Shown here piece by piece: positions 1-64,000 of a stretch of DNA of 64,000 bases. The notes beneath the pieces are model-generated. The model did no database searches and was not told the origin of the DNA. It was given only the letters and a program-made list of their open reading frames with translations. The first letter of the stretch is position 1. The number at the start of each line of letters is the position of its first letter. Source of the stretch: Ohessyouella blattaphilus (GTDB taxonomy: Bacteria > Bacillota > Clostridia > Lachnospirales > Lachnospiraceae); NCBI RefSeq assembly GCF_024721265.1, contig NZ_JAMXOC010000016.1:1-64000 (forward strand), in the 5' to 3' direction. The position numbers and the translations under genes are program-made.

Positions 1-6
1 ATTCCT

Positions 7-29
7 CCCCACCTAAGTTTTAGATGGGG
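7..29. other. Short hairpin before the first gene
   Basis: CCCCACCTAA and TTAGATGGGG form an imperfect stem (one mismatch) around a four-base loop. No T-run follows, so it is not a convincing terminator on the + strand. It could be the end of a structure cut by the window edge. Function unknown. Confidence 0.3.
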
Positions 30-48
30 TATCCTTGCTATAAAAAAG

Positions 49-1182
49 ATGAAAATAAAAAAACTATTGTTATCACTGTTACTACTGTGTCTCTTTGCAT
101 CTGCTTGTGGTGTTAAGGATAGTGAACCGATAGCGGCGGGGGAAGTCATACCGGAAACGAAGAAGGCTACCACAGCTAAAGTAGCGCCCCAAATAAAGAA
201 AGAAGATGTGCCCCAAGATATGCGTATCCATTTTTTGGACGTAGGTCAGGGGCTTTCTGTTTTGGTTGAGAGTCAAGGAAGATATCTGATTTACGATGGT
301 GGTGGTCAGGGAAGTTCTTCCTATGTGGTCGCGTATTTGCGAGAACAGGGTGTGGAAAAGCTGGATTATGTAATTGCTTCTCACTATGATGCGGATCACT
401 TGGCCGGTCTGGTGGGGTGCCTCAATGTTTTCTCCGCCGAGAGAGTCTTGGCTCCAGACTACGAACACGATACTAAGCTCTATTCCTCTTTTATGAAGGG
501 GGTAACGGAACGGGGAATCCCTTTTTCTTCACCAGTACAAGGAGAGACATTTACCCTGGGAGCGGCTACGTTTACCGTTCTTTCGGCAAAGCCTGAAAAC
601 GGTGATTCTAATGATTACTCCTTGGTAATCAAGATTATGAATGGACAAAATTCCTGTATTTTAACGGGTGACGCTTCTGCTGCCTCAGAAGCAGAGATGA
701 TTCGTTCCGGGAGAGAGCTCTCCTGTGATATATTAAGTATCGGTCATCACGGCTCGGCAAGTTCCACAAGTTGGGATTTCCTTGAAAAGACCGTTCCCGA
801 GGCAGCGGTTATCTCTGTGGGCCGGGATAATTCTTATGGGCATCCTGACCGGGACGTACTAGAAAAGTTAGAAAGTATGGAGATTGATCTGTACCGAAGC
901 GATCTTCAAGGGACGGTAATCGCGACCTCTAATGGGAGCGAGTTTACTTGGAGCGAGGCCCCTTGTAACGATTATCAAGGCGGTGATTCGGGGACACAGC
1001 CCGCAGAAACCAGTGTTTCGCCAGAGGTCTCTAGTAGTCTGCAGGTATGGAAATCAGCCTCAGGGAAGAAGTATCATAGCATTCCTAATTGCGGGACGAT
1101 GAACCCAGATCAGGCGGTACAAATGAGCGAGGAAGAAGCGCAAAATAGCGGGTTGGGGGCGTGTTCTAAGTGCTGCAGATAA
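49..1182 (+). CDS. ComEC/Rec2-related metallo-beta-lactamase-fold lipoprotein
   Basis: A 377-residue exported hydrolase. A basic start and hydrophobic stretch end in a lipobox-like SAC with Cys20, so it is probably lipid-anchored outside the membrane. The body is a metallo-beta-lactamase fold of the ComEC C-terminal type: FLDVGQG at 62-68, the metal motif HYDADH at 112-117, TGD with Asp208, and GHHGS at 232-236. It lacks the ComEC competence and membrane-channel domains, so it is a stand-alone secreted relative, often annotated as a ComEC/Rec2-family or MBL-fold hydrolase; its substrate is not known. Residues about 336-377 form a small Cys-rich tail (Tyr342-His343, Cys348, Cys372, Cys375) resembling the Ada-like zinc-binding tail found on some secreted nucleases. 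The ribosome-binding site is weak and a later start is not obvious. Confidence 0.8.
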   Translation: MKIKKLLLSLLLLCLFASACGVKDSEPIAAGEVIPETKKATTAKVAPQIKKEDVPQDMRIHFLDVGQGLSVLVESQGRYLIYDGGGQGSSSYVVAYLREQGVEKLDYVIASHYDADHLAGLVGCLNVFSAERVLAPDYEHDTKLYSSFMKGVTERGIPFSSPVQGETFTLGAATFTVLSAKPENGDSNDYSLVIKIMNGQNSCILTGDASAASEAEMIRSGRELSCDILSIGHHGSASSTSWDFLEKTVPEAAVISVGRDNSYGHPDRDVLEKLESMEIDLYRSDLQGTVIATSNGSEFTWSEAPCNDYQGGDSGTQPAETSVSPEVSSSLQVWKSASGKKYHSIPNCGTMNPDQAVQMSEEEAQNSGLGACSKCCR

Positions 1183-1203
1183 GGGTGAAAAACCACAAAA
1201 AAG

Positions 1204-1232
1204 TTGCCTTATGGAAAAAACAGTAGTATAAT
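1204..1232 (+). promoter_or_regulatory. Sigma-A-type promoter of the coiled-coil wall protein gene
   Basis: TTGCCT (1204-1209) and TATAAT (1227-1232) are separated by 17 bases. Transcription would begin about 35 bases before the ATG at 1275, which has the ribosome-binding sequence AAAGGGA. Confidence 0.65.
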
Positions 1233-1274
1233 ACTTGAACACGACTTTTGGTGGATTGAAAGGGAAAATCAAGT

Positions 1275-2273
1275 ATGAGTATTAAATTTAATAAGGCGGC
1301 CCAGTTGTCGCTAGTTATTTTACTGGTCGTCACCTTAGTGTTTACTCCTGGTCTAACTGGACATGCAGAAGAGCCGGAGGAGAAGCTGAACAATTTAGGG
1401 TCAGCTCTTGGGGAATACGAAAGCGAATTGGGACAGGCGACAAAAGAGTTAGAAGCACTTGTGTCAGAAGTAGAAGCATCTAAGATGGATTTATTAGAGG
1501 CAGAAGAGCAAGAAGCAAAGCAGCACGAAGAGATGAAGTTGAGAATCAAGTATATGTATGAGACGGGATCGGTATCCCTTCTCCAGCTTCTGATAGAGTC
1601 ATCAGATTTAGCAAGTTTAACGGCTAATATTGAGTATGTATCTATGGTGACTAGTCATGATAGGGAAATGCTAACAGAGTACCAAAGAGTGGTAGAAGAT
1701 ACTGCTGCAAGGGCAGCCGACTTAGAAGGTCGCCGGAATGAACTTAGCTCTTTGCAGACGCAGTTAAACGAGAAGATTGCCAGTGCAGAAGAGGCTATTA
1801 AGAAAGCTAGCGCAGAAGTAGACGCCAAGCGAAAAGCTGAGTTAGAAGCTTTGCAAGCGGCCTTGGATGAGGCGAAAAAGTACGAAGATGCCGTATCTCC
1901 TGAAGAGGGGAATAACCAGGGAAGCGGAAGCAGCGGCAGTAACGAAACGACGCCACCGCCTAGCGGCAATGGCTCAAATGGCAGTGGTTCTAATGGAGCG
2001 CTTTACACTCTCGATCAGTTTCTCTCTATGGGAGTTGTGAACTGGGGTGGGTATCGCTTTACTTATTACTCACAGTCCGTGTTGCCAGGACCAGGACTTA
2101 ATATTCCTGGAAGGCATGTAAATGCCGATGGTTATGTCAGCGACGGCGATGGTTATATTGTCTTAGCGGCTTTAGGAGCAAAGGGAGCAGTTTACGATAC
2201 GCCTTTTGGCTATCAAGGAAAGGTATACGATAGCTGTCCTTCAGCGGGAACTTTAGACGTCTATATTCGGTAA
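1275..2273 (+). CDS. Secreted coiled-coil protein with 3D/double-psi-barrel-like C-terminal domain
   Basis: A 332-residue exported protein. A signal peptide is predicted with cleavage near Ala31 (GHA/EE). Residues about 32-200 are a charged heptad-rich coiled coil of the type found in PcsB, CwlO and EnvC-like wall-hydrolase activators. A Gly/Ser/Asn-rich linker spans about 210-240. The last 90 residues (WGGYRF, near-terminal KVYDSC, TLDVYI) resemble a compact double-psi beta-barrel/3D-type module seen in clostridial surface proteins. The coiled coil is similar to that of the M23 protein at 53846-54952, for example RIKYMYETG against RIKYIFEGG and HDREMLTEYQ against YDRDMLNEYQ. It probably acts at the cell wall. 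No catalytic motif of a known peptidoglycan hydrolase is clear, so the activity is open. A terminator follows. Confidence 0.7.
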   Translation: MSIKFNKAAQLSLVILLVVTLVFTPGLTGHAEEPEEKLNNLGSALGEYESELGQATKELEALVSEVEASKMDLLEAEEQEAKQHEEMKLRIKYMYETGSVSLLQLLIESSDLASLTANIEYVSMVTSHDREMLTEYQRVVEDTAARAADLEGRRNELSSLQTQLNEKIASAEEAIKKASAEVDAKRKAELEALQAALDEAKKYEDAVSPEEGNNQGSGSSGSNETTPPPSGNGSNGSGSNGALYTLDQFLSMGVVNWGGYRFTYYSQSVLPGPGLNIPGRHVNADGYVSDGDGYIVLAALGAKGAVYDTPFGYQGKVYDSCPSAGTLDVYIR

Positions 2274-2282
2274 AAATAGGAT

Positions 2283-2323
2283 ACGTCCTCTAGCAAAGAT
2301 TTCACTTTGTTAGGGGACGTTTT
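2283..2323 (+). terminator. Rho-independent terminator after the coiled-coil protein gene
   Basis: A 16-bp stem (2283-2298 with 2305-2320, two G-U type pairs), a 6-base loop and a short T-run. It overlaps the upstream in-frame TTG at 2307, which argues that the next gene starts later, at 2349. Confidence 0.85.
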
Positions 2324-2348
2324 GCAAGAAAGAGAAAGAGGGGAAGTT

Positions 2349-3122
2349 ATGAGTAAGAGATATATCAGAGGACTGGCAGTGGTACTGCTTGCGGTTACGC
2401 TGTTATCCGGTTGTGCCGGAAAAAAAGAAATGGTCGGCAACTATACCGATGAGATGAAGATAGAACCAGGGGTGGATATTTCCGAGTACGGTGCCGATAG
2501 TGTTGAACGAGACGGCGACCACGAGGGGAGTCTGTATTTCTCCAACCTGGATTTTTACAACATGAAATCAACGGATACCATGAAGATTTTGCCAAAGTTT
2601 AAAACGATTCAACAAAGTGATGAACGTACCTGTGCTTTAACCTGTATTCTCATGGTTTTTAATTATTATGGTAACGACAAGGATTATGACGAATACGATC
2701 TTCTAAAGCTTCATCCTGAAGGAGAGGAGATGAAGTCTACCTCCCTTCCGCAAGCGGTGGCGGTGTTTGATCAGGTTGGTGGTTTTAAATTGACCACAAC
2801 CACGGACTTTCACGAAAAGGGAGAAGAGCTCACCCTAGGTACGCTTTACGGCTTTATCGATGAAGATAAACCAGTGATGGTGTGTTGGAATGACTGGGGT
2901 GGTCATTGGCAGATCATCATCGGCTACGATACTATGGGAACAAAGACCGAGCAAGACGATGTTCTAATTGTTGCCGATCCCTACGATACGACGGACCACA
3001 ATCAGGATGGCTATGGAGTCTATCCGGCCCAGCGATTTTTCTACAATTTTACTACCTACAACTTCTTTTCTGAAGAAGAGGGGAACGATCAGCTATTTAT
3101 CGTCGCTGAACCAAATAACTAA
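2349..3122 (+). CDS. C39-like papain-fold lipoprotein
   Basis: A 257-residue exported protein. I chose the ATG at 2349 because AGAGGGG lies just upstream and the protein then begins MSKRYIRG followed by a lipoprotein signal LLSGC (Cys22). The body matches the C39-like peptidase family (papain-type fold): Gln and catalytic Cys in QQSDERTC (Cys95), His in GGHWQIIIGYD (His186) and Asp in VADPYD (Asp210), in the usual order. These proteins are predicted extracytoplasmic cysteine peptidases or peptidase-like proteins, and no target can be read from the sequence. It stands alone between a terminator and the trp promoter; I see no strong promoter of its own, so some read-through is possible. Confidence 0.75.
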   Translation: MSKRYIRGLAVVLLAVTLLSGCAGKKEMVGNYTDEMKIEPGVDISEYGADSVERDGDHEGSLYFSNLDFYNMKSTDTMKILPKFKTIQQSDERTCALTCILMVFNYYGNDKDYDEYDLLKLHPEGEEMKSTSLPQAVAVFDQVGGFKLTTTTDFHEKGEELTLGTLYGFIDEDKPVMVCWNDWGGHWQIIIGYDTMGTKTEQDDVLIVADPYDTTDHNQDGYGVYPAQRFFYNFTTYNFFSEEEGNDQLFIVAEPNN

Positions 3123-3130
3123 AAAAACAT

Positions 3131-3159
3131 TTGACAAGAATAAAAAACCGGATTATACT
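3131..3159 (+). promoter_or_regulatory. trp operon promoter
   Basis: TTGACA (3131-3136) and TATACT (3154-3159) with a 17-base spacer, 9 bases after the stop of the preceding gene. It drives the T-box leader and the trp operon. Confidence 0.85.
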
Positions 3160-3165
3160 CAAGTA

Positions 3166-3457
3166 CATTAATAAAAGACAAACCGTTGAGGTGGAGATAA
3201 CGTTAGTAGCGCACTTTCAGAGAGTTCGGGTAGGTGGAAGCCGAGCAGAGAGCGGATTAGCAAATGGACCACTGAGGGCACGGACAAAAAGCGACTTCTC
3301 GCTTTAGTACTTCGTGACGAAAGGCTTGCGTTAGTAGCCGGAGATATGTTGGTATCTTGCTAAGTGTGTGCGTATGCACAAATTAAGGTGGCACCACGGG
3401 TGTATTGTTGACTCGTCCTTTAACAAAGTTTAATTACTTCGTTAAAGGATTTTTTTT
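3166..3457 (+). promoter_or_regulatory. T-box leader (tRNA-Trp sensing) of the trp operon
   Basis: This roughly 290-base untranslated leader lies between the promoter and trpE. It has the T-box sequence AAGGTGGCACCACGGG (3385-3400), the AGAGAG and GGTGGAAGCC elements of Stem I (near 3220-3242), and the 3' Stem I segment ATGGACCACTGAGGG. A TGG codon at 3265-3267, followed by ACC and ACTGAG, is in the right place for the specifier, so it should read tRNA-Trp. The T-box is followed at once by a terminator. In the known mechanism uncharged tRNA-Trp stabilises the antiterminator and allows read-through when tryptophan is short. This accounts for the 357-base gap before trpE. Confidence 0.9.
3416..3457 (+). 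terminator. T-box-regulated intrinsic terminator of the trp leader
   Basis: TCCTTTAACAAAG pairs with CTTCGTTAAAGGA (one mismatch), followed by eight T. Its left arm lies just after the T-box sequence, as expected for the alternative terminator and antiterminator folds. Confidence 0.9.
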
Positions 3458-3479
3458 GTGCAAAAAAGGGAGAATAGCT

Positions 3480-4916
3480 ATGAGACAGACATCATTTGGA
3501 GAACTAAAAGAACTCAATCAAACAGGAACGTATCGGCGTTTACCGCTGACGTGTGAACTTTTTTCGGACATCGCCACTAGTGTGGAGGTGCTTCATAAGT
3601 TTATGAATGTGAGCGATCACTGCTTTATGTTTGAAAGCGCTTCGGAGACAAAGCAGTGGGGACGTTATACATTCATCGGCTATGACCCGGTCTTAGAGGT
3701 AAGCAGTACCGATGTTATCGAAGGTTCTCCAAAGGATTACTTAAGTCGTCTGATCGCCGAGAATAAGAGTCCTCGGATACCGGGGCTACCGTCTTTTCTC
3801 GGTGGACTGGTGGGTTACTTTGCCTACGACTACTGCAAATATGAAGAGCCGATTTTAGATATTCCGGTAGAAGATAACGAAGGTTTTAAAGACTTTGACT
3901 TCATGCTTTTTGACAAGCTAGTTATCTATGATAACTTTTCCCAGAAGATGACCCTAGTTGTGAATATCAAGAACGATAATCTAGAGAAAAGGTACCAAGA
4001 AGGGCTACAGACCTTGGAGCAGATGAAGGTCATTATTACCAGAGGTAAGAAAAAGAGCTTACCTAAGGGACGTTTGTTGACACCAGCAAAGCCGCTATTT
4101 GACGAGAAAGCCTATACGGAAAAGGTACTCCAGGTTAAAGAGCGAATTCGTGAAGGAGATCTTTTTCAGCTAGTCTTAAGCAATCGCCTTGAGGCAGAGT
4201 TTTCCGGAAGTCTTTTTGATACGTATCGTTTACTGCGAACCATTAACCCTTCGCCCTATATGTTCTACTTTTCCAGTAAGGATATGGAGGTGGCAGGCGC
4301 TTCGCCGGAGACACTAGTTAAGGTTATGGGCTCGGAAGTGCTTACGTATCCGCTAGCAGGGACGAGAAGGCGAGGCCAAAATGATTTGGAGGATAAAGAT
4401 CTAGAGCAAGAATTATTGGCTGATGAGAAGGAGAAGGCAGAGCACAATATGCTAGTTGACCTAGGGCGTAACGATCTCGGCAAAATATGTGACTTTGGTA
4501 GTGTGGAGGTCAAGGATTACCTGCAAGTGCTTCGCTTTTCTCACGTGATGCACCTAGGGTCTACCGTTCAGGGAAGACTTAGGACAGATAAGGAAGCGCT
4601 AGATGCTCTCGGGGCTGTGCTTCCTGCCGGCACCCTCTCGGGAGCACCTAAGGTTAAGGCGTGTCAGCTGATTGCCCAGCTAGAAAATAATAAACGGGGA
4701 ATTTATGGCGGGGCCATCGGTTATTTAAGTCTTACTGGCGATCTGGACACCTGCATCGGGATTCGCTTAGCCTATCGGAAAAACGGCAAGGTCTTCGTTC
4801 GCTCAGGTGCAGGAATTGTTGCCGATAGCGATCCTCACAAAGAATACGTAGAGTGCCTTAATAAAGCAGAAGCGATGCTTGTTGCCCTCACAGGCAGTGA
4901 GAGGATGGAGGTGTAG
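3480..4916 (+). CDS. trpE: Anthranilate synthase component I
   Basis: The 478-residue TrpE subunit makes anthranilate from chorismate, using ammonia supplied by TrpG. I start it at the ATG 3480 (AGGGAGA upstream), not at the in-frame TTG 3405 inside the leader terminator. The N-terminal domain carries FESASE at about 51-56, equivalent to the LLES-type tryptophan feedback site, then WGRYTFIGYDP. The C-terminal chorismate-binding domain has YPLAGTRRRG, DLGRNDLG, LPAGTLSGAPK and the final RSGAGIVADSDP. It is the first gene of the seven-gene operon and ends 2 bases before trpG. Context and the full operon favour TrpE over PabB. Confidence 0.96.
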   Translation: MRQTSFGELKELNQTGTYRRLPLTCELFSDIATSVEVLHKFMNVSDHCFMFESASETKQWGRYTFIGYDPVLEVSSTDVIEGSPKDYLSRLIAENKSPRIPGLPSFLGGLVGYFAYDYCKYEEPILDIPVEDNEGFKDFDFMLFDKLVIYDNFSQKMTLVVNIKNDNLEKRYQEGLQTLEQMKVIITRGKKKSLPKGRLLTPAKPLFDEKAYTEKVLQVKERIREGDLFQLVLSNRLEAEFSGSLFDTYRLLRTINPSPYMFYFSSKDMEVAGASPETLVKVMGSEVLTYPLAGTRRRGQNDLEDKDLEQELLADEKEKAEHNMLVDLGRNDLGKICDFGSVEVKDYLQVLRFSHVMHLGSTVQGRLRTDKEALDALGAVLPAGTLSGAPKVKACQLIAQLENNKRGIYGGAIGYLSLTGDLDTCIGIRLAYRKNGKVFVRSGAGIVADSDPHKEYVECLNKAEAMLVALTGSERMEV

Positions 4917-4918
4917 AA

Positions 4919-5488
4919 ATGGTCTTACTAATTGATAATTACGATAGTTTTTCTTATAACCTATACCAGCTTTTCGGGGAGCTAACTAAGGAAATACGGG
5001 TCGTTCGTAACGACGAATTAAGCGTAGAAGAGATTGCGGCGCTGGCGCCAGAGACCATTATTCTGTCCCCGGGACCTGGACGACCAGAGGCGGCCGGGGT
5101 GTGTCTTGAGGTTGTTAGCAGGTTGAAGGGGCAGGTGAAGTTCTTAGGTGTATGTTTGGGGCATCAAGTGATTTGTCAGGCCTATGGTGGACAGATCGAT
5201 TATGCAGAAGAGCTGATGCATGGCAAGCAGTCGCGAATCAAGGTGGTGGCGGATGAAAGCCAGCTTTTTAAAAACATGAGCGCGAGCTTATCCGTAGGAC
5301 GTTATCACTCGCTAATCGCAAAAGAGAACTCTTTACCAGGAGAACTAAAGGTAACCTCGCGAACGGCTAACGAAGAAGTGATGAGTGTAGAAGATAAGGA
5401 AAATAAGGTGTTCGGTGTACAGTTTCATCCAGAGTCCATCCTAACACCCTTAGGAAAACAGATGATTCAGAATTTTATGGAGGTATAG
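4919..5488 (+). CDS. trpG: Anthranilate synthase glutamine amidotransferase component II
   Basis: A 189-residue class I glutamine amidotransferase that delivers ammonia to TrpE. Visible motifs are LIDNYDSF at the start, the oxyanion loop SPGPGRP (50-56), the nucleophile elbow GVCLGHQ with Cys79, and the FHPES triad residues His170 and Glu172. Length is typical of an unfused TrpG/PabA. The GATase is separate and not fused to TrpD as in enterobacteria. In some bacteria the same subunit also serves PabB; no pabB lies in this window. Confidence 0.95.
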
Positions 5489-5492
5489 AAGC

Positions 5493-6497
5493 ATGATACA
5501 TGAAGCAATTGTAAGACTAAGCAACCGGGAAGACCTAGATTATGAGATGGCAAGGGCTTCTATGGATGAAATAATGAGTGGGCAGGCAACGGAAGTGCAG
5601 ATGAGTGCTTTTTTAGTCGCGATGGCGATGAAAGGCGAGACTATTGAAGAAATCACCGCCTGCGCCGCAGGTATGCGGGCACACTGTGTAAAGCTGCTTA
5701 ATGACCAGGAAGTGCTTGAAATTGTGGGAACCGGTGGCGACCGCGCCAATTCCTTTAATATCTCGACCACTTCTAGTCTGGTTATCTCGGCAGCCGGAGT
5801 CCCGGTAGCGAAGCACGGAAATAGAGCCGCGTCCAGTAAAAGCGGAGCAGCAGATGTCCTAGAGGCTCTGGGAGTAAAGATTAACGTCTCCCCGGAAAAA
5901 AGTACAAAGCTTCTTAGGGATTTGGGTTTTTGTTTTCTCTTTGCTCAGAACTACCACCTCTCCATGAAGTACGTGGCTCCTGTACGCCGGGAATTATCGA
6001 TTCCCACCATCTTTAATATTCTAGGGCCGCTAACAAACCCTGCTGGTGCGAAGATGGAGCTGATGGGGGTCTATGAAGAAGGCTTAGTTGAGCCGTTAGC
6101 GAGAGTACTGGCGAATTTAGGAGTCAAGCGGGGCATGGTGGTCTACGGTCAAGATGGCTTAGATGAGATTTCCTTAAGCGCGCCGACGACGGTGTGCGAG
6201 GTGAAGGACGGAACGTATAAGTCCTATGTGATCAAACCAGAAGACTATGGCTTCACGCGGTGCAGGAAAGCTGACTTAGTCGGTGGCGATGCTGCGGAGA
6301 ACGCAGCGATTACTAGGGCAATTTTAAAAGGTGAGAAGGGACCGAAGGCAGATGCGGTTATCCTAAACTCGGCAGCTGCTATCCACTTAGGTAAAGAGAT
6401 TAGTATGGAAGCGGCGGTGAAAGAAGCCAGGGAAGTGATCGATAGTGGGAAAGCGTTAGCTCACCTAGAAGCATTTATTAAGGAGTCAAATTCATGA
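5493..6497 (+). CDS. trpD: Anthranilate phosphoribosyltransferase
   Basis: 334 residues; transfers the phosphoribosyl group of PRPP to anthranilate. It shows the glycine-rich PRPP loop [14 protein letters not shown] (about 80-93), [21 protein letters not shown] and the [11 protein letters not shown] motif, all typical of TrpD. Start ATG follows a GGAGG-containing region at the end of trpG. It overlaps trpC by 4 bases (ATGA), which suggests coupled translation. Confidence 0.96.
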
Positions 6498-7297
6498 AGC
6501 AGGATATTTTAGAGCAAATTGTGGTAGCGACCAAGGTAAGAGTAGAAAAGGCGAAGCAGCAGATACTTAAGGAGACGTTAGTCAGTTCACCAGGAATGTC
6601 AAAGCCTTCCAAGTGTATATCTTTTTATCAGGCGCTAAAGGCTCCGGGGATGTCCTTTATCTGCGAGATCAAGAAAGCTTCCCCTTCAAAGGGCTTGATT
6701 GCCGAAGATTTTCCTTATTTGGAGATTGCTATGGAATACGAAGCAGCAGGGGCCAGTGCAATCTCGGTGCTGACGGAGCCGGTGTTTTTTAAAGGTAGTC
6801 ATACGTACTTAAAGGAAGTAAGCGCGAAGGTGGGGATACCGACCCTGCGAAAAGACTTTATTATTGACGAGTATCAGATATACGAAGCCAAAGCCTTAGG
6901 GGCTGCGGCAGTTCTCCTTATCTGCAGTATTTTAAGCTCTTCCCAGTTAAAGGCTTATCTGGAACTAGCCCGGTCGCTAGGACTGGATGCTTTAGTAGAA
7001 GCCCATTCAAGCGCTGAGGTCGCTAAAGCCGTGGCAGCAGGTGCTCAGATTATTGGTGTTAATAACCGGGACTTAAAAGATTTTAGCGTAGATATTAATC
7101 ACAGCATCAACCTCCGAAAAGAGGTGCCAGATAGCTGCCTTTTCGTTTCCGAAAGCGGTATCCGCCATCCAGCAGATGTTAGACGCTTAGAAGAAAATAG
7201 CGTGGATGCGGTCCTAATTGGTGAGCAGCTGATGCGCAGCTCAGATAAGAAAAGGGAGCTCCAGAGATTAGGGGGAATGGAACATGGCAAAGGTTAA
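6494..7297 (+). CDS. trpC: Indole-3-glycerol phosphate synthase
   Basis: A 267-residue TIM-barrel enzyme that closes the indole ring. Diagnostic segments are [13 protein letters not shown] (catalytic Lys and substrate loop), [38 protein letters not shown] and the C-terminal phosphate motif SESGI. It is a single-domain TrpC, not fused to TrpF. It overlaps trpD by 4 bases and trpF by 14 bases. Confidence 0.95.
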
Positions 7298-7889
7298 AAT
7301 ATGCGGAATTACTCGCCCAGAAGAGATTGCCTATGGGAACGCATATCAGCCAGATTATATCGGTTTTGTCTTTGCGAGGAGTCGGCGCCAGGTGAGTCTG
7401 CAAAAGGCTCAGGAGCTTCGCCGTCAGTTAGATAGCCGGATTCAAGCAGTAGGCGTCTTTGTGGATGAAGAGTTCCAAAAGGTGGTAGAGGCAGTAGAGA
7501 CGGGAGCCATTCAGATGATTCAGCTACACGGTCAAGAAGACGAGGCGTATCTTAAGGCGCTACGACGGCGGACATCGGTACCGATTATTAAGGCCTTAGC
7601 CGTTAACTCCTCATTAGATATTCAGAAGGCAAATGAAAGTAGTGGGGATTACGTGTTATTAGACTATAGGAAGCCTGGCAGCGGTAGGAGTTTTGACTGG
7701 GAGCTTCTAAAGGGGATGACTAGAGCGTATTTCCTGGCTGGCGGAATATGCTCGGATAATATAGAGGAGGCTCTAGGTCTACCAGGACTTTTGGCTCTAG
7801 ATATTAGCTCCGGGGTTGAAAAAGATGGAAAGAAGGATGAGTCGCTAATTAGGGACTGTATAAGGAGGATAAGAAATGACGAAAGGTAG
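7284..7889 (+). CDS. trpF: Phosphoribosylanthranilate isomerase
   Basis: A 201-residue TIM-barrel isomerase. The N-terminal KVKICGIT carries the catalytic Cys7; further motifs are [20 protein letters not shown], the general-acid Asp region [11 protein letters not shown] and the end segment [14 protein letters not shown]. It overlaps trpC by 14 bases and trpB by 14 bases, so the middle of the operon is strongly packed. Confidence 0.94.
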
Positions 7890-9060
7890 ATTTGGAATTC
7901 ACGGGGGGCAGTATATTCCCGAAACCTTAATGAGTGAATTGGAAAACTTAGAAAGAGAGTATGAAAAATATCGAAAAGATCCTGAGTTTAAGCGGGAATT
8001 GAAGGCGCTTTTAGATGACTATGCAGGGCGCCCCTCACGGCTTTACTATGCGGGAAATATTACCGAGGATTTGGGCGGCGCGAAAGTATATTTAAAGCGG
8101 GAGGACTTAAATCACACGGGTGCCCATAAAATCAATAATGTACTAGGGCAGGTATTGCTGGCAAAAAGGATGGGAAAAACGCGGGTGATTGCTGAAACCG
8201 GTGCCGGTCAGCACGGGGTGGCAACAGCCACAGCGGCGGCTCTTCTAGGACTTGAATGCGAAGTCTTTATGGGGGCTGAGGATTGCCAGAGACAAGCGCT
8301 TAACGTGTATCGCATGCATCTTCTCGGGGCGAAGGTACATCCCGTATCTAGCGGAACCGGAACGCTTAAGGATGCGGTTAACGAAACCATGCGAGAGTGG
8401 ACGACGAGAATCGCGGATACCCATTATGTGCTAGGGTCAGTGATGGGACCTCACCCCTTTCCGACCATCGTACGGGACTTTCAGGCGGTCATTAGCGAGG
8501 AGGCTAGGGCCCAGATTCTTGAGAAGGAAGGGAAGCTTCCGGGGGCAGTTTTTGCCTGTGTAGGGGGCGGCAGCAATGCCATCGGGATGTTCTATCACTT
8601 CATTCCCGATGAGCAGGTGGCCCTTTACGGCTGCGAGGCTGCGGGTCGGGGTATCAGTACCAAGGATACGGCAGCGACCATCGCTACTGGTAGCTTAGGC
8701 GTCTTCCACGGGATGAAATCTTATTTTTGCCAAGATGAATACGGCCAGATTGCTCCCGTCTATTCCATCTCGGCAGGCCTTGATTATCCAGGGATTGGAC
8801 CGGAACACGCCCATTTACATGATTTAGGGAGAGCCCAGTACGTGCCGATTACCGATGAGGAAGCGGTCTCCGCTTTCGAATACATTGCTAAAAAGGAAGG
8901 GATTATCTGCGCGATAGAAAGTGCTCACGCCCTTGCTTATGCGATGAAAGTAGTACCCAAAATGTCAAAAGAAGATAGCGTTATTATCTGTCTCTCCGGT
9001 CGCGGAGATAAAGACGTGGCAGCTATCGCCAGATACAAAGGAGAAAAAATATATGAGTAG
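7876..9060 (+). CDS. trpB: Tryptophan synthase beta subunit
   Basis: 394 residues; joins indole and serine to give tryptophan using pyridoxal phosphate. The PLP lysine is in HTGAHKINN (Lys85), followed by [13 protein letters not shown], the phosphate-binding GGGSNA and the [17 protein letters not shown] segment. It belongs to the ordinary TrpB1 group (starts [15 protein letters not shown]), paired with trpA, which it overlaps by 8 bases. Confidence 0.97.
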
Positions 9061-9823
9061 AATACAAGATGCCTTTCAAAATAAAAAAGCGTTTATTCCT
9101 TTTATAACAGCTGGAGACCCAACCCTTGCTAAGACGAAAGAGTATATCCTGCAGATGGCCGCCGCAGGCGCGGATCTCATTGAAATTGGTCTGCCCTTTT
9201 CTGATCCTATTGCTGAAGGTCCAGTTATTCAAGAAGCGGACATTAGAGCGTTAGCCAGTGGCACTACCACGGACAAGGTTCTAGAGATGGTGGCGGAACT
9301 AAAGGGTGAGATTACCATCCCCTTAGTCTTTATGACGTATCTAAATCCTGTCTTTCACTACGGCTATGAAACGTTTTTTGCCCGTTGTCAGGAAGTGGGC
9401 GTCTGCGGCATAATTATTCCCGATCTTCCTTATGAGGAAAAAGAAGAGGTGCTTGAAGTAGCAGATAAGTATCAGGTGGAACTAGTCTCCATGGTGGCCC
9501 CCACTTCGGCCAAGCGCATCCGTGAGATTGCCGTTTCAGCAAAAGGTTTTCTCTACGTTGTCTCTTCGCTAGGGGTGACGGGAGTGCGTAGTGAGATTAA
9601 GACGGACATCGAGAGCATAATTAAAGAAATCAGACAAGTGACAGACTTACCCTGCGCCGTTGGTTTTGGGATTAATACTCCTGAGCAGGCGGCCAGAATT
9701 GCTCGACACGCAGATGGCGTTATCGTTGGTAGCGGGATTGTGGATCTTATTGCGAAGTACGGAGACACTGCTGGGGAGGCGGTGTATCAGTACGTGAAGG
9801 AGATGAAAGAGGCGATCATTTAA
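9053..9823 (+). CDS. trpA: Tryptophan synthase alpha subunit
   Basis: 256 residues; cleaves indole-3-glycerol phosphate to indole. FITAGDP, the catalytic Glu44 in [11 protein letters not shown], the loop with Asp in [20 protein letters not shown] and [10 protein letters not shown] are all present. It is the last gene of the trp operon. I see no clear terminator before the next promoter at 9855. Confidence 0.96.
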
Positions 9824-9854
9824 GAGCAAACACAAACGGAATATACAAAATTAT

Positions 9855-9882
9855 TTGACTAATACGTAAAATGTGATACACT
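9855..9882 (+). promoter_or_regulatory. Promoter of the ABC-F attenuator leader
   Basis: TTGACT (9855-9860) and TACACT (9877-9882) with a 16-base spacer. Transcription would start near 9889, about 210 bases before the ABC-F start codon, leaving room for a regulatory leader. Confidence 0.7.
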
Positions 9883-9910
9883 AACTATATTAAAAAACAG
9901 GAGGAAGGGC

Positions 9911-9934
9911 ATGTTCAGTATTTCTTGCAAATAA
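9911..9934 (+). CDS. Putative seven-residue leader peptide MFSISCK
   Basis: A tiny reading frame (ATG to TAA) preceded by a perfect AGGAGG at 9899-9904, six bases before the ATG. The ribosome-binding site is stronger than those of most genes here, which suggests it is really translated. It sits about 20 bases after the inferred transcription start and 100 bases before an intrinsic terminator that precedes an antibiotic-resistance-type ABC-F gene. That layout is the one used by ribosome-stalling attenuators. The coding call rests only on position and the ribosome-binding site. Confidence 0.55.
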   Translation: MFSISCK

Positions 9935-9944
9935 TCAATTTGAT

Positions 9945-9973
9945 ACTCGTGTATGATGGCCAGTGGCCCGAGT
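9945..9973 (+). promoter_or_regulatory. Leader stem-loop of the ABC-F attenuator
   Basis: ACTCG (9945-9949) can pair with CGAGT (9969-9973), enclosing GGCC-AGT-GGCC. It lies directly after the leader peptide and may be the element that changes fold when a ribosome stalls. I could not determine the competing antiterminator by eye. Confidence 0.4.
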
Positions 9974-10036
9974 GCGCGATTTTGCAGGAAATGAATACCT
10001 TCTAATGACATACGTAGATGATACGTGGATTTTATT

Positions 10037-10070
10037 ACGCTAGGAGAGAAGTTCTTTCCTAGCGTTTTTT
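10037..10070 (+). terminator. Intrinsic terminator (attenuator) upstream of the ABC-F gene
   Basis: ACGCTAGGAGAGAA pairs with TTCTTTCCTAGCGT (one G-T pair), followed by six T. It lies inside the leader, 30 bases before the ABC-F start codon, so transcription must read through it for expression. Confidence 0.85.
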
Positions 10071-10099
10071 CGTGCACAGGGCAGGGGAAGGAGTTTACT

Positions 10100-11599
10100 A
10101 TGTCATTAATTAGTGTTAACAATTTGAGTTTTAGCTACGAAGGTAGCTATACGGAGGTTTTTACCGAGACGTCGTTTCAGATAGATACAGATTGGAAATT
10201 AGGATTCATCGGGCGAAATGGTCGCGGTAAGACCACATTTTTAAAGTTGCTATTAGGAGAATATCCGTACCAAGGGTCGATTTCGGCCAGTGTTTCTTTT
10301 GAGTATTTTCCTTATCAGGTAGCAGATGAGGAGCGAATGGTGCTAGAGATCGCTCAGGAGATTGCTCCAGGTGCAGAAGACTGGGAATTTATCAAAGAGC
10401 TTTCGCTCTTACAGGTAGACGCCTCCGTCTTGTATCGTTCGTTTTCTACCTTAAGCCAAGGAGAACGAACGAAGGTGCTACTCACCTCGCTTTTTCTGCG
10501 GACGAATAGTTTTCTTTTGATCGATGAGCCGACCAATCATTTGGACGCTTTGGGGCGGGATTTACTAGCAGCGTATTTAAAGAAAAAGAAAGGTTTTATT
10601 TTGGTTTCTCACGATCGTCGTTTTCTAGATGAGGTGGTGGATCACATTCTTTCGATTAATAAGCAAAGCATCACGGTGATGAAGGGTAACTATAGCGTGT
10701 TTGCTGGTGAAAAGGCAGCGAAGGATCAGTTTGAACTTAATCAGAATGAGAAGATTAAGCGAGAGATAAAGCAGATGGAAAGCGCGGCAAAGCGAACGAA
10801 GGCGTGGTCAGATGATGTGGAGAAGTCTAAGAAAGGAGAAGGTGCCAAGGTTGCGGGACTGCGTCCAGACCGAGGATTTATCGGCCATAAGGCGGCCAAG
10901 ATGATGAAGCGGACGAAGACCATGGAGCGGCGGATAGAAGACGCCATCACGAAGAAGGGTGAGCTTCTAAGGGAACTTGAAAGCCAGGAGCCCTTGGAGA
11001 TGCGACCGCTAACTTTCCCCAAAGAAATTTTGGTGACGATGACGGATGTTAGCCTTAGTTATGAAGATAAGGTGGTGCTTGAAGACTTTAGCTTGCAGGT
11101 AAAGCGGGGGCAGAGAATTAACCTAGCCGGTGGCAACGGCAGCGGCAAGTCCAGTGTCTTAAAGGCGATACTAGGAGAGATTAAGCCTGGGAAGGGACAA
11201 GTCGCGCTAGCTTCGGGACTAGTGATTTCTTATGTAAGCCAGGATACCCGAGAGCTTTCGGGAACGTTAAAAGAGTTGGCAGAGAAAAACGGCGTAGAAG
11301 TTTCGCTTCTTGTGACGGTGCTACGAAAGCTAGATCTGGGGAGAGAACAAATCGAGATCCCGGTGGAAAACTACAGCGAAGGGCAGAAGAAAAAGGTGCT
11401 ACTAGCATTAAGTCTATGTACGCCTGCCCATTTGTACATCTGGGACGAACCTCTTAACTATATCGATGTCATCTCTCGTGAACAGATAGAAAGTGTCCTA
11501 TTAGAGCGGGAACCGACGATTATTTTTGTGGAACATGACCGGTGGTTCTGTGATAAAATAGCAACTGAAAAGGTGGTGCTGGGAAATGGGAAAGAGTAA
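10100..11599 (+). CDS. ABC-F ribosomal protection ATPase, Lsa/Vga-like
   Basis: 499 residues, close to Lsa(A) in length. The start is ATG 10100 (GGGGAAGGAG upstream); the earlier GTG at 10025 lies in the terminator hairpin. Two ABC modules without membrane segments: module 1 has Walker A GRNGRGKT, signature LSQGERTK and Walker B LLIDEPTNHLD with SHDRRFLD; module 2 has GGNGSGKS, YSEGQKKKVLL and the unusual WDEPLNYIDVISREQIE, a segment I associate with the Lsa/Vga/Sal resistance branch. A charged helical linker (about 205-310) joins them. Such proteins bind the ribosomal E site and dislodge lincosamides, pleuromutilins and streptogramin A. The upstream leader suggests drug induction. A housekeeping ABC-F role is possible, so the exact drug range is inference. 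Confidence 0.85.
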   Translation: MSLISVNNLSFSYEGSYTEVFTETSFQIDTDWKLGFIGRNGRGKTTFLKLLLGEYPYQGSISASVSFEYFPYQVADEERMVLEIAQEIAPGAEDWEFIKELSLLQVDASVLYRSFSTLSQGERTKVLLTSLFLRTNSFLLIDEPTNHLDALGRDLLAAYLKKKKGFILVSHDRRFLDEVVDHILSINKQSITVMKGNYSVFAGEKAAKDQFELNQNEKIKREIKQMESAAKRTKAWSDDVEKSKKGEGAKVAGLRPDRGFIGHKAAKMMKRTKTMERRIEDAITKKGELLRELESQEPLEMRPLTFPKEILVTMTDVSLSYEDKVVLEDFSLQVKRGQRINLAGGNGSGKSSVLKAILGEIKPGKGQVALASGLVISYVSQDTRELSGTLKELAEKNGVEVSLLVTVLRKLDLGREQIEIPVENYSEGQKKKVLLALSLCTPAHLYIWDEPLNYIDVISREQIESVLLEREPTIIFVEHDRWFCDKIATEKVVLGNGKE

Positions 11600-11906
11600 T
11601 TCATATACGAAAATCTATGAGGTTGTTAAAAGTATTCCCAAAGGCTGCGTAGCCTCCTACGGACAGGTGGCTGAGCTGGCGGGCAATAATCGCTGGGCGC
11701 GAGTAGTAGGCTATGCTTTGCATGTGAACCCTGAGCCCGGAGTCATTCCCTGTCATCGGGTGGTGACGGTAGATGGCAAAGTATCCCCGGCCTTTGCTTT
11801 TGGCGGCGAGAATCAGCAGATTCGCCTCCTTGAAGAAGAGGGCGTGGAAGTGGTTGATGGCCGGGTGGATATGGCACGTTTTTGCTGGCGAAAAAGAAGG
11901 TTTTGA
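11586..11906 (+). CDS. MGMT-family DNA repair protein (short, Cys retained)
   Basis: A 106-residue protein consisting only of the methylguanine-DNA methyltransferase C-terminal domain: YEVVKSIPKGCVASYGQVA, the helix-turn-helix around WARVVGYAL, and the acceptor motif IPCHRVV with its Cys. Alkyltransferase-like proteins of this size (YbaZ group) usually have Trp in place of that Cys, so the retained Cys hints at real methyl transfer. The N-terminal domain of full Ogt is absent. It overlaps the ABC-F gene by 14 bases and is probably co-transcribed with it. Confidence 0.8.
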   Translation: MGKSNSYTKIYEVVKSIPKGCVASYGQVAELAGNNRWARVVGYALHVNPEPGVIPCHRVVTVDGKVSPAFAFGGENQQIRLLEEEGVEVVDGRVDMARFCWRKRRF

Positions 11907-11908
11907 GC

Positions 11909-11914
11909 TATAAT
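11909..11914 (+). promoter_or_regulatory. Possible -10 element for the purine genes
   Basis: A perfect TATAAT lies 32 bases before the cyclohydrolase ATG, just after the MGMT-like stop codon. No good -35 is seen at the proper distance, so this is tentative. Confidence 0.4.
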
Positions 11915-11945
11915 AAAAAGCAGTGTGATTTTAAGGAGGGTAAAG

Positions 11946-12653
11946 ATGATAGCAATTGAAAATGAACTAAAGAATAATGCATATCCGGGAAGAGGAATAA
12001 TCTTAGGGAAGACCCCTGACGGGAAAAAGGCAGTAGCGGCGTATTTTATTATGGGTCGCAGTGAAAATAGCCGTAACCGTATCTTTGTGGAAGACGGAGA
12101 AGGAATTAGAACCCAGGCATTTGACGAAGCAAAGCTAGTGGATCCATCACTTATTATTTATGCGCCGGTGCGGGTAATCGGTAGTAAGACAATCGTTACG
12201 AACGGTGATCAGACGGATACGATTTACGAAGGCATGGATAAGCAACTAACCTTTGAGCAAGCCCTTAGAAGCCGGGAGTTTGAGCCCGATGGTCCTAACT
12301 ATACCCCAAGAATATCCGGAATTATTCACCGCTTAGGTGCAGGTTTCAATTACGCTTTATCTATTCTTAAAAGTAATGAAGGCGACCCAGACTCGTGTCA
12401 GCGGTTTACCTTTGCTTACGAGAATCCAAAAGCCGGAGAAGGTCATTTTATTCACACGTATGCTGAGAATTTAGACCCGCTTCCAAGCTTTGTGGGAGAA
12501 CCGAAAAAGATTGCTACTCATAATGATATCGAAGAGTTTACTACCCTTTTGTGGGAGAACTTAAACGAGGAGAATAAAGTATCCTTGTTTGTCCGCTATC
12601 AGGACTTAGCAAGTGGTGAGTACGAGACGAAAATAGTTAACAAGAATAAATAG
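11946..12653 (+). CDS. IMP cyclohydrolase, PurO-like
   Basis: A 235-residue protein starting at ATG 11946 (AAGGAGGG upstream). It matches the stand-alone IMP cyclohydrolase family first known from archaeal PurO: near the start [16 protein letters not shown], then [13 protein letters not shown], and TPRISGI. It closes the ring of FAICAR to give IMP, the final step of purine synthesis. The adjacent gene supplies the preceding transformylase step, so the pair replaces the usual bifunctional PurH. Start-to-stop distance to the next gene is 13 bases. Confidence 0.85.
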
Positions 12654-12666
12654 GAGCGTAAGTAAA

Positions 12667-13845
12667 ATGAAAGAAATCCAATTAAAGTACGGGTGTAACC
12701 CCAATCAAAAACCTTCAAGAATCTATATGGCAGACGGCGGTGAGCTACCGGTCACCGTATTAAATGGTAACCCCGGTTACATTAACTTCCTCGATGCCTT
12801 TAACGGCTGGCAATTAGTGAAGGAATTAAAGGCGGCTACCGGTCTTCCGGCGGCAACTTCATTTAAACACGTGTCGCCAGCAGGAGCAGCAGTTGGCAGA
12901 CCTTTAAGCGATACCTTAGCGAAAATCTACTGGGTAGATGATCTTGGCGAATTAACACCTTTAGCTGCTGCCTATGCAAGAGCCAGAGGTGCTGATAGAA
13001 TGTCTTCTTTTGGTGATTTTATCGCCCTTTCAGATGAGTGTGACGTAAGTACAGCGAAGATGATTAAGCGAGAAGTCTCAGATGGTGTTATCGCTCCAGG
13101 GTATTCGGAGGAAGCGTTAGCTATCTTAAAGGAAAAGAAAAAGGGCGGTTATAACGTGATTCAAATCGATGCCGATTACGTACCAAAGCCGCTAGAAGTA
13201 AAAGACGTCTATGGCATTACCTTCGAGCAAGGCCGTAATGAGCTACACATCGACAAGGATTTCTTTAATGACATTGTTACAAAGAACAAAGAGTTAAGCG
13301 AAGATGCCAAGATGGATTTAGCGATTTCTTTGATTACCCTTAAGTATACTCAGTCAAACTCTGTTTGCTATGTAAAAGATGGCCAGGCAATCGGTATCGG
13401 TGCCGGTCAGCAATCACGGATTCACTGTACCAGACTAGCTGGTAGCAAAGCGGATAACTGGTGGTTACGACAAAGCAAAGAGGTATTAGGCCTTAAATTT
13501 AAAGCAGGCCTTGGTAGAGCGGATAGAGACAATTCCATTGATCTTTATATCGGCGAAGATTATCAGGATGTGCTTGCCGATGGTGCTTGGGAAAACATCT
13601 TCGAAGAAAAACCAGAGGTCTTTAGCGCTGAGGCAAAACGGGCCTGGCTGGATCAGTTAACAGACGTGGCTCTTGGTTCAGATGCGTTCTTCCCCTTTGG
13701 TGATAATATCGAAAGAGCGAAAAGAAGCGGTGTAAAATACATCGCCCAACCAGGCGGATCAGTGAGAGATGATAACGTAATCGCAACTTGTGATAAATAC
13801 GGAATGGTGATGGCCTTTACTGGTATCAGACTATTCCACCACTAA
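12667..13845 (+). CDS. AICAR formyltransferase (stand-alone PurH transformylase)
   Basis: 392 residues; transfers a formyl group to AICAR giving FAICAR. It corresponds to the C-terminal half of Pur[13 protein letters not shown] near the start, [13 protein letters not shown] (Lys-His catalytic region), [42 protein letters not shown] and [10 protein letters not shown]. The MGS-like cyclohydrolase half of PurH is missing, and that function is covered by the upstream gene. AGGAGCG precedes the ATG. Confidence 0.92.
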
Positions 13846-13859
13846 AAGGAGCAAAAAAC

Positions 13860-15197
13860 ATGGGTAGATATTTTGGAACGGATGGTTTTAGAGGTGAAGT
13901 AAATGAGGTCTTATGTGTAGACCACGCATTTAAAATCGGCCGTTATTTGGGTTGGTATTACAGCCAGAAAAGAGGCGAAGGGAAGTCAGCTAAGATTGTA
14001 ATTGGTAAAGATACGCGCCGTAGTAGCTATATGTTCGAGGATGCTCTGTGTGCAGGTATCACGGCATCAGGAGCAAACGCCTATCTGTTACACGTAACAA
14101 CCACGCCTAGTGTATCTTATATTGTGCGAACAGAGGATTTCGATTGCGGAATCATGATTTCCGCTAGTCATAATCCTTACTATGATAACGGAATTAAGTT
14201 AATCAATGCCAAAGGGCATAAGATGGATGCAGATGTGGAAGCGGAAATCGAAGATTATATGGATGGTAAGATTGCCGAGATTCCTTTAGCTAAAAGAGAT
14301 AAGGTTGGACGTACCGTAGACTATGTGGCTGGTAGAAATCGTTACATCGGCTATCTAATTTCTCTGATTCGGCACTCTTTTGAAGACAAGCGTATCGGTC
14401 TGGACTGCTCTAACGGTAGTGCGTTCACGATTGCGAAAGCCGTTTTTGATGCGGTTGGCGCCAAGACGTATGTGATTAACGATAGTCCTGATGGCACGAA
14501 TATTAACCGAGATGCAGGTTCTACCCATATTGAAATTTTGCAGGATTTTGTGAGAGAAAACAACCTAGACGCGGGCTTTGCCTACGATGGTGATGCGGAT
14601 CGCTGTATTGCCGTCGATGAAGAGGGAACGGTAGTCGATGGCGACCTAATCCTCTATATTTGCGGAAAGTATATGAAAGAGAAAGATCGCTTGAATGACG
14701 ATGTGGTAGTTACCACGATTATGTCTAACATTGGTCTTTATAAGGCTTTTGATAAAGCGGGAATCAAGTACGAAAAGACAGCGGTAGGCGATAAATACGT
14801 CTACGAAGAGATGGTAAAGAATGACTATTCTCTCGGCGGTGAGCAAAGTGGACACATTATTTTTAGCAAGCATGCCACTACCGGAGACGGTATTATGACC
14901 TCTTTAATGGTTATGGAAGTAATGCTTGGTATGAAGAAAAAGCTGTCAGAGCTTCATAAAGAAGTGGAAATCTTCCCTCAGCTTCTGAAAAACGTGCGGG
15001 TAGCAGATAAGCAAGCCGCCCTTAGTGCTCCGGAAGTGGTAGCAGCGATTGAAGAGGTGGCGGAAGCTTTAGGAGATGACGGCCGTATCCTCGTAAGAGA
15101 AAGCGGAACGGAGCCGGTTATTCGCGTCATGGTAGAGGCGAAGACTGACGAGCTTTGTAAAAAATACGTAGATCAGGTAGCAGACCTGATGAAATAA
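13860..15197 (+). CDS. glmM: Phosphoglucosamine mutase
   Basis: A 445-residue member of the alpha-D-phosphohexomutase family. The opening RYFGTDGFRGEVN, phosphoserine loop ISASHNPYYDNGIK (about 100-113), metal loop DGDADRC (about 240) and C-terminal RESGTEPVIRVMVEA match GlmM more closely than phosphoglucomutase. It converts glucosamine-6-phosphate to glucosamine-1-phosphate for peptidoglycan precursors. It lies 14 bases after the AICAR transformylase and is followed by a terminator, so it probably ends this transcript. Confidence 0.9.
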   Translation: MGRYFGTDGFRGEVNEVLCVDHAFKIGRYLGWYYSQKRGEGKSAKIVIGKDTRRSSYMFEDALCAGITASGANAYLLHVTTTPSVSYIVRTEDFDCGIMISASHNPYYDNGIKLINAKGHKMDADVEAEIEDYMDGKIAEIPLAKRDKVGRTVDYVAGRNRYIGYLISLIRHSFEDKRIGLDCSNGSAFTIAKAVFDAVGAKTYVINDSPDGTNINRDAGSTHIEILQDFVRENNLDAGFAYDGDADRCIAVDEEGTVVDGDLILYICGKYMKEKDRLNDDVVVTTIMSNIGLYKAFDKAGIKYEKTAVGDKYVYEEMVKNDYSLGGEQSGHIIFSKHATTGDGIMTSLMVMEVMLGMKKKLSELHKEVEIFPQLLKNVRVADKQAALSAPEVVAAIEEVAEALGDDGRILVRESGTEPVIRVMVEAKTDELCKKYVDQVADLMK

Positions 15198-15202
15198 GAA
15201 GA

Positions 15203-15229
15203 AGGGCAGCGAAATTGCTGCCCTTTTTT
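15203..15229 (+). terminator. Terminator after glmM
   Basis: AGGGCAGC and GCTGCCCT form an 8-bp stem with a six-base loop and six T. It lies between convergent genes; on the minus strand the tail is less T-rich. Confidence 0.9.
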
Positions 15230-15242
15230 CTAGGTTTTGTCA

Positions 15243-16085
15243 CTATACGGAATGGAAGCCTTTGCCAATAATCTCACTGGTATTGGTGATTAGGATAAAG
15301 GCTTGAGGGTCGTGTTCTTTTACGTAATTTCTTAGCTTCACGGCTTGGGAGCGGCTAAGTGCCGTCATAATCATATATTTTTCCTTACCGCTAAAAGCGC
15401 CTTGGGCTTCGATAATGGTTGCGCCTCGGTGGAGTTCATCCCGAATAAAGTCACAGATTGGTGAGGGATTTCCGGTTACTACAGTGAAGTATTTGGCTAG
15501 GTTAAGACTCTCAATAAAGGTGTCAATCAGGGACGAACGTAGGAATAGTCCCAGGGTAGAGAAGAGTCCGGTGGTAATATCAAAGACGAAGAAAGTAAGC
15601 AGTGTCATAATCATATCGGTTGCCAGTAGTGCCTTACCGATATTGATGCTGGTGTATTTCTTCAAAATCATCGCGATAACATCCGTTCCGCCGGTAGAAG
15701 CACCGACATTGAAGAGGATGGCCGAGCCCACAGAAGGTAGGGCGAGGGCAAAAGCCAGTTCAAGAATGGGCTGATCAGTCATCGGTCCGGTCATCGGCAT
15801 GGTCTTTTCAAAGAGGGAAAGTAGAGCCGAAAGTAGTAACGTACAGTAAGTGGTAGCCAGGCCGAATTTTCGTCCGATTACCAGGGCGCCGACGATGAGC
15901 AGGAGGATGTTGGCAATTAAGGTAAAATCACTGGCAGACATGGCGGTATATTTGGTGACTAGGACGGCGAGACCAGTGATGCCACCAAAGGTAAAGTTGT
16001 TAGGAAACTTGAAAAAGTAAACACCCACAGCGGTAATGATAGTAGCTGCAGTTAATAGTAGAAAATATTTAATTTTTTTTAGCAT
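15243..16085 (-). CDS. YitT family membrane protein
   Basis: 280 residues counted from the ATG at 16085, which has AGAGAGGT upstream; the longer frame begins with a TTG at 16130 without a good ribosome-binding site. The N-terminal two-thirds holds about five hydrophobic segments, including FFKFPNNFTFGGITGLAVL and GASTGGTDVIAMIL, typical of the YitT membrane domain (DUF161). The C-terminal about 80 residues (GATIIEAQGAFSGKEKYMI, ending SEIIGKGFHSV) are a DUF2179 cytoplasmic domain. The transport substrate is not established for the family. It is the only minus-strand gene in this part of the window. Confidence 0.88.
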   Translation of the reverse strand: MLKKIKYFLLLTAATIITAVGVYFFKFPNNFTFGGITGLAVLVTKYTAMSASDFTLIANILLLIVGALVIGRKFGLATTYCTLLLSALLSLFEKTMPMTGPMTDQPILELAFALALPSVGSAILFNVGASTGGTDVIAMILKKYTSINIGKALLATDMIMTLLTFFVFDITTGLFSTLGLFLRSSLIDTFIESLNLAKYFTVVTGNPSPICDFIRDELHRGATIIEAQGAFSGKEKYMIMTALSRSQAVKLRNYVKEHDPQAFILITNTSEIIGKGFHSV

Positions 16086-16138
16086 TTGGAAGACCTCTCT
16101 CTTATCAACTTGCTTACTAGATTGTAACAATAAAGCTC

Positions 16139-16167
16139 TTGAAATGCAATTGGCTTTATGGTATTAT
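16139..16167 (+). promoter_or_regulatory. secG promoter
   Basis: TTGAAA (16139-16144) and TATTAT (16162-16167) with a 17-base spacer, about 30 bases before the AGGAGG of secG. Confidence 0.7.
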
Positions 16168-16196
16168 TAGTTGTGGTTTTATAACTAGGAGGTGTA

Positions 16197-16445
16197 ATGA
16201 TGACCGTTTTAAAAGGGATTTTAATGGTAGTTTTTGCAATAGATTGTATAGCGCTTATTTTATTAGTATTAATGCAAGAAGGAAAGCAACAAGGGCTTGG
16301 AAGTCTTGGCGGAATGTCTGACTCTACGTTCTGGAGTCAAAATAAAGGCCGCTCGATGGAAGGGACTCTAGCAAGAGTCACGAAGTATTTGGCGATTCTT
16401 TTTATCTTGTTGGCAATCGTTCTAAACTTGCCGGTTTTTGCTTAA
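16197..16445 (+). CDS. secG: Preprotein translocase subunit SecG
   Basis: An 82-residue membrane protein with two hydrophobic helices (about 3-25 and 60-80) and the family signature LLVLMQEGKQQGLGSLGG between them. It is an accessory subunit of the SecYEG channel. Two adjacent ATG codons follow AGGAGG (16197 and 16200); either may be used. The order secG-rnr-smpB is conserved in Firmicutes. A strong terminator follows. Confidence 0.92.
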   Translation: MMTVLKGILMVVFAIDCIALILLVLMQEGKQQGLGSLGGMSDSTFWSQNKGRSMEGTLARVTKYLAILFILLAIVLNLPVFA

Positions 16446-16466
16446 GAAAGATAACAAGCGATTTGA

Positions 16467-16498
16467 AGCACTCTATGATTGTATAGAGTGCTTTTTTT
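16467..16498 (+). terminator. Terminator after secG
   Basis: A perfect 10-bp stem AGCACTCTAT/ATAGAGTGCT with a six-base loop and seven T. It separates secG from rnr, so rnr needs read-through or its own promoter, which I do not see clearly. Confidence 0.9.
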
Positions 16499-16516
16499 AC
16501 CATATAAGGAGAAGTG

Positions 16517-18697
16517 ATGGAAGGTTCATTTGAAGATAAGAAGAAAATAATCATCGATGTGCTCGGTGATAAGAGATATGTACCAATGAAGGCGAAGGAA
16601 CTAGCGATGGTTCTAAACGTTACGAAAGAACGCCGGGAAGAGTTTCGCCAGGTTCTAGGGAGCCTAGTAAAGGAAGAGAAGATAAGTATTAATAAAAAAG
16701 GGAAATATAAGCTTAAAGAAGCGGCAGGAGAGAGGCTTACGGGTATCTATAGAGCCAGTGCGAAAGGGTTTGGTTTTGTCATTCTTGATGATAGCGAAGA
16801 CCCAGATGTATTCATTTCCGAAGAAGAAAATAAAGGGGCAATGGATGGCGACAAGGTCGAGATTGTGATTGTAAGTGAACCCCAAGGACGAAGCAAAGAA
16901 GGGGCAATTGTTAGGATTGTCGAACGAGCCAACACCGAGGTGGTGGGCTTGTTTTGTCGCCACGGGAAGCAAAAGTACGGGTTTGTAATTCCTGACAATC
17001 AGCGCTTTAACAAAGATATATTTATTCCCGAGGAAGGTGTCCGGGGAGCTGTGGATGGACATAAGGTGGTAGCTAAGCTGACCTCTTACGGCGATAATGA
17101 GAAGAAGGCAGAAGGTAAGGTGGTTCAGATTCTGGGTCATGAGAATGATCCGGGCGTAGATATCCTGTCGATTGTTTTAAGTCATAACTTACCGACGGAG
17201 TTTGGGGAGCGCGTGCTTAATCAGGCGGAGCGGGTTTCTAAGCCAGTTTCGGAAGCGGATATGGCAGGACGCAGAGATATGCGCTCATGGCAGTGCGTCA
17301 CCATCGACGGCGAAGACGCGAAGGATTTGGACGATGCCATTACCCTTACGAAAGAAGGGGAGAATTACCTTTTGGGCGTTCACATTGCCGATGTGACGAA
17401 TTACGTTCAGGAAAAGTCGGCGTTAGGTCAAGAAGCGTATAAGCGAGGAACCAGCGTCTACCTAGTGGACCGGGTGATACCTATGCTACCCCATACACTT
17501 TCAAATGGTATTTGTTCCCTGAATCAAGGTGAGGACCGGTTGTGTCTATGCTGTCTGATGACAGTGAATGAAAAGGGAGAGGTTATTAGCCATGAGATTG
17601 TGGAAGGCATTATTAATGTAGACCAGCGGATGACGTACACAGCAGTAGCCAGTATTCTAAGTGATGCCGAGGCAGAAGAACGCCAAACGTATAAAGAGCT
17701 TGTGCCGATGTTTGAACGCATGGGCGAGCTTTCGAAGATCTTACGCAGTCGCAGAAAGAAGCGGGGCTCTATTGATTTTGACTTCCCGGAGTCGAAGATT
17801 ATCCTTGATGAGAAGGGGAAGGTTACCGAGATTAAGCCTTATGACCGCAACGTGGCCACTAAGATTATCGAAGATTTTATGTTACTAGCGAACGAGACGG
17901 TGGCAGAGAATTTCTTCTGGCAGGAATTACCTTTTGTGTATCGCAATCACGAGGTGCCAGATGAAGAGAAGATGCAGACGCTCGCCACCTTTATTCATAA
18001 TTTTGGTTATTCTATGCACCTAGGTCAAAATAGCGTAAAGCCAAAAGAAGTGCAAAAGCTTTTGGCGAATTTTGAAGGGAAGGACGAAGAGGCGCTTATC
18101 AGTCGTCTAGCACTACGCTCGATGAAGCAGGCGCGCTATTCTTCGGAGAATAGTGGTCACTTTGGTCTAGCCGCTAGCTATTATACTCACTTTACTTCGC
18201 CAATCAGACGCTATCCAGACCTGCAGATCCACCGGATTATTAAGGATACGCTGCGCGGACGGATGAGTAATGAGAGAATTGCTCATTATCAGAAAATCTT
18301 ACCAGAGGTAACCAGACATTGTAGTGAAATGGAGAGACGCGCAGAAGAAGCGGAGCGAGATACCATTAAGCTTAAGAAGGTGGAGTATATGTCGGGGTAT
18401 CTTGGCAAAACGTTTACAGGCGTTATTTCCGGTATTACGAAGTGGGGCATGTATGTGGAGCTACCAAATACCATAGAAGGGCTGGTACACGTTACCAATA
18501 TGTCTGATGACCACTATGACTACTATGAAGACCGCTACGAGATGGTCGGTGAACATACAGGTAGGTCCTATAAATTAGGACAAAATGTGATGGTGAAGGT
18601 ATTGTCTACCGATAGCTTACAGCGAACCATCGATTTCAAACTTGTGAAGGAGAAAGAGAAAAATGGCAAAAATGACAACGAAGATGATTGCCAATAA
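16517..18697 (+). CDS. rnr: Ribonuclease R
   Basis: 726 residues from the ATG at 16517, five bases after AGGAG; a GTG three bases earlier is too close. Domain order: N-terminal winged-helix-like segment (about 1-75), two cold-shock/OB folds with GFGFVI and KYGFVIPD (about 75-220), the RNB catalytic domain with [12 protein letters not shown] (about 262-273, the metal-binding Asp cluster), and a C-terminal S1 domain (about 630-705, [17 protein letters not shown]). It is a processive 3'-5' exoribonuclease that degrades structured RNA and acts with SmpB/tmRNA on nonstop mRNA. Its 3' end overlaps smpB by 35 bases. Confidence 0.95.
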
Positions 18698-19127
18698 TAA
18701 AAAAGCATATCATGACTACTTTATTCTTGAGACTTTTGAAGCGGGAATTGCCCTAGCTGGCACCGAGGTGAAATCTTTGCGCTCAGGCAGTTGTTCGATT
18801 AAGGAATCCTTTATCCGTATTGAAAATGGTGAGGTATTTATCTACGGTATGCATATTGCTCCCTATGAAAAGGGGAATATTTTTAATAAGGATCCGCTGC
18901 GGACTAGAAAACTTCTTTTGAATCGTTCTGAAATCAATAAGATGCTGGGAAAAACAAAGGAAAAGGGCATGACGATTATGCCTCTGAAGGTCTATTTTAG
19001 AGGCCATTTAGTGAAGGTGGAAATTGGTCTAGCAAAAGGTAAAAAGCTTTACGATAAGCGTCAAGATATTGCCAAGAAGGATCAAAAGAGAGAAGCTGAG
19101 CGAGACTTTAAAATTCGCAATTTATAA
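18663..19127 (+). CDS. smpB: SsrA-binding protein SmpB
   Basis: 154 residues with all SmpB hallmarks: [40 protein letters not shown], the central RTRKLLL and the C-terminal basic tail [16 protein letters not shown], which enters the ribosomal mRNA channel. It binds tmRNA for trans-translation. It starts inside rnr (35-base overlap, AAGGAG before the ATG), so the two are translationally linked. Its RNA partner ssrA is 2.6 kb downstream. Confidence 0.95.
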
Positions 19128-19168
19128 AAAATGGGATTGACCGTGTATAAATAAGATGGGGGTAAAAC

Positions 19169-20089
19169 ATGCAGCTGTTTGATTTACACTGTGATTCGTT
19201 AGTGAAGTATCTAGAGTATCGTTCAGGTTTTCTTTGTGAGAAGACGCAGTTTTCCCTAAAGAATAAGGATTATTTCAGACGGATGGTGCAGACGATGGCC
19301 GTTTTTGTTCCTGATGATATTCGGGGAGAAAGAGCACTTGAGTATTTTAAGCTTCATCAGAAATACTTAAGCCAACTATTAGAACGGGAAGAGGGATTGG
19401 TTGGCTTTGTTAGCTCTAGCAAGGACATAGTAAGAGTTACAGGGGAGGGTCGCTGCGGAATTTTGCTGGCAGTAGAAAGCGGTGCCGTACTCGCAGGAAA
19501 GCTAGAGAATGTGGATTATTTAGCCCGGATGGGTGTTCGGTTAATGACCTTAGTGTGGAATGGTGAGAATGAGATTGGCTCCGGACACCAGACGGATAAC
19601 GGCTTGAGTGATTTTGGTAGACAGGTGATAAAACGGATGGAAGAGAAAAAGATTATCGTCGATGTCTCTCACTTAAATGACCGAGGATTTGCTGAGGTAT
19701 GTGAAGTGGCGAATAAACCTTTTGTGGCGACTCATTCTAATTTGCGCTCGGTGTGTTCCCATAAGCGAAACTTGACGGAGAAGCAATTTGAGGAAATCGT
19801 GAGACGAGAGGGGTTGGTAGGGATTAATCTGTACGAACGCTTCTTATCTAATCAAGGAAAGGGCACGATTGACCAAATGTATAGGCACGTATCTCGCATG
19901 CTAGAGTTAGGTGGTGAGGATGTGATTGCTTGTGGTAGCGACTTTGACGGAGCTGATGTGAACCCTGAACTTGATTCGCCTGTAAAGTTTGCAACAAGTG
20001 CTGAGTATCTCTTACAAAAAGGGATTTCCCAGAGCGTAGTTAACAAGATGTTTTTTGAGAATGCCCTACGTTTTTTTGCTAGGTGGTAA
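19169..20089 (+). CDS. Peptidase M19 family membrane dipeptidase
   Basis: 306 residues of the renal-dipeptidase family. Zinc ligands appear in order: DLHCD (His7, Asp9), LAVESGAVL (Glu near 100), DVSHLND (His near 166) and ATHSN (His near 188), then ACGSDFDGADVNP. Bacterial members are cytosolic despite the family name and cleave dipeptides including D-containing ones. It separates smpB from ssrA and has its own weak GGGGG-type ribosome-binding site. The natural substrate cannot be read from the sequence. Confidence 0.9.
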   Translation: MQLFDLHCDSLVKYLEYRSGFLCEKTQFSLKNKDYFRRMVQTMAVFVPDDIRGERALEYFKLHQKYLSQLLEREEGLVGFVSSSKDIVRVTGEGRCGILLAVESGAVLAGKLENVDYLARMGVRLMTLVWNGENEIGSGHQTDNGLSDFGRQVIKRMEEKKIIVDVSHLNDRGFAEVCEVANKPFVATHSNLRSVCSHKRNLTEKQFEEIVRREGLVGINLYERFLSNQGKGTIDQMYRHVSRMLELGGEDVIACGSDFDGADVNPELDSPVKFATSAEYLLQKGISQSVVNKMFFENALRFFARW

Positions 20090-20090
20090 A

Positions 20091-20131
20091 ACTCGGCGGT
20101 TACACCAGAATTTATGGTGTAACCGCCGAGT
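20091..20131. terminator. Bidirectional terminator between the dipeptidase and VIT genes
   Basis: A perfect 16-bp inverted repeat (20091-20106 with 20116-20131) flanked by TTT on the + side and TTTT on the minus side, placed between convergent genes. Confidence 0.92.
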
Positions 20132-20134
20132 TTA

Positions 20135-21019
20135 TTAAGCGTCGATTCCCAGGAGGTTTTTAGCCAGGATACCGATGACAAAGGATAGGAGCGCCACTGA
20201 CATCGAGATAATGGCCATTTCACCAAATCTTCGGAGGAAAGGCTCGTCCTTGACTACGGATAAATAATAGTTAAAGAAAAGGATGATGAAGATAACGGTT
20301 GCAAGCATGATTACAAAAGCAACGGCATACAAGTGAGCAGGCAGTAGCAAATAAGGAAGTACTAATAGGGCTACCGTTACCAAATAGGCGATGCCGGTAT
20401 AAAGGCTTGATTTAAGAGCATTTTTATTGCCGTCAGCACGCTCGGCTAGATAGTTTGAAGCAGCCATGGAAAGAGTAGCAGAGATGCCGGTAATAATGCC
20501 GGTCATCGCCACCATCTTAGTGTTGGCGAGAGCAAAGGTTACCCCAGCGATAGCGCCGGTAAGCTCAACGAGAGCGTCGTTAAGTCCAAGAACCATTGCC
20601 CCTACATAATGGAGACGCTCTTCATCTAGCATCTTAAAAAGCGCTTCTTCATGTTGCTCTTCTTCTTCGGCCATACGAGCAGCGAGAGGAATTTTCTGGG
20701 CCAGCTCGTTATAGCTAGCGGCACCCTTTTCTTCGCTTTTAGCCATTTGTTTGAGAACAAAGGTGAAGCCAAAGATGTATGAAAGCAGCTTCATAAAAAA
20801 GATAAAGAAGCCTCTAGGCTTAACGTCTTCCCCGGTTATTTCTTTCCAGGTTTTTGCGTGCTTTGTTTCTTCTTCACCCATAGTTTTTAAAACTTTTTTG
20901 TTTTCCGGATTTTTTTCTCGCTTAGCGAGAAAATCATAGATGATAGCACCTTCTACTTCATCTACTTGTGACTTATAGACTGCGGCCAGTAGTTCGGCAC
21001 TGAGTTCGGATCTTTTCAT
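20135..21019 (-). CDS. Ferritin-like/VIT1 fusion, probable iron or manganese transporter
   Basis: 294 residues from the ATG at 21019 (GGAGG eight bases upstream). The N-terminal about 140 residues look like a rubrerythrin-type four-helix di-iron domain: KSQVDEVEGAIIYDFLA, EEETKHAKTW and AEEEEQHEEALF contain the spaced Glu/His ligands. The C-terminal half is a VIT1/CCC1-type domain with about five membrane helices, beginning VLGLNDALVELTGAIAG. The arrangement resembles MbfA-type ferritin-VIT exporters, so export of iron or manganese is the likely role, but direction and metal are inference. Monocistronic between two terminators. Confidence 0.85.
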   Translation of the reverse strand: MKRSELSAELLAAVYKSQVDEVEGAIIYDFLAKREKNPENKKVLKTMGEEETKHAKTWKEITGEDVKPRGFFIFFMKLLSYIFGFTFVLKQMAKSEEKGAASYNELAQKIPLAARMAEEEEQHEEALFKMLDEERLHYVGAMVLGLNDALVELTGAIAGVTFALANTKMVAMTGIITGISATLSMAASNYLAERADGNKNALKSSLYTGIAYLVTVALLVLPYLLLPAHLYAVAFVIMLATVIFIILFFNYYLSVVKDEPFLRRFGEMAIISMSVALLSFVIGILAKNLLGIDA

Positions 21020-21062
21020 AAATAGTCCTCCAATCATTCTTAGTGTATAAGTATTGTACTAG

Positions 21063-21096
21063 CAAAAAGCGAGCCTGGCAACTACTGCCAGGCTCG
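21063..21096 (-). terminator. Terminator of hsp20
   Basis: CGAGCCTGGCA/TGCCAGGCTCG is an 11-bp perfect stem with a five-base loop. On the minus strand it is followed by CTTTTTGC, placing it just after the hsp20 stop. Confidence 0.85.
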
Positions 21097-21128
21097 TATT
21101 AGAAAGGAGAACTTAAACATGTTCAAAA

Positions 21129-21554
21129 CTATTTGATTTCAATCAACTTTGCTTTTTCTTCTATTTTCTCTTTATCTTTAGGAAATTCTATCTTTAATAC
21201 TCCGTCCTCGAAATTAGCCTTTACATCTTCCTGAGTGATCGCATCACCTACATAGAAGCTCCGGCGGCTAGAACCAGTGTAACGCTCTTTGCGAAGAATC
21301 TTGCCTTCTTCGTCTTTTTCTACCTTTTCTTCCTTAGAACCGGCGGAAATAGTTAAGTAGCCATCTTTAATCTCGGCCTTTACATCTTCTTTCTTATATC
21401 CAGGTAGCTCCACCTCAAGCATGTAATTGCCGTTCTTTTCTTTCACGTCTGTCTTCATTACATGGGATTCGGCATTGCTATATGCTCCGTTAAAAAATGG
21501 GCTTCTAAACATCTCATCGAAAAAATTATTATAACTTCTGTTTGCTAATAACAT
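21129..21554 (-). CDS. Hsp20/alpha-crystallin small heat-shock protein
   Basis: About 141 residues. Three ATG codons in a row (21560, 21557, 21554) follow AGGAGG; the first is only two bases away, so the second or third is more likely and I use 21554. After an Asn/Phe-rich N-terminus comes an alpha-crystallin domain (about 32-135) with VELPGYKKEDVKAEI, DGYLTIS and the GVLKIEFP strand, then a short C-terminal tail with IEIK. It is a holdase that keeps unfolding proteins soluble. The promoter overlaps a CIRCE operator, so HrcA repression is expected. Confidence 0.93.
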   Translation of the reverse strand: MLLANRSYNNFFDEMFRSPFFNGAYSNAESHVMKTDVKEKNGNYMLEVELPGYKKEDVKAEIKDGYLTISAGSKEEKVEKDEEGKILRKERYTGSSRRSFYVGDAITQEDVKANFEDGVLKIEFPKDKEKIEEKAKLIEIK

Positions 21555-21611
21555 CATCATTACCTCCTATAATCATTACCAAAATATTTAACTCTTTGTT
21601 GCTATACATGT

Positions 21612-21640
21612 AATATAACACGCGTTGTTAGCACTGTCAA
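21612..21640 (-). promoter_or_regulatory. hsp20 promoter
   Basis: Read on the minus strand: TTGACA (+ coordinates 21635-21640) and TATATT (21612-21617) with a 17-base spacer. The -35 box lies inside the CIRCE element. Confidence 0.85.
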
Positions 21641-21654
21641 GTGGTGAGTGCTAA
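21628..21654. promoter_or_regulatory. CIRCE operator (HrcA-binding site)
   Basis: TTAGCACTG-N9-GAGTGCTAA, one base off the canonical TTAGCACTC-N9-GAGTGCTAA. It covers the hsp20 -35 box, a good position for repression by HrcA, whose gene is not in this window. Confidence 0.92.
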
Positions 21655-21677
21655 TTTTTTTAAAAAAAGTTTAAACC

Positions 21678-21706
21678 TTGACTTTTACTGGGAAAAAGGC
21701 AATAAT
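21678..21706 (+). promoter_or_regulatory. ssrA promoter
   Basis: TTGACT (21678-21683) and AATAAT (21701-21706) with a 17-base spacer, followed after about 20 bases by the mature tmRNA 5' end. It is divergent from the hsp20 promoter. Confidence 0.65.
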
Positions 21707-21728
21707 AGGTATGCACAGATAAGCTTTA

Positions 21729-22073
21729 GGGCTTGTACTGGTTTCGACGGGGATTCAGAAGTTTGAGAAGCCATCCGTAGTGGGGCACTACGTTAAAAGT
21801 TCCAACAAAATTTAAACGCAGACGAAAATTTAGCGTACGCAGCCTAGTTAGGCTGTAGTCGCCCTAAGGTATTCCGCAGCCTTAGACGCGGCTTCAAATG
21901 AAGCGGAGCACTTTGTACCCAAAGCTTTGCGGGTATAAAAGAACTTATGAAGCTACCGACGCCACGAACCTGTCATTAGGTGCTTGGTCGGGGGAATCTT
22001 AAAATAATGACTGTGATGGGAGATGCTTGAAGGGAAGAGTTTTCGGACGCGGGTTCAACTCCCGCCAGGTCCA
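21729..22073 (+). ncRNA. ssrA: Transfer-messenger RNA (tmRNA)
   Basis: About 345 bases. The 5' end GGGCTTG pairs with CAGGTCC near the 3' end as a 7-bp acceptor stem. GGTTTCGACGGGG near the start and CGGGTTCAACTCCCG (T-arm) near the end are diagnostic. The tag frame reads GCA GAC GAA AAT TTA GCG TAC GCA GCC TAG at 21818-21847, giving ADENLAYAA; an upstream AAC could add Asn if it is the resume codon. The bases after the discriminator A are CTA, so CCA is probably added after transcription. It rescues stalled ribosomes with SmpB. Confidence 0.95.
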
Positions 22074-22078
22074 CTAAC

Positions 22079-22126
22079 AAAAGAAGCTACAAACATGGTT
22101 TTTACCGTGTTTGTAGCTTCTTTTGG
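22079..22126. terminator. Terminator after ssrA (probably bidirectional)
   Basis: A 17-bp perfect stem (22079-22095 with 22108-22124) with TTTT at the end of the right arm and AAAA at the start of the left arm. It lies between ssrA and a convergent dehydrogenase gene. Confidence 0.85.
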
Positions 22127-22142
22127 TTTGTAAACAGTTGAT

Positions 22143-23321
22143 TTAATTCTCTTCGATTTCAGGAACTTCAACCCAAGAACGAGTGCGAGCGGAGGTCAAA
22201 ATAGCATCAGAAATCAGTTCTATTGCATATCCGTCTCGGAAATTAGGCGATGTTTCGCCGCTTTCGGCAATTGCTTTAAAAAAGTCGTAAGTTTCTACAA
22301 TTTTTGTCTCGGTATAGCCGATTCCTAAAGCGGGAATCGGCCAGAGTCCGTCGCCATAAGGATGGTTAGGACCGGTGTATACGGTGCGGAATCCACGACG
22401 ATCGGATTTGTCATCAGCAAAGCATACTTGAAGCTCGTCGCGGCGTTCATAGTTGAAATATACAGAACCTTTCGTGCCGTGGATTTCGAAGGTGATATAG
22501 TTGTTTCGTCCCCAAGCGTTTCGGGTAGCTTCGATGCTACCAAAAGCTCCGTTTTTGCACTCGATCATAAAAATACACTGGTCGTCAACATCCACGGGTT
22601 TGCGAGGAGTAGTATTGTCTGCTTTCACATTTCCCAAACTATCTATTCCGGCGTTTTGAATGGGCCGATCTTTGATATATGTGGCTGTGCGAGCGTTAAC
22701 TCTAGCAAAATCACCAACAAGGAAGCGTAACATGTCAACAACGTGAGTACCGATATCTCCGAGCGCGCCGCTGCCACAGATATCCTTTTGGAAGCGCCAT
22801 GACAGTGGCGAAGAAGGATCGGCAGACCAATCTTGGAGATAGGTGCCACGAAAGTCAAGAATATCGCCAAGAGCGCCTTCATCGATGTATTTTTTCGCTA
22901 ATTGAACGGCGGGCGTACGACGGTAGTTAAAAGCAACCATGGTGGTTACTTTGTTGTCGCGAGCAGCGATATACATATCCTTTGCTTCGCTTGGAGTAAG
23001 TGATAGCGGTTTCTCGCAAAGGATGTGTTTTCCGGCTTTTGCAGCAGCAATAGCGATTTCGGCATGTGTATTATTGGGGGTGCAGATATCGACAACGTCG
23101 ATGTTTGGATCGTTTACGATATCTTGCCAATTGGTGGTGTAAGTCTCGAAGGCAAATTTTTCCTTTGCCTCTTTTGCAAGGGTTTCATTAACATCAGCGA
23201 TAATCTTTTTAACAGGTATTGCGGGAGCGGGCCAAAAAAACATAGGCATTCCCGCGTAAGCTATGGAGTGCGCTTTAGCCATAAAGCCGGCACCAACCAT
23301 TCCAATATTCATTTTTTCCAT
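22143..23321 (-). CDS. Gfo/Idh/MocA-family sugar dehydrogenase (paralogue 1)
   Basis: 392 residues. An N-terminal Rossmann fold (GMVGAGFMAKAH at 8-18) binds NAD(P); CEKP with Lys104 and GDIGTHVVD with Asp189 and His193 are the catalytic residues usual for this family. The segment MPMFFWPAPAIPV (25-37) and TYLQDWSADPSSPLSWRF mark a subgroup that, from memory, includes levoglucosan dehydrogenase; this needs a database check. It oxidises or reduces a sugar or cyclitol hydroxyl. Second gene of a minus-strand pair, 11 bases after the isomerase-like gene, with AGGAGG before the ATG. It is clearly similar along its whole length to the gene at 28954-30129. Confidence 0.87.
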   Translation of the reverse strand: MEKMNIGMVGAGFMAKAHSIAYAGMPMFFWPAPAIPVKKIIADVNETLAKEAKEKFAFETYTTNWQDIVNDPNIDVVDICTPNNTHAEIAIAAAKAGKHILCEKPLSLTPSEAKDMYIAARDNKVTTMVAFNYRRTPAVQLAKKYIDEGALGDILDFRGTYLQDWSADPSSPLSWRFQKDICGSGALGDIGTHVVDMLRFLVGDFARVNARTATYIKDRPIQNAGIDSLGNVKADNTTPRKPVDVDDQCIFMIECKNGAFGSIEATRNAWGRNNYITFEIHGTKGSVYFNYERRDELQVCFADDKSDRRGFRTVYTGPNHPYGDGLWPIPALGIGYTETKIVETYDFFKAIAESGETSPNFRDGYAIELISDAILTSARTRSWVEVPEIEEN

Positions 23322-23332
23322 AATGTATCCTC

Positions 23333-24247
23333 CTAGATTACAAATTGTCTCATATAGTTGTATGAAAGGTTTAAAGAGTCTAAAACCTTTTGGTGAGTAG
23401 TTTCAAAAGCTTTGTCTTCGATTTCGATACAGGTGTAGCTGTCATAACCGATATCGGTTAACGCAGAGACATACTTTCCCCAATCCACATCCCCGAGTCC
23501 AGGTAGCTTCGGCGACATAAATTCTAAAGGATATGCCAAGGAACCGACATCGTTTAACCGATCTTGATAAACCTTGATATCTTTGTAGTGGACGTGAAAA
23601 ATCTTATCTTTAAATTCGTAAAGAGGCTTGATGTAATCGATATTTTGCCATACAAAGTGCGATGGATCGTAATTGAGACCGAAGTTTGGGCTAGGAACGA
23701 GTTCAAACGCTTTGCGCCATATTGCTGGTGTAGACATGAGGTTTTGTCCGCCAGGCCATTGATCGGGGCCGAATAGCATCGGGCAATTTTCAATAGCGAT
23801 TCTAACGTTTTGATTCTCTGCTAGCTTGATTAGAGGTGTCCATATTTCTTTAAAAATCTCCAGGTTTCTTTCAATGGTCAAATTTTGGACGCGGCCAATA
23901 AAGGTGGTTATCGTGTCGACGCCTAGTTTAGGGGCAGCCATAATCATGGCCTCAAGGTGCTTGACGGCCTTGGCGCGTTCGGTCATATCATCGGTTATGG
24001 TGTTTGGATAGTAGGCAAGTGCAGAAATTTCCACTTCTTTTTTCTGACAGTAAGCTTTTATATCGGAAATGTACTCCGGAGTAAGTTCAGAAATATCTAT
24101 ATGAGTAACTCCAGCGTAGCGCCTAGTTGCTTTTTCCTTTGGCCAACAAGCGACCTCTACACATTCGTATCCGATTGAGGACGCAGTATCGATTACTTCT
24201 TTGAATGAACAAGTATCTAAAATAGAACTGATAAAACCTAATTTCAT
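23333..24247 (-). CDS. Xylose-isomerase-like TIM-barrel enzyme (sugar isomerase/epimerase family)
   Basis: 304 residues of the AP endonuclease 2/xylose-isomerase-like family. Metal-ligand segments typical of the barrel are IAIENCPM (Glu), LNYDPSHFVW (Asp, His), HVHYKD (His) and CIEIED (Glu). Relatives isomerise, epimerise, dehydrate or cleave keto-sugars and inosose (IolE, IolI, DgpC, LgdB types), and the substrate cannot be fixed from sequence. First gene of the minus-strand pair, with AAAGGAG before its ATG and a promoter with LacI-type operator directly upstream. Confidence 0.82.
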   Translation of the reverse strand: MKLGFISSILDTCSFKEVIDTASSIGYECVEVACWPKEKATRRYAGVTHIDISELTPEYISDIKAYCQKKEVEISALAYYPNTITDDMTERAKAVKHLEAMIMAAPKLGVDTITTFIGRVQNLTIERNLEIFKEIWTPLIKLAENQNVRIAIENCPMLFGPDQWPGGQNLMSTPAIWRKAFELVPSPNFGLNYDPSHFVWQNIDYIKPLYEFKDKIFHVHYKDIKVYQDRLNDVGSLAYPLEFMSPKLPGLGDVDWGKYVSALTDIGYDSYTCIEIEDKAFETTHQKVLDSLNLSYNYMRQFVI

Positions 24248-24279
24248 TATAAACTCCTTTCGATAAAATAATTGTATTT

Positions 24280-24291
24280 ATTTGCGCAAAT
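24280..24291. promoter_or_regulatory. LacI-type operator of the minus-strand pair
   Basis: ATTTGCGCAAAT, a perfect 12-bp palindrome, at about +9 to +20 of the minus-strand transcript. It has the central CG typical of LacI-family operators and recurs at 24440 and, with small changes, at 24424 and 30198. Confidence 0.8.
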
Positions 24292-24305
24292 TTTTATCTG
24301 ATTTA

Positions 24306-24334
24306 ATTATGAAACAAAAAATACGAAAAGTCAA
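24306..24334 (-). promoter_or_regulatory. Promoter of the minus-strand sugar genes
   Basis: On the minus strand: TTGACT (+ coordinates 24329-24334), 17-base spacer, CATAAT (24306-24311). Confidence 0.75.
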
Positions 24335-24343
24335 CACAGATTA

Positions 24344-24353
24344 TTTGTGCAAA
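24344..24353. promoter_or_regulatory. Possible auxiliary operator
   Basis: TTTGTGCAAA differs by one base from the TTTGCGCAAA core. It lies upstream of the minus-strand -35 box, between the two divergent promoters. A second site could support looping. Confidence 0.4.
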
Positions 24354-24396
24354 ATGCTACAAAAACGCTAGAATTAGCCCTAATGGTTAAAAAGTA

Positions 24397-24425
24397 TTGA
24401 CAAACAAAGAAAAACAAGGTATGAT
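24397..24425 (+). promoter_or_regulatory. Promoter of the plus-strand sugar operon
   Basis: TTGACA (24397-24402), 17-base spacer, TATGAT (24420-24425), back to back with the minus-strand promoter. Confidence 0.85.
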
Positions 24426-24451
24426 TTACGCAAATAAAAATTTGCGCAAAT
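24424..24451. promoter_or_regulatory. Tandem LacI-type operators of the plus-strand sugar operon
   Basis: ATTTACGCAAAT (24424-24435) and ATTTGCGCAAAT (24440-24451), centres 16 bases apart. The first overlaps the -10 box and start site; the second is at about +9 to +20, the same relative position as the operator of the divergent gene. Repression by the cluster's LacI protein is expected. Confidence 0.8.
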
Positions 24452-24481
24452 TAAAGAAAAAGAAAGGAAAGTTACAAAGAT

Positions 24482-25294
24482 ATGAGACTGGGATATATGA
24501 CGAATGCGTTTGGTCCTCTAGTAGGAGATGGCGCTGGTGTAACTAGTGTAAAGGATATCCGCTATTTAACAATGGGGGATGACGAACAGATTCTAAAGCA
24601 GATTACGGAAGTTGGATTTAAAAGTATCGAGGTTTTAGAAGGAAATTTAACTAAATATAGTGGAGATCTTGCAGTTTTAAAAGATATGTTAAAGAAGTAC
24701 GATGCAGAATTGATGAGTGTGTGTGTAGGAGCTAATTTCATCTATAAAGATGCTCTCGAGGATGAAATGTATCATATGGAAGCTGTGGCAAAAGCGGCAA
24801 AAGAAGTAGGTGCTACCTATATCGCTTTATGTGGTGGGGCTATTCGCGGCAAAGGAATCCAAGATGGAGATTACAAGTTGTTAGGTGAAGGACTTGATGA
24901 GGCGCGAAAGGTGTTTGACGCTTATGGTCTTGAGGCGAGTTACCACCCGCATTTAGGATCGATGGCGGAAAGCCCAGATCAAATCGATAAATTATTTGCT
25001 GTTACCGATATTGCAATTTGCCCGGATCTTGCTCATCTTGCGGCTGGCGGTGGGAATCCTTTAGAAATAGTGAAGAAATACTATGATCGCATTTCTTTCA
25101 TGCATTTGAAGGATCTTGATGACAATGGCTTTGCTCCTTTGGGAACGGGACGTATCGATATTGTAAGTATCTTGGACTATTTAAAAGAAAAAGGCTATAA
25201 GGGCGATTATCTGGTGGAGATAGATGGCTACGCAGGTGATCCGCTAGAAGCGTGTCGGGTTTCTTATGATTTCTTAAAAGGAAAATTATTTTAA
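24482..25294 (+). CDS. Xylose-isomerase-like TIM-barrel enzyme 2
   Basis: 270 residues, same superfamily as the gene at 23333 but clearly different in sequence. Metal-ligand segments: SIEVLEGN, ASYHPHLGS, ICPDLAHLAAGGG (Asp, His), SFMHLKD (His) and YLVEIDGYAG (Glu). The family includes inosose dehydratase and keto-sugar eliminases or hydratases. First gene of the five-gene sugar operon, 26 bases before the binding-protein gene. Two barrel enzymes and two dehydrogenases in one regulon suggest consecutive steps on a keto-sugar; the exact reaction is inference. Confidence 0.82.
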   Translation: MRLGYMTNAFGPLVGDGAGVTSVKDIRYLTMGDDEQILKQITEVGFKSIEVLEGNLTKYSGDLAVLKDMLKKYDAELMSVCVGANFIYKDALEDEMYHMEAVAKAAKEVGATYIALCGGAIRGKGIQDGDYKLLGEGLDEARKVFDAYGLEASYHPHLGSMAESPDQIDKLFAVTDIAICPDLAHLAAGGGNPLEIVKKYYDRISFMHLKDLDDNGFAPLGTGRIDIVSILDYLKEKGYKGDYLVEIDGYAGDPLEACRVSYDFLKGKLF

Positions 25295-25320
25295 TTCAAA
25301 GTGAAAGTGAGGAGAAAAGT

Positions 25321-26466
25321 ATGAAAAAGCGAGTGGTAGCAAGTTTGATGTGTGTGGTTTTAATGATGTCGTTATTAATTGGCTGTGGTCAAAATTCGGA
25401 CTCATCTGATGATGCAGGGAAAGAAAGTCCGCAGACAGAGACGGCATCGTCGAGTAAGGCAAGTACAGGGGAGATTCTATCTACTAGTCCTAATGGAGAA
25501 GTGGCCACACCGGCATCAGAGTTAGAGTTAACAGAAGAAGAGAAGGCTCAGGTAAGAGAAGGGAACTACACAGCAGCGGTTGCGCTTCATTATGGTGGTA
25601 ATGACTGGTCAACATCTCAGGTGAAAGGGTTAACGGATACTTTTGCTGAACTAGGGATAAAGATTGTGGCCACAACGGATGCAAACTTTTCAGCAGAGCA
25701 GCAGGTGTCTGATATCGAAACGATTATGGCGAAGAAACCGGACATTTTAGTTAGTTTACCGACGGATGCAACTGCGACTGCCGACGCATACAAGAAGGCG
25801 GCAGAGTCAGGTATCAAAATTGTGTTCATGGATAACATTGCAAAGGGAATGAAAGCTGGTTCAGATTATGTGAGCTGCGTTTCGGCGGACAATTACGGAA
25901 ATGGATTAATTGCCGCAGATTTGATTGGTGAAAAGTTAGGTGGCAAAGGAAAAGTAGGTGTTATTTACTATGAAGCAGACTACTTTGTGACTAATCAACG
26001 CTTAGAAGCTTTTGAAGCGCAAATGGCAGAGCAGTATCCTGATATTGAAATTGTTTCTAAATTAGGTTTTACGGATGAAAATGGGTGTGCGGAAATTGCT
26101 GATGCTATGTTGACGCAGAACCCTAACATTGAAGCTATTTTTGCACACTGGGATATTCCGGCTGAAGGAGTGCTGTCAGCTTTAAGAGCAGCAGGGCGTG
26201 AAGATGTATATCTAAGCACTATAGATTTAGGAAACAATATTGCAAAAGAGATTGCTGAAGGTAATGTTTTGGGTGTTGGTGCACAACTTCCGTACGACCA
26301 AGGTGTTGCCGAGGCTACGCTAGCAGCATACGCCCTGTTAGGGAAAGAAACGCCTCCATACGTGGCAGTTGCGGCAAAACGGGTAGAGAAAAGCAATATT
26401 TTAGAAGGGTATACGGATGTTTTTCATGTAGAGGCACCGGACTGGCTTAAAGACGCAGCAAAATAG
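25321..26466 (+). CDS. Sugar ABC transporter substrate-binding lipoprotein
   Basis: 381 residues. The signal LLIGCG (Cys22) gives a lipid anchor, followed by a Ser/Thr-rich linker to about residue 55. The rest is a type I periplasmic-binding (ribose/galactose-type) fold: ALHYGGNDW, TTDANFSAEQQVSDIE, PDILVSLPTDA, DYVSCVSADNYGNG, and near the C-terminus PYDQGVAEATLAAYALLGKE. It captures the sugar outside the cell for the ATPase and permease encoded next. It is strikingly similar to the C-terminal half of the LacI-family regulator at 30287-32341. Confidence 0.92.
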   Translation: MKKRVVASLMCVVLMMSLLIGCGQNSDSSDDAGKESPQTETASSSKASTGEILSTSPNGEVATPASELELTEEEKAQVREGNYTAAVALHYGGNDWSTSQVKGLTDTFAELGIKIVATTDANFSAEQQVSDIETIMAKKPDILVSLPTDATATADAYKKAAESGIKIVFMDNIAKGMKAGSDYVSCVSADNYGNGLIAADLIGEKLGGKGKVGVIYYEADYFVTNQRLEAFEAQMAEQYPDIEIVSKLGFTDENGCAEIADAMLTQNPNIEAIFAHWDIPAEGVLSALRAAGREDVYLSTIDLGNNIAKEIAEGNVLGVGAQLPYDQGVAEATLAAYALLGKETPPYVAVAAKRVEKSNILEGYTDVFHVEAPDWLKDAAK

Positions 26467-26487
26467 AAATGAGAAGCGGAGATAGAT

Positions 26488-27984
26488 ATGGCGAAATATG
26501 TATTAGAAATGCAAGGCATTAACAAGAGTTTCGGTGTACCGGTTTTAAAAGATGTGGACTTTAAACTAAAGAAGGGTGAAGTGCATGCGTTAATTGGCGG
26601 GAACGGTGCAGGAAAATCGACGCTTATGAAGATTATGACCGGAGTTTATACGAAAGATGCGGGGCGAATTCTGGTTGAGGGAAGCGAGAAGAATATCCGT
26701 AATACTCACGATGCAAGGAAATATGGTATTGGCATGATTTTTCAAGAACTTTCCTTAGTACAAACTATGACGGTGGCGGAGAATATTTATCTAGGTGATG
26801 AAGTTGTAGTAAACGGCTTTCGTGATGCTAAGTTCATGAATAGGCAGGCTAAAGAAGTGCTGGAAGAGCTGGGGATCGAAGTGGATCCCCAAACGAAAGT
26901 CGACTCATTAAGCGTGGGATTGAGTCAAATGGTAGAGATTTCCAAGGCAGTTGCCAAGGATGCGAAGATTTTAGTTTTTGATGAACCGACAGCTTCTTTA
27001 TCGGAGGCGGAAACGCGTCAACTTTTTAAGATGATTGAAGAGCTAAAAGAAAAGGGTGTTTCGATAGTATATATCTCTCACAGAATGAGTGAAATCATGG
27101 AGATTGCTGACTCACTTACCGTGCTTCGAGATGGCGCAGTGGTGCATACTGGTGCGATAGCGGATATCGATTTAGACGGTATTATCACGCATATGATTGG
27201 TGGCGCGGCTAATAAAAAATTCGACTGGGTTGAAAGAAAGTATGACGAGAAAGGCGAAGATATTTTGACCGTTGAGCATTTACGTGTGAATGAGAAGATA
27301 TCAGATATTTCCTTTTCCTTGAAAAAGGGGGAGATATTGGGATTTGCAGGTTTGATGGGAAGCGGTCGTACAGAGATTTTAGAAACACTATTTGGACTTA
27401 CGAAAAAACAAGCAGGTTCTATCAAACTTAAAGGCAAAGAATTAAACCTTAAGAGTACCAAAGATGCAGTTCGGGAAGGATTGGCGTTGATTCCGGAGGA
27501 TCGGAGAAAGAAAGGCTTGGTCTTGATACATTCTCTTAAAGCGAATGCAATCCTACCAATTGTAGGAAAGCTACGAACGAAAGGTATCTTTATTGATGAA
27601 AAAAGAGCGAATAAGCTGGCGGAGGATAACGTTCGCGAGTTAAATGTTCGAACCGATGGCATTCACAAGCGAATAAACCTGCTTTCGGGTGGTAATCAGC
27701 AGAAAATAGTCATTGCCAAGTGGTTAAACGTTCACCCGGAAGTGATGATGTTAGATGAGCCGACCGCAGGTGTAGACGTTGGTGCTAAAGCAGAAATAAT
27801 CGATTTAATCCGTGGGTTTGCGGACACTGGAAAAGGCGTGCTGTTCGTGTCTTCGGAGTTAACTGAGCTCATGGCGGTATGTGATCGAATAATTGTGCTA
27901 TATGATGGAAAGATTACGGGTGAGCTTAATCGACGAGATATGAATACGGAGGTGGAACTTCAACATGCAATTCAACAAAAGTAA
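26488..27984 (+). CDS. Sugar ABC transporter ATP-binding protein (RbsA/MglA type)
   Basis: 498 residues with two fused ABC domains, the hallmark of ribose-type importers. Domain 1: Walker A GGNGAGKS, LSVGLSQMVEISKAV, Walker B VFDEPTASLSEAE. Domain 2: degenerate Walker A GLMGSGRT, intact LSGGNQQK and LDEPTAGVD. The asymmetry is normal for the family. Powers import by the permease, whose gene it overlaps by 20 bases. Confidence 0.94.
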   Translation: MAKYVLEMQGINKSFGVPVLKDVDFKLKKGEVHALIGGNGAGKSTLMKIMTGVYTKDAGRILVEGSEKNIRNTHDARKYGIGMIFQELSLVQTMTVAENIYLGDEVVVNGFRDAKFMNRQAKEVLEELGIEVDPQTKVDSLSVGLSQMVEISKAVAKDAKILVFDEPTASLSEAETRQLFKMIEELKEKGVSIVYISHRMSEIMEIADSLTVLRDGAVVHTGAIADIDLDGIITHMIGGAANKKFDWVERKYDEKGEDILTVEHLRVNEKISDISFSLKKGEILGFAGLMGSGRTEILETLFGLTKKQAGSIKLKGKELNLKSTKDAVREGLALIPEDRRKKGLVLIHSLKANAILPIVGKLRTKGIFIDEKRANKLAEDNVRELNVRTDGIHKRINLLSGGNQQKIVIAKWLNVHPEVMMLDEPTAGVDVGAKAEIIDLIRGFADTGKGVLFVSSELTELMAVCDRIIVLYDGKITGELNRRDMNTEVELQHAIQQK

Positions 27985-28927
27985 GAAAAATATTGAATGG
28001 GATAAATATATGGTATACATCATCTTTGTTGCTGTGTTTATCTTGTTCGCAATTATACTAGGTGACGAAGGTTTTTTGAATCCTAATAACCTGATCAATA
28101 TTCTAAGGCAGACAGCGATGATATCGATTATGGCAGTAGCGGGAACTTTCGTTATGGCAGCAGGACAAATAGATTTAACGGTGGGGTCAATTACAGCGAT
28201 GACTGCTATGTTTGTATCCTTGGTTATCCAATCGACAAATAGTATTCTTTTGGCGATTCTGGTTGGTTTAGGATTTGGCTGTGGTGTAGGATTTATCAAT
28301 GGAATTTTGGTGACTAAACTCAAACTCCCGGCGTTTCTGGCTACCCTGGGAATGATGCAAATCGTTCGTGGTGGGGCGATGTGGATTACCGATACGGCAG
28401 CGGTTCCGATTGCTAATACAACATTTAATAAAGTATTTGGAATTGGCGATGTAATGGGGATACCGGTTTTGGTGCTATGGACGATTTTATTCTATATTGT
28501 CGGAGTTTTGCTCTTTAACAAGACAGCTTTTGGTCGACATACCCTTGCGACTGGTGGTAATGAAATGTCGGCAATCTATAGTGGTATCAAAACGGCACGA
28601 GTAAAAATTATTGCTTTTACCATGTCAGGCGCTTTTGCTGCCTTTGCGGGCATGATGTACGCAGGCAGGATGCAAGCAGGGCGCTATTCTTATGGAGAAG
28701 GCGATGAGATGTCGGTAATTGCCTCGGTTGTTTTAGGTGGGACTTCCATGGCTGGTGGTACAGGGTCGGTTGTCGGCGCTTTGTTTGGTTCGATTCTAAT
28801 GGGAATTCTAAATAATGCTCTTATTTTAGCAGGGCTAAGCTCGGCTCAACAGACAATGGTAAAGGGAGCAATTATCATTGTCGCCGTAGCGATTAGTAAT
28901 TTGACTCAAAGAAAAAAGAATAATTAG
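27965..28927 (+). CDS. Sugar ABC transporter permease (RbsC type)
   Basis: 320 residues, very hydrophobic, with about eight to ten membrane helices. Typical ribose-type permease segments: GQIDLTVGSI, LPAFLATLGMMQIVRGG, TLATGGNEMSAIYSGI and SVIASVVLGGTSMAGGTG. The ATG lies inside the ATPase gene after GGAGGTG, so the two are translationally coupled. Forms a homodimeric pore with the fused ATPase. Confidence 0.94.
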   Translation: MQFNKSKKNIEWDKYMVYIIFVAVFILFAIILGDEGFLNPNNLINILRQTAMISIMAVAGTFVMAAGQIDLTVGSITAMTAMFVSLVIQSTNSILLAILVGLGFGCGVGFINGILVTKLKLPAFLATLGMMQIVRGGAMWITDTAAVPIANTTFNKVFGIGDVMGIPVLVLWTILFYIVGVLLFNKTAFGRHTLATGGNEMSAIYSGIKTARVKIIAFTMSGAFAAFAGMMYAGRMQAGRYSYGEGDEMSVIASVVLGGTSMAGGTGSVVGALFGSILMGILNNALILAGLSSAQQTMVKGAIIIVAVAISNLTQRKKNN

Positions 28928-28953
28928 TTTATAAATTAGGAGGTAGAATAAAA

Positions 28954-30129
28954 ATGAAGAAATTAAACATTGGATTAGTTGGCGCGGGATTTATGGGAAA
29001 AGCGCATGTGGTTGGTTACTCAAATATGCCTAAACTATTTTGGCCAGCTCCAGCAATGCCGGTTTTTAAAACGGTGTGTGACATTGTACCAGAAATTGCC
29101 GAAGAGGCCAAAGAAAGATTTGGGTTTGAACGTTGTTGTACAGATTGGCACGATATTGTAAACGATCCAGAGATTGATGTGGTTAGTATTTGTACCCCGA
29201 ACAATGCTCATGCAGAGGTGGCGATTGCTGCTCTTGAAGCAGGAAAGCACGTGATTTGCGAAAAGCCGATAGCATCTAAACTTGAAGATGCAAAAGCGAT
29301 GGCAGAAGCTGCGAAGGTGGCTGCTGATAAAGGCATTGTGAGTATGAATGCATATCAATATCGCCGAGTGCCGGCTATTGACTTGGCGAAAAAGTTTATC
29401 GATGAAGGTTCGATTGGAAAGATTCTAAACATTAGATGTACATATTTACAGAGTTGGTCCGCAGATCCGGATTCACCATTATCTTGGAGATTCCAGAAGG
29501 ACATCGCCGGAGCAGGAACACTAGGAGATATTACTTCTCACGTGATTGATATTGCCCAATATCTTGCAGGTGATATCGATGAGGTCGTATCAATGATGCA
29601 AACGTATATTAAAGAAAGGCCAGTTCAAGAAGGTGGCGTTGATTTACTTGGCACAGTGAAGCTTGGAGCAGATGCGCCACGTCAAGAGGTGGACGTAGAT
29701 GATGAAAACTCCTTCTTGGTCAAATTCAAGAGTGGTGCTGTGGGAAGTATCGAGGCGACTAGAAATGCTTGGGGTCGCAACAACTTTATCACCATTGAGC
29801 TACACGGTACGGAGGGATCTTTAGCCTTTAATTATGAAAGATTAAATGAGTTACAGGTTTGTTTTGCAAAGGATCCGGATGATCGGCGCGGGTTCAAGAC
29901 GATCTATACAGGTCCGGCTCACTTCCACGGTGAAGCGACTTGGAATATCCCGGGTATGAACATAGGTTACGGTGAGTTAAAAGCTATTGAAATGTATGAA
30001 TTTGTTAAAGCGATTGCCGAGGGGTATCAACCATCGACGAGCTTTGAAGTGGGATACAGAATTGAAAGAGTATGTGAAGCAGTTGCGGAGTCGGCTGAAA
30101 ATAAGAAGTGGGAAAAGGTTCGCGATTAA
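28954..30129 (+). CDS. Gfo/Idh/MocA-family sugar dehydrogenase (paralogue 2)
   Basis: 391 residues, paralogous along its length to the minus-strand gene at 22143-23321. Rossmann loop GLVGAGFMGKAH, the shared FWPAPAMPV segment, CEKP with Lys104, and GDITSHVID with Asp192 and His196. Differences from paralogue 1 cluster in the catalytic domain (IGTHVVDML against ITSHVIDIA), which suggests a different substrate or direction, for example one oxidising the imported sugar and the other reducing the final keto-sugar. Last enzyme gene of the operon, AGGAGG upstream. Confidence 0.87.
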   Translation: MKKLNIGLVGAGFMGKAHVVGYSNMPKLFWPAPAMPVFKTVCDIVPEIAEEAKERFGFERCCTDWHDIVNDPEIDVVSICTPNNAHAEVAIAALEAGKHVICEKPIASKLEDAKAMAEAAKVAADKGIVSMNAYQYRRVPAIDLAKKFIDEGSIGKILNIRCTYLQSWSADPDSPLSWRFQKDIAGAGTLGDITSHVIDIAQYLAGDIDEVVSMMQTYIKERPVQEGGVDLLGTVKLGADAPRQEVDVDDENSFLVKFKSGAVGSIEATRNAWGRNNFITIELHGTEGSLAFNYERLNELQVCFAKDPDDRRGFKTIYTGPAHFHGEATWNIPGMNIGYGELKAIEMYEFVKAIAEGYQPSTSFEVGYRIERVCEAVAESAENKKWEKVRD

Positions 30130-30150
30130 CTAAGGAACAGTTTATGGGAT

Positions 30151-30174
30151 GGAGTCTGCCGTTTGGCAGGCTCT
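30151..30174 (+). terminator. Weak terminator-like hairpin after the sugar operon
   Basis: AGTCTGCC/GGCAGGCT with a GTTT loop; only TGTTT follows, so termination may be partial and some operon transcripts may run into the regulator gene. Confidence 0.45.
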
Positions 30175-30197
30175 GTTTGCAAAAAAAGAAGAAACAA

Positions 30198-30209
30198 ATT
30201 TGCGCAAGT
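30198..30209. promoter_or_regulatory. LacI-type operator upstream of the regulator gene
   Basis: ATTTGCGCAAGT matches the cluster palindrome in 10 of 12 positions and ends five bases before the -35 box of the regulator. This suggests autoregulation. Confidence 0.7.
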
Positions 30210-30213
30210 GAAA

Positions 30214-30242
30214 TTGACTTTGCCTTGTGTGAATTATATAAT
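30214..30242 (+). promoter_or_regulatory. Promoter of the LacI-family regulator
   Basis: TTGACT (30214-30219), 17-base spacer, perfect TATAAT (30237-30242). Confidence 0.85.
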
Positions 30243-30286
30243 GAGTGACAAGTGATGATAAAAATCAGAAAAGCGAGGATCAATAT

Positions 30287-32341
30287 ATGGCAACGATTAA
30301 TGATATTGCTAAAAAGGCTAATGTTTCGACCTCGACTGTATCCCATGTCGTAAACAAAACCAGATTCGTGAGTCCAGAGCTAGTTGAACGCGTTGAGCGA
30401 GCAATCGCAGAATTAGATCACCCACCTAATTTTGTAATTAAAAAAACTTCTCAAAAAGTACCCTTAGAAGTGGGGAAATATATCTTGATTCTCCTTACTG
30501 ATCAAGGAAGTAATTTTCAGCGCCAAGTAGAGAGACAGGTTGAATTACATTTGAAGAATACGGAGTATACACCGATTGCCATGAAATGCATTGACGATGT
30601 GGCGGCGATAGAAGGATTTATAAAACCGTTGTTGGAATCGGACTCGGTCTCAGGTGTTATCGTTTTTCCTGATGATAACAATATCTTACTGAGGCAAATC
30701 TTAGGTAAGCACAAGGTGCCGGTTGTTGTTCTTGGACATGAGGTAGAAGGGTATCTGGCGGATGTGATTTCGTCGGATACGGCGGGTGGAGCCTTTAAGG
30801 CGATGAAACATCTTATAAATAAGGGGCATGAAAGAATTGCTTTTCTTGGTAGTGGCAAAGAGGGTTCGTCCATGCGGTTAGATGGATATAAAAAATGCCT
30901 TGAAGAATATGGTATATCATACCGAGAAAACTATGTGTTTTCTTCGCTGGAAAATGAACGACAGGTTTTTGATACGCTTGACCAGTTGCTGAGCGGAGCG
31001 GAGATGCCCACAGCGATTTTTGCAGCTAATTACGCGGTGGTTGTGCCTCTTCTGAAATATGTGGAAGCGCATAATATCTTATGTCCGGATGAGATATCAA
31101 TTGTAAGTTTTAATAACTTTGAATGGGCGCCTTTGCATTCGCCGGCGATCACGACGATTGAACAAGATGTGGAAGAAACCGGAAGACTAGCTGTGGCGAC
31201 CTTACTGCAAAGGGTGCAGAATCAAGAATATGCGAATTTGCCTGTAAACAAAAATATCTACCAGCATCACCAACTAGGTACGCAAATTGCGGTGCGTTCA
31301 TCTACAGGTGGTATAGGTCGTGGTCCCTTTGGGGAAAGGGCGGCTCAAGCAGGAGAAATAATTTTGTCGGAGAGTGAAGTGGAAGCTCTGAGACAGAAGA
31401 AGCTCACGGCAGCGATTTGTTTTCATTATGCGGGAAAAGCATGGATGGAATTACACCAAAGAGGGATTAGAGACGTTTTTGATAACTTAGGAATCTCGCT
31501 GATTTCAGTTACGGATGCTCATTTTGATTCAGAGTTGCAGTGTCGGCAGCTAGACAGTCTTCAGATATTAAAACCCGATATTGTTATTGCTATTCCAACG
31601 GATAATCAAAAGACTAGCGCTGCGTTTAAGCGGGTCGTTGACAGTGATTCGAAACTAGTTTTGATTACTAATGTCCCCGACGGCTTGACGCCGGATGATT
31701 ATGTTACTTGTGTTTCTGTAAATGAACGATCTCATGGCCAAAACATGGGGCATGGGTTAGGTGAATACATGAGTAAACATAACTTAAAAAATTATGGCAT
31801 GGTTATTTATGATGCGAATTTCTATGCAACTAATCAGCGGGATAATGCGGCAAAGCAGGTAATGAGCGAAGAGTACCCCGAGCTACACCTGTGCCAAGAT
31901 TTAAAATTTACAAATGAAGAAGAAGTTTATAAGAAAACCTGTGAATTTGTAAATCGATATCCAGAAGTGGAAGCGTTTTACGTGTCTTGGGATGGACCGG
32001 CGATGGAAGTGCTAGCGGCGTTGTCGGATATGGGACGTTCAGAAGTTGCCATTATTACCAGCGATTTGGATAGCGCGGATGCGCTGAATATGGCAAAAGG
32101 CGGTATGATAAAAATGTTGAGTGCTCAATGTCCTTATGAACAAGGACAAGCAATTGCCTGGGCAGCAGGAAACGCGATGTTGGGAAAAAAGACTCCTTCT
32201 TTTATTGGGGTTGAACCGGTTAGCGTTACGCCGGATAATTTGTTGAAATCATGGAAACGCATTTTTAAGGAGAATCCAAGCGCGGAGCTAGTTCAAGCTT
32301 TTAAAGAAAATCCAAATTATGTAACGACAGAAGAAGATTAA
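30287..32341 (+). CDS. LacI-family regulator with a second, transporter-like sugar-binding domain
   Basis: 684 residues, twice the usual 330-350 of a LacI protein. The start is ATG 30287 (GAGG upstream), giving MATINDIAKKANVSTSTVSH, a canonical LacI helix-turn-helix (1-50). Residues about 60-340 are a normal LacI sensor (AFLGSG.EGSSMRLDGY, PDEISIVSFNN, ITTIEQDVEETGRLA). Residues about 370-665 form a second type I periplasmic-binding fold aligning with the lipoprotein at 25321-26466: ICFHYAGKAW against VALHYGGNDW, DYVTCVSV against DYVSCVSA, ATNQRDNA against VTNQRLEA, CPYEQGQAIAWAAGNAMLGKKTP against PYDQGVAEATLAAYALLGKETP. No signal peptide or membrane segment precedes it. It presumably represses the cluster at the TTTGCGCAAA sites. 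Length and continuous frame argue against a sequencing artefact. Confidence 0.88.
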   Translation: MATINDIAKKANVSTSTVSHVVNKTRFVSPELVERVERAIAELDHPPNFVIKKTSQKVPLEVGKYILILLTDQGSNFQRQVERQVELHLKNTEYTPIAMKCIDDVAAIEGFIKPLLESDSVSGVIVFPDDNNILLRQILGKHKVPVVVLGHEVEGYLADVISSDTAGGAFKAMKHLINKGHERIAFLGSGKEGSSMRLDGYKKCLEEYGISYRENYVFSSLENERQVFDTLDQLLSGAEMPTAIFAANYAVVVPLLKYVEAHNILCPDEISIVSFNNFEWAPLHSPAITTIEQDVEETGRLAVATLLQRVQNQEYANLPVNKNIYQHHQLGTQIAVRSSTGGIGRGPFGERAAQAGEIILSESEVEALRQKKLTAAICFHYAGKAWMELHQRGIRDVFDNLGISLISVTDAHFDSELQCRQLDSLQILKPDIVIAIPTDNQKTSAAFKRVVDSDSKLVLITNVPDGLTPDDYVTCVSVNERSHGQNMGHGLGEYMSKHNLKNYGMVIYDANFYATNQRDNAAKQVMSEEYPELHLCQDLKFTNEEEVYKKTCEFVNRYPEVEAFYVSWDGPAMEVLAALSDMGRSEVAIITSDLDSADALNMAKGGMIKMLSAQCPYEQGQAIAWAAGNAMLGKKTPSFIGVEPVSVTPDNLLKSWKRIFKENPSAELVQAFKENPNYVTTEED

Positions 32342-32355
32342 TAATATATAAAAAT

Positions 32356-32387
32356 GGAGCCTTTATCTAGAGGCTCCGTCTTTTTTT
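32356..32387 (+). terminator. Terminator after the LacI-family regulator
   Basis: GGAGCCT/AGGCTCC stem with GTC and seven T following. It closes the sugar cluster. Confidence 0.88.
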
Positions 32388-32440
32388 ACAGAAAGTGCGA
32401 AAGTTAGACGCAGAATTGACACAAAAAAGGCGTACAATAT

Positions 32441-32449
32441 GGTAAAATC
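32441..32449 (+). promoter_or_regulatory. Extended -10 promoter of the two-component system
   Basis: TGGTAAAAT (TGn plus TAAAAT). A TTGACA at 32417-32422 lies 21 bases before it, too far for a standard spacer, so the extended -10 may carry most of the recognition. Confidence 0.5.
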
Positions 32450-32502
32450 TAATCATTGTATAATCGTGCTTGGCACATGAAACTAGTGGGAGGAAAAATA
32501 AG

Positions 32503-33180
32503 ATGAATCATAATACCATATTAGTAGTTGATGACGAAGAGAGAATGCGGACGTTGATTAAGGATTTTCTTACCCGAGAAGGCTATAATGTTCTCGAAGC
32601 GAACGATGGCATGGAAGCGATGGAAGTTTTTTATAATAATAAAGACATAGCGCTAATTCTGTTAGATGTAATGATGCCCAAGATGGATGGCTGGCAGGTA
32701 TGCCGGGAGATCAGAGAAACCTCGAAGGTGCCGATTATTATGCTGACGGCTAGAGGGGAAGAAAGAGATGAATTAAAGGGGTTTGAACTAGGTGTAGATG
32801 AATATATTGCCAAACCCTTTAGCCCCAAGGTGCTAGTAGCCAGAGTGAATGCCCTTCTTCGCCGTACTTATAATACGGAGGCAGGAGATGCGGTGACCGC
32901 CGGAGAGATTACTCTTGATAAGGCGGCTCATGAAGTAAAGGTAGACGGTATTGAAGTCGAACTTAGCTACAAAGAGTTTGAGCTACTGGCTTATTTTATT
33001 GAAAATCAAGGGATTGCTCTTTCTAGAGAAAAAATCCTTAATAGTGTATGGAATTACGATTATTTTGGAGATGCCAGAACCATTGATACCCACGTGAAAA
33101 AGCTGCGGAGCAAGTTAGGCGAATGCGGGGATTATATTAAGACCATTTGGGGTATGGGTTATAAATTCGAGGTGGAATAG
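32503..33180 (+). CDS. OmpR/PhoB-family response regulator
   Basis: 225 residues from ATG 32503 (GGGAGGA upstream), which gives the normal MNHNTILVVDDEERMR start. Receiver domain with Asp10/Asp11, phosphoacceptor Asp55 in LILLDVMMPKMDG, Thr in IIMLTARG and Lys in YIAKPF. The C-terminal winged-helix domain ends RTIDTHVKKLRSKLG and WGMGYKFEVE, typical of OmpR/PhoB. Its stop overlaps the GTG of the kinase gene, forming one operon. Target genes unknown. Confidence 0.94.
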   Translation: MNHNTILVVDDEERMRTLIKDFLTREGYNVLEANDGMEAMEVFYNNKDIALILLDVMMPKMDGWQVCREIRETSKVPIIMLTARGEERDELKGFELGVDEYIAKPFSPKVLVARVNALLRRTYNTEAGDAVTAGEITLDKAAHEVKVDGIEVELSYKEFELLAYFIENQGIALSREKILNSVWNYDYFGDARTIDTHVKKLRSKLGECGDYIKTIWGMGYKFEVE

Positions 33181-34655
33181 TGAAGAAATCTTTAAAGGGG
33201 CAACTGACAAAAATTTTTATAACGTTGATTGCCATGATGCTATTTGTGTTGATGATGCTTAACTTTAGTTTCTTGAGTCCGTATTACATCAGTCAGAAAC
33301 TAGGTGAGTTTGATCGGATATACCATTCGATTGCGAACCAAAAGGCTGAGATTTTTGACATGGATAATGATGAGGCTAGAAGCCGAGTAAGTAAAATTGC
33401 GGAAAATAGCAATTCCCAATACTTTATTATCGACACCCAGCTATCGATGATGGTTTCCAATGCCAACGAGTTTGATGAGAAGAATCTCTCGGCGCAACTA
33501 GCTGGGTATCAGTTAGGGCAGGCGCAGAAGGATGGACGTCTGTTAGTGGGGGATGGGAATTATGAGATTTATCAAATACGCGATCCCAGAAACGATACGG
33601 AGTATATTGAAATGTGGGGGCAGCAGGGCAGTTCTTATTCATTTATTGTGCGTAGTCCTCTAGAAAGTATTCGGGAAAGCGTAACCATCTCCAATCGTTT
33701 TTTAATGATTGTGGGATTAGGAATGTGTGCTGTATGTAGTCTCTTGATCTGGGTTTTTGCAGAGAATATCACCAAGCCGATTAAGAAGCTGACGTATCTA
33801 TCAGCTTGTATGGCCAATCTGGACTTTGATGCCAGGTATACGGGAAATGAGCAGAATGAAATCGGCGATCTGGGGATGAACTTTAACCGGATGTCGGAGA
33901 AGCTAGAGAAGACGATTTCGGAGCTTAAGCGAGCCAATAATAAGCTGGAACAGGATATTGAACGGAAGCAGAAAGAGGAAGAGCTGCGGAAGCAGTTTTT
34001 GGGAAGCGTTTCCCACGAGCTAAAGACGCCAATTGCCTTGATTCAGGGATATGCCGAAGGGCTTAAAGATGGCATTACCCAGGATCCAGAAAGCCAAAGG
34101 GAATACTTAAATGTGATTCTTGACGAGGCTGGAAAGATGAACGAGATGGTTCGTAACCTCTTAAAGCTTAATGAGCTAGAGCTTGGCGGCGACGACGTTG
34201 TCTTCACCCGCTTTAACCTAACGGAGCTGGTTAGAGAAGTGGTTAATAGTATGGAAATTATGATTAGGCAAAAGGAAGCGGTGTTGTGCTTTAAAACCGA
34301 GGAAGACATATATGCCTGGGCGGATCCCTATAAAATAGAGCAGGTGGTTCGTAATTACTTAAGCAATGCCCTGCAGCATTTGGACGGCGATAAAGTGATT
34401 GAGGTGAAGATTAACCAGCATGAAGATAAGCTTCGGGTGTCCGTCTTTAATACCGGTTCACCGATTTCGGAAGAGGATATTAACCATATCTGGGATATGT
34501 TCTATAAAGCTGATAAGGCGAGAACCAGGGCGTATGGCGGCAATGGCATTGGGCTTTCGATTGTGAAGGCGATTATGGATTCCCTCCATCAGGAATTCGG
34601 CGTAACAAACTACGATAACGGCGTGGAATTCTGGTTCGAGTTGGATGCGAAGTAA
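33180..34655 (+). CDS. Sensor histidine kinase
   Basis: 491 residues starting with GTG 33180, which overlaps the regulator's stop by one base (AGGTGG upstream). Membrane helix 1 at about 11-33, an extracytoplasmic sensor of about 135 residues, helix 2 at about 172-194, HAMP (195-247), a coiled coil, HisKA with SVSHELKTP (His279), and an ATPase domain with NYLSNALQHL and GNGIGLSIVKAI. The sensor has no Cys or clear PAS motif that would reveal the signal. Partner of the upstream response regulator; known families of this layout include wall- and antibiotic-sensing VanS-type kinases, but that is only resemblance. Confidence 0.92.
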   Translation: MKKSLKGQLTKIFITLIAMMLFVLMMLNFSFLSPYYISQKLGEFDRIYHSIANQKAEIFDMDNDEARSRVSKIAENSNSQYFIIDTQLSMMVSNANEFDEKNLSAQLAGYQLGQAQKDGRLLVGDGNYEIYQIRDPRNDTEYIEMWGQQGSSYSFIVRSPLESIRESVTISNRFLMIVGLGMCAVCSLLIWVFAENITKPIKKLTYLSACMANLDFDARYTGNEQNEIGDLGMNFNRMSEKLEKTISELKRANNKLEQDIERKQKEEELRKQFLGSVSHELKTPIALIQGYAEGLKDGITQDPESQREYLNVILDEAGKMNEMVRNLLKLNELELGGDDVVFTRFNLTELVREVVNSMEIMIRQKEAVLCFKTEEDIYAWADPYKIEQVVRNYLSNALQHLDGDKVIEVKINQHEDKLRVSVFNTGSPISEEDINHIWDMFYKADKARTRAYGGNGIGLSIVKAIMDSLHQEFGVTNYDNGVEFWFELDAK

Positions 34656-34705
34656 GGAATAAAGTAAGAAATAGAGTGAGGAAGAGAGCGAGGAAAAGAA
34701 GTAGA

Positions 34706-35323
34706 GTGATAGCAATAATTGATTATGATGCAGGAAATATGCGCAGTGTGGAAAAGGCCCTTTTATACCTAGGGGCAGAGGTGAAGGTGACCCGTGATAG
34801 AGAGGAGCTTTTAGCAGCTGATAAGGTGGTGCTTCCAGGTGTTGGCAATTTCGGCGATGCCATGAGCAAATTGAAAGAGTACAATCTAATCCCGACCATT
34901 AAAGAAGTGGCCGCTAGCGGCAAACCGTTCTTAGGTATCTGTCTCGGCCTTCAGCTTCTATTTGAAAGCAGCGAGGAGAGCCCAGGGGTAGAAGGACTTT
35001 CCCTTCTCCCAGGAAAGATAGTAAAGTTTCCGGTAACTCCAGGTTATAAGATTCCGCATATGGGGTGGAATTCTTTGAACTTTAAAAATGCTGGGCGTCT
35101 CTTCGCGGGCCTTGGTGAGAATAGCTTTGTGTATTTCGTCCATTCTTATTATCTAGAAGCGGCCAAAAAGGAAATGGTCAAAGCGACTAGCGATTACATT
35201 TTAGAATTCGATGCTTCGATTGAGCGAGGGAATGTGTTTGGCTGTCAATTTCACCCGGAAAAAAGCGGGGATGTGGGGCTTCAGATTTTACAAAACTTTG
35301 TAGCTTTAGAGGAGGGAAAATAA
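34706..35323 (+). CDS. hisH: Imidazole glycerol phosphate synthase, glutaminase subunit
   Basis: 205 residues. I use the GTG at 34706 because it gives the family start VIAIIDYDAGNMRSV; the frame extends 10 codons upstream into a purine-rich spacer. Class I amidotransferase with LPGVGNFGDAM, nucleophile GICLGLQ (Cys79) and the FHPEKSG triad near 184. It feeds ammonia to HisF, whose ATG begins directly after this stop codon. No other his gene is in the window, so the pair is detached from the rest of histidine synthesis. Confidence 0.93.
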   Translation: MIAIIDYDAGNMRSVEKALLYLGAEVKVTRDREELLAADKVVLPGVGNFGDAMSKLKEYNLIPTIKEVAASGKPFLGICLGLQLLFESSEESPGVEGLSLLPGKIVKFPVTPGYKIPHMGWNSLNFKNAGRLFAGLGENSFVYFVHSYYLEAAKKEMVKATSDYILEFDASIERGNVFGCQFHPEKSGDVGLQILQNFVALEEGK

Positions 35324-36088
35324 ATGCATACGAAAAGAATTATTCCGTGCTTGGACGTTCATGAAGGACGGGTGGTAAAAGGCGTTAATTTCGTCAATTT
35401 GCAGGATGCTGGCGATCCGGTGGAGATTGCCAAAGCGTATAATAGCGCTGGTGCTGATGAGTTAGTATTTTTAGATATTACCGCTTCCTCCGATGCGAGA
35501 GAAACGGTGGTAGAGATGGTGCGAAAGGTGGCCGAACAGGTCTTTATTCCGTTTACCGTTGGCGGTGGAATTCGAACGGTAGAGGATTTTCGGACTCTCC
35601 TTAGAGAAGGTGCGGATAAGATTTCCATTAATTCCTCGGCTATCGATAACCCTCAGTTGATTCGGGAAGCAGCGGACAAATTTGGTTCCCAGTGCGTGGT
35701 GGTGGCGATAGATGTGAAGAAACGAGCAGATGGAAGCGGCTGGAACGTCTATAAGCTAGGAGGCCGTCTCGATACAGGACTGGACGCCGTCGAGTGGGCA
35801 AAGGAAGTAGCCGCTTTAGGAGCTGGTGAAATTTTGCTAACGAGTATGGACGGTGACGGGACGAAAGCCGGTTATGATTTAGAGGTAACCCGGGCCGTTG
35901 CGGAAAGTGTGAACATCCCGGTTATCGCTTCAGGTGGTGCTGGCGAGTGTAAGCATTTTTTGGAAGCGTTGACAAAAGGCAAAGCCGATGCCGCTTTAGC
36001 CGCCTCTTTATTCCACTTTAAGGAGCTGGAAATTAGAGAAGTGAAAGAGTATTTAAATGAACACGGGGTACCCGTGCGTTTGACATAG
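35324..36088 (+). CDS. hisF: Imidazole glycerol phosphate synthase, cyclase subunit
   Basis: A 254-residue TIM-barrel cyclase: [19 protein letters not shown] at the start with the catalytic Asp, [39 protein letters not shown] with the second catalytic Asp, and PVIASGGAG. It converts the HisA product, with ammonia from HisH, to imidazole glycerol phosphate and AICAR. GGAGGG precedes the ATG. Ends 9 bases before ung. Confidence 0.95.
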
Positions 36089-36097
36089 GAGAGAGTG

Positions 36098-36763
36098 ATG
36101 GGCTTAACAGGTGCTTGGAAAGAGGCTTTAGCAGGAGAGTTCAAAAAGCCGTATTATAAAGAGTTATATCTAAAAGTAGGGGAAGAATACAGTAAGTATC
36201 AGGTGTTTCCTGAAAAGGACGATGTTCTTAATGCGTACCGCATGACCCCTCTAGAAAATGTGAAGGTAGTTATTCTTGGCCAAGATCCTTATCACAATAT
36301 CGGTCAGGCTCACGGTCTGAGCTTTTCCGTTAAAAAGGGGGTAGACATTCCGCCGTCGCTGCGAAATATCTATCAGGAGTTAGAGGCGGATTTAGGGTGC
36401 CGGACTCCTAACCACGGCTGTCTTGAGCAGTGGGCAAAAGAAGGGGTCTTGCTCCTTAACACTGTTTTGACAGTAAGGGCCCATGAGGCGAATTCCCATC
36501 AAGGGTTGGGCTGGGAACAGCTAACGGATGCGACAATTAAAGTGTTAAATGAGGTGGATAGACCACTGGTCTTTATCTTGTGGGGGGCACCGGCCAAGCG
36601 GAAGATGGCGATGCTGAATAACCCGAAGCATTTAGTGCTAACCGCTCCTCATCCGAGTCCTTTGTCAGCTTATCGCGGTTTTTTTGGCAGCAAACCATTT
36701 TCGAAAACGAATGAATATCTGATGGCCAATCAGGTCTCGCCAATCAATTGGTGCCTTGAATAA
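36098..36763 (+). CDS. ung: Uracil-DNA glycosylase (family 1)
   Basis: 221 residues. ATG 36098 lies six bases after AGGAGA; a GTG three bases earlier is too close. Motif A ILGQDPYHN (Asp63 activates water), the FSV(K) pocket segment, PPSLRNIYQEL, GVLLLNTVLTVRAHEANSH, and motif B HPSPLSAYRGFFGS near 187 are diagnostic. It removes uracil from DNA for base-excision repair. It follows hisF closely, so it is probably co-transcribed with the histidine genes without a functional link. Confidence 0.96.
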   Translation: MGLTGAWKEALAGEFKKPYYKELYLKVGEEYSKYQVFPEKDDVLNAYRMTPLENVKVVILGQDPYHNIGQAHGLSFSVKKGVDIPPSLRNIYQELEADLGCRTPNHGCLEQWAKEGVLLLNTVLTVRAHEANSHQGLGWEQLTDATIKVLNEVDRPLVFILWGAPAKRKMAMLNNPKHLVLTAPHPSPLSAYRGFFGSKPFSKTNEYLMANQVSPINWCLE

Positions 36764-36793
36764 ATGAATAAGTAAATAAATATAAAAAACTTG

Positions 36794-36829
36794 CCCCAAC
36801 TATCTTGACAGAAAGATAGTTGGGGTTTA
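36794..36829 (+). terminator. Hairpin after ung that also contains the next -35 box
   Basis: A perfect 13-bp stem CCCCAACTATCTT/AAGATAGTTGGGG with a six-base loop and only three T, so a moderate terminator. The 25 bases before it are an AAAT/AATA-rich run without further signal. Confidence 0.6.
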
Positions 36830-36833
36830 TAGT
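36805..36833 (+). promoter_or_regulatory. Promoter of the metal-efflux ATPase
   Basis: TTGACA (36805-36810), 17-base spacer, TATAGT (36828-36833). The -35 box lies in the left arm and loop of the preceding hairpin. Confidence 0.8.
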
Positions 36834-36845
36834 CTAAGTATGAAC

Positions 36846-36865
36846 ATATGAACAATCATTCATAT
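36846..36865. promoter_or_regulatory. ArsR/CadC-type operator
   Basis: ATATGAACAATCATTCATAT, an imperfect palindrome built around TGAAC-N6-TTCA-like half sites, close to the 12-2-12 operators recalled for CadC, CzrA and SmtB. It is at about +6 to +25 of the ATPase transcript, a repressing position. Confidence 0.8.
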
Positions 36866-36880
36866 ATAGGAGGATGAAGG

Positions 36881-38974
36881 ATGAAACATACTTATGCTAT
36901 TGAAAACCTTGATTGTGCTCACTGCGCAGCGAAGGTGGAGGAAAAGATACAGGCTTTGCCCCAGGTAAAGACGGCTAGTTTGACGTTTGCAACCAAGAAG
37001 CTAACGGTGGAGAGCGATGAGAAGAAGGGGCTTACGAAGCTCCTTATCGATACCGCTAATACGGTGGAATCTGGGGTGAACTTTACGGAGCTTGAAGAAA
37101 ATAAAGTTGTCCGTAAAAAGAAAAAGAGTATTTTTAGCGAACACGGTAAAGAGATTGCCCAGCTAATACTAGGCGCCCTACTCTTTGTAATCGGTATGCT
37201 AGTAGGAGAAGCGTATCCAGTTCCCAGACTTGTGATTTTCATGGTTGCGTATTTGATTCTTGGTCTGGAAATTGTCATTCAGGCGGCAAAGAATATCGCT
37301 AAAGGCCAAGTGTTTGACGAGAACTTTCTGATGAGTCTGGCGACGATTGCCGCTTGTGTAATCGGTGATTATCCGGAAGCGGTAGGCGTTATGTTGTTCT
37401 ACCGGGTCGGTGAATTTTTCCAAGACTTAGCAGTCGAGCGGAGCCGTAGCCAGATTATGGAAGCGGTGGATTTAAGACCCGAGGTGGTTCTTCTTGTAGA
37501 AGAGGGAGATGTACGGGAAATCCCTTCGGAAAGCGCGAAAGTGGGTCAAATCTTAAAGGTGCGCCCAGGGGATCGGATTCCTCTTGACGGGGTAGTGGTA
37601 AGCGGCGAAAGTCGTATTGATACTTCACCGATTACCGGTGAACCGGTTCCTCGTAGTGTAGGTGTGGGAGATGAATTAATCTCTGGTTGTATTAACAAGC
37701 AGGGAGTGCTCACCATGAAGGTGGAGAAGCCGTTGTCTGAGTCCATGGTTACGAGAATTCTTAACTCAGTGGAAAATGCCGCAGCGATGAAGCCGAAGAT
37801 GGATAAGTTTATCACGCGTTTTGCGAAAGTGTATACGCCGATTGTGGTGGCGATTGCCCTTTTGACAGCCATTGTTCCTTCTCTTATTACCGGAGAATGG
37901 TACCACTGGGTGTATACGGCGATTACATTTTTAGTTATTAGCTGTCCTTGTGCCTTAGTCTTAAGTGTGCCACTAGCCTTTTTCTCAGGCATCGGCGCGG
38001 CCTCTAAGCGGGGGATCCTTTTAAAAGGTGGGCTGGCAATCGAAGGGTTAGACAATGTTAAAGCGGTGGTTATGGATAAGACAGGTACACTGACAAAAGG
38101 TGAATTTGTCGTTAAAGAAGTGAAGAGCTACGGTAAATTATCAGAGAAGCAGATTCTAAATATCGCTGCAAACTGTGAGCAAAGCTCCACCCATCCAATC
38201 GCTGGCAGCATTTTGGTAGCGGCTAGTGAGCGGCATCTGCAACTGGTTTCTCCCAATAGATTAGAGGAAATCTCTGGTAAGGGTGTGGCTGCCGAGTTTA
38301 ATGAAGGCACGGTGTTAGCAGGAAACGCCGAGTTATTAGAGCTGTATCAGGTGGCTGTACCGGCGGAAGTTGCGGAACTGGAAGGCACGGTGGTACTAGT
38401 AGCTATTGCTGGCAGATTCGAAGGGGCGATTGTGATTGATGATACCTTGAAAGAAGATGCGAAAGAAGCTGTTGCTGAATTGCACGGGCAAGGTCTCTAC
38501 ACAGCCATGCTCACCGGTGATGGTGAAAGTGCAGCGCAGGCAATGGGCAATAGAGTAGGAGTTAAGCGGATTTTTTCCAAATTATTACCTCAGGACAAGC
38601 TGCAAAGATTAGGAGAACTTCGTAGTGAGATTGGTCCGGTGCTCTTTGTAGGTGATGGCATTAACGATGCTCCCGTTCTCGCAGGCGCTGATGTAGGCGC
38701 GGCCATGGGCGCTGGTGCTGATGCGGCTATTGAAGCAGCTGATGTGGTCTTTATGAATAATACGGTGACAGCGATACCGAAGGCTATTCGGATTGCCAAA
38801 GCAACGGGAATGATTGCTAAGCAGAACGTGGCGATTGCTCTATTGGTTAAGGCGATCATTATGATTCTTGGCTTTTTAGGATTTGCGAACATGTGGTTAG
38901 CCGTTTTTGCCGATACTGGAGTAGCGCTTATCTGTGTGCTTAATTCCGTTCGTATTCTGTACAAAAAATTCTAA
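36881..38974 (+). CDS. Heavy-metal-exporting P1B-type ATPase (CadA/ZntA-like)
   Basis: 697 residues. One N-terminal HMA domain with LDCAHCAAK (Cys12, Cys15), then membrane helices, the actuator motif TGEPVP, the transport-site CPC (about 355-357) in ISCPCALVLSVP, the phosphorylation site DKTGT (Asp near 399), HP in STHPIAGS and GDGINDAPVLAGADVG. The HMA with DCAHC and the CPC site, plus a CadC-like repressor downstream, favour export of Zn, Cd or Pb rather than Cu. It precedes its likely repressor gene in the same direction. Confidence 0.92.
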   Translation: MKHTYAIENLDCAHCAAKVEEKIQALPQVKTASLTFATKKLTVESDEKKGLTKLLIDTANTVESGVNFTELEENKVVRKKKKSIFSEHGKEIAQLILGALLFVIGMLVGEAYPVPRLVIFMVAYLILGLEIVIQAAKNIAKGQVFDENFLMSLATIAACVIGDYPEAVGVMLFYRVGEFFQDLAVERSRSQIMEAVDLRPEVVLLVEEGDVREIPSESAKVGQILKVRPGDRIPLDGVVVSGESRIDTSPITGEPVPRSVGVGDELISGCINKQGVLTMKVEKPLSESMVTRILNSVENAAAMKPKMDKFITRFAKVYTPIVVAIALLTAIVPSLITGEWYHWVYTAITFLVISCPCALVLSVPLAFFSGIGAASKRGILLKGGLAIEGLDNVKAVVMDKTGTLTKGEFVVKEVKSYGKLSEKQILNIAANCEQSSTHPIAGSILVAASERHLQLVSPNRLEEISGKGVAAEFNEGTVLAGNAELLELYQVAVPAEVAELEGTVVLVAIAGRFEGAIVIDDTLKEDAKEAVAELHGQGLYTAMLTGDGESAAQAMGNRVGVKRIFSKLLPQDKLQRLGELRSEIGPVLFVGDGINDAPVLAGADVGAAMGAGADAAIEAADVVFMNNTVTAIPKAIRIAKATGMIAKQNVAIALLVKAIIMILGFLGFANMWLAVFADTGVALICVLNSVRILYKKF

Positions 38975-38996
38975 TGGTAAAATGACAACCTTTTTG

Positions 38997-39005
38997 TGGT
39001 ATAAT
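38997..39005 (+). promoter_or_regulatory. Extended -10 promoter of the ArsR-family gene
   Basis: TGGTATAAT (TGn plus a perfect TATAAT), 46 bases before the start codon. No good -35. It suggests the repressor can be made independently of the ATPase transcript. Confidence 0.55.
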
Positions 39006-39050
39006 ATAGAAAGTGACGGAAATAATTCCTGCCCAAAGAAGAGGTAGAAG

Positions 39051-39407
39051 ATGAAGCAAAGTGATCTATGCTGTTCTCACGAAGGTTTGCATGAAGAGGC
39101 GCTTGCGAGCGTTAAGTCAGCTTTTGACTCACCGGAGACATTCGGTGAGTTAGCTGGCTTTTATAAAGTGTTTGGCGATGGGACGCGGGTACGTATTCTT
39201 TGTGCTCTGATGATTAGCGAATTGTGTGTGTGCGATTTGGCGGAGCTTTTAGAGATGAGCCAAAGCGCGATTTCCCATCAGCTGCGAGTGCTTAAGCAAG
39301 CAAAACTAGTAAAGAACCGACGTGACGGCAAAACGATTTTTTATTCACTTGCAGATAGTCATATTCAGACGATTATCTGTCAGGGGATGGAGCATATTAA
39401 GGAGTAA
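39051..39407 (+). CDS. ArsR/SmtB-family metal-responsive repressor (CadC-like)
   Basis: A 118-residue winged-helix protein. FGDGTRVRILCALMISELCVCDLAELL then SQSAISHQLRVLKQAKLV is the ArsR fold. Candidate metal ligands are Cys7-Cys8 near the N-terminus with Cys59 and Cys61 in ELCVCD, the thiol pattern of the CadC alpha-3N site that binds Cd, Pb or Zn. The expected role is repression of the upstream ATPase at the 36846-36865 operator, released by metal. Putting the regulator second is less usual than cadC-cadA order. Confidence 0.92.
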   Translation: MKQSDLCCSHEGLHEEALASVKSAFDSPETFGELAGFYKVFGDGTRVRILCALMISELCVCDLAELLEMSQSAISHQLRVLKQAKLVKNRRDGKTIFYSLADSHIQTIICQGMEHIKE

Positions 39408-39411
39408 ATTG

Positions 39412-39942
39412 ATGAAGAGAAGTTGGCGAGTGGTACTTATGCTAGCGCTACTTTCTTTGGTCTTCGTAAGCTGTAAGCCAAAGGAGTATGTGAAGGATGG
39501 GTATGCCTACTTAGAAGAAGGTGAGTATGAGAAGGCGGTATCCGTTTTCGAAAAATCAATCGAAAAGGAACAAGAAATAGGGGAAGCAAATCTAGGACTT
39601 GGTACGGCCTACTATCAGCAAGAGGAGTACGAAAAGGCCTTAGCCGCCTTTAAAGAAGCACTGGCAAGCGAGGCGACCTTTCGTGCCACTACCTATAATT
39701 TAATGGCTGTTTGTGAGCGGCAATTAGGGAACTTGCAGGCGGCGATTAATTATTACAACTTTGGCCTTCAGCAAGAAGAGGTAGAGACCAGTCTTCGCCA
39801 GGAGATGAAGAAGGGGCTAATTACCGCCTACGAAGAAAGCGGCGACTTAGCTAGCGCTCTTAAGTTTTTACAGGAATACGTAGGCGAGTTTCCTGAGGAT
39901 AGTGAGGCTCAGAAGGAATTGGATTTCTTACAGACCAGATAG
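39412..39942 (+). CDS. Tetratricopeptide-repeat lipoprotein
   Basis: 176 residues from ATG 39412 (AAGGAG seven bases upstream), four bases after the repressor stop. Signal ends LVFVSC (Cys21), so lipid-anchored. About three TPR units follow: GYAYLEEGEYEKAVSVFEKS, GTAYYQQEEYEKALAAFKEA and a third around AINYYNFGLQQEE, then a final helix pair with SGDLASALKFLQEY. A protein-binding scaffold outside the membrane; partner unknown. It sits between the metal locus and hflX. Confidence 0.82.
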   Translation: MKRSWRVVLMLALLSLVFVSCKPKEYVKDGYAYLEEGEYEKAVSVFEKSIEKEQEIGEANLGLGTAYYQQEEYEKALAAFKEALASEATFRATTYNLMAVCERQLGNLQAAINYYNFGLQQEEVETSLRQEMKKGLITAYEESGDLASALKFLQEYVGEFPEDSEAQKELDFLQTR

Positions 39943-39950
39943 GATAGTAT

Positions 39951-41210
39951 ATGATCGAATACAATGAGAAAAAAGAAAAAGTAATTTTAGTCGGGGTGGC
40001 TCTGGGAAATAAAAGCGAAGAGGACACCCTGTCTTCGTTAGATGAGTTAGAAGAATTAGCTAAGACAGCTGGCGCTGAGAGTGTGGGACGGATTATTCAG
40101 ATCCGGGATCAGTTTCATCCCCAGACCTACGTCGGAAAGGGGAAGTTAGAAGAGATTAAAGATCTGCTTTTTGAACAAGAAGCCACCGGCATTATCTGCG
40201 ACGACGAGCTCTCCCCAGTCCAGACCAGAAATCTAGAGGAAGCCTTAGATGTTAAGGTTCTTGACCGGACGCTGGTCATTCTTGATATCTTTGCTGCGAG
40301 AGCTTCCACTAGTGAAGGGAAGATTCAGGTAGAACTTGCTCAGCTTAAATACGCCCAGACCCGGCTAACGGGACGCGGGACGTCTATGTCTAGACTAGGT
40401 GGTGGAATCGGCACGAGAGGACCAGGAGAAAAGAAGCTTGAACAGGATCGGCGTCTGATTAAAAGCCGAATCGCTCTGCTTAACCGGGAGCTAAAGGACG
40501 TGAAAAGGCACCGCGAGGTTACTAGGGAAAATCGCAGCAAAAAGCAGCTTCCGGTAATCGCTATCGTAGGTTATACCAATGCGGGGAAATCGACCCTTTT
40601 GAATTCCTTGACGGATGCGAAAATCTATGCGGAGGATCAGCTGTTTGCCACCCTTGACCCAACTACTAGGAGTCTCCAGTTGGAGTCTGGGCAAGAGGTG
40701 CTTTTGACGGATACCGTTGGCTTTATTAGAAAGCTTCCCCATCATCTGATCGAGGCCTTTAAAAGTACTCTGGAAGAGGCGAAGTACGCCCAGGTGATTC
40801 TTCACGTGGTGGACGCATCTTCAGAGGAAGCCGATGTGCAAATGTATACGGTCTATGAGACCTTGGCCGAATTAGGAGTCACGGGAAAACCGGTGATTAC
40901 TGCCTTTAATAAGCAGGACTTGTTAACAGAGAAAGTGAATTTGCGAGACTTTAAAGCGGACTTACGGGTGGAGATTTCCGCAAAGTCGGGCTGGGGCTTT
41001 ACGGAGCTTTTAGCGGCGATTGAAACCGTGCTGCGAGAGCAGAAGCAATATATCGAAACTCTTTACGGCTTTCATGAGGCAGGTAAGATTGCCTTAATCC
41101 GGAAATACGGTGAGGTGGTGCTCGAAGAGTACACCGCAGATGGTATTCTAATTAAAGCATATATCCCTAAGAATATGGTGGGAAAAGTAAAGAGCGAGAG
41201 TGAGGATTAA
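39951..41210 (+). CDS. hflX: Ribosome-associated GTPase HflX
   Basis: 419 residues. N-terminal HflX domain with TYVGKGKLEEI, DDELSPVQTRNLEE and DRTLVILDIFAARA, a glycine-rich linker (SRLGGGIGTRGPGEKKLE), then a TRAFAC GTPase domain: G1 GYTNAGKST, G2/G3 LDPTTR and DTVGFI, G4 FNKQDL, G5 SAKSG. It splits stalled 70S ribosomes under heat or antibiotic stress. It follows the TPR lipoprotein by 8 bases and precedes addB by 2. Confidence 0.95.
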   Translation: MIEYNEKKEKVILVGVALGNKSEEDTLSSLDELEELAKTAGAESVGRIIQIRDQFHPQTYVGKGKLEEIKDLLFEQEATGIICDDELSPVQTRNLEEALDVKVLDRTLVILDIFAARASTSEGKIQVELAQLKYAQTRLTGRGTSMSRLGGGIGTRGPGEKKLEQDRRLIKSRIALLNRELKDVKRHREVTRENRSKKQLPVIAIVGYTNAGKSTLLNSLTDAKIYAEDQLFATLDPTTRSLQLESGQEVLLTDTVGFIRKLPHHLIEAFKSTLEEAKYAQVILHVVDASSEEADVQMYTVYETLAELGVTGKPVITAFNKQDLLTEKVNLRDFKADLRVEISAKSGWGFTELLAAIETVLREQKQYIETLYGFHEAGKIALIRKYGEVVLEEYTADGILIKAYIPKNMVGKVKSESED

Positions 41211-41212
41211 AG

Positions 41213-44200
41213 ATGGCACTTCAGTTTGTGTTTGGGCCGGCCGGTTCGGGAAAGTCGTCTTATGCCAGGGACTATGTGATTAACGAGTCCCTAAAGCGAC
41301 CGGCGGAAAATTTCATTATGGTTGTTCCGGAGCAGTTTACCTTAACGATGCAAAGGGATATCGTCTTAAGTCACCCGCGTAAAGGGATTATGAACATTGA
41401 TGTTCAGAGCTTTATGCGGCTGGCTTTTCGTGTTTTTGAAGAAACAAAGACACCAAAACTAGCGCTTCTCGATGACGAAGGCAAGAATATGGTAATCAGA
41501 AAAGTGGCCGGTGACCTAGAGGCGAAGCTGATCGTGTTAAAAGGGAATATGGATAAAATTGGCTATATCGAAGAGGTGAAGTCGGTTTTTTCTGAATTTA
41601 CCCAGTATGAAATCGATGAAGATAGGCTAGGCGAGATAATGGAGGAGCTTCCGGAAAAAGGGCGACTGTATTATAAGCTTCAGGATTTACAGGTGCTTTA
41701 TCAAGGCTTTAACGACTACTTACGGGAGCGGTACTTAACTAGGGAGAGTCTACTAGAGCGCCTAGCGGAAGCTGTGCCTAGTTCGGAGCTGGTAAAGAAC
41801 ACCACGTTTGTTCTCGACGGCTTTACTGGCTTTACCCCTGTGCAGGAGCGCCTGTTACAGGAACTCCTTAAATACAGCCGCGACGTGGTCATCACCGCGA
41901 CGATTGACGAGGGTAGCAATCCTTATAGCAATCCTCATCCGTATCAGCTTTTTGCCCTAACAAAAAAGATGGTTAGCAATTTGCAGAAAAAAGCGCAAGC
42001 AGCATCCGTCCAGATGAGCGACCCGGTCACCTTGTTTGGGAAGACGAACAGTCGCTTGGCAGAAAATCCGGTACTGGCTCATTTGGAAGAGAATATCTTT
42101 CGCAGCAGATATCAGAGATACCTAGAGGAGCCAGAGTGTATTCGCCTTTTCACAGCGCGAAATCCTAGGGAGGAAGCGCTATTTGTGGCCGCTCAGATTC
42201 ACAAGCTGGTCCGGGAGGAGAACTTGCGCTTTCGCGATATCGGGGTGGTCTGTGGCAACATGGATACCTATCGGGAGCACTTAAGCCAGGCCTTTTTAAG
42301 CTACGGCATCAATGGCTTTGTGGATCAAAAGCGAAGCATTTTAAATAATCCTTATGTGGAATACGTCCGGAGTTTTATCAATATCTATACCGATAGCTAT
42401 AGCTACGCTAGCCTGTTGCGTTTCTTAAAAACTGAGCTCTCGCAGGTTACCGGCGATCAGGTGTCGCGCCTAGAAAACTACTGCTTAGCCTTAGGTCTTA
42501 AGCAGTACGCTAAGTGGCAGAAGCCGTGGACGAAGGTGCTAAAAGGACAAAACGAGGAAGAACTGGTGTCTTTAAATGCCACTCGTCAAGAGGTGGTTGC
42601 TCTCATTGAAGGCTACCGGACAGAATTTAGAAAGGCCAGTAAAAAAGTCCTGACGATTACAGAGCAAATCTATAACTTCTGCGTCCAGGAAAGGCTTCAG
42701 GAGCGGTTAGAAATAGAAGCGGACAAGCTAGAGGAGCAGGGTAGCGCCTCTTTAGCAAAAGAGTATCGTCAGGTCTATGAAATCTTAATTAGTCTTTTAG
42801 ATAAGTTTGTCGATCTCCTAGGCGATGAGGTGATGGGGATGGCAGAGTATTCCGCTCTTTTTGATGTGGGTCTTCAAGAGGCTAAGGTTGGGGTAATTCC
42901 CCCGAGTACAGATCAGGTGATGACCGGAGATGTGCAGCGTAGCCGTTTTGATGAGTTGAAAGTGCTGTTTTTTATCGGGGCAGGTGATGACTGTATTCCA
43001 GGCGCGTTACTTACGAATGGTCTCTTGGGGGAGAGTGAACGTAGAGAGTTTTCTAAACTGGGCGTAAATCTTGCCCCGGGTAGCAGTGAGAAGGTTTTTG
43101 TGCAGAAGTTCTACCTTTATACCATGCTGGCGAAGCCTCGGGAGTCGCTGTATCTTTCCTATGCGAAAAGCAGTATGTCGGGAACGAGTATTAACCCCAG
43201 CTATCTTTTCGGAGAGATGAAAAAGCTCTTTCCGGCTCTTAGCGTTACCGATATTGATATCTTTTCCTATTGGGAAAAGGAGTATACAAAGGCCAGTGCT
43301 CTTTCGGAGATGATTGGCATTATCCACGCCCCAGAGCGGGAATTAACGCCTTCTCAGCTAGAGTTTTTCCGCTTTTTTGCCAAAAACCACCGGCCTCTTT
43401 ACGAAGAGATGATAGCGGCTTGCTTTTACCAAAAGCGAGATAGCCATCTGCCGGAAGAAGTGGCGAAGGCCCTATACGGTCTAGAGCTTAAAGGGAGCGT
43501 TACCCGGATGGAGAAGTTTGCCAATTGTTCTTACGCTCATTTCTTGGATTATGGTCTGCGTCTTAAGGAACGGCTGGAGTTTGAGTTTGAAGCTATGGAT
43601 ATGGGAAATATCTGCCATGAGGCTTTAGAGCGTTACGGCCTCAAGATCGAGGAGAATCAAGAAAGCTGGCTCGGTCTTTCGGAAGAAAAAAGAAGCGCTT
43701 ATTTAGATGAGAGCTTAGAGGCGGCTATTGCTGACTATAATAATGATATTTTAGAAGCCACTGCGCGTAACCGGTATATGGTAGGGAAAATGCGCTCGCT
43801 TCTAGACCGCTCGATTTGGGCCCTGAGTAAGCATTTAGAGGTTGGCGATTTTAAGCCGGCGCTCTATGAGTTTGGTTTTAACGAAGGCAAAATCGATAGA
43901 ATCGATCTGTGTGAAGCCAAGGACCGGGTATATGTCAAAGTTATCGACTATAAAACCGGAGCGAAAAGCTTTGATGTGTCAAGCCTATATAACGGCTTAT
44001 CGCTGCAATTGATGTTTTATTTGGATGCTTCTTTAAAGGAAGTAAAAGCAGGGGAACCCCAGAAGGAAGTGGTGCCAGCAGGAGCGTTTTACTTCCAGGT
44101 TAAAGATCCGGTGGTCGCCAAAAGTCATTTGGAAGCTGTACAGGCAGAGAAGCTTAAAGAGCTGAAGGTTGACGGGGTGATTAATAGCGACGGGGCTGCC

Positions 44201-44533
44201 CTTGCCCACCTAGATAAAGAGATGGTAAACGAGTCGGTGGTTCTAAAGATCCGCCGCAATAAGGACGCTTCCTTTGCCAAGGGTTGTAAAGTCTTTGACA
44301 CGGAAGAGATTCAAACGATGATGGACTATGCCAAACGGGTGGTGGAAGAAGGGAAGACGCGAATTCTCGCAGGCGACGTAGAGGCCAGCCCTTATAGCTG
44401 TGATTACTGTAATTACCACGATGTGTGTGGGTTTACAGAAGGGCAGTTCGGCTATGAAAAGAAGGAAGCGCTAAAGGCGGATTCGGAGGAGCTTTTAGCA
44501 GAGATGAAGGAGGCGCTTGCAGGTGGCGATTAA
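41213..44533 (+). CDS. addB: ATP-dependent helicase/nuclease subunit AddB
   Basis: 1106 residues. Begins ALQFVFGPAGSGKSS, the conserved N-terminal ATP-binding loop, followed by VVPEQFTLTMQRDI. The C-terminal RecB-type nuclease carries VIDYKTGAKSF. Four cysteines frame it as in the AddB iron-sulfur cluster: one in FANCSYAHF (about 776) and CDYCNYHDVC (about 1063-1072), spacing C-x2-C-x5-C. With AddA it resects double-strand breaks and loads RecA after Chi recognition, the Firmicute counterpart of RecBCD. It overlaps addA by 11 bases. Confidence 0.95.
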   Translation: MALQFVFGPAGSGKSSYARDYVINESLKRPAENFIMVVPEQFTLTMQRDIVLSHPRKGIMNIDVQSFMRLAFRVFEETKTPKLALLDDEGKNMVIRKVAGDLEAKLIVLKGNMDKIGYIEEVKSVFSEFTQYEIDEDRLGEIMEELPEKGRLYYKLQDLQVLYQGFNDYLRERYLTRESLLERLAEAVPSSELVKNTTFVLDGFTGFTPVQERLLQELLKYSRDVVITATIDEGSNPYSNPHPYQLFALTKKMVSNLQKKAQAASVQMSDPVTLFGKTNSRLAENPVLAHLEENIFRSRYQRYLEEPECIRLFTARNPREEALFVAAQIHKLVREENLRFRDIGVVCGNMDTYREHLSQAFLSYGINGFVDQKRSILNNPYVEYVRSFINIYTDSYSYASLLRFLKTELSQVTGDQVSRLENYCLALGLKQYAKWQKPWTKVLKGQNEEELVSLNATRQEVVALIEGYRTEFRKASKKVLTITEQIYNFCVQERLQERLEIEADKLEEQGSASLAKEYRQVYEILISLLDKFVDLLGDEVMGMAEYSALFDVGLQEAKVGVIPPSTDQVMTGDVQRSRFDELKVLFFIGAGDDCIPGALLTNGLLGESERREFSKLGVNLAPGSSEKVFVQKFYLYTMLAKPRESLYLSYAKSSMSGTSINPSYLFGEMKKLFPALSVTDIDIFSYWEKEYTKASALSEMIGIIHAPERELTPSQLEFFRFFAKNHRPLYEEMIAACFYQKRDSHLPEEVAKALYGLELKGSVTRMEKFANCSYAHFLDYGLRLKERLEFEFEAMDMGNICHEALERYGLKIEENQESWLGLSEEKRSAYLDESLEAAIADYNNDILEATARNRYMVGKMRSLLDRSIWALSKHLEVGDFKPALYEFGFNEGKIDRIDLCEAKDRVYVKVIDYKTGAKSFDVSSLYNGLSLQLMFYLDASLKEVKAGEPQKEVVPAGAFYFQVKDPVVAKSHLEAVQAEKLKELKVDGVINSDGAALAHLDKEMVNESVVLKIRRNKDASFAKGCKVFDTEEIQTMMDYAKRVVEEGKTRILAGDVEASPYSCDYCNYHDVCGFTEGQFGYEKKEALKADSEELLAEMKEALAGGD

Positions 44534-47500
44534 GTACACGAAAGAACAACAGAATGTCATCGACTACCGGGACCGTAATATCTTGGTGTCGGCAGCCGCC
44601 GGTTCCGGTAAGACGGCGGTCTTAGTGGCGCGGATCATTGACCGGGTGACGGATAAGACGGCTCCTTTTAGCGTGTCAGAACTACTAGTGGTCACTTTTA
44701 CAGAAGCGGCTGCTAGCGAGATGAAGGCGAGAATTGGGAAGGCCATCGAAGAGGCGTTAGCGGCTGATCCTGACAATCAGCATTTAAAAGAAGAAGCTAT
44801 TCTTATTAATACGGCGGCAATCTCCACGATTCATACGTTTTGCCTAAACGTTATTAAAGATCACTTCCACGAGATTGATCTTGACCCGACCTTTCGGGTG
44901 GCGGAAGGGGGCGAGCTGACCCTCTTGCAAAATGAGCTGTTTGAAGAGCTATTAGAAGAAGAATATGAGAGCGGGAGTCCGGCTTTTATGAATTTTGCGC
45001 TAGCTTATGGCGGCAAACGAGACGATGGCAACTTGATTCAGATGCTTACCGATCTCTATTTGTATGCCCGCAGTTTTCCTGATGATAAAGGGTGGCTTAA
45101 AATGGCCGCCGCGCTTTATGACTGCACAAGCGTGACTGAGCTAGAAGCGTCTCCGCTGGTTAGGCAGATTGTCGAGCAAACTCACCTTGAGCTAACGGCG
45201 TGCCTAGAAATGTACGAGGAAGCGCTAGCCCTCACTTACCTAGAGGGTGGCCCGGCTCCTTATCAGGAAACGTTAGAGCAGGAACGGGACTACGTCTTAT
45301 CCTTATTAGGTTTAAAGTCGTATGAAGAGTTAAATACCGGCTTTCGCCAGCTTACCTTTGGCAAAATCGGGGTGGTTCGCAACAGCAAGCAGGTTACCTA
45401 CGATGGGGATTTAAAAGTAAGGGTAAAGGCCCTTCGCGACGCAGGCAAAGGGGTTTTGGAGCGTTTGCTCGTGACGTACTACTTTCAGAATACCCAGGAG
45501 ATGCTCGATGATTTTAAAATCAGCCACATCCATGTCAAGGAAATTGTCCGCTTGGTACTGCTCTTTGGCGAGCGTTTTGCCAAGAGGAAGCGGGAGCTGG
45601 GAATTATTGATTTTTCCGATATGGAGCATTTTGCCCTTGATATCTTAACGAGGGGAGCGGAAGCTGATTTTGCGCCTAGTCAAGTGGCAGAAGGGTACCG
45701 GAAGCGCTTTAAAGAGATTATGATTGATGAGTATCAAGATAGCAACCACTTGCAGGAAGCGATTTTCGGAGCGGTGGCTGGCGATTATAACACCTTTATG
45801 GTAGGGGATGTGAAGCAGAGCATCTATCGCTTCAGACTAGCTAGACCTGAGCTTTTCGTAGGTAAGTACAACCGGTATTCGCTAGCGGAAAGTAAGGAAC
45901 AAAGAATTGACCTGCATAAGAACTTTCGCAGTTCGAAAGAGGTTATCGACACTGTCAACTACCTCTTTAAGCGTCTAATGACAGAAGCCATAGGCAGTGT
46001 CAATTACGATGAAGGAGCCGCCCTCGTTCAAGGGCGTGAATTTGCAGAGGATGAGAATCGCCAGACGGAAGTCTGCTTAATTGATGGGAGTGGGTCTAGA
46101 GAAGCCGATGCCTTGGCTCTAGAAGCCAGTCAGATTGCTCAGCGCATCAAGGGACTCCGGGCTCAGAACGGGGCCAACTACCGGGATATTGTTATTTTGC
46201 TTAGAAGTGTCAAAGGGGTAGGCGAGAGGCTACGAAAAGAATTAAGCGCCAGGGGGATACCGGCGTATGTGACCTCGAGAAGTGGCTATTTTAAAACTAG
46301 GGAGATTCGGTTGCTCCTAGATTATCTGAAGATTATCGACAATGGTTATCAGGATATTCCGCTAGCGGCCGTACTGTTATCTTACTTTGGAAAAATGACA
46401 GAGACAGAGCTAGCTCAGATTAAAAGTCACTATCCTCAGAAAAGCTTTTCCGAGGCTGTTTCTTCTTATATAGAAGAGGGAGAGGATTTGGTAGCGGAAA
46501 AGCTTAATGAGATCCTTTGGCAAATCGCTGAGTTTCGTAGGGAAGCGAAATATATGCCCATTCACGAAGTACTTTCTTCTATTATAATGAAAACTGGTTA
46601 TCTAGACTACGTTCAGGCGTTACCAGGCGGCCAGCAGCGCCAGGCAAATGTGCTGATGCTCCTAGAGAAGGCCAGAAGCTTTGACGCGTCTAGTTTTAAG
46701 GGCATTTATCATTTTATCCATTATATCGATCAGCTGGAGCGATATAATGTGGATGAGGGGGAAGCGGGACTAACCGATGAAAATGCTGAGGTGGTGCGAA
46801 TTATGAGTATTCACCAGAGCAAAGGCTTAGAATTCCCTTACGTCTTCGTCTCGGCACTGGGGAACCGTCTCGGCGGACGATCCAGCAACCCGCTGGCTAA
46901 GAGCGTCAAGCTAGGGATTGGTATCGATATGATTGATACGTACCTAGGGGTCAAGCAGATCGGCCTGATTAAAAATACAATTGAAGCCCAGGAGCGTTTA
47001 GAATCTCTAGGGGAAGAACTACGGGTTCTCTACGTGGCGTTTACTAGGGCAGAGAAGAAACTAATTCTGACCGGCTTTGTCTCTGACTATGAGAAAAAAT
47101 TCGGGCACTTGGAGCGTACGCCTGGCACAGAGGCAAGCCTACCCTATCATTTGGTAGCCGGTGTCAGCACGTATCTCGATATTCTTTTACCGGTATTACT
47201 AGGAGAAGATAAGATTACGCCGGTGAGTTTGGCGGTGCTTCCTTTTGGCATGGTTAGGGAGGAAGAGGATATGACCGTGCTGGAGAGCTATTTTACCCAG
47301 GAGAGTCTCTTGCATCTTAACACCGAAGAGGTGTATGACCAGTCCTTAGCCGATCTTCTTGAAGCCCAGACGAGCTTTGTCTACCCCCACCAAGAGGAGA
47401 CGAAGATTAAGAGTAAGATTAGCGTCTCTGAGTTAAAGAAGCTAGCCTACGCCCAGGCGATCGCCGAAGAGGAGGACGAAGATAGTGTTCAGTCACTGAT

Positions 47501-48068
47501 TGAAGAGCCAGTAGTAAATCCGCTGATTCCCAAGTTCATGAAGAAAGAAGAGGCCCTTAGCGGTGCCCTTAGAGGGGATGCCTATCACCGAGTCTTTGAG
47601 CTTCTGGATTATACCCGGGAATATGACGATGTTACAATTACCCAGCATTTATCCACTTGGGTTAGCGAAGGAGCCCTATCTGAGCAGGAAGCAGCGGTGG
47701 TGGCCCCGGCGGATATCGTCGCATTCCTCCAGAGTGCATACGGAAAAGCTATGCAAAAGGCGGCAAAGGCGGGCAAGCTCTATAAAGAAAAAGCCTTTTT
47801 TATCGCTCGCCCGGCAGCGGAAGTCTACGGTGTTGCTAGCGACGAGTGGACGTTGATTCAAGGGATTATTGATGTTTACTATGAAGACCCGGAAGGGCTA
47901 ACCATCCTTGACTATAAGACGGACCGGGTTACGGATGTGGGAGAACTTAAAACCCGCTACCAAGAACAGCTCCATTACTACGGTCTCGCCCTAGAACAAA
48001 TCACGGGAAAGAAAGTAAAAGAGAAAATAATATATTCAGTTACCTTACAAGAAGTGTGTTCCGTTTAA
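44523..48068 (+). CDS. addA: ATP-dependent helicase/nuclease subunit AddA
   Basis: 1181 residues from GTG 44523, nine bases after AGGAGG; an in-frame TTG at 44517 is too close to it. UvrD/Rep-type superfamily 1A helicase: Q-motif YTKEQQNVI, Walker A SAAAGSGKTAVL, motif II IDEYQD, motif III GDVKQSIYRFR, motif V SIHQSKGLEFPYVF, motif VI YVAFTRAEKKL. The C-terminal nuclease domain contains QGIIDVYYED and LDYKTDR. Translated from within addB. A terminator whose left arm reaches into the last codons ends the transcript. Confidence 0.96.
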   Translation: MAIKYTKEQQNVIDYRDRNILVSAAAGSGKTAVLVARIIDRVTDKTAPFSVSELLVVTFTEAAASEMKARIGKAIEEALAADPDNQHLKEEAILINTAAISTIHTFCLNVIKDHFHEIDLDPTFRVAEGGELTLLQNELFEELLEEEYESGSPAFMNFALAYGGKRDDGNLIQMLTDLYLYARSFPDDKGWLKMAAALYDCTSVTELEASPLVRQIVEQTHLELTACLEMYEEALALTYLEGGPAPYQETLEQERDYVLSLLGLKSYEELNTGFRQLTFGKIGVVRNSKQVTYDGDLKVRVKALRDAGKGVLERLLVTYYFQNTQEMLDDFKISHIHVKEIVRLVLLFGERFAKRKRELGIIDFSDMEHFALDILTRGAEADFAPSQVAEGYRKRFKEIMIDEYQDSNHLQEAIFGAVAGDYNTFMVGDVKQSIYRFRLARPELFVGKYNRYSLAESKEQRIDLHKNFRSSKEVIDTVNYLFKRLMTEAIGSVNYDEGAALVQGREFAEDENRQTEVCLIDGSGSREADALALEASQIAQRIKGLRAQNGANYRDIVILLRSVKGVGERLRKELSARGIPAYVTSRSGYFKTREIRLLLDYLKIIDNGYQDIPLAAVLLSYFGKMTETELAQIKSHYPQKSFSEAVSSYIEEGEDLVAEKLNEILWQIAEFRREAKYMPIHEVLSSIIMKTGYLDYVQALPGGQQRQANVLMLLEKARSFDASSFKGIYHFIHYIDQLERYNVDEGEAGLTDENAEVVRIMSIHQSKGLEFPYVFVSALGNRLGGRSSNPLAKSVKLGIGIDMIDTYLGVKQIGLIKNTIEAQERLESLGEELRVLYVAFTRAEKKLILTGFVSDYEKKFGHLERTPGTEASLPYHLVAGVSTYLDILLPVLLGEDKITPVSLAVLPFGMVREEEDMTVLESYFTQESLLHLNTEEVYDQSLADLLEAQTSFVYPHQEETKIKSKISVSELKKLAYAQAIAEEEDEDSVQSLIEEPVVNPLIPKFMKKEEALSGALRGDAYHRVFELLDYTREYDDVTITQHLSTWVSEGALSEQEAAVVAPADIVAFLQSAYGKAMQKAAKAGKLYKEKAFFIARPAAEVYGVASDEWTLIQGIIDVYYEDPEGLTILDYKTDRVTDVGELKTRYQEQLHYYGLALEQITGKKVKEKIIYSVTLQEVCSV

Positions 48069-48084
48069 ATGGAACACATTTTTT
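48055..48084 (+). terminator. Terminator overlapping the end of addA
   Basis: TGTGTTCC/GGAACACA with the addA stop codon in the loop, followed by six T. Confidence 0.85.
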
Positions 48085-48105
48085 ATAAAAAAATAGCTGT
48101 CTTAG

Positions 48106-48134
48106 TTGACAAGCAATATTATACGCCGTATAAT
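48106..48134 (+). promoter_or_regulatory. Consensus promoter of the padR operon
   Basis: TTGACA (48106-48111), 17-base spacer, TATAAT (48129-48134): a perfect consensus promoter, so tight repression is likely needed. Confidence 0.92.
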
Positions 48135-48136
48135 AT
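48116..48136. promoter_or_regulatory. Candidate PadR operator
   Basis: ATATTATAC-GCC-GTATAATAT, a perfect 9-bp inverted repeat with a 3-base centre. It covers the spacer and the whole -10 box of the promoter that drives the PadR gene itself. Confidence 0.8.
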
Positions 48137-48178
48137 GTTTAACAAAACAGTATTATAGTGAAAAAAGAGGTGAATATT

Positions 48179-48502
48179 ATGGTCTTTAACACAGGGGCGG
48201 CATTACTTGATGCGATTGTCCTGGCCACTGTATCCAGAGAAGAAGAGGGTACGTATGGATATAAAATCACACAGGAGGTCCGCGGGGCAATCGATGTTTC
48301 CGAGTCCACTCTGTATCCCGTTTTAAGAAGGCTGCAGAAGGATGAGTGCTTAGAAGTGTATGATAAGCAGATTGATGGCCGAAATCGAAGGTACTACAAG
48401 ATTACGGAAAAAGGTGGAGCGCAGTTAAACCTTTACCGGATAGAATGGAAGAACTATACCAGAAAGGTAAATAATATTTTTGAGGGAGGTGCGATAGCAT
48501 GA
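48179..48502 (+). CDS. PadR-family transcriptional regulator
   Basis: 107 residues from ATG 48179 (GAGGTG upstream); the longer GTG frame from 48158 has no ribosome-binding site. Winged helix with LDAIVLATVSREEEGTYGYKI, SESTLYPVLRRLQKDECLEVY and GRNRRYYKITEKG, all typical of PadR, then a short dimerisation helix. It probably represses its own operon at the inverted repeat over its -10 box. It overlaps the DUF1700 gene by 4 bases (ATGA). Confidence 0.9.
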   Translation: MVFNTGAALLDAIVLATVSREEEGTYGYKITQEVRGAIDVSESTLYPVLRRLQKDECLEVYDKQIDGRNRRYYKITEKGGAQLNLYRIEWKNYTRKVNNIFEGGAIA

Positions 48503-49140
48503 GTCGCATAGAATTTATGAATGAGTTGGCGGCACTACTAGCGGACTTGCCAACAGATGATAGAAACGATGCGCTGGCATACTATAATGATTACTTTGAT
48601 GCTGCCGGTGCGGAGAATGAAGGGGCGATTATTAGCGAGCTAGTTAGCCCAGCGAAGGTGGCAAAGACGATTAAGTCTGAGCTTGGCGGAACGATTAAAG
48701 AGGATCAGGAAAGCAGTGATGTTTTGCCAGAAAAGTACGAAGAGATGCCGAAGGATAAGAATAATCTTCTTAAAATTATTTTAATTATTGCCGGTGTGTG
48801 TATCCTGGCACCGATTATCTTACCAATAATTTTCGCGGTGTTTATCACCGTCGTCAGCTTGCTTTTTGCCGTGTTTATGTTCTTCGTCTCATTAGTGATA
48901 GCGGCGGTGGCAGTGATTATATGTGGAATCAGTCTAATTGTGGCCGGTATCTTAATGATAATCCCTGAGATTGCCGCCGGTCTAGTATGTATCGGGGTCG
49001 GGCTATTGTTAACAGCGGCGGGCTTAGTGGCCACTCGTTATACGGTAAAGCTTTGTACAGTTGTCTTCCCAGGCCTAGTACGTTTTACGGTGGATATTTG
49101 TAGAAGACTAGTTGGCATGACAAGAAAGGCGGTGGCCTAA
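48499..49140 (+). CDS. DUF1700/HAAS-type membrane protein
   Basis: 213 residues. The N-terminal about 70 residues (SRIEFMNELAALLADLPTDDRNDALAYYNDYFDAAG) are the helical DUF1700/HAAS signature found next to PadR regulators. From about residue 90 there are at least three strongly hydrophobic helices, then a basic C-terminus. Its biochemical role is not known; in related operons it is thought to work with the PadR and DUF4097 proteins at the membrane. GGGAGGTG precedes the ATG. Confidence 0.85.
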   Translation: MSRIEFMNELAALLADLPTDDRNDALAYYNDYFDAAGAENEGAIISELVSPAKVAKTIKSELGGTIKEDQESSDVLPEKYEEMPKDKNNLLKIILIIAGVCILAPIILPIIFAVFITVVSLLFAVFMFFVSLVIAAVAVIICGISLIVAGILMIIPEIAAGLVCIGVGLLLTAAGLVATRYTVKLCTVVFPGLVRFTVDICRRLVGMTRKAVA

Positions 49141-49141
49141 G

Positions 49142-50008
49142 GTGAAAAGAGGAACGAAAATATTTTTAAGTGTCTGCGGAATTATGGCCGCTGTCGGCTT
49201 AGTAGTTAGTATTGTGGGCGTTTCTTTAGGAGCAACGAGGGAAGGGCTTATCTATTCTTTGAATCGCTACGGCAGCATTGGTCCTATGAAATTCGGCACC
49301 AGCAGCCTGGGTTACGAAAGCGATGATGACTGGGATAGCGATGACCAGTTCGAAGAAATTACTGCCATTAGCGGCGAGCGTACGTTTAAAAACGTCAGCT
49401 CATTGGCGATTGATTGTACATACGGCGCAGTTGATATCGTTACCTACGAGGGAAGCGACATTAAAGTGGCAGAAGGCAGCGGCAGAGGTACGGTTAGTTG
49501 CGAGTTTGACAATGAAGATAAGGAATTAGAAATCGAAGTAAAAACGATCAAGCGTGCATGGTTTACTAATACTTCGGGAAAAAAGGTTAGAGTATATATT
49601 CCAGAAGGCTATCGCTTCAATCAAGTGAGTATGGAAGTGGAAGCTGGCGCAATTAATACAGAAGCGCTGGAAACAGGACTTCTCGATGTGGAAGTCGGTG
49701 CTGGTGAAAGTGTTATGGAGGGCGTTAAGACGGACAATCTAAAGGCCGAAGTCGGGGCTGGACGCTTAGAAATTTACGGAACGGTTAGTCGCGCAGGATA
49801 TATTCACGGCGGCGTCGGTGAAGTGGATGTCGTGCTAACAAATAGCCTTACGGATTTTGACTACAGCCTTAAGTATGGCATCGGTGAATTGGTACTGGGC
49901 CATGAAAGCTATGGCGGTATCGGCGGCCAGAAAAGTATCAACAATAACACCGGCAAACCTTTTGAAGTAGAAGTCGGTGTAGGTAGTGTATCAGTAACAT
50001 TCGAGTAG
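49142..50008 (+). CDS. DUF4097-type membrane-anchored beta-repeat protein
   Basis: 288 residues from GTG 49142, one base after the DUF1700 stop. One N-terminal membrane helix (about 5-30), an acidic linker, then a domain of regular short beta strands such as LDVEVGAGESVMEGV, LKAEVGAGRLEIYG and FEVEVGVGSVSVTF, which looks like a DUF4097/adhesin-type beta solenoid outside the cell. No enzyme motif. Probably part of an envelope-sensing module with the neighbouring genes. Confidence 0.8.
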   Translation: MKRGTKIFLSVCGIMAAVGLVVSIVGVSLGATREGLIYSLNRYGSIGPMKFGTSSLGYESDDDWDSDDQFEEITAISGERTFKNVSSLAIDCTYGAVDIVTYEGSDIKVAEGSGRGTVSCEFDNEDKELEIEVKTIKRAWFTNTSGKKVRVYIPEGYRFNQVSMEVEAGAINTEALETGLLDVEVGAGESVMEGVKTDNLKAEVGAGRLEIYGTVSRAGYIHGGVGEVDVVLTNSLTDFDYSLKYGIGELVLGHESYGGIGGQKSINNNTGKPFEVEVGVGSVSVTFE

Positions 50009-50022
50009 AAAAGGAGAAGATT

Positions 50023-50217
50023 ATGGAACAGAAAAAATTATACAGATCGATTAACGACAGACAAATTTGCGGTGTGTGTGGTGGCTTAGGCGAATACTTT
50101 AGAGTAGATGCCACTTTGTTACGACTTGCCGCTGTGCTCTTTGCTTTTGCAAGCTGCGGGACCGCGATTCTGGCTTACTTTGTGGCCGCGGTTATCATTC
50201 CTGATGGCCCAAGATAA
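50023..50217 (+). CDS. PspC-domain protein
   Basis: A 64-residue protein: KKLYRSINDRQICGVCGGLGEYFRVD, then one membrane helix (about 30-55). It is a bare PspC domain with its typical GVCGGLAEYF-like motif. PspC proteins belong to membrane-stress responses. Fourth gene of the padR operon, 14 bases after the DUF4097 gene. Confidence 0.9.
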   Translation: MEQKKLYRSINDRQICGVCGGLGEYFRVDATLLRLAAVLFAFASCGTAILAYFVAAVIIPDGPR

Positions 50218-50272
50218 AGGTATGACAGAATTGTTAAGAATATTAATTAGTATTACAAGGCTGTAAACTCTG

Positions 50273-50301
50273 TTGAAAAGGCTTACCGGGTCTGCTATAA
50301 T
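50273..50301 (+). promoter_or_regulatory. Promoter of the TagA/WecG-like gene
   Basis: TTGAAA (50273-50278), 17-base spacer, perfect TATAAT (50296-50301). Confidence 0.8.
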
Positions 50302-50331
50302 TCAGAAATCGAATTAGGAGCAGGTGGGTAC

Positions 50332-50976
50332 ATGAGCAAAACAATAGAAATTCTCGGTATCAATATAAATCGAATGAATAGTAAAGAGGCTCTGCGGAAG
50401 GTGAATGCGCTTTCTGGTAAAGAGCCTTTAGCTATTGTGGAGATTATTACCAGCGAGGAGTTGCTGAGCCTAGAAGAAAGCCAGGAGTTGAAAGCGGAAA
50501 TGAAGACGTTCGATCTGGTCTTAGCAGGTGATAAAGGGCTTTTAGAGGCCGTCTCCCTTACGGAAGAGCGCTATCTGCCACTTTTGCTCCGGCAATTACA
50601 AAGGAATCATAGCCGGGTGTTTGTTTTGGCGAATAATGAAGGGGAGTGCCGAGAGTTCGCCGAGTACCTAAGGAAGGATTACGGAATTGTGAGTCTAGCT
50701 GGGGCGGCGGTTTTATCGGCTGAGCATCGGGACGACGATCTGCTAGTTAACGCCATTAACGGTAGCGATGTGGACTGCGTACTTTCCGTTCTTGCCTCGC
50801 CTCTGCAAGAGGACTTTATAGTTAACAATAAAAAGTCTTTAAACACCAAGCTTTGGCTGGGAACTGGAGATGCATATAAGAAAATGGACCGGGAAGAGCG
50901 GGGAATAGGGAAGCTGACCGCGTTTATCAAACAGCGGATTTTCAAGAAAAAGATAGGGGATAGTGCCCCAGAATAG
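50332..50976 (+). CDS. Degenerate WecG/TagA/CpsF-like protein
   Basis: 214 residues. The order of elements follows the TagA/WecG glycosyltransferase fold: ILGININRMNSKEAL at the start, FDLVLAGDKGLLEAV, RVFVLANNEGECREFAEYL (Rossmann-like half), and VLSVLASPLQEDFIVNN, equivalent to the family's GxPKQExWI segment. The usual TPNPEH and PDGxG active-site motifs are replaced (TSEELL, AGDKG), so catalysis is doubtful. No signal peptide. It stands alone between its own promoter and a terminator. Assignment is by pattern only; function unknown. Confidence 0.6.
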   Translation: MSKTIEILGININRMNSKEALRKVNALSGKEPLAIVEIITSEELLSLEESQELKAEMKTFDLVLAGDKGLLEAVSLTEERYLPLLLRQLQRNHSRVFVLANNEGECREFAEYLRKDYGIVSLAGAAVLSAEHRDDDLLVNAINGSDVDCVLSVLASPLQEDFIVNNKKSLNTKLWLGTGDAYKKMDREERGIGKLTAFIKQRIFKKKIGDSAPE

Positions 50977-50994
50977 TGGCTATTTTACGCATTT

Positions 50995-51037
50995 AAGAGG
51001 AAATCAACAAAAAAACTGGATTTCCTCTTTATTTTTT
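50995..51037 (+). terminator. Terminator after the TagA/WecG-like gene
   Basis: AAGAGGAAATC pairs with GATTTCCTCTT around an A-rich loop; TTTATTTTTTT follows. Confidence 0.88.
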
Positions 51038-51080
51038 TGTCGATTTGTATTAAGATATACTATGACTATGCGGTTTTACC

Positions 51081-51086
51081 TATAAT
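51081..51086 (+). promoter_or_regulatory. Possible -10 element for the CdaR-like gene
   Basis: A perfect TATAAT 53 bases before the ATG; no recognisable -35 at the right distance, so an activator may be needed or the call is wrong. Confidence 0.4.
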
Positions 51087-51138
51087 GAGAATAGAAAATT
51101 GTGAAATATGCATATGTCAATGAGCGAAGGAGGCTAGT

Positions 51139-52227
51139 ATGATATCTAATCAGATACTTCAAAATACGATAGAAGGGTTGAAGGCGATTACGAAGGCCGA
51201 TATCTGCATCTTAGATGTAGATGGCAAAGTAATTACAAGTACGATGAGCGCATCTGAATCCCATGAAACACAGGTGGTTTCTTTTGTGAAGTCTCCGGCG
51301 GATAGCCAAGAGATTCAAGGGAACCAATTTTTTAAGGTGTTTGATGACCACCAGCTAGAGTACGTACTGCTAGTTAGAGGGAATTCAGAAGATACGCACA
51401 TGATCGGAAAAATTGCCGTTTTCCAAATCCAGAATTTATTGGTAGCTTATAAAGAGCGTTTTGATAAAGATAATTTTATCAAGAGCCTGTTGCTTGACAA
51501 TTTGCTATTGGTAGATATCTATAATCGTGCCAAGAAATTGCGCATAGAAACAGAGGTTCGCCGCGTTGTTTTCACGATCGAGACAACGAGGGAAAGAGAA
51601 TCCAGTACCCTAGATAATATTCGCCGTCTTTTGGGAAATAATACAAAAGATTTTATTACTGCAGTTGACGAGAAGAGTACAATTGTGGTAAAAGAATTAG
51701 ATGGCAAAGATGGGCCGGATGAGTTGAACAAGATTGCGACACATTTTCATGATATGCTTCTGGAGGATGGGGATAGTCGCGTACTCGTTTCCTACGGAAC
51801 GATTGTGGATGATATCCGCGAAGTATCAAAATCGTACAAAGAAGCGAAGCTTGCCCTGGATGTAGGTAAGATTTTCTTCGACGAAAAGGAGATTATCGCT
51901 TACAGTACGCTAGGAATAGGAAGACTGATTTACCAGTTGCCAATTCCGCTATGCAAAATGTTTATTAGAGAAATTTTCGAAGGCAAATCTCCAGACGACT
52001 TTGATGAGGAGATTTTGACAACGATTAATAAATTCTTTGAAAACAACTTGAACGTATCCGAAACGTCTAGACAGCTATACATCCACCGGAATACGCTAGT
52101 GTATCGGTTGGATAAGCTCCAAAAGAGCACCGGCCTGGATTTGCGGGTGTTTGAAGACGCCATAACTTTCAAGATTGCCTTAATGGTAGTCAAATACATG
52201 AATTATATGGAGTCATTGGAGTACTAG
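51139..52227 (+). CDS. CdaR/PucR-type transcriptional regulator
   Basis: 362 residues, AAGGAGG before the ATG. The N-terminal about 120 residues resemble the sugar-diacid-recognition domain of CdaR (IEGLKAITKADICILDVDGKVITSTM). The middle contains a GGDEF-like remnant (VSYGTIVDDIREVSKSYKEAKLALDVG). The C-terminus is the PucR helix-turn-helix: LNVSETSRQLYIHRNTLVYRLDKLQKSTGLDLR. The ligand is unknown. It lies 16 bases before ftsE and may be in the same transcript, although no division link is established for the family. Confidence 0.85.
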   Translation: MISNQILQNTIEGLKAITKADICILDVDGKVITSTMSASESHETQVVSFVKSPADSQEIQGNQFFKVFDDHQLEYVLLVRGNSEDTHMIGKIAVFQIQNLLVAYKERFDKDNFIKSLLLDNLLLVDIYNRAKKLRIETEVRRVVFTIETTRERESSTLDNIRRLLGNNTKDFITAVDEKSTIVVKELDGKDGPDELNKIATHFHDMLLEDGDSRVLVSYGTIVDDIREVSKSYKEAKLALDVGKIFFDEKEIIAYSTLGIGRLIYQLPIPLCKMFIREIFEGKSPDDFDEEILTTINKFFENNLNVSETSRQLYIHRNTLVYRLDKLQKSTGLDLRVFEDAITFKIALMVVKYMNYMESLEY

Positions 52228-52243
52228 TAATTAGGAGGTTACA

Positions 52244-52930
52244 ATGATTGAACTAAAAGAAATTACGAAGGAATATTCTAAAGGCATCGCGGCTTTAAAC
52301 GGTGTCAGCTTGCAGATTAAGCAAGGAGAATTTGTCTTTGTTGTTGGTGATAGTGGCTCAGGTAAATCGACTTTGATTCGCTTGATTATGAAGGAGTTAG
52401 AACCTACTTCAGGCACTATTATTGTGAATGGTCAGAACCTAGAACGCATGAAGCATCGCAAGATTGCGATGTACCGCCGCAATATCGGCGTTGTCTTCCA
52501 GGATTTCCGTTTATTGAAAGATAGAAACATTTATGAGAATATTGCTTTTGCTCAGCGCGTTACCGAAAAACCAACGCGGGTAATTAAGCAAAAAGTACCG
52601 GCAGCACTATCGCTGGTTGGTCTGGCGCAAAAGTACAAGTCGTTCCCGAAGGAATTATCAGGTGGAGAGCAGCAGCGAGTGGCGATTGCAAGAGCGATTG
52701 TTAACGAACCGGCGATTCTTCTAGCCGATGAGCCGACAGGAAACTTAGATCCGAAGAACTCGTGGGAGATCATGAAGCTTCTTGAAGAAGCCAATGAAAG
52801 AGGGACAACGGTACTTGTAGTAACCCATAATCAAGAAATCGTAAACGAGATGCAAAAGCGCGTAATTACGATGAACAAGGGTGTAATTGTCAGCGACGAG
52901 AAAAAAGGTGGGTATAAGCATGAAAATTAG
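52244..52930 (+). CDS. ftsE: Cell division ABC ATPase FtsE
   Basis: 228 residues. Starts IELKEITKEYSKGIAALNGVSL; Walker A GDSGSGKST, signature LSGGEQQRVAIARA, Walker B LLADEPTGNLD, H-loop VVTHNQEI. With FtsX it forms a complex that does not transport but activates wall hydrolases during division. It overlaps ftsX by 11 bases. Confidence 0.95.
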   Translation: MIELKEITKEYSKGIAALNGVSLQIKQGEFVFVVGDSGSGKSTLIRLIMKELEPTSGTIIVNGQNLERMKHRKIAMYRRNIGVVFQDFRLLKDRNIYENIAFAQRVTEKPTRVIKQKVPAALSLVGLAQKYKSFPKELSGGEQQRVAIARAIVNEPAILLADEPTGNLDPKNSWEIMKLLEEANERGTTVLVVTHNQEIVNEMQKRVITMNKGVIVSDEKKGGYKHEN

Positions 52931-53825
52931 TACAATGGGATATACCTTCAAACAAGGCGTGAAAAATATTAGACGTAACAAAATGTTTTCCGTTGCGTCC
53001 ATCGCCACGATGGCGGCCTGTATTTTTCTTTTCGGTGTTTTTTACTCCTTATTGGTGAATTTTTCCCACACGATTAAAAAAGCGGAGGAGACCGTAGGTA
53101 TTACGGTGTTCTTCGATGAAGATTTATCGAAAACGAGAAAAGACGCAATTGGCGACACCATTAAAGGATTAGAAGGTGTTAAAGAAGTGAAATACGTCTC
53201 TAAGGAAGAGGCCTGGGCAGATTACGTTGAGGACTATTTCGAAGGAAACGAAGAGTTAGCAGGTGGCTTTAAAGAAAATCCTCTGGCAAACTCCGATCAC
53301 TACGTAGTAACTATGTCCGACGTTTCCCAGCAGCAGACGCTAGTAGATAAAGCGGAAGATATGAGTGGAGTGCGTAAGGTTAACCGCTCAGATGTGGTGG
53401 CAAAGACGTTTACCAGTGTGAACCGGATGATTAGTGTGGTTTCGGCGGTAATTATCGGAATTCTCTTAGCAGTAGCGATTTTCCTTATCAGCAACACCGT
53501 TACGATGGGAATTACCGTTAGACGAGAAGAAATTGCGATTATGAAATATATCGGGGCAAAAGACAGCTTTGTGCGGGCACCGTTCGTTATCGAAGGATTG
53601 ATAATTGGTGCGGTTGGTGCTATAATACCGCTAACTATTCTTTATTTTTCTTACGAGGCGATTATCGGCTACGTGAAGACCAAGTTTAGTTTGCTCAACA
53701 ATTTGATTACGTTTTTACCAGTTAACGAAGTTTATCGGACACTTTTACCAGTTGGCTTATTGCTAGGGGTAGGAATCGGCTTCTTGGGAAGCTTTTTCAC
53801 AATAAGAAAACATCTAAGAGTGTAA
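52920..53825 (+). CDS. ftsX: Cell division protein FtsX
   Basis: 301 residues from ATG 52920 (GGTGG upstream), inside the end of ftsE. Membrane helix at about 22-46 (ASIATMAACIFLFGVFYSLL), an extracellular loop to about 165 with KKAEETVGITVFFDE and VKEVKYVSKEEAW, then three helices with ISNTVTMGITVRREEIAIMKYIGA. Its extracellular loop normally docks a hydrolase or activator such as PcsB or EnvC; the next gene encodes a fitting candidate. Confidence 0.94.
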   Translation: MKISTMGYTFKQGVKNIRRNKMFSVASIATMAACIFLFGVFYSLLVNFSHTIKKAEETVGITVFFDEDLSKTRKDAIGDTIKGLEGVKEVKYVSKEEAWADYVEDYFEGNEELAGGFKENPLANSDHYVVTMSDVSQQQTLVDKAEDMSGVRKVNRSDVVAKTFTSVNRMISVVSAVIIGILLAVAIFLISNTVTMGITVRREEIAIMKYIGAKDSFVRAPFVIEGLIIGAVGAIIPLTILYFSYEAIIGYVKTKFSLLNNLITFLPVNEVYRTLLPVGLLLGVGIGFLGSFFTIRKHLRV

Positions 53826-53845
53826 TACACCACAGGGGGTTATTT

Positions 53846-54952
53846 ATGAAAAAAGGGTTTAGAAAAATTGCGATTTTAATGAGCTTTATCGTGTTCTGTT
53901 CGCTAGGTCTAAATGTTAATGCGGATGAACTTTCTGACGCGGAGCAACAAAAGAAGGCGCTAGAGGAAAAGAAACAAGCAGCTGAAAGCGAGAAGAATTC
54001 GTTAGCCGCGACGCTTAGTGCCACGGTTGCTGAGCTAGAAGAAACACGGATTAAGACTCATGAAAAGCATAATGAAGTGATTGAAAAAGAAATCGAATTA
54101 GAGACGGCAAGGGTTACCGCTAATGACCAATATGAAGCGATGAAGAAGCGGATTAAGTACATTTTTGAAGGTGGCGATTTGCAGTTTATTACCATGCTCG
54201 CAGAGTCAAAGGATATGAGTGACCTGATCAATAAGGCAGAGTATATTAAGACGACCTCAGAGTATGATAGAGATATGCTGAACGAGTATCAAGCGACAGT
54301 AAGTAAGATTGAGGTGCAAGAAGCCGAGTTAAAGGCCGAGCACGCCAAGCTTGAAGAGATGCAAGTGGGGTTAAGTGCTAGACAGGCTGAGTTTGAAAGC
54401 TTATTAGCTTCAAAAGAAGCCGAACTTGGTGGCTTAGATAAAGAATTACAAGACCAGATTGCTCATGTGGAAAGCATTAAGCAGGCCCAATCAGAGGCGG
54501 CGGCAGCTACCGATAATTCACCAGGATACGTTAGTGGTGGTAGCAGTGTGGTTACCGGAAACGGTACATTTACCCATCCAGTGCCAGGTTCGCCGATTAC
54601 CAGTCCTTTTGGCTGGCGGACATCGCCGATTACCGGTGGTTCGGAGCATCATAACGGAGTAGATTACAGCGCTGCAGCAGGCACACCGGTATATGCGGCA
54701 GCAGACGGTGTAGTAACGGTAGCAAGTTACCATTACTCAGCAGGAAACTGGATTCATATTAACCACGGTAACGGGTTAGTGACCATCTATATGCATGCGA
54801 GCTCTTTCGTAAGTGGCATCGCTCCAGGAACGACGATTACGAAAGGTCAGCATATTATGAATGTTGGTTCAACGGGTGATTCTACCGGTGCTCACCTTCA
54901 CTTTGAGGTGCGTCAAAACGGAGTGGCAGTTAATCCATTACAGTTCTTATAA
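53846..54952 (+). CDS. M23-family murein hydrolase/activator with coiled coil
   Basis: 368 residues. Signal peptide cleaved near Ala26 (NVNA/DE). Residues about 27-220 are a long coiled coil with RIKYIFEGGD and YDRDMLNEYQ; a Ser/Gly linker follows. The C-terminal LytM/M23 domain has HHNGVDYSAAAGTPVYAA (about 268-285), IHINHGNGLVTIYMH and HLHFEVR near the end, so the zinc ligands look intact. Directly after ftsEX, it is the likely FtsX-controlled peptidoglycan endopeptidase or amidase activator for septum splitting. The coiled coil is paralogous to that of the protein at 1275-2273. Confidence 0.9.
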   Translation: MKKGFRKIAILMSFIVFCSLGLNVNADELSDAEQQKKALEEKKQAAESEKNSLAATLSATVAELEETRIKTHEKHNEVIEKEIELETARVTANDQYEAMKKRIKYIFEGGDLQFITMLAESKDMSDLINKAEYIKTTSEYDRDMLNEYQATVSKIEVQEAELKAEHAKLEEMQVGLSARQAEFESLLASKEAELGGLDKELQDQIAHVESIKQAQSEAAAATDNSPGYVSGGSSVVTGNGTFTHPVPGSPITSPFGWRTSPITGGSEHHNGVDYSAAAGTPVYAAADGVVTVASYHYSAGNWIHINHGNGLVTIYMHASSFVSGIAPGTTITKGQHIMNVGSTGDSTGAHLHFEVRQNGVAVNPLQFL

Positions 54953-54963
54953 AGGGTAAATGA

Positions 54964-56157
54964 ATGTATAAAAGATTACGAAAAGGGGCGCTACTTAGCG
55001 CCCTTTGTATATTATTAATAACTGTGCTGGCAGGGTGTAGCATCCTTCAGAAGAAAGATGTACTAAAGGAAGCACAGACAGAAGAAGCACTTGCGGATGT
55101 GGATACGAAGCTGAATCTATTAGAAGAGTATATCGAGCAGGTGTATCTTCATGATGTGGACGCCGATAAGCTTAAAGAAGGTATCTACAAAGGCTTTATT
55201 GCTGGTCTTGACGACCCCTACTCCGCGTATTATACCGTCGAGGAAACGAAGCTAATGAACGAGTCCAACAGCGGTCAGTATAGCGGAATTGGTGCTCTTT
55301 TAAACCAAAACCGGGAGACGGGAGCCATTAGTGTGGTCCGGGTATATGCGGATTCGCCAGCAGAAGAAGCGGGACTTCGAGCAGGGGATATCTTTCTTAA
55401 AGTGGGCGATAGAGAACTGACTTCCGAAGATGATTTAAGTGAAGTGGTGACCCACATTAAAGGCGAGGAAGGAACAGAAGTTACCTTGACGATGTATCGC
55501 ACCAGCGAAGAAAAGGAATTTGAGGTAACGGCTACTCGGAGAAAGTTAGAAGTAGAGACTGTGACCGCCGAGATGAAAGCTGACAATATCGGCTATTTGG
55601 TCTTATCTGAATTTGACCAGGTAAGTTATGACCAGTTTAAGCAAGGGGTTGAAGATCTAGAAAGTCAAGGGATGACCAGCTTAATTGTAGATTTGCGGGG
55701 AAACCCAGGTGGTAGTCTGCAGATTGTGGCGGACATTTTAGATAGGATGCTACCAGAAGGTCTAACCGTCTATATGGAAGACCGGGACGGGAAAAAGACA
55801 GAATTCACCTCTGATAAAGAGACAGAGTTTACGAAACCTTTGGTGGTCTTAGTAGATGGAAATAGTGCCAGTGCTTCGGAAATCTTTGCCGGGGCGATTC
55901 AGGATTACGGTCAGGGTACGATTATGGGCACGAAAACCTATGGAAAAGGCGTAGTTCAGGAAATCTTCCCGCTAAAGGACGGCAGTAGCTTGAAGCTCAC
56001 GATTGCGGAGTACTTTACGCCCAAGGGTCGTAGCGTGGAGAAAGAAGGCATTACTCCTGATGTGGAAGTGAAGTATGAGTATAACGAAGCGAATCCGGAT
56101 CAGGATAACCAACTGGACGAGGCAATCGCTTTTCTACAAAATGAACAGAATAAATAG
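54964..56157 (+). CDS. S41 carboxyl-terminal processing protease (CtpA/CtpB-like)
   Basis: 397 residues. Lipobox VLAGC (Cys25), an N-terminal helical segment DDPYSAYYTVEE, a PDZ domain at about 95-185 (VVRVYADSPAEEAGLRAGDIFLKVG), and the S41 protease core: SLIVDLRGNPGGSL, nucleophile region DGNSASASEIFAGAIQDYG (about 298-316) and catalytic Lys in GTKTYGKG. It cleaves exported proteins near their C-terminus; after an M23 gene it may tune wall hydrolases. Starts 11 bases after that gene, last of the ftsEX group. Confidence 0.93.
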   Translation: MYKRLRKGALLSALCILLITVLAGCSILQKKDVLKEAQTEEALADVDTKLNLLEEYIEQVYLHDVDADKLKEGIYKGFIAGLDDPYSAYYTVEETKLMNESNSGQYSGIGALLNQNRETGAISVVRVYADSPAEEAGLRAGDIFLKVGDRELTSEDDLSEVVTHIKGEEGTEVTLTMYRTSEEKEFEVTATRRKLEVETVTAEMKADNIGYLVLSEFDQVSYDQFKQGVEDLESQGMTSLIVDLRGNPGGSLQIVADILDRMLPEGLTVYMEDRDGKKTEFTSDKETEFTKPLVVLVDGNSASASEIFAGAIQDYGQGTIMGTKTYGKGVVQEIFPLKDGSSLKLTIAEYFTPKGRSVEKEGITPDVEVKYEYNEANPDQDNQLDEAIAFLQNEQNK

Positions 56158-56164
56158 GATTTTG

Positions 56165-56191
56165 GGGGATGTTTTTTGCATTCCCTTTTTT
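56165..56191 (+). terminator. Terminator after the S41 protease gene
   Basis: GGGGATG/CATTCCC (one G-T pair) around a T-rich loop, followed by six T. Confidence 0.75.
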
Positions 56192-56200
56192 CTATGCCTA

Positions 56201-56209
56201 TGGTAAAAT
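56201..56209 (+). promoter_or_regulatory. Extended -10 promoter of the pyr operon
   Basis: TGGTAAAAT, identical to the element at 32441. It lies just after the preceding terminator and 32 bases before the pyrC ATG; no PyrR-binding leader or attenuator fits in this short gap. Confidence 0.5.
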
Positions 56210-56241
56210 AAAGACCGTAGGTAGCGGAAAGGAAATAGTAA

Positions 56242-57522
56242 ATGAGTCTGTTAATAAAGAATGGAAAAGTCATCAACCCGGCCACGAACACTGAGGACAT
56301 TCTAGATGTTCTTCTTGAAGGTGAAAAGGTCGTAGCGGTGGCGAAGAATATAGAGACGGAGGCAGAGAGGGTAATCGATGCCTCTGATTGTTATGTAATG
56401 CCAGGTTTTATCGACCTCCATGTACACTTTCGCGATCCCGGACTGACGTACAAAGAAGACCTGCGAACGGGCGGGATGGCGGCGGTAAAAGGCGGGGTCA
56501 CCACCGTGGTGGCAATGCCTAATACAAAGCCGGTTATCGATACGAGAGAAAAAGTCGAGGCGGTAAATGCCCGGGCGCTAAGTGAGTCGCCTACGAAGGT
56601 GATTCAGTTAGGAGCCGTTACCAAAGGGCAAGAAGGAAAAGAGCTTTCCGAGATTGCCGCCATGGGTAGTGCGGGTTGCTTTGGCATTAGTGAAGATGGC
56701 AAGTCGGTTATGGATTCGGGCCTTTATAAAGAGGGCATGAAAGTGGCAGCTGCTAATGACTTGGTGGTTTTTGCCCACTGTGAGGATATCAATCTGGTAA
56801 AAGGCGGCGTGGCCAATGCGGACGAAAATGCGAAGCGTTTAGGTCTAAAAGGGATTACTAATAGCGTGGAAGATGTGATTGTGGCCAGAGACATTATTTT
56901 GGCCGGCGAGGTAAAAGGCAAGTTGCACCTATGCCATTGCTCTACGAAAGACAGTGTACGGATGGTTAAAGAAGCGAAGGAAGCAGGAATCCGGGTAACG
57001 GCAGAAGTGTGTCCTCATCACTTTATCCTCACTACTGATGATATTAAAGAAGATGACGGTAATTTTAAAATGAATCCCCCACTACGAACGAAGGCGGATG
57101 TTCTGGCACTTAGGGAAGGACTTAAAAGCGGCGTTATCGATGCCATCGCCACGGACCATGCGCCTCATAGTGAAGAGGAAAAGAAGGTAGGCTTTGCCAA
57201 AGCAGCTTTTGGTATTGTTGGTCTTGAGACTAGTGCGGCTCTTACCTATACAGAACTAGTGCTCCCAGGAGTTCTTAGTATTATGCAGATGGCAGAGCGG
57301 ATGAGTGTCACGCCGGCAAAGATTCTCGGCCTTAGTGACCGGGGGAACATTGCTCCCGGAATGAACGGTGATGTGGTGATCTTTGATCCTGAGAAGGAAG
57401 GTGTCATCGATAAAAATAACTTCGTCTCAAAAGGCAAGAATACCCCTTTTGATGGCCGCAAGGTGAAAGGCGAAGTAAGAGTAACCATAGTGGATGGAAA
57501 CGTAGTGTATGAGCGTGAATAA
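56242..57522 (+). CDS. pyrC: Dihydroorotase
   Basis: A 426-residue class I amidohydrolase. Zinc ligands DLHVHFRDPG (His60, His62), AHCED, HLCHCSTKDS, and the catalytic Asp in IATDHAPHSEEEK (about 307). It closes carbamoyl-aspartate to dihydroorotate. First gene of pyrCFKDE; pyrB and car genes are not in the window. GGAAAGG precedes the ATG. Confidence 0.95.
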   Translation: MSLLIKNGKVINPATNTEDILDVLLEGEKVVAVAKNIETEAERVIDASDCYVMPGFIDLHVHFRDPGLTYKEDLRTGGMAAVKGGVTTVVAMPNTKPVIDTREKVEAVNARALSESPTKVIQLGAVTKGQEGKELSEIAAMGSAGCFGISEDGKSVMDSGLYKEGMKVAAANDLVVFAHCEDINLVKGGVANADENAKRLGLKGITNSVEDVIVARDIILAGEVKGKLHLCHCSTKDSVRMVKEAKEAGIRVTAEVCPHHFILTTDDIKEDDGNFKMNPPLRTKADVLALREGLKSGVIDAIATDHAPHSEEEKKVGFAKAAFGIVGLETSAALTYTELVLPGVLSIMQMAERMSVTPAKILGLSDRGNIAPGMNGDVVIFDPEKEGVIDKNNFVSKGKNTPFDGRKVKGEVRVTIVDGNVVYERE

Positions 57523-57540
57523 AAAACGGGAGGAAGAGTC

Positions 57541-58467
57541 TTGATAAATCAATTGATCAATAAAATTAAAGCGACGAAAGCACCAATCGTAGTGGGCCTA
57601 GATCCCATGCTTTCTTATGTGCCAGAGTTTTTGAAAACGAAAGTCTTTCAGGAAATGGGAGAAAGCTTAGAAGCAGCTGGCGAGATTATCTTTCAGTTCA
57701 ACAAAGAGATCGTCGATAATTGTTACGATTTGATTCCGGCAGTAAAGCCACAGATTGCGATGTACGAGCAGTTTGGGGTTCCAGGAATGGAGGCGTTTGC
57801 CAAGACGGTAGCTTATTGTAAGGAAAAAGGGCTAGTAGTAATTGGTGATGTGAAGCGAGGGGATATCGGCTCGACTTCAGAAGCCTATGCGGTTGGCCAC
57901 TTGGGTCAGGTGCAGGTAGGAAGCAAGAGCTTTACGCCTTTTGGTGAGGATTTTGCCACAGTGAACCCCTATCTTGGTTCGGATGGCATCAATCCGTTCT
58001 TGTCTGTCTGCAAGGAAGAGAAGAAAGGGATTTTTATTCTCGTTAAGACTTCCAATCCTTCTAGTGGTGAATTTCAGGATCGCTTGATAGATGGTCGCCC
58101 GCTATATGAAATCGTTGGTGAAAAAGTCGCTCAGTGGGGCGAAGAGGTTATGGGCGAAGAGTATAGCTACGTGGGTGCGGTAGTGGGTGCTACCTACCCA
58201 GAGATGGGCAAAGCTTTGCGTAAGATTATGCCAAAGACTTACATTTTGGTGCCGGGATACGGTGCTCAAGGCGGTAAGGGCAAAGACTTAGTACACTTCT
58301 TTAACGAAGACGGTTTGGGAGCGATTATTAATTCCTCTCGAGGGATTATCGCAGCGTATAAGCAAGAGGCTTATCAGGCATACGGCGAGGAACATTTCGG
58401 CGAGGCGGCCAGAGCAGCGGTTATCGATATGGTAACGGATATTAAGGGAGCTTTAGAAAGTAGATAA
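57541..58467 (+). CDS. pyrF: Orotidine 5'-phosphate decarboxylase (type 2)
   Basis: 308 residues, the long type-2 form. Starts with TTG 57541, seven bases after GGGAGG. Signature VVGLDPML at the start and catalytic GDVKRGDIGSTSEAYA (Asp103, Lys105, Asp108), then VPGYGAQGG for phosphate binding. It makes UMP from OMP. Its stop overlaps the first ATG of pyrK. Confidence 0.94.
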   Translation: MINQLINKIKATKAPIVVGLDPMLSYVPEFLKTKVFQEMGESLEAAGEIIFQFNKEIVDNCYDLIPAVKPQIAMYEQFGVPGMEAFAKTVAYCKEKGLVVIGDVKRGDIGSTSEAYAVGHLGQVQVGSKSFTPFGEDFATVNPYLGSDGINPFLSVCKEEKKGIFILVKTSNPSSGEFQDRLIDGRPLYEIVGEKVAQWGEEVMGEEYSYVGAVVGATYPEMGKALRKIMPKTYILVPGYGAQGGKGKDLVHFFNEDGLGAIINSSRGIIAAYKQEAYQAYGEEHFGEAARAAVIDMVTDIKGALESR

Positions 58468-59246
58468 TGATGAAGAAAGAAAAGATTGCAGGAATCATCA
58501 AAGAACAAAAGCAGATAGCTACGGGGATTTTTGATCTGTGGGTTACAGCCCCCACCATTGCCGGGGGAGCTAAGCCGGGACAATTTGTCTCCCTCTATAC
58601 AGAAGATGCGTCCAAGCTTTTGCCAAGACCGATTAGTATCTGCGAAGTGGATAAAGAAGATGGGAGCCTGCGGCTGGTTTACCGAGTTACGGGAGCGAAT
58701 ACCGGTACGGAGCAGTTTTCACGCTTGCAAAAGGGCGATACCCTTCAGTTAATGGGTCCTTTAGGGAATGGGTTTATGTCAGAGCTTCCGGGAACCGCTC
58801 TTTTAATTGGTGGCGGGATTGGTATTCCGCCGATGGTAGAGCTGGCGAAAAACCGAATGGATAAAAACTTAATTGTCTCTGGTTACCGAGATGAAACCTT
58901 CCTTCAAGAGGATTTGGAAAAATACGGAGAATGCTTCGTGGCCACAGAAGATGGTAGTGTGGGCACCAAGGGAACGGTGATTGACGCTATTAAGGCAGAA
59001 GGCCTAAAGGCAGATATTATCTATGCCTGTGGCCCTACGCCTATGCTCCTAGCCATTAAAGAATATGCTGCATCTGCAGGAATTACTCAGTGCTATCTGT
59101 CTCTAGAAGAAAAGATGGCCTGTGGTGTTGGTGCTTGTCTCGCTTGTGTATGCGGTTCTAAGGAAAAGGACGAACATAGCCAGGTGCATAATAAGCGAGT
59201 CTGTAAAGAGGGGCCGGTATTTTCTGCTTGGGAGGTGGAGCTATGA
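58467..59246 (+). CDS. pyrK: Dihydroorotate dehydrogenase electron-transfer subunit
   Basis: 259 residues. FAD domain with LPRPISICEVD, NAD-binding segment GTALLIGGGIGIPPMVELA, and a C-terminal 2Fe-2S site: EEKMACGVGACLACVC and a fourth Cys in KRVCKEGPVF. It passes electrons from PyrD to NAD+. Two ATG codons (58467, 58470) overlap or adjoin the pyrF stop, so translation is coupled. It overlaps pyrD by 4 bases. Confidence 0.94.
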   Translation: MMKKEKIAGIIKEQKQIATGIFDLWVTAPTIAGGAKPGQFVSLYTEDASKLLPRPISICEVDKEDGSLRLVYRVTGANTGTEQFSRLQKGDTLQLMGPLGNGFMSELPGTALLIGGGIGIPPMVELAKNRMDKNLIVSGYRDETFLQEDLEKYGECFVATEDGSVGTKGTVIDAIKAEGLKADIIYACGPTPMLLAIKEYAASAGITQCYLSLEEKMACGVGACLACVCGSKEKDEHSQVHNKRVCKEGPVFSAWEVEL

Positions 59247-60148
59247 GAAGTCTAGCGGTAAAGATTGCCGGTGTTGAATTAAAGAATCCAGTGATGACTG
59301 CCTCAGGTACCTTTGGCTCCGGTGAAGAATATAGCGAGTTTGTGGATTTGAATAAGCTAGGAGCGGTAGTGACTAAAGGGGTGGCTAATGTTCCTTGGGA
59401 AGGAAATCCGACTCCAAGAATTGCGGAGACCTATGGCGGGATGATGAACGCTATCGGTTTGCAAAACCCGGGAATTGATGTTTTTATTAAACGGGATTTG
59501 CCGTTTTTGCAACAATTCGATACGAAGATTATCGTCAACGTATGTGGACGGACTACGGAAGATTATCTAGAAGTAGTAGAGCGCCTCGGGGATGAACAAG
59601 TAGATCTTTTGGAAATCAACGTATCTTGCCCCAATGTTAAGCACGGCGGAATTGCCTTTGGCCAAGACCCGGCTTGCTTAAGCGAGATAACGGCGAAAAT
59701 AAAAAAAGTGGCTAAGCAGCCAATTATTATGAAGTTAAGTCCCAATGTAACGGATATTACGGAGATGGCAAAGGCAGCAGAAGCCGCCGGTGCCGATGCC
59801 TTATCGCTGATTAATACGCTGACCGGCATGAAAATCGATATTCACCGGAAGAGCTTTGCTCTAGCAAATAAAACCGGCGGTGTATCCGGCCCAGCGATTA
59901 AGCCGATCGCTGTTCGCATGGTGTATCAAGTGGCCCAGGCAACACGCTTGCCGATCATTGGTATGGGCGGGATTGCTACGCCAGAGGACGGAATCGAATT
60001 TATGTTAGCCGGTGCTACCGGGATCAGCGTTGGTACGGCGAATTTTTACAATCCGCAAACCACCGAGGAAGTGATTAACGGTCTGGCTTCGTACTTAGAG
60101 CAATACGGACACGAAAGCATCGAGGAAATCATTGGTGCAGTCAAATAG
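59243..60148 (+). CDS. pyrD: Dihydroorotate dehydrogenase, type 1B catalytic subunit
   Basis: 301 residues from ATG 59243 (GGAGGTGGAG upstream). FMN barrel with NPVMTASGTFGSG, GLQNPGI, the catalytic Cys129 in INVSCPN, KLSPNVTDI and the final MGGIATPEDGIEF. The active-site Cys and the adjoining pyrK identify the NAD-linked class 1B enzyme. Confidence 0.95.
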   Translation: MRSLAVKIAGVELKNPVMTASGTFGSGEEYSEFVDLNKLGAVVTKGVANVPWEGNPTPRIAETYGGMMNAIGLQNPGIDVFIKRDLPFLQQFDTKIIVNVCGRTTEDYLEVVERLGDEQVDLLEINVSCPNVKHGGIAFGQDPACLSEITAKIKKVAKQPIIMKLSPNVTDITEMAKAAEAAGADALSLINTLTGMKIDIHRKSFALANKTGGVSGPAIKPIAVRMVYQVAQATRLPIIGMGGIATPEDGIEFMLAGATGISVGTANFYNPQTTEEVINGLASYLEQYGHESIEEIIGAVK

Positions 60149-60170
60149 TTAGGATTTGAAGGAGAAGAAG

Positions 60171-60845
60171 ATGGAACAGTATAAGATTGATTTTATTCAC
60201 TTTATGATAGATTGTCAGGTGTTAAAGTTTGGTGATTTCACCACTAAGAGCGGACGGAAAACCCCCTTTTTTGTCAATACCGGCTTTTATCGTAGCGGAT
60301 CTCAGCTGCGAGAGCTAGGCGCGTATTACGCTAAGGCCATTCAGGCGAAGTTTGGCCTGGATTTTGATGTGCTTTTCGGGCCGGCGTATAAAGGGATTCC
60401 TTTAAGTGTTGCCACAACCATGGCCATTAGCGAAATCTACGACAAGGATATCAAGTACTGTTCTAATCGCAAAGAGGTAAAAGATCACGGAGATACCGGG
60501 ATTTTACTGGGCAGCCCGTTAAGCGACGGCGACAAAGTGGTGATTATTGAAGATGTGACCACCGCCGGTACTTCCATTGCCGAGACATTGCCGATTATTA
60601 AGGCTCAGGGTGAGGTTTCACCGATCGGGCTGGTAGTATCCGTTGACCGGATGGAGCGGGGTCAAGGGACGAAAAGCGCCCTTGCGGAAATTAAAGAGAA
60701 GTATAATCTAGAGACTACGGCGATTGTCACTATGGAAGAGGTGATTGGGTGTCTCTACAATAAGGAGTATAAAGGCCGAGTGATTATCGATGAGGCGATG
60801 AAGACGGCCATCGATGAGTATTATAAAATCTACGGCGTAAAATAG
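60171..60845 (+). CDS. pyrE: Orotate phosphoribosyltransferase
   Basis: 224 residues from ATG 60171, six bases after AAGGAG; a TTG at 60156 is not favoured. KFGDFTTKSGRKTPFFVNTG at the N-terminus, FGPAYKGIPL, the flexible loop NRKEVKDHGDTG and the PRPP motif VVIIEDVTTAGTS. It makes OMP from orotate. Last pyr gene; VanZ follows after 11 bases without a terminator. Confidence 0.95.
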   Translation: MEQYKIDFIHFMIDCQVLKFGDFTTKSGRKTPFFVNTGFYRSGSQLRELGAYYAKAIQAKFGLDFDVLFGPAYKGIPLSVATTMAISEIYDKDIKYCSNRKEVKDHGDTGILLGSPLSDGDKVVIIEDVTTAGTSIAETLPIIKAQGEVSPIGLVVSVDRMERGQGTKSALAEIKEKYNLETTAIVTMEEVIGCLYNKEYKGRVIIDEAMKTAIDEYYKIYGVK

Positions 60846-60856
60846 AAGGTGTAAAT

Positions 60857-61312
60857 TTGAGTAAAAAGAAATCCAGCCATTCACGGGTCTGGGGTAAAAT
60901 ATTATTTGTGTTATACGTTATTTTTCTGATTTGGTTCTTGATTTTTTCGGATTGGTACGGCAGGCAAGCCTACGATACCTTTCATTACAATCTAGTACCT
61001 CTTAAAGAGATTAGGAGATTTTGGGACTATCGGCATGAAGTAGGACTTTTTGCCATGATTACAAACTTATTCGGCAATGTCTTCATCTTTATTCCGTTTG
61101 GCTTTTTCTTACCGATGGGCAGCCGGAATAAAAGTTTTTTCCTCACTTTACTTCTAAGCTTTCTACTAAGCTTGGGAATTGAGTGCTTTCAGTTAATTAC
61201 TATGGTGGGAAGCTTTGACGTAGACGATATTATTTTAAATACATTAGGCGGCATTATCGGTTACATTTTTTACGCGATTTGTGCGGGAATCAGGAGATTT
61301 TTTGGTGGCTAA
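60857..61312 (+). CDS. VanZ-family membrane protein
   Basis: 151 residues starting with TTG 60857 (AAGGTG upstream). Four hydrophobic segments (about 14-32, 62-80, 92-112, 126-146) and VanZ motifs FHYNLVPLKEI, NLFGNVFIFIPFGFFLP, SLGIECFQLIT and FDVDDIILNTLGGIIGY. VanZ relatives are linked to low-level teicoplanin resistance, but most housekeeping members have no known role. It overlaps the next gene by 8 bases. Confidence 0.9.
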   Translation: MSKKKSSHSRVWGKILFVLYVIFLIWFLIFSDWYGRQAYDTFHYNLVPLKEIRRFWDYRHEVGLFAMITNLFGNVFIFIPFGFFLPMGSRNKSFFLTLLLSFLLSLGIECFQLITMVGSFDVDDIILNTLGGIIGYIFYAICAGIRRFFGG

Positions 61313-61652
61313 AAGAGGCGCGAATAAAGAAAAGAAGGTAATCTGGACAAAGTATGGCAGGGAAAGATTAGAGCATGCCAGAGGGGGGCTTAAATCCTTT
61401 ATTATGGGAGTGCTCACGCTGGTGCTTTTATTTCTGGTGTTGCTCATGTCCTTCTTAGTGGCTGGCGAGGTGAATATGCTAGCAGCAATTGTGGTTATCC
61501 TGATTGGCTACCTAGCCATCCGCGGGATTCGCTACGGGATTGCCGGCTTTAAGGAAAAGCAAAAAAGCACATTTTTCTGCAAAGTAGGCATTGGCTTAAA
61601 CGGTCTGGTTTTACTGGGACTATTGCTAATCTTTGTAAGGGGGTTATTTTGA
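61305..61652 (+). CDS. Small uncharacterised membrane protein
   Basis: 115 residues from GTG 61305, eight bases after AGGAG; an upstream GTG at 61281 lies before that site. A basic N-terminus (AKRGANKEKKVIWTKYGRERLE) is followed by three hydrophobic helices (about 32-55, 58-75, 92-113). I do not recognise the family with certainty; it resembles small clostridial proteins listed as DUF6142, which is recall only. Its TGA overlaps the ATG of the next gene, and it overlaps the VanZ gene too, so the three form one translationally linked set. Confidence 0.65.
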   Translation: MAKRGANKEKKVIWTKYGRERLEHARGGLKSFIMGVLTLVLLFLVLLMSFLVAGEVNMLAAIVVILIGYLAIRGIRYGIAGFKEKQKSTFFCKVGIGLNGLVLLGLLLIFVRGLF

Positions 61653-63697
61653 TGGTTAAGGAACGTCTTGCTTTAGGGATGGACAAAATAACGGAAATCA
61701 TTCGGGAAGCGAACACGGATATGCCCCTAGATACTTACTTTAGGCAAGTGGCTACTTTTTTGGAGAAGACCACCAGGGTGTATCAAAAGGTGAACGCCGG
61801 GAATTACTTAGAACGTGACGTAAACGAACTTAAAGAAGATAATCAAAGTCTCTACGAAGATATTCGCGGTGAGAATTACGAAAGTAGCTTTTGTAATCCG
61901 GATTATGCCAGGGAATGTCTAGGCGAGGAGCTAGCTTCTCACCTTTGTTTTTTAGCAGCGGAGGTCCGCATAGCCATTCCCAGTGCTTATGAAGGGCAAG
62001 AGGAATACTTAGCGATTATCTATGAGCTCTTTACCTTGGTATATACTTTATATCGTCAAGGCGAACTTACAAAAAAGAGTCTCCAGCAAGCGATTTATTG
62101 GCATGCCAGCGACTATCTCGATGTTTTCCTCGCCGACCGCTTAATAGCTGGGGCCACTCCCGAGTCGGGAATTGCCTTTACGGTGCTTAAGGCGTATCAA
62201 AAGGACGATTTGCGCTATCTATACGGTTACGGTGAATACGTAGGCGAGGAGCAATTAGCACTAGCGACTTTTATAAATCAGCTACCGGAAGAGACGATTA
62301 CGAAGATGGCTTCCGTATTTACAGAAGGGTATCGACTGGGCTTTGTAGCTACCGGTAAGGACTTATCCATTAAAGGTACAGTGAGCCTTCGCTTCGTCCT
62401 AGGGTTTGAACGGGTGATTATTAAAGCCATCGCAAACTTTAAGGAAATGGGATTAAAACCGGTTATTCAAAGAGCGGCTAGCAGTGCCCTGCTAAAACAA
62501 GGAATGTCTAAAGTCGGAGTATACGGCGGAATCGTCAATAAGCAATTTGATTATGACCACCGTTTTGACCAAGGGCTCTTTTTCGATAAAAAGTACGTGC
62601 AGCGTAAGCTAGAAGTGATGCAGACCACCTTCGAACACCACGGGGATTTGCAGAGGCTGTTAGCAGGTCCGGCGGTTATTGAGGTCTTTGGCGAAGAGTT
62701 TACACCGCTAAAGAAGAAAGAAAGTAGCCTGGCGTACACCAAGGAGCAGGAAGAGCTTTTGCAAACATATGAAATGAAGGCGGCGTCAATTCAGAATACG
62801 TACATTCCCCGGGAAGAGCGGAGCTTTACCATCGTCGCTTATCCTACCCCGGAGATTGGGCCTGAATTTGCGGAGATCTTTGCCGATGTGATTAAAATCA
62901 ATACGTTGGATTACCAGTTATACCAAAAGGTTCAACAGAGTTTGATCGACGCTCTCGATACTGGGGAAGCGGTACGGATTATCGGCAGTGGTGATAACCA
63001 GACAGATCTAACGGTTAACCTCTGGAAGTTAAAAGACCCTCAGCGAGAGACGATTTTTGAAAACTGTGTCGCGGATGTTAATATTCCGGTGGGCGAGGTC
63101 TTTACTTCGCCGGTGCTAGCGGGCACTAGTGGCGTTCTTCACGTCAGCCAGGTGTATTTAAACGAGTTGCAGTTTGAGAATTTAAAGATTACCCTCACCG
63201 ACGGAATGGTGACCGATTATACCTGTACCAACTTTGACAGTGAGTCAGAGAACAGGCAGTATATTAAAGAAAATATTTTATATAACCGAGAGACGTTACC
63301 GCTTGGAGAATTTGCGATTGGTACCAACACCTTAGCCTATGCGGTCGCTAGGAAGTACGGAATAGAAGATAAGTTTCCTATCTTGATTGCGGAGAAAATG
63401 GGACCCCACTTTGCTCTTGGGGATACGTGTTATTCATGGAGTGAAGAGATTCCAGTGTACAATCCAGATGGCAAGGAAATTGTGGCTAGAGACAATGCCT
63501 GTTCCTTGCTAAGGAAAGAGGATGTGCAAAAGGCGTACTTTAACTGCCATACAGATATTACCATTCCTTATGATGAGATTGGTAGTTTAGCGGTGGTAAG
63601 GGCAGAGGGGGAGGACGTTTTACTGATTAAAGACGGTGTGTTTGTCTATCCGGGAACCGAGATTTTAAATGAACCATTAATGAATAAAGAAGTGTAA
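61652..63697 (+). CDS. M29-family aminopeptidase with long N-terminal helical extension
   Basis: 681 residues from ATG 61652, overlapping the previous stop (TGATG). The C-terminal about 340 residues follow M29 thermophilic aminopeptidases: FTIVAYPTPEIG, VNIPVGEVFTSPVLAG (Glu), LPLGEFAIGTN (Glu), IAEKMGPHFALGDTC (His) and FNCHTDITIPYDEI (His, Asp), so the metal site looks complete. Ordinary M29 enzymes have about 410 residues; here about 330 extra, mostly helical residues precede it (for example ARECLGEELASHLCFLAAEVRIA), with no signal peptide. The extension is unidentified. Probably cytosolic. Followed by purE after 16 bases. Confidence 0.8.
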   Translation: MVKERLALGMDKITEIIREANTDMPLDTYFRQVATFLEKTTRVYQKVNAGNYLERDVNELKEDNQSLYEDIRGENYESSFCNPDYARECLGEELASHLCFLAAEVRIAIPSAYEGQEEYLAIIYELFTLVYTLYRQGELTKKSLQQAIYWHASDYLDVFLADRLIAGATPESGIAFTVLKAYQKDDLRYLYGYGEYVGEEQLALATFINQLPEETITKMASVFTEGYRLGFVATGKDLSIKGTVSLRFVLGFERVIIKAIANFKEMGLKPVIQRAASSALLKQGMSKVGVYGGIVNKQFDYDHRFDQGLFFDKKYVQRKLEVMQTTFEHHGDLQRLLAGPAVIEVFGEEFTPLKKKESSLAYTKEQEELLQTYEMKAASIQNTYIPREERSFTIVAYPTPEIGPEFAEIFADVIKINTLDYQLYQKVQQSLIDALDTGEAVRIIGSGDNQTDLTVNLWKLKDPQRETIFENCVADVNIPVGEVFTSPVLAGTSGVLHVSQVYLNELQFENLKITLTDGMVTDYTCTNFDSESENRQYIKENILYNRETLPLGEFAIGTNTLAYAVARKYGIEDKFPILIAEKMGPHFALGDTCYSWSEEIPVYNPDGKEIVARDNACSLLRKEDVQKAYFNCHTDITIPYDEIGSLAVVRAEGEDVLLIKDGVFVYPGTEILNEPLMNKEV

Positions 63698-63713
63698 GAG
63701 AAGGAGAAAGAAA

Positions 63714-64000
63714 ATGGCAAAAGTAGGAATAGTAATGGGAAGTGATTCAGACTTAAAGATTATGTCGAAAGCAGCCGATATGCTAGAAAAATTAGATATC
63801 GATTATGAAATCACGATTATCTCGGCGCATCGGATGCCGGATGTATTTTTTGACTATGCAAAGAGTGCAGAAGGAAAAGGGTTTCAGGTAATTATTGCAG
63901 GTGCAGGAATGGCAGCTCATCTTCCAGGGATGTGCGCGGCTATCTTCCCTTTGCCGGTGATCGGGGTGCCTCTTTCTTCAAAGAATCTTGACGGGGTAGA
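63714..64000 (+). CDS. purE: N5-carboxyaminoimidazole ribonucleotide mutase (partial, cut by window end)
   Basis: The first 95 codons of PurE: KVGIVMGSDSDLKIM at the start, ISAHRMPD, and IAGAGMAAHLPGMCAA, the active-site loops of the class I mutase. AAGGAG lies nine bases before the ATG. It continues beyond the window. The gene shifts the carboxyl group of N5-CAIR to CAIR in purine synthesis and likely starts a new pur group. Confidence 0.93.
   Translation, partial: MAKVGIVMGSDSDLKIMSKAADMLEKLDIDYEITIISAHRMPDVFFDYAKSAEGKGFQVIIAGAGMAAHLPGMCAAIFPLPVIGVPLSSKNLDGV

Follow-up and report, generated by a model that had tools for sequence, protein, structure and literature searches.

What is a second, complete sugar-binding domain doing at the end of a LacI-type regulator, and where did it come from? 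The question is raised by one gene in the window, by which we mean the whole stretch of 64,000 nucleotides of Ohessyouella blattaphilus DNA analyzed here. An earlier note, made from the sequence alone, had described the product as a LacI regulator recently fused to a copy of the binding protein of its own transporter, and had suggested that one repressor might read two ligands. The features discussed below are collected in Table 1.

The gene reads as a single stop-free frame of 684 codons. Its ATG at 30287 is preceded by GCGAGGA and by a near-consensus promoter match; a GTG at 30245 is a less likely start, since it sits directly behind the -10 (30237-30242) and the ribosome-binding site belongs to the ATG. 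Pfam recognizes a helix-turn-helix of LacI type and not of AraC type (PF00356, 56.9 bits against a cut-off of 27), a LacI core (Peripla_BP_3, PF13377, residues 174-340, 118.4 bits) and a second binding domain (Peripla_BP_4, PF13407, residues 376-635, 119.3 bits). An AlphaFold model, made with an alignment of 26 fusion sequences including that of the window, has a mean pLDDT of 89.4 and a pTM of 0.75. Residues 1-340 of the model align to RbsR (9ny7_B; Z 30.0, rmsd 12.7) and also to PurR, the high rmsd being taken to reflect a different placement of the helix-turn-helix against the core, and residues 362-661 align to the ribose substrate-binding protein 4kq9 (Z 31.2, rmsd 2.4 over 288 residues). 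Frame, domains and model agree with the architecture described earlier, a LacI helix-turn-helix and core followed by a complete substrate-binding domain (SBD). The 36 distinct fusions that we collected all lack a lipobox pattern in their N-terminal 45 residues, and the SBD is internal to the regulator, unlike the exported CUT2 substrate-binding proteins (SBPs), which have a signal or lipobox. An assembly join or a frameshift between two genes was ruled out, because the architecture recurs in other assemblies, with the 36 distinct fusions coming from many genomes.

Table 1. Features of the levoglucosan-type locus and of the fusion gene in the window (coordinates are positions in the window).
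Feature	Position	Strand	Basis
LgdA-like levoglucosan dehydrogenase	22143..23321	-	NF052479, 6a3f match
TIM-barrel, putatively LgdB2-like by size	23333..24247	-	PF01261; sizes per excerpt of PMC7676230
Operator-like ATTTGCGCAAAT, downstream of leftward lgd promoter	24280..24291		Pattern search
Promoter-like TTGACT-17-CATAAT, leftward lgd operon	24306..24334	-	Promoter pattern
Promoter-like TTGACA-17-TATGAT, rightward lgd operon	24397..24425	+	Promoter pattern
Degenerate operator-like ATTTACGCAAAT, overlaps end of rightward -10	24424..24435		Pattern search
Operator-like ATTTGCGCAAAT, downstream of rightward lgd promoter	24440..24451		Pattern search
TIM-barrel, putatively LgdB1-like by size	24482..25294	+	PF01261; sizes per excerpt of PMC7676230
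CUT2 substrate-binding lipoprotein, relative of fused domain	25321..26466	+	Pfam, alignment, tree
CUT2 ABC ATPase	26488..27984	+	Pfam and NCBIfam profile match
CUT2 permease	27965..28927	+	Pfam
Second LgdA-kind oxidoreductase, putatively LgdC-like	28954..30129	+	NF052479, 6a3f match
Operator-like ATTTGCGCAAGT, just upstream of fusion gene's -35	30198..30209		Pattern search
Promoter-like TTGACT-17-TATAAT, fusion gene	30214..30242	+	Promoter pattern
LacI-SBD fusion regulator, 684 aa	30287..32341	+	ORF, Pfam, model; 35 other distinct fusions in tree
LacI helix-turn-helix, residues 3-48	30293..30430	+	PF00356; recognition residues T15, S16, H20
LacI core, original sensor, residues about 60-340	30464..31306	+	PF13377 at 174-340
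Junction IGRGPFGERA, residues about 343-368	31313..31390	+	Matches lipoprotein pre-domain motif GPxGE
Fused type I SBD, residues about 371-660	31397..32266	+	PF13407, pocket alignment, model

The genes around the fusion look like a levoglucosan (lgd) pathway. The product of the gene at 22143 matches the NCBIfam levoglucosan dehydrogenase profile NF052479 at 737.3 bits (cut-off 650), with 6a3f as its best solved relative (626 bits), and that of the gene at 28954 matches the same profile at 622.7 bits, below the cut-off, and 6a3f at 525.4 bits. The chain of 6a3f is identical in sequence to that of 6A3I, which an excerpt of PMC10066097 names as LGDH. The lgd cluster of Bacillus smithii S-2701M, as presented in excerpts of PMC7676230, comprises lgdA, lgdB1, lgdB2, lgdC, an ABC transporter, an SBP and a LacI family gene, each with a proven or putative counterpart by sequence in the window; those excerpts give the regulator only as 'LacI family'. 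Because the LgdA- and LgdC-like genes, the TIM-barrels and the CUT2 transporter resemble this cluster, levoglucosan is the likely substrate of the locus. Directly 3' of the fusion gene, at 32470-34655, the translations suggest a putative response regulator and histidine kinase.

Comparison of the fused domain with the transporter's lipoprotein shows an alignment over the full length, with identity at 100 of 294 columns (34%, E 8e-64), and the short shared blocks quoted in the earlier note are present. This likeness across the whole domain speaks for a duplication of the lipoprotein gene onto a LacI gene, recently and within the lineage, as does the finding that 18 of the 19 fusions of the clade that includes lgd-linked regulators (clade I, below) lie on a contig with genes that share at least 48% identity with the LgdA or LgdC of the window locus. 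The SBD tree argues otherwise. It contains 36 fusion SBDs (those of the window and its paralogue included), 36 SBPs related to these and another 16 at a greater distance; rows below 50 bits were dropped, and an SBD-profile match of 20.6 bits (L076:8221) and duplicates of identical sequence (L095, the same as G157, for example) were left out of the counts. The 36 fusion SBDs come out as a single clade (100/100) on a stem of 1.21 changes per column, nested inside the SBP family of the lipoprotein (72 rows of SBPs and fusions), and the lipoprotein itself groups with other lgd lipoproteins. A clade of the window's SBD and lipoprotein is rejected (p-AU 0.00011), whereas one of the fusions and 15 lgd lipoproteins is not (p-AU 0.507); the position of the fusion clade within the family is an open fork with support of 83/87. 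Some fusions also adjoin a transporter with a binding protein that the tree places in the outgroup. Thus the earlier placement of the domain in the lipoprotein's family, and not among generic LacI sensors, holds, but the tree and the AU test rule out a recent in-lineage copy of its own lipoprotein, and we regard the duplication as wholly improbable.

The window's SBD thus groups with the 35 other fusion SBDs; its identity is 38-66% to the ten that were aligned and 35% to the lowest BLAST match among fusions (L098). A motif preceding the domain, GPxGE, is shared by 35 of 36 fusions and 25 of the 36 SBPs of the family, and none of the 16 outgroup SBPs has it; the window's lipoprotein has SPNGE at this position, and the cut-off row L079 does not include that stretch. 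Since this motif is retained at the junction, it seems that a whole mature binding protein was appended to a LacI ancestor. The LacI halves of the fusions lie on one side of a branch from 50 ordinary LacIs (support of 98 in a quick tree). With a single long-stemmed SBD clade and the pairing of the window's two copies rejected, the sequences point to one ancient fusion that later spread, also to loci whose pump has a more distant binding protein. No pre-fusion LacI ancestor was found among the LacIs compared, namely the ordinary LacIs of the gathered loci and the plain LacIs of two lgd-like loci without an adjoining fusion (G928 and G1017), because the latter score only 115 and 124 bits against the LacI half, below the 160 bits of the best ordinary LacIs. 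In two other genomes of the phylum, lgd-like loci carry a plain LacI in the fusion's place (L178:6338-7351 and L179:12032-13036), adjoining an SBP of the same family.

A second full-length fusion, 35% identical, is present in the genome itself (C9:63001-64959), and among the matches listed from a search of 60 relatives the full-length ones were only in this genome. The 397 genomes of the family hold 11 fusion genes in nine genomes, this one included; the 295 genomes of the order have fusions in two genomes besides it, and the 398 genomes of the phylum in none besides it. A scan of named genomes gave at least 79 loci, at least 24 of them full-length fusions, with hosts that include Lachnospiraceae, an Oscillospiraceae bacterium, Jeotgalibacillus, Shouchella, Aneurinibacillus, Paenibacillus, Enterococcus and one Verrucomicrobiota MAG.

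The fusions fall into two clades. Clade I has 19 rows, 17 of them at 100/100 with the other two joined at 92/53, and its one row without LgdA/LgdC-like genes on the fusion's contig has them on another contig of the same genome. Clade II has 17 rows (100/99), and 11 of these adjoin a CUT2 transporter and a GH32-like gene, identified by Pfam as Glyco_hydro_32N in the two that were tested. The transporter SBPs of these 11 loci fall in the outgroup of the SBD tree, so the adjacent transporter is not the source of the fused domain there. Among the rest of clade II, three rows belong to Gfo/Idh loci (one in L070, two in L071) and one, L067, to an lgd locus, and two (L091 and L093) adjoin a CUT2 transporter with neither. 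In the paralogue's own locus (L009:10984-18163, equivalent to G000:C9:62983-70162) the fusion adjoins a GH32-like enzyme and a CUT2 transporter whose SBP is RbsB-like, and TTTACGTAAA sites are present, which predicts a separate regulon. At L071:12245-16548 two different fusion regulators stand in tandem; their sequences are the same as those of L095 (Lactonifactor longoviformis), and the neighboring Gfo/Idh-TIM-barrel-CUT2 locus includes a related SBP. The Verrucomicrobiota fusion (L090:9974-12001), which has a GH32-like neighbor, is nested among Bacillota and reflects either inter-phylum transfer or a misbinned contig. The clade II fusion of L067 (9623-11623) has TTTACGTAAA sites in an lgd-type locus, perhaps because the two locus types have swapped regulators.

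Palindromes with a central CG, as expected for the LacI/GalR family, are present in the sequence at the promoters predicted to be regulated. The two ATTTGCGCAAAT sites both lie just downstream of the -10 of the divergent lgd promoter matches, and the ATTTGCGCAAGT before the fusion gene differs from them by one base. The promoter matches themselves are hardly above expectation in the lgd region (two against 1.3 in shuffles) and clearer before the fusion gene (three against 0.4). We rejected a chance origin of the operator-like sites, as none of 100 shuffles reached the five matches to TTTGCGCAAR in the window (three sites, with palindromes counted on both strands), although the excess is weaker with one mismatch allowed, where two of 100 shuffles equal the window, and a strand-counted search of the genome gave six matches against three for the backwards control. 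Genome-wide there are four ATTTGCGCAARW sites, three of them at the lgd/fusion locus and the fourth at C4:12910.

The same kinds of site are found at other fusion loci. Thirty-five of these, together 633 kb with only 16 kb of the window taken (20001-36000), contain 20 TTTGCGCAAA and 50 TTTACGTAAA sites, compared with 11 and 3 in the 1,052 kb of 61 comparison loci. The recognition residues T15, S16 and H20 of the fusion presumably correspond to Y17, Q18 and R22 of LacI. Where residue 16 is serine (nine rows), GCGC sites are present in seven and ACGT sites in none; where it is alanine (27 rows), ACGT sites are present in 23, GCGC sites in four and neither in three, giving five of the 36 rows with neither exact core (two rows share one locus). 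The nine serine rows are exactly one clade, so that this match between residue and operator is support but not independent replication.

We asked which of the two sensors reads the sugar by comparing the residues of their pockets. Twelve positions, which we take to be the ribose contacts of ribose-binding protein, were mapped onto the SBD through alignments, and for the core we used what we likewise take to be the contact positions of LacI. The pocket of the fused domain includes H380, W386, N462, R518, F541, W568, D593 and Q614. Five of these (H380, R518, F541, W568 and Q614) are kept in all 36 fusions and D593 in 35, and these six are also common to the lgd lipoproteins. Positions kept in at least 34 rows make up 6/12 of the pocket and 36/278 of the remaining SBD (p 0.003), and the window's SBD matches the lipoprotein at 8/12 pocket columns compared with 104/322 others (p 0.018). 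The pockets are not identical at four positions (T461 for D171, K384 for N94, M387 for S97 and S592 for I301, SBD for lipoprotein), so the ligand of the SBD may differ from that of the lipoprotein. At these positions, 384, 387, 461 and 592, clades I and II also tend to have different residues, as expected if specificity has followed the pathway.

The LacI core has fared differently. The position of LacI D274 is aspartate (D276) in only three of 36 fusions and R197 is kept in 23, whereas both are present in all 50 ordinary LacIs compared, which are the best BLAST matches among the gathered loci and not a random sample; the fusions have also lost several further core positions that at least 45 of the 50 conserve. 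The core of the window has R197 and N276. Across five bins of like helix-turn-helix identity, the last with five fusion pairs, the mean core identity of the fusions is 8.5 to 16.5 points below that of ordinary LacIs, and their mean pairwise identity is 48.0 in the SBD and 26.8 in the core, albeit with P145, G180, P267 and S339 of the core in all 36. In the three of seven close pairs that have a finite dS in all three parts, two of them near saturation, dN/dS is 0.046-0.061 for the SBD and 0.094-0.141 for the core. Retention of the SBD pocket and loss of the core's effector residues favor sensing by the fused domain, and we conclude that sugar sensing probably now falls to the borrowed SBD, with the anhydrosugar levoglucosan as the probable ligand, while the original sensor has decayed.

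Two other readings of the domains were weighed against this. The fusion could be a dual-input repressor that senses with both domains: the core and the SBD might each have a ligand, such as an intermediate of the pathway and the sugar brought in, with release of the operator tuned by both, much as the earlier note had proposed. Both folds are complete and confidently modeled, and some core binding may persist, since R197 is still common and N276, present in 14 of the 19 clade I cores, could still hydrogen-bond; however, the near absence of D276, the further conserved positions lost and the far greater variability of the core than of the SBD all count against it. We consider dual input unlikely, if by no means negligible, and the decay of the core's effector residues favors a single sensor, the SBD. 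Less probable again, and to our minds doubtful, is that the LacI core senses and the fused domain is a structural or oligomerization part that does not bind sugar. LacI's own extra C-terminal part makes tetramers, and only one of 36 fusions has at position 461 the aspartate that all 17 lgd lipoproteins have there, which would fit such a role; the six pocket residues are nevertheless conserved above other SBD positions, and the lower dN/dS of the SBD, for the few pairs available, also argues against it.

We therefore prefer, as rather probable, a LacI-type repressor of the levoglucosan locus and of its own gene in which sensing has moved to the borrowed SBD. An ancestor would have gained a whole mature CUT2-family SBP at its C-terminus in one ancient event, from the same family as the binding proteins of the lgd transporters. 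The regulator would bind the TTTGCGCAAA palindromes as a LacI dimer, repressing both the genes for levoglucosan uptake and breakdown and its own. The borrowed domain would remain in the cytosol with its sugar pocket retained and most likely close when it binds the imported sugar, or a derivative made in the pathway, leading to release of the operator, and the LacI core, its effector contacts lost, would act mainly as dimer scaffold and relay. To the wider account, in which the old core decayed to a scaffold after the ancient gain and the move of sensing, and the module was re-used for other sugars, we give an even chance; at the GH32-linked locus that sugar is perhaps fructan.

The fusion resembles LacI/GalR repressors such as RbsR, PurR and CcpA in its helix-turn-helix and core, its even, central-CG palindrome and its local sugar locus, and differs from them in its second complete SBP domain and in the lack of the D274 equivalent in 33 of 36 cores. 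YbbB (Btr in B. subtilis) is likewise a transcription factor fused to a domain that resembles the SBP of the neighboring transporter, and its function was reportedly described by Gaballa and Helmann in 2007. It is not known to contain an older second sensor with the fold of its SBP domain. It is also of AraC type and serves a siderophore, where the fusion here is of LacI type and probably serves a sugar, and resemblance to the adjacent transporter's SBP holds for the fusion at the window (34%) but not at the 11 GH32-linked loci. In excerpts of PMC3896406, YbbB is an AraC-type regulator with a FeuA-like binding domain, encoded beside feuA. The synthetic chimera SLCPGL, designated LacI-GGBP-OD in excerpts of PMC6079105, likewise joins a LacI DNA-binding part to a periplasmic sugar-binding protein as sensor, although it is engineered and, as those excerpts have it, the binding protein replaces the LacI core, whereas the natural fusion appends it behind the core. 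YbbB/Btr is thus the nearest natural precedent and the LacI-GGBP chimera the nearest artificial one. A word search of the LacI regulon survey PMC4052901 did not find fusion, fused or additional domain, and no natural LacI-SBP fusion was named in the open-access titles and beginnings of abstracts searched, a scope outside which most subscription papers and domain-architecture databases fall; the architecture may be known elsewhere. One-component regulators with a borrowed SBP are already known, and the LacI-type fusion is not a new category.

The textbook example of a binding protein turning into a gene switch is the pairing of LacI repressors with periplasmic binding proteins. Here that step was seemingly taken a second time, with the old and the new sensor in one chain, so that one can test directly how an allosteric signal passes between two like-folded domains. 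The fusion offers a natural design for SBP-based biosensors, and it gives a predicted operator and regulator for the use of levoglucosan.
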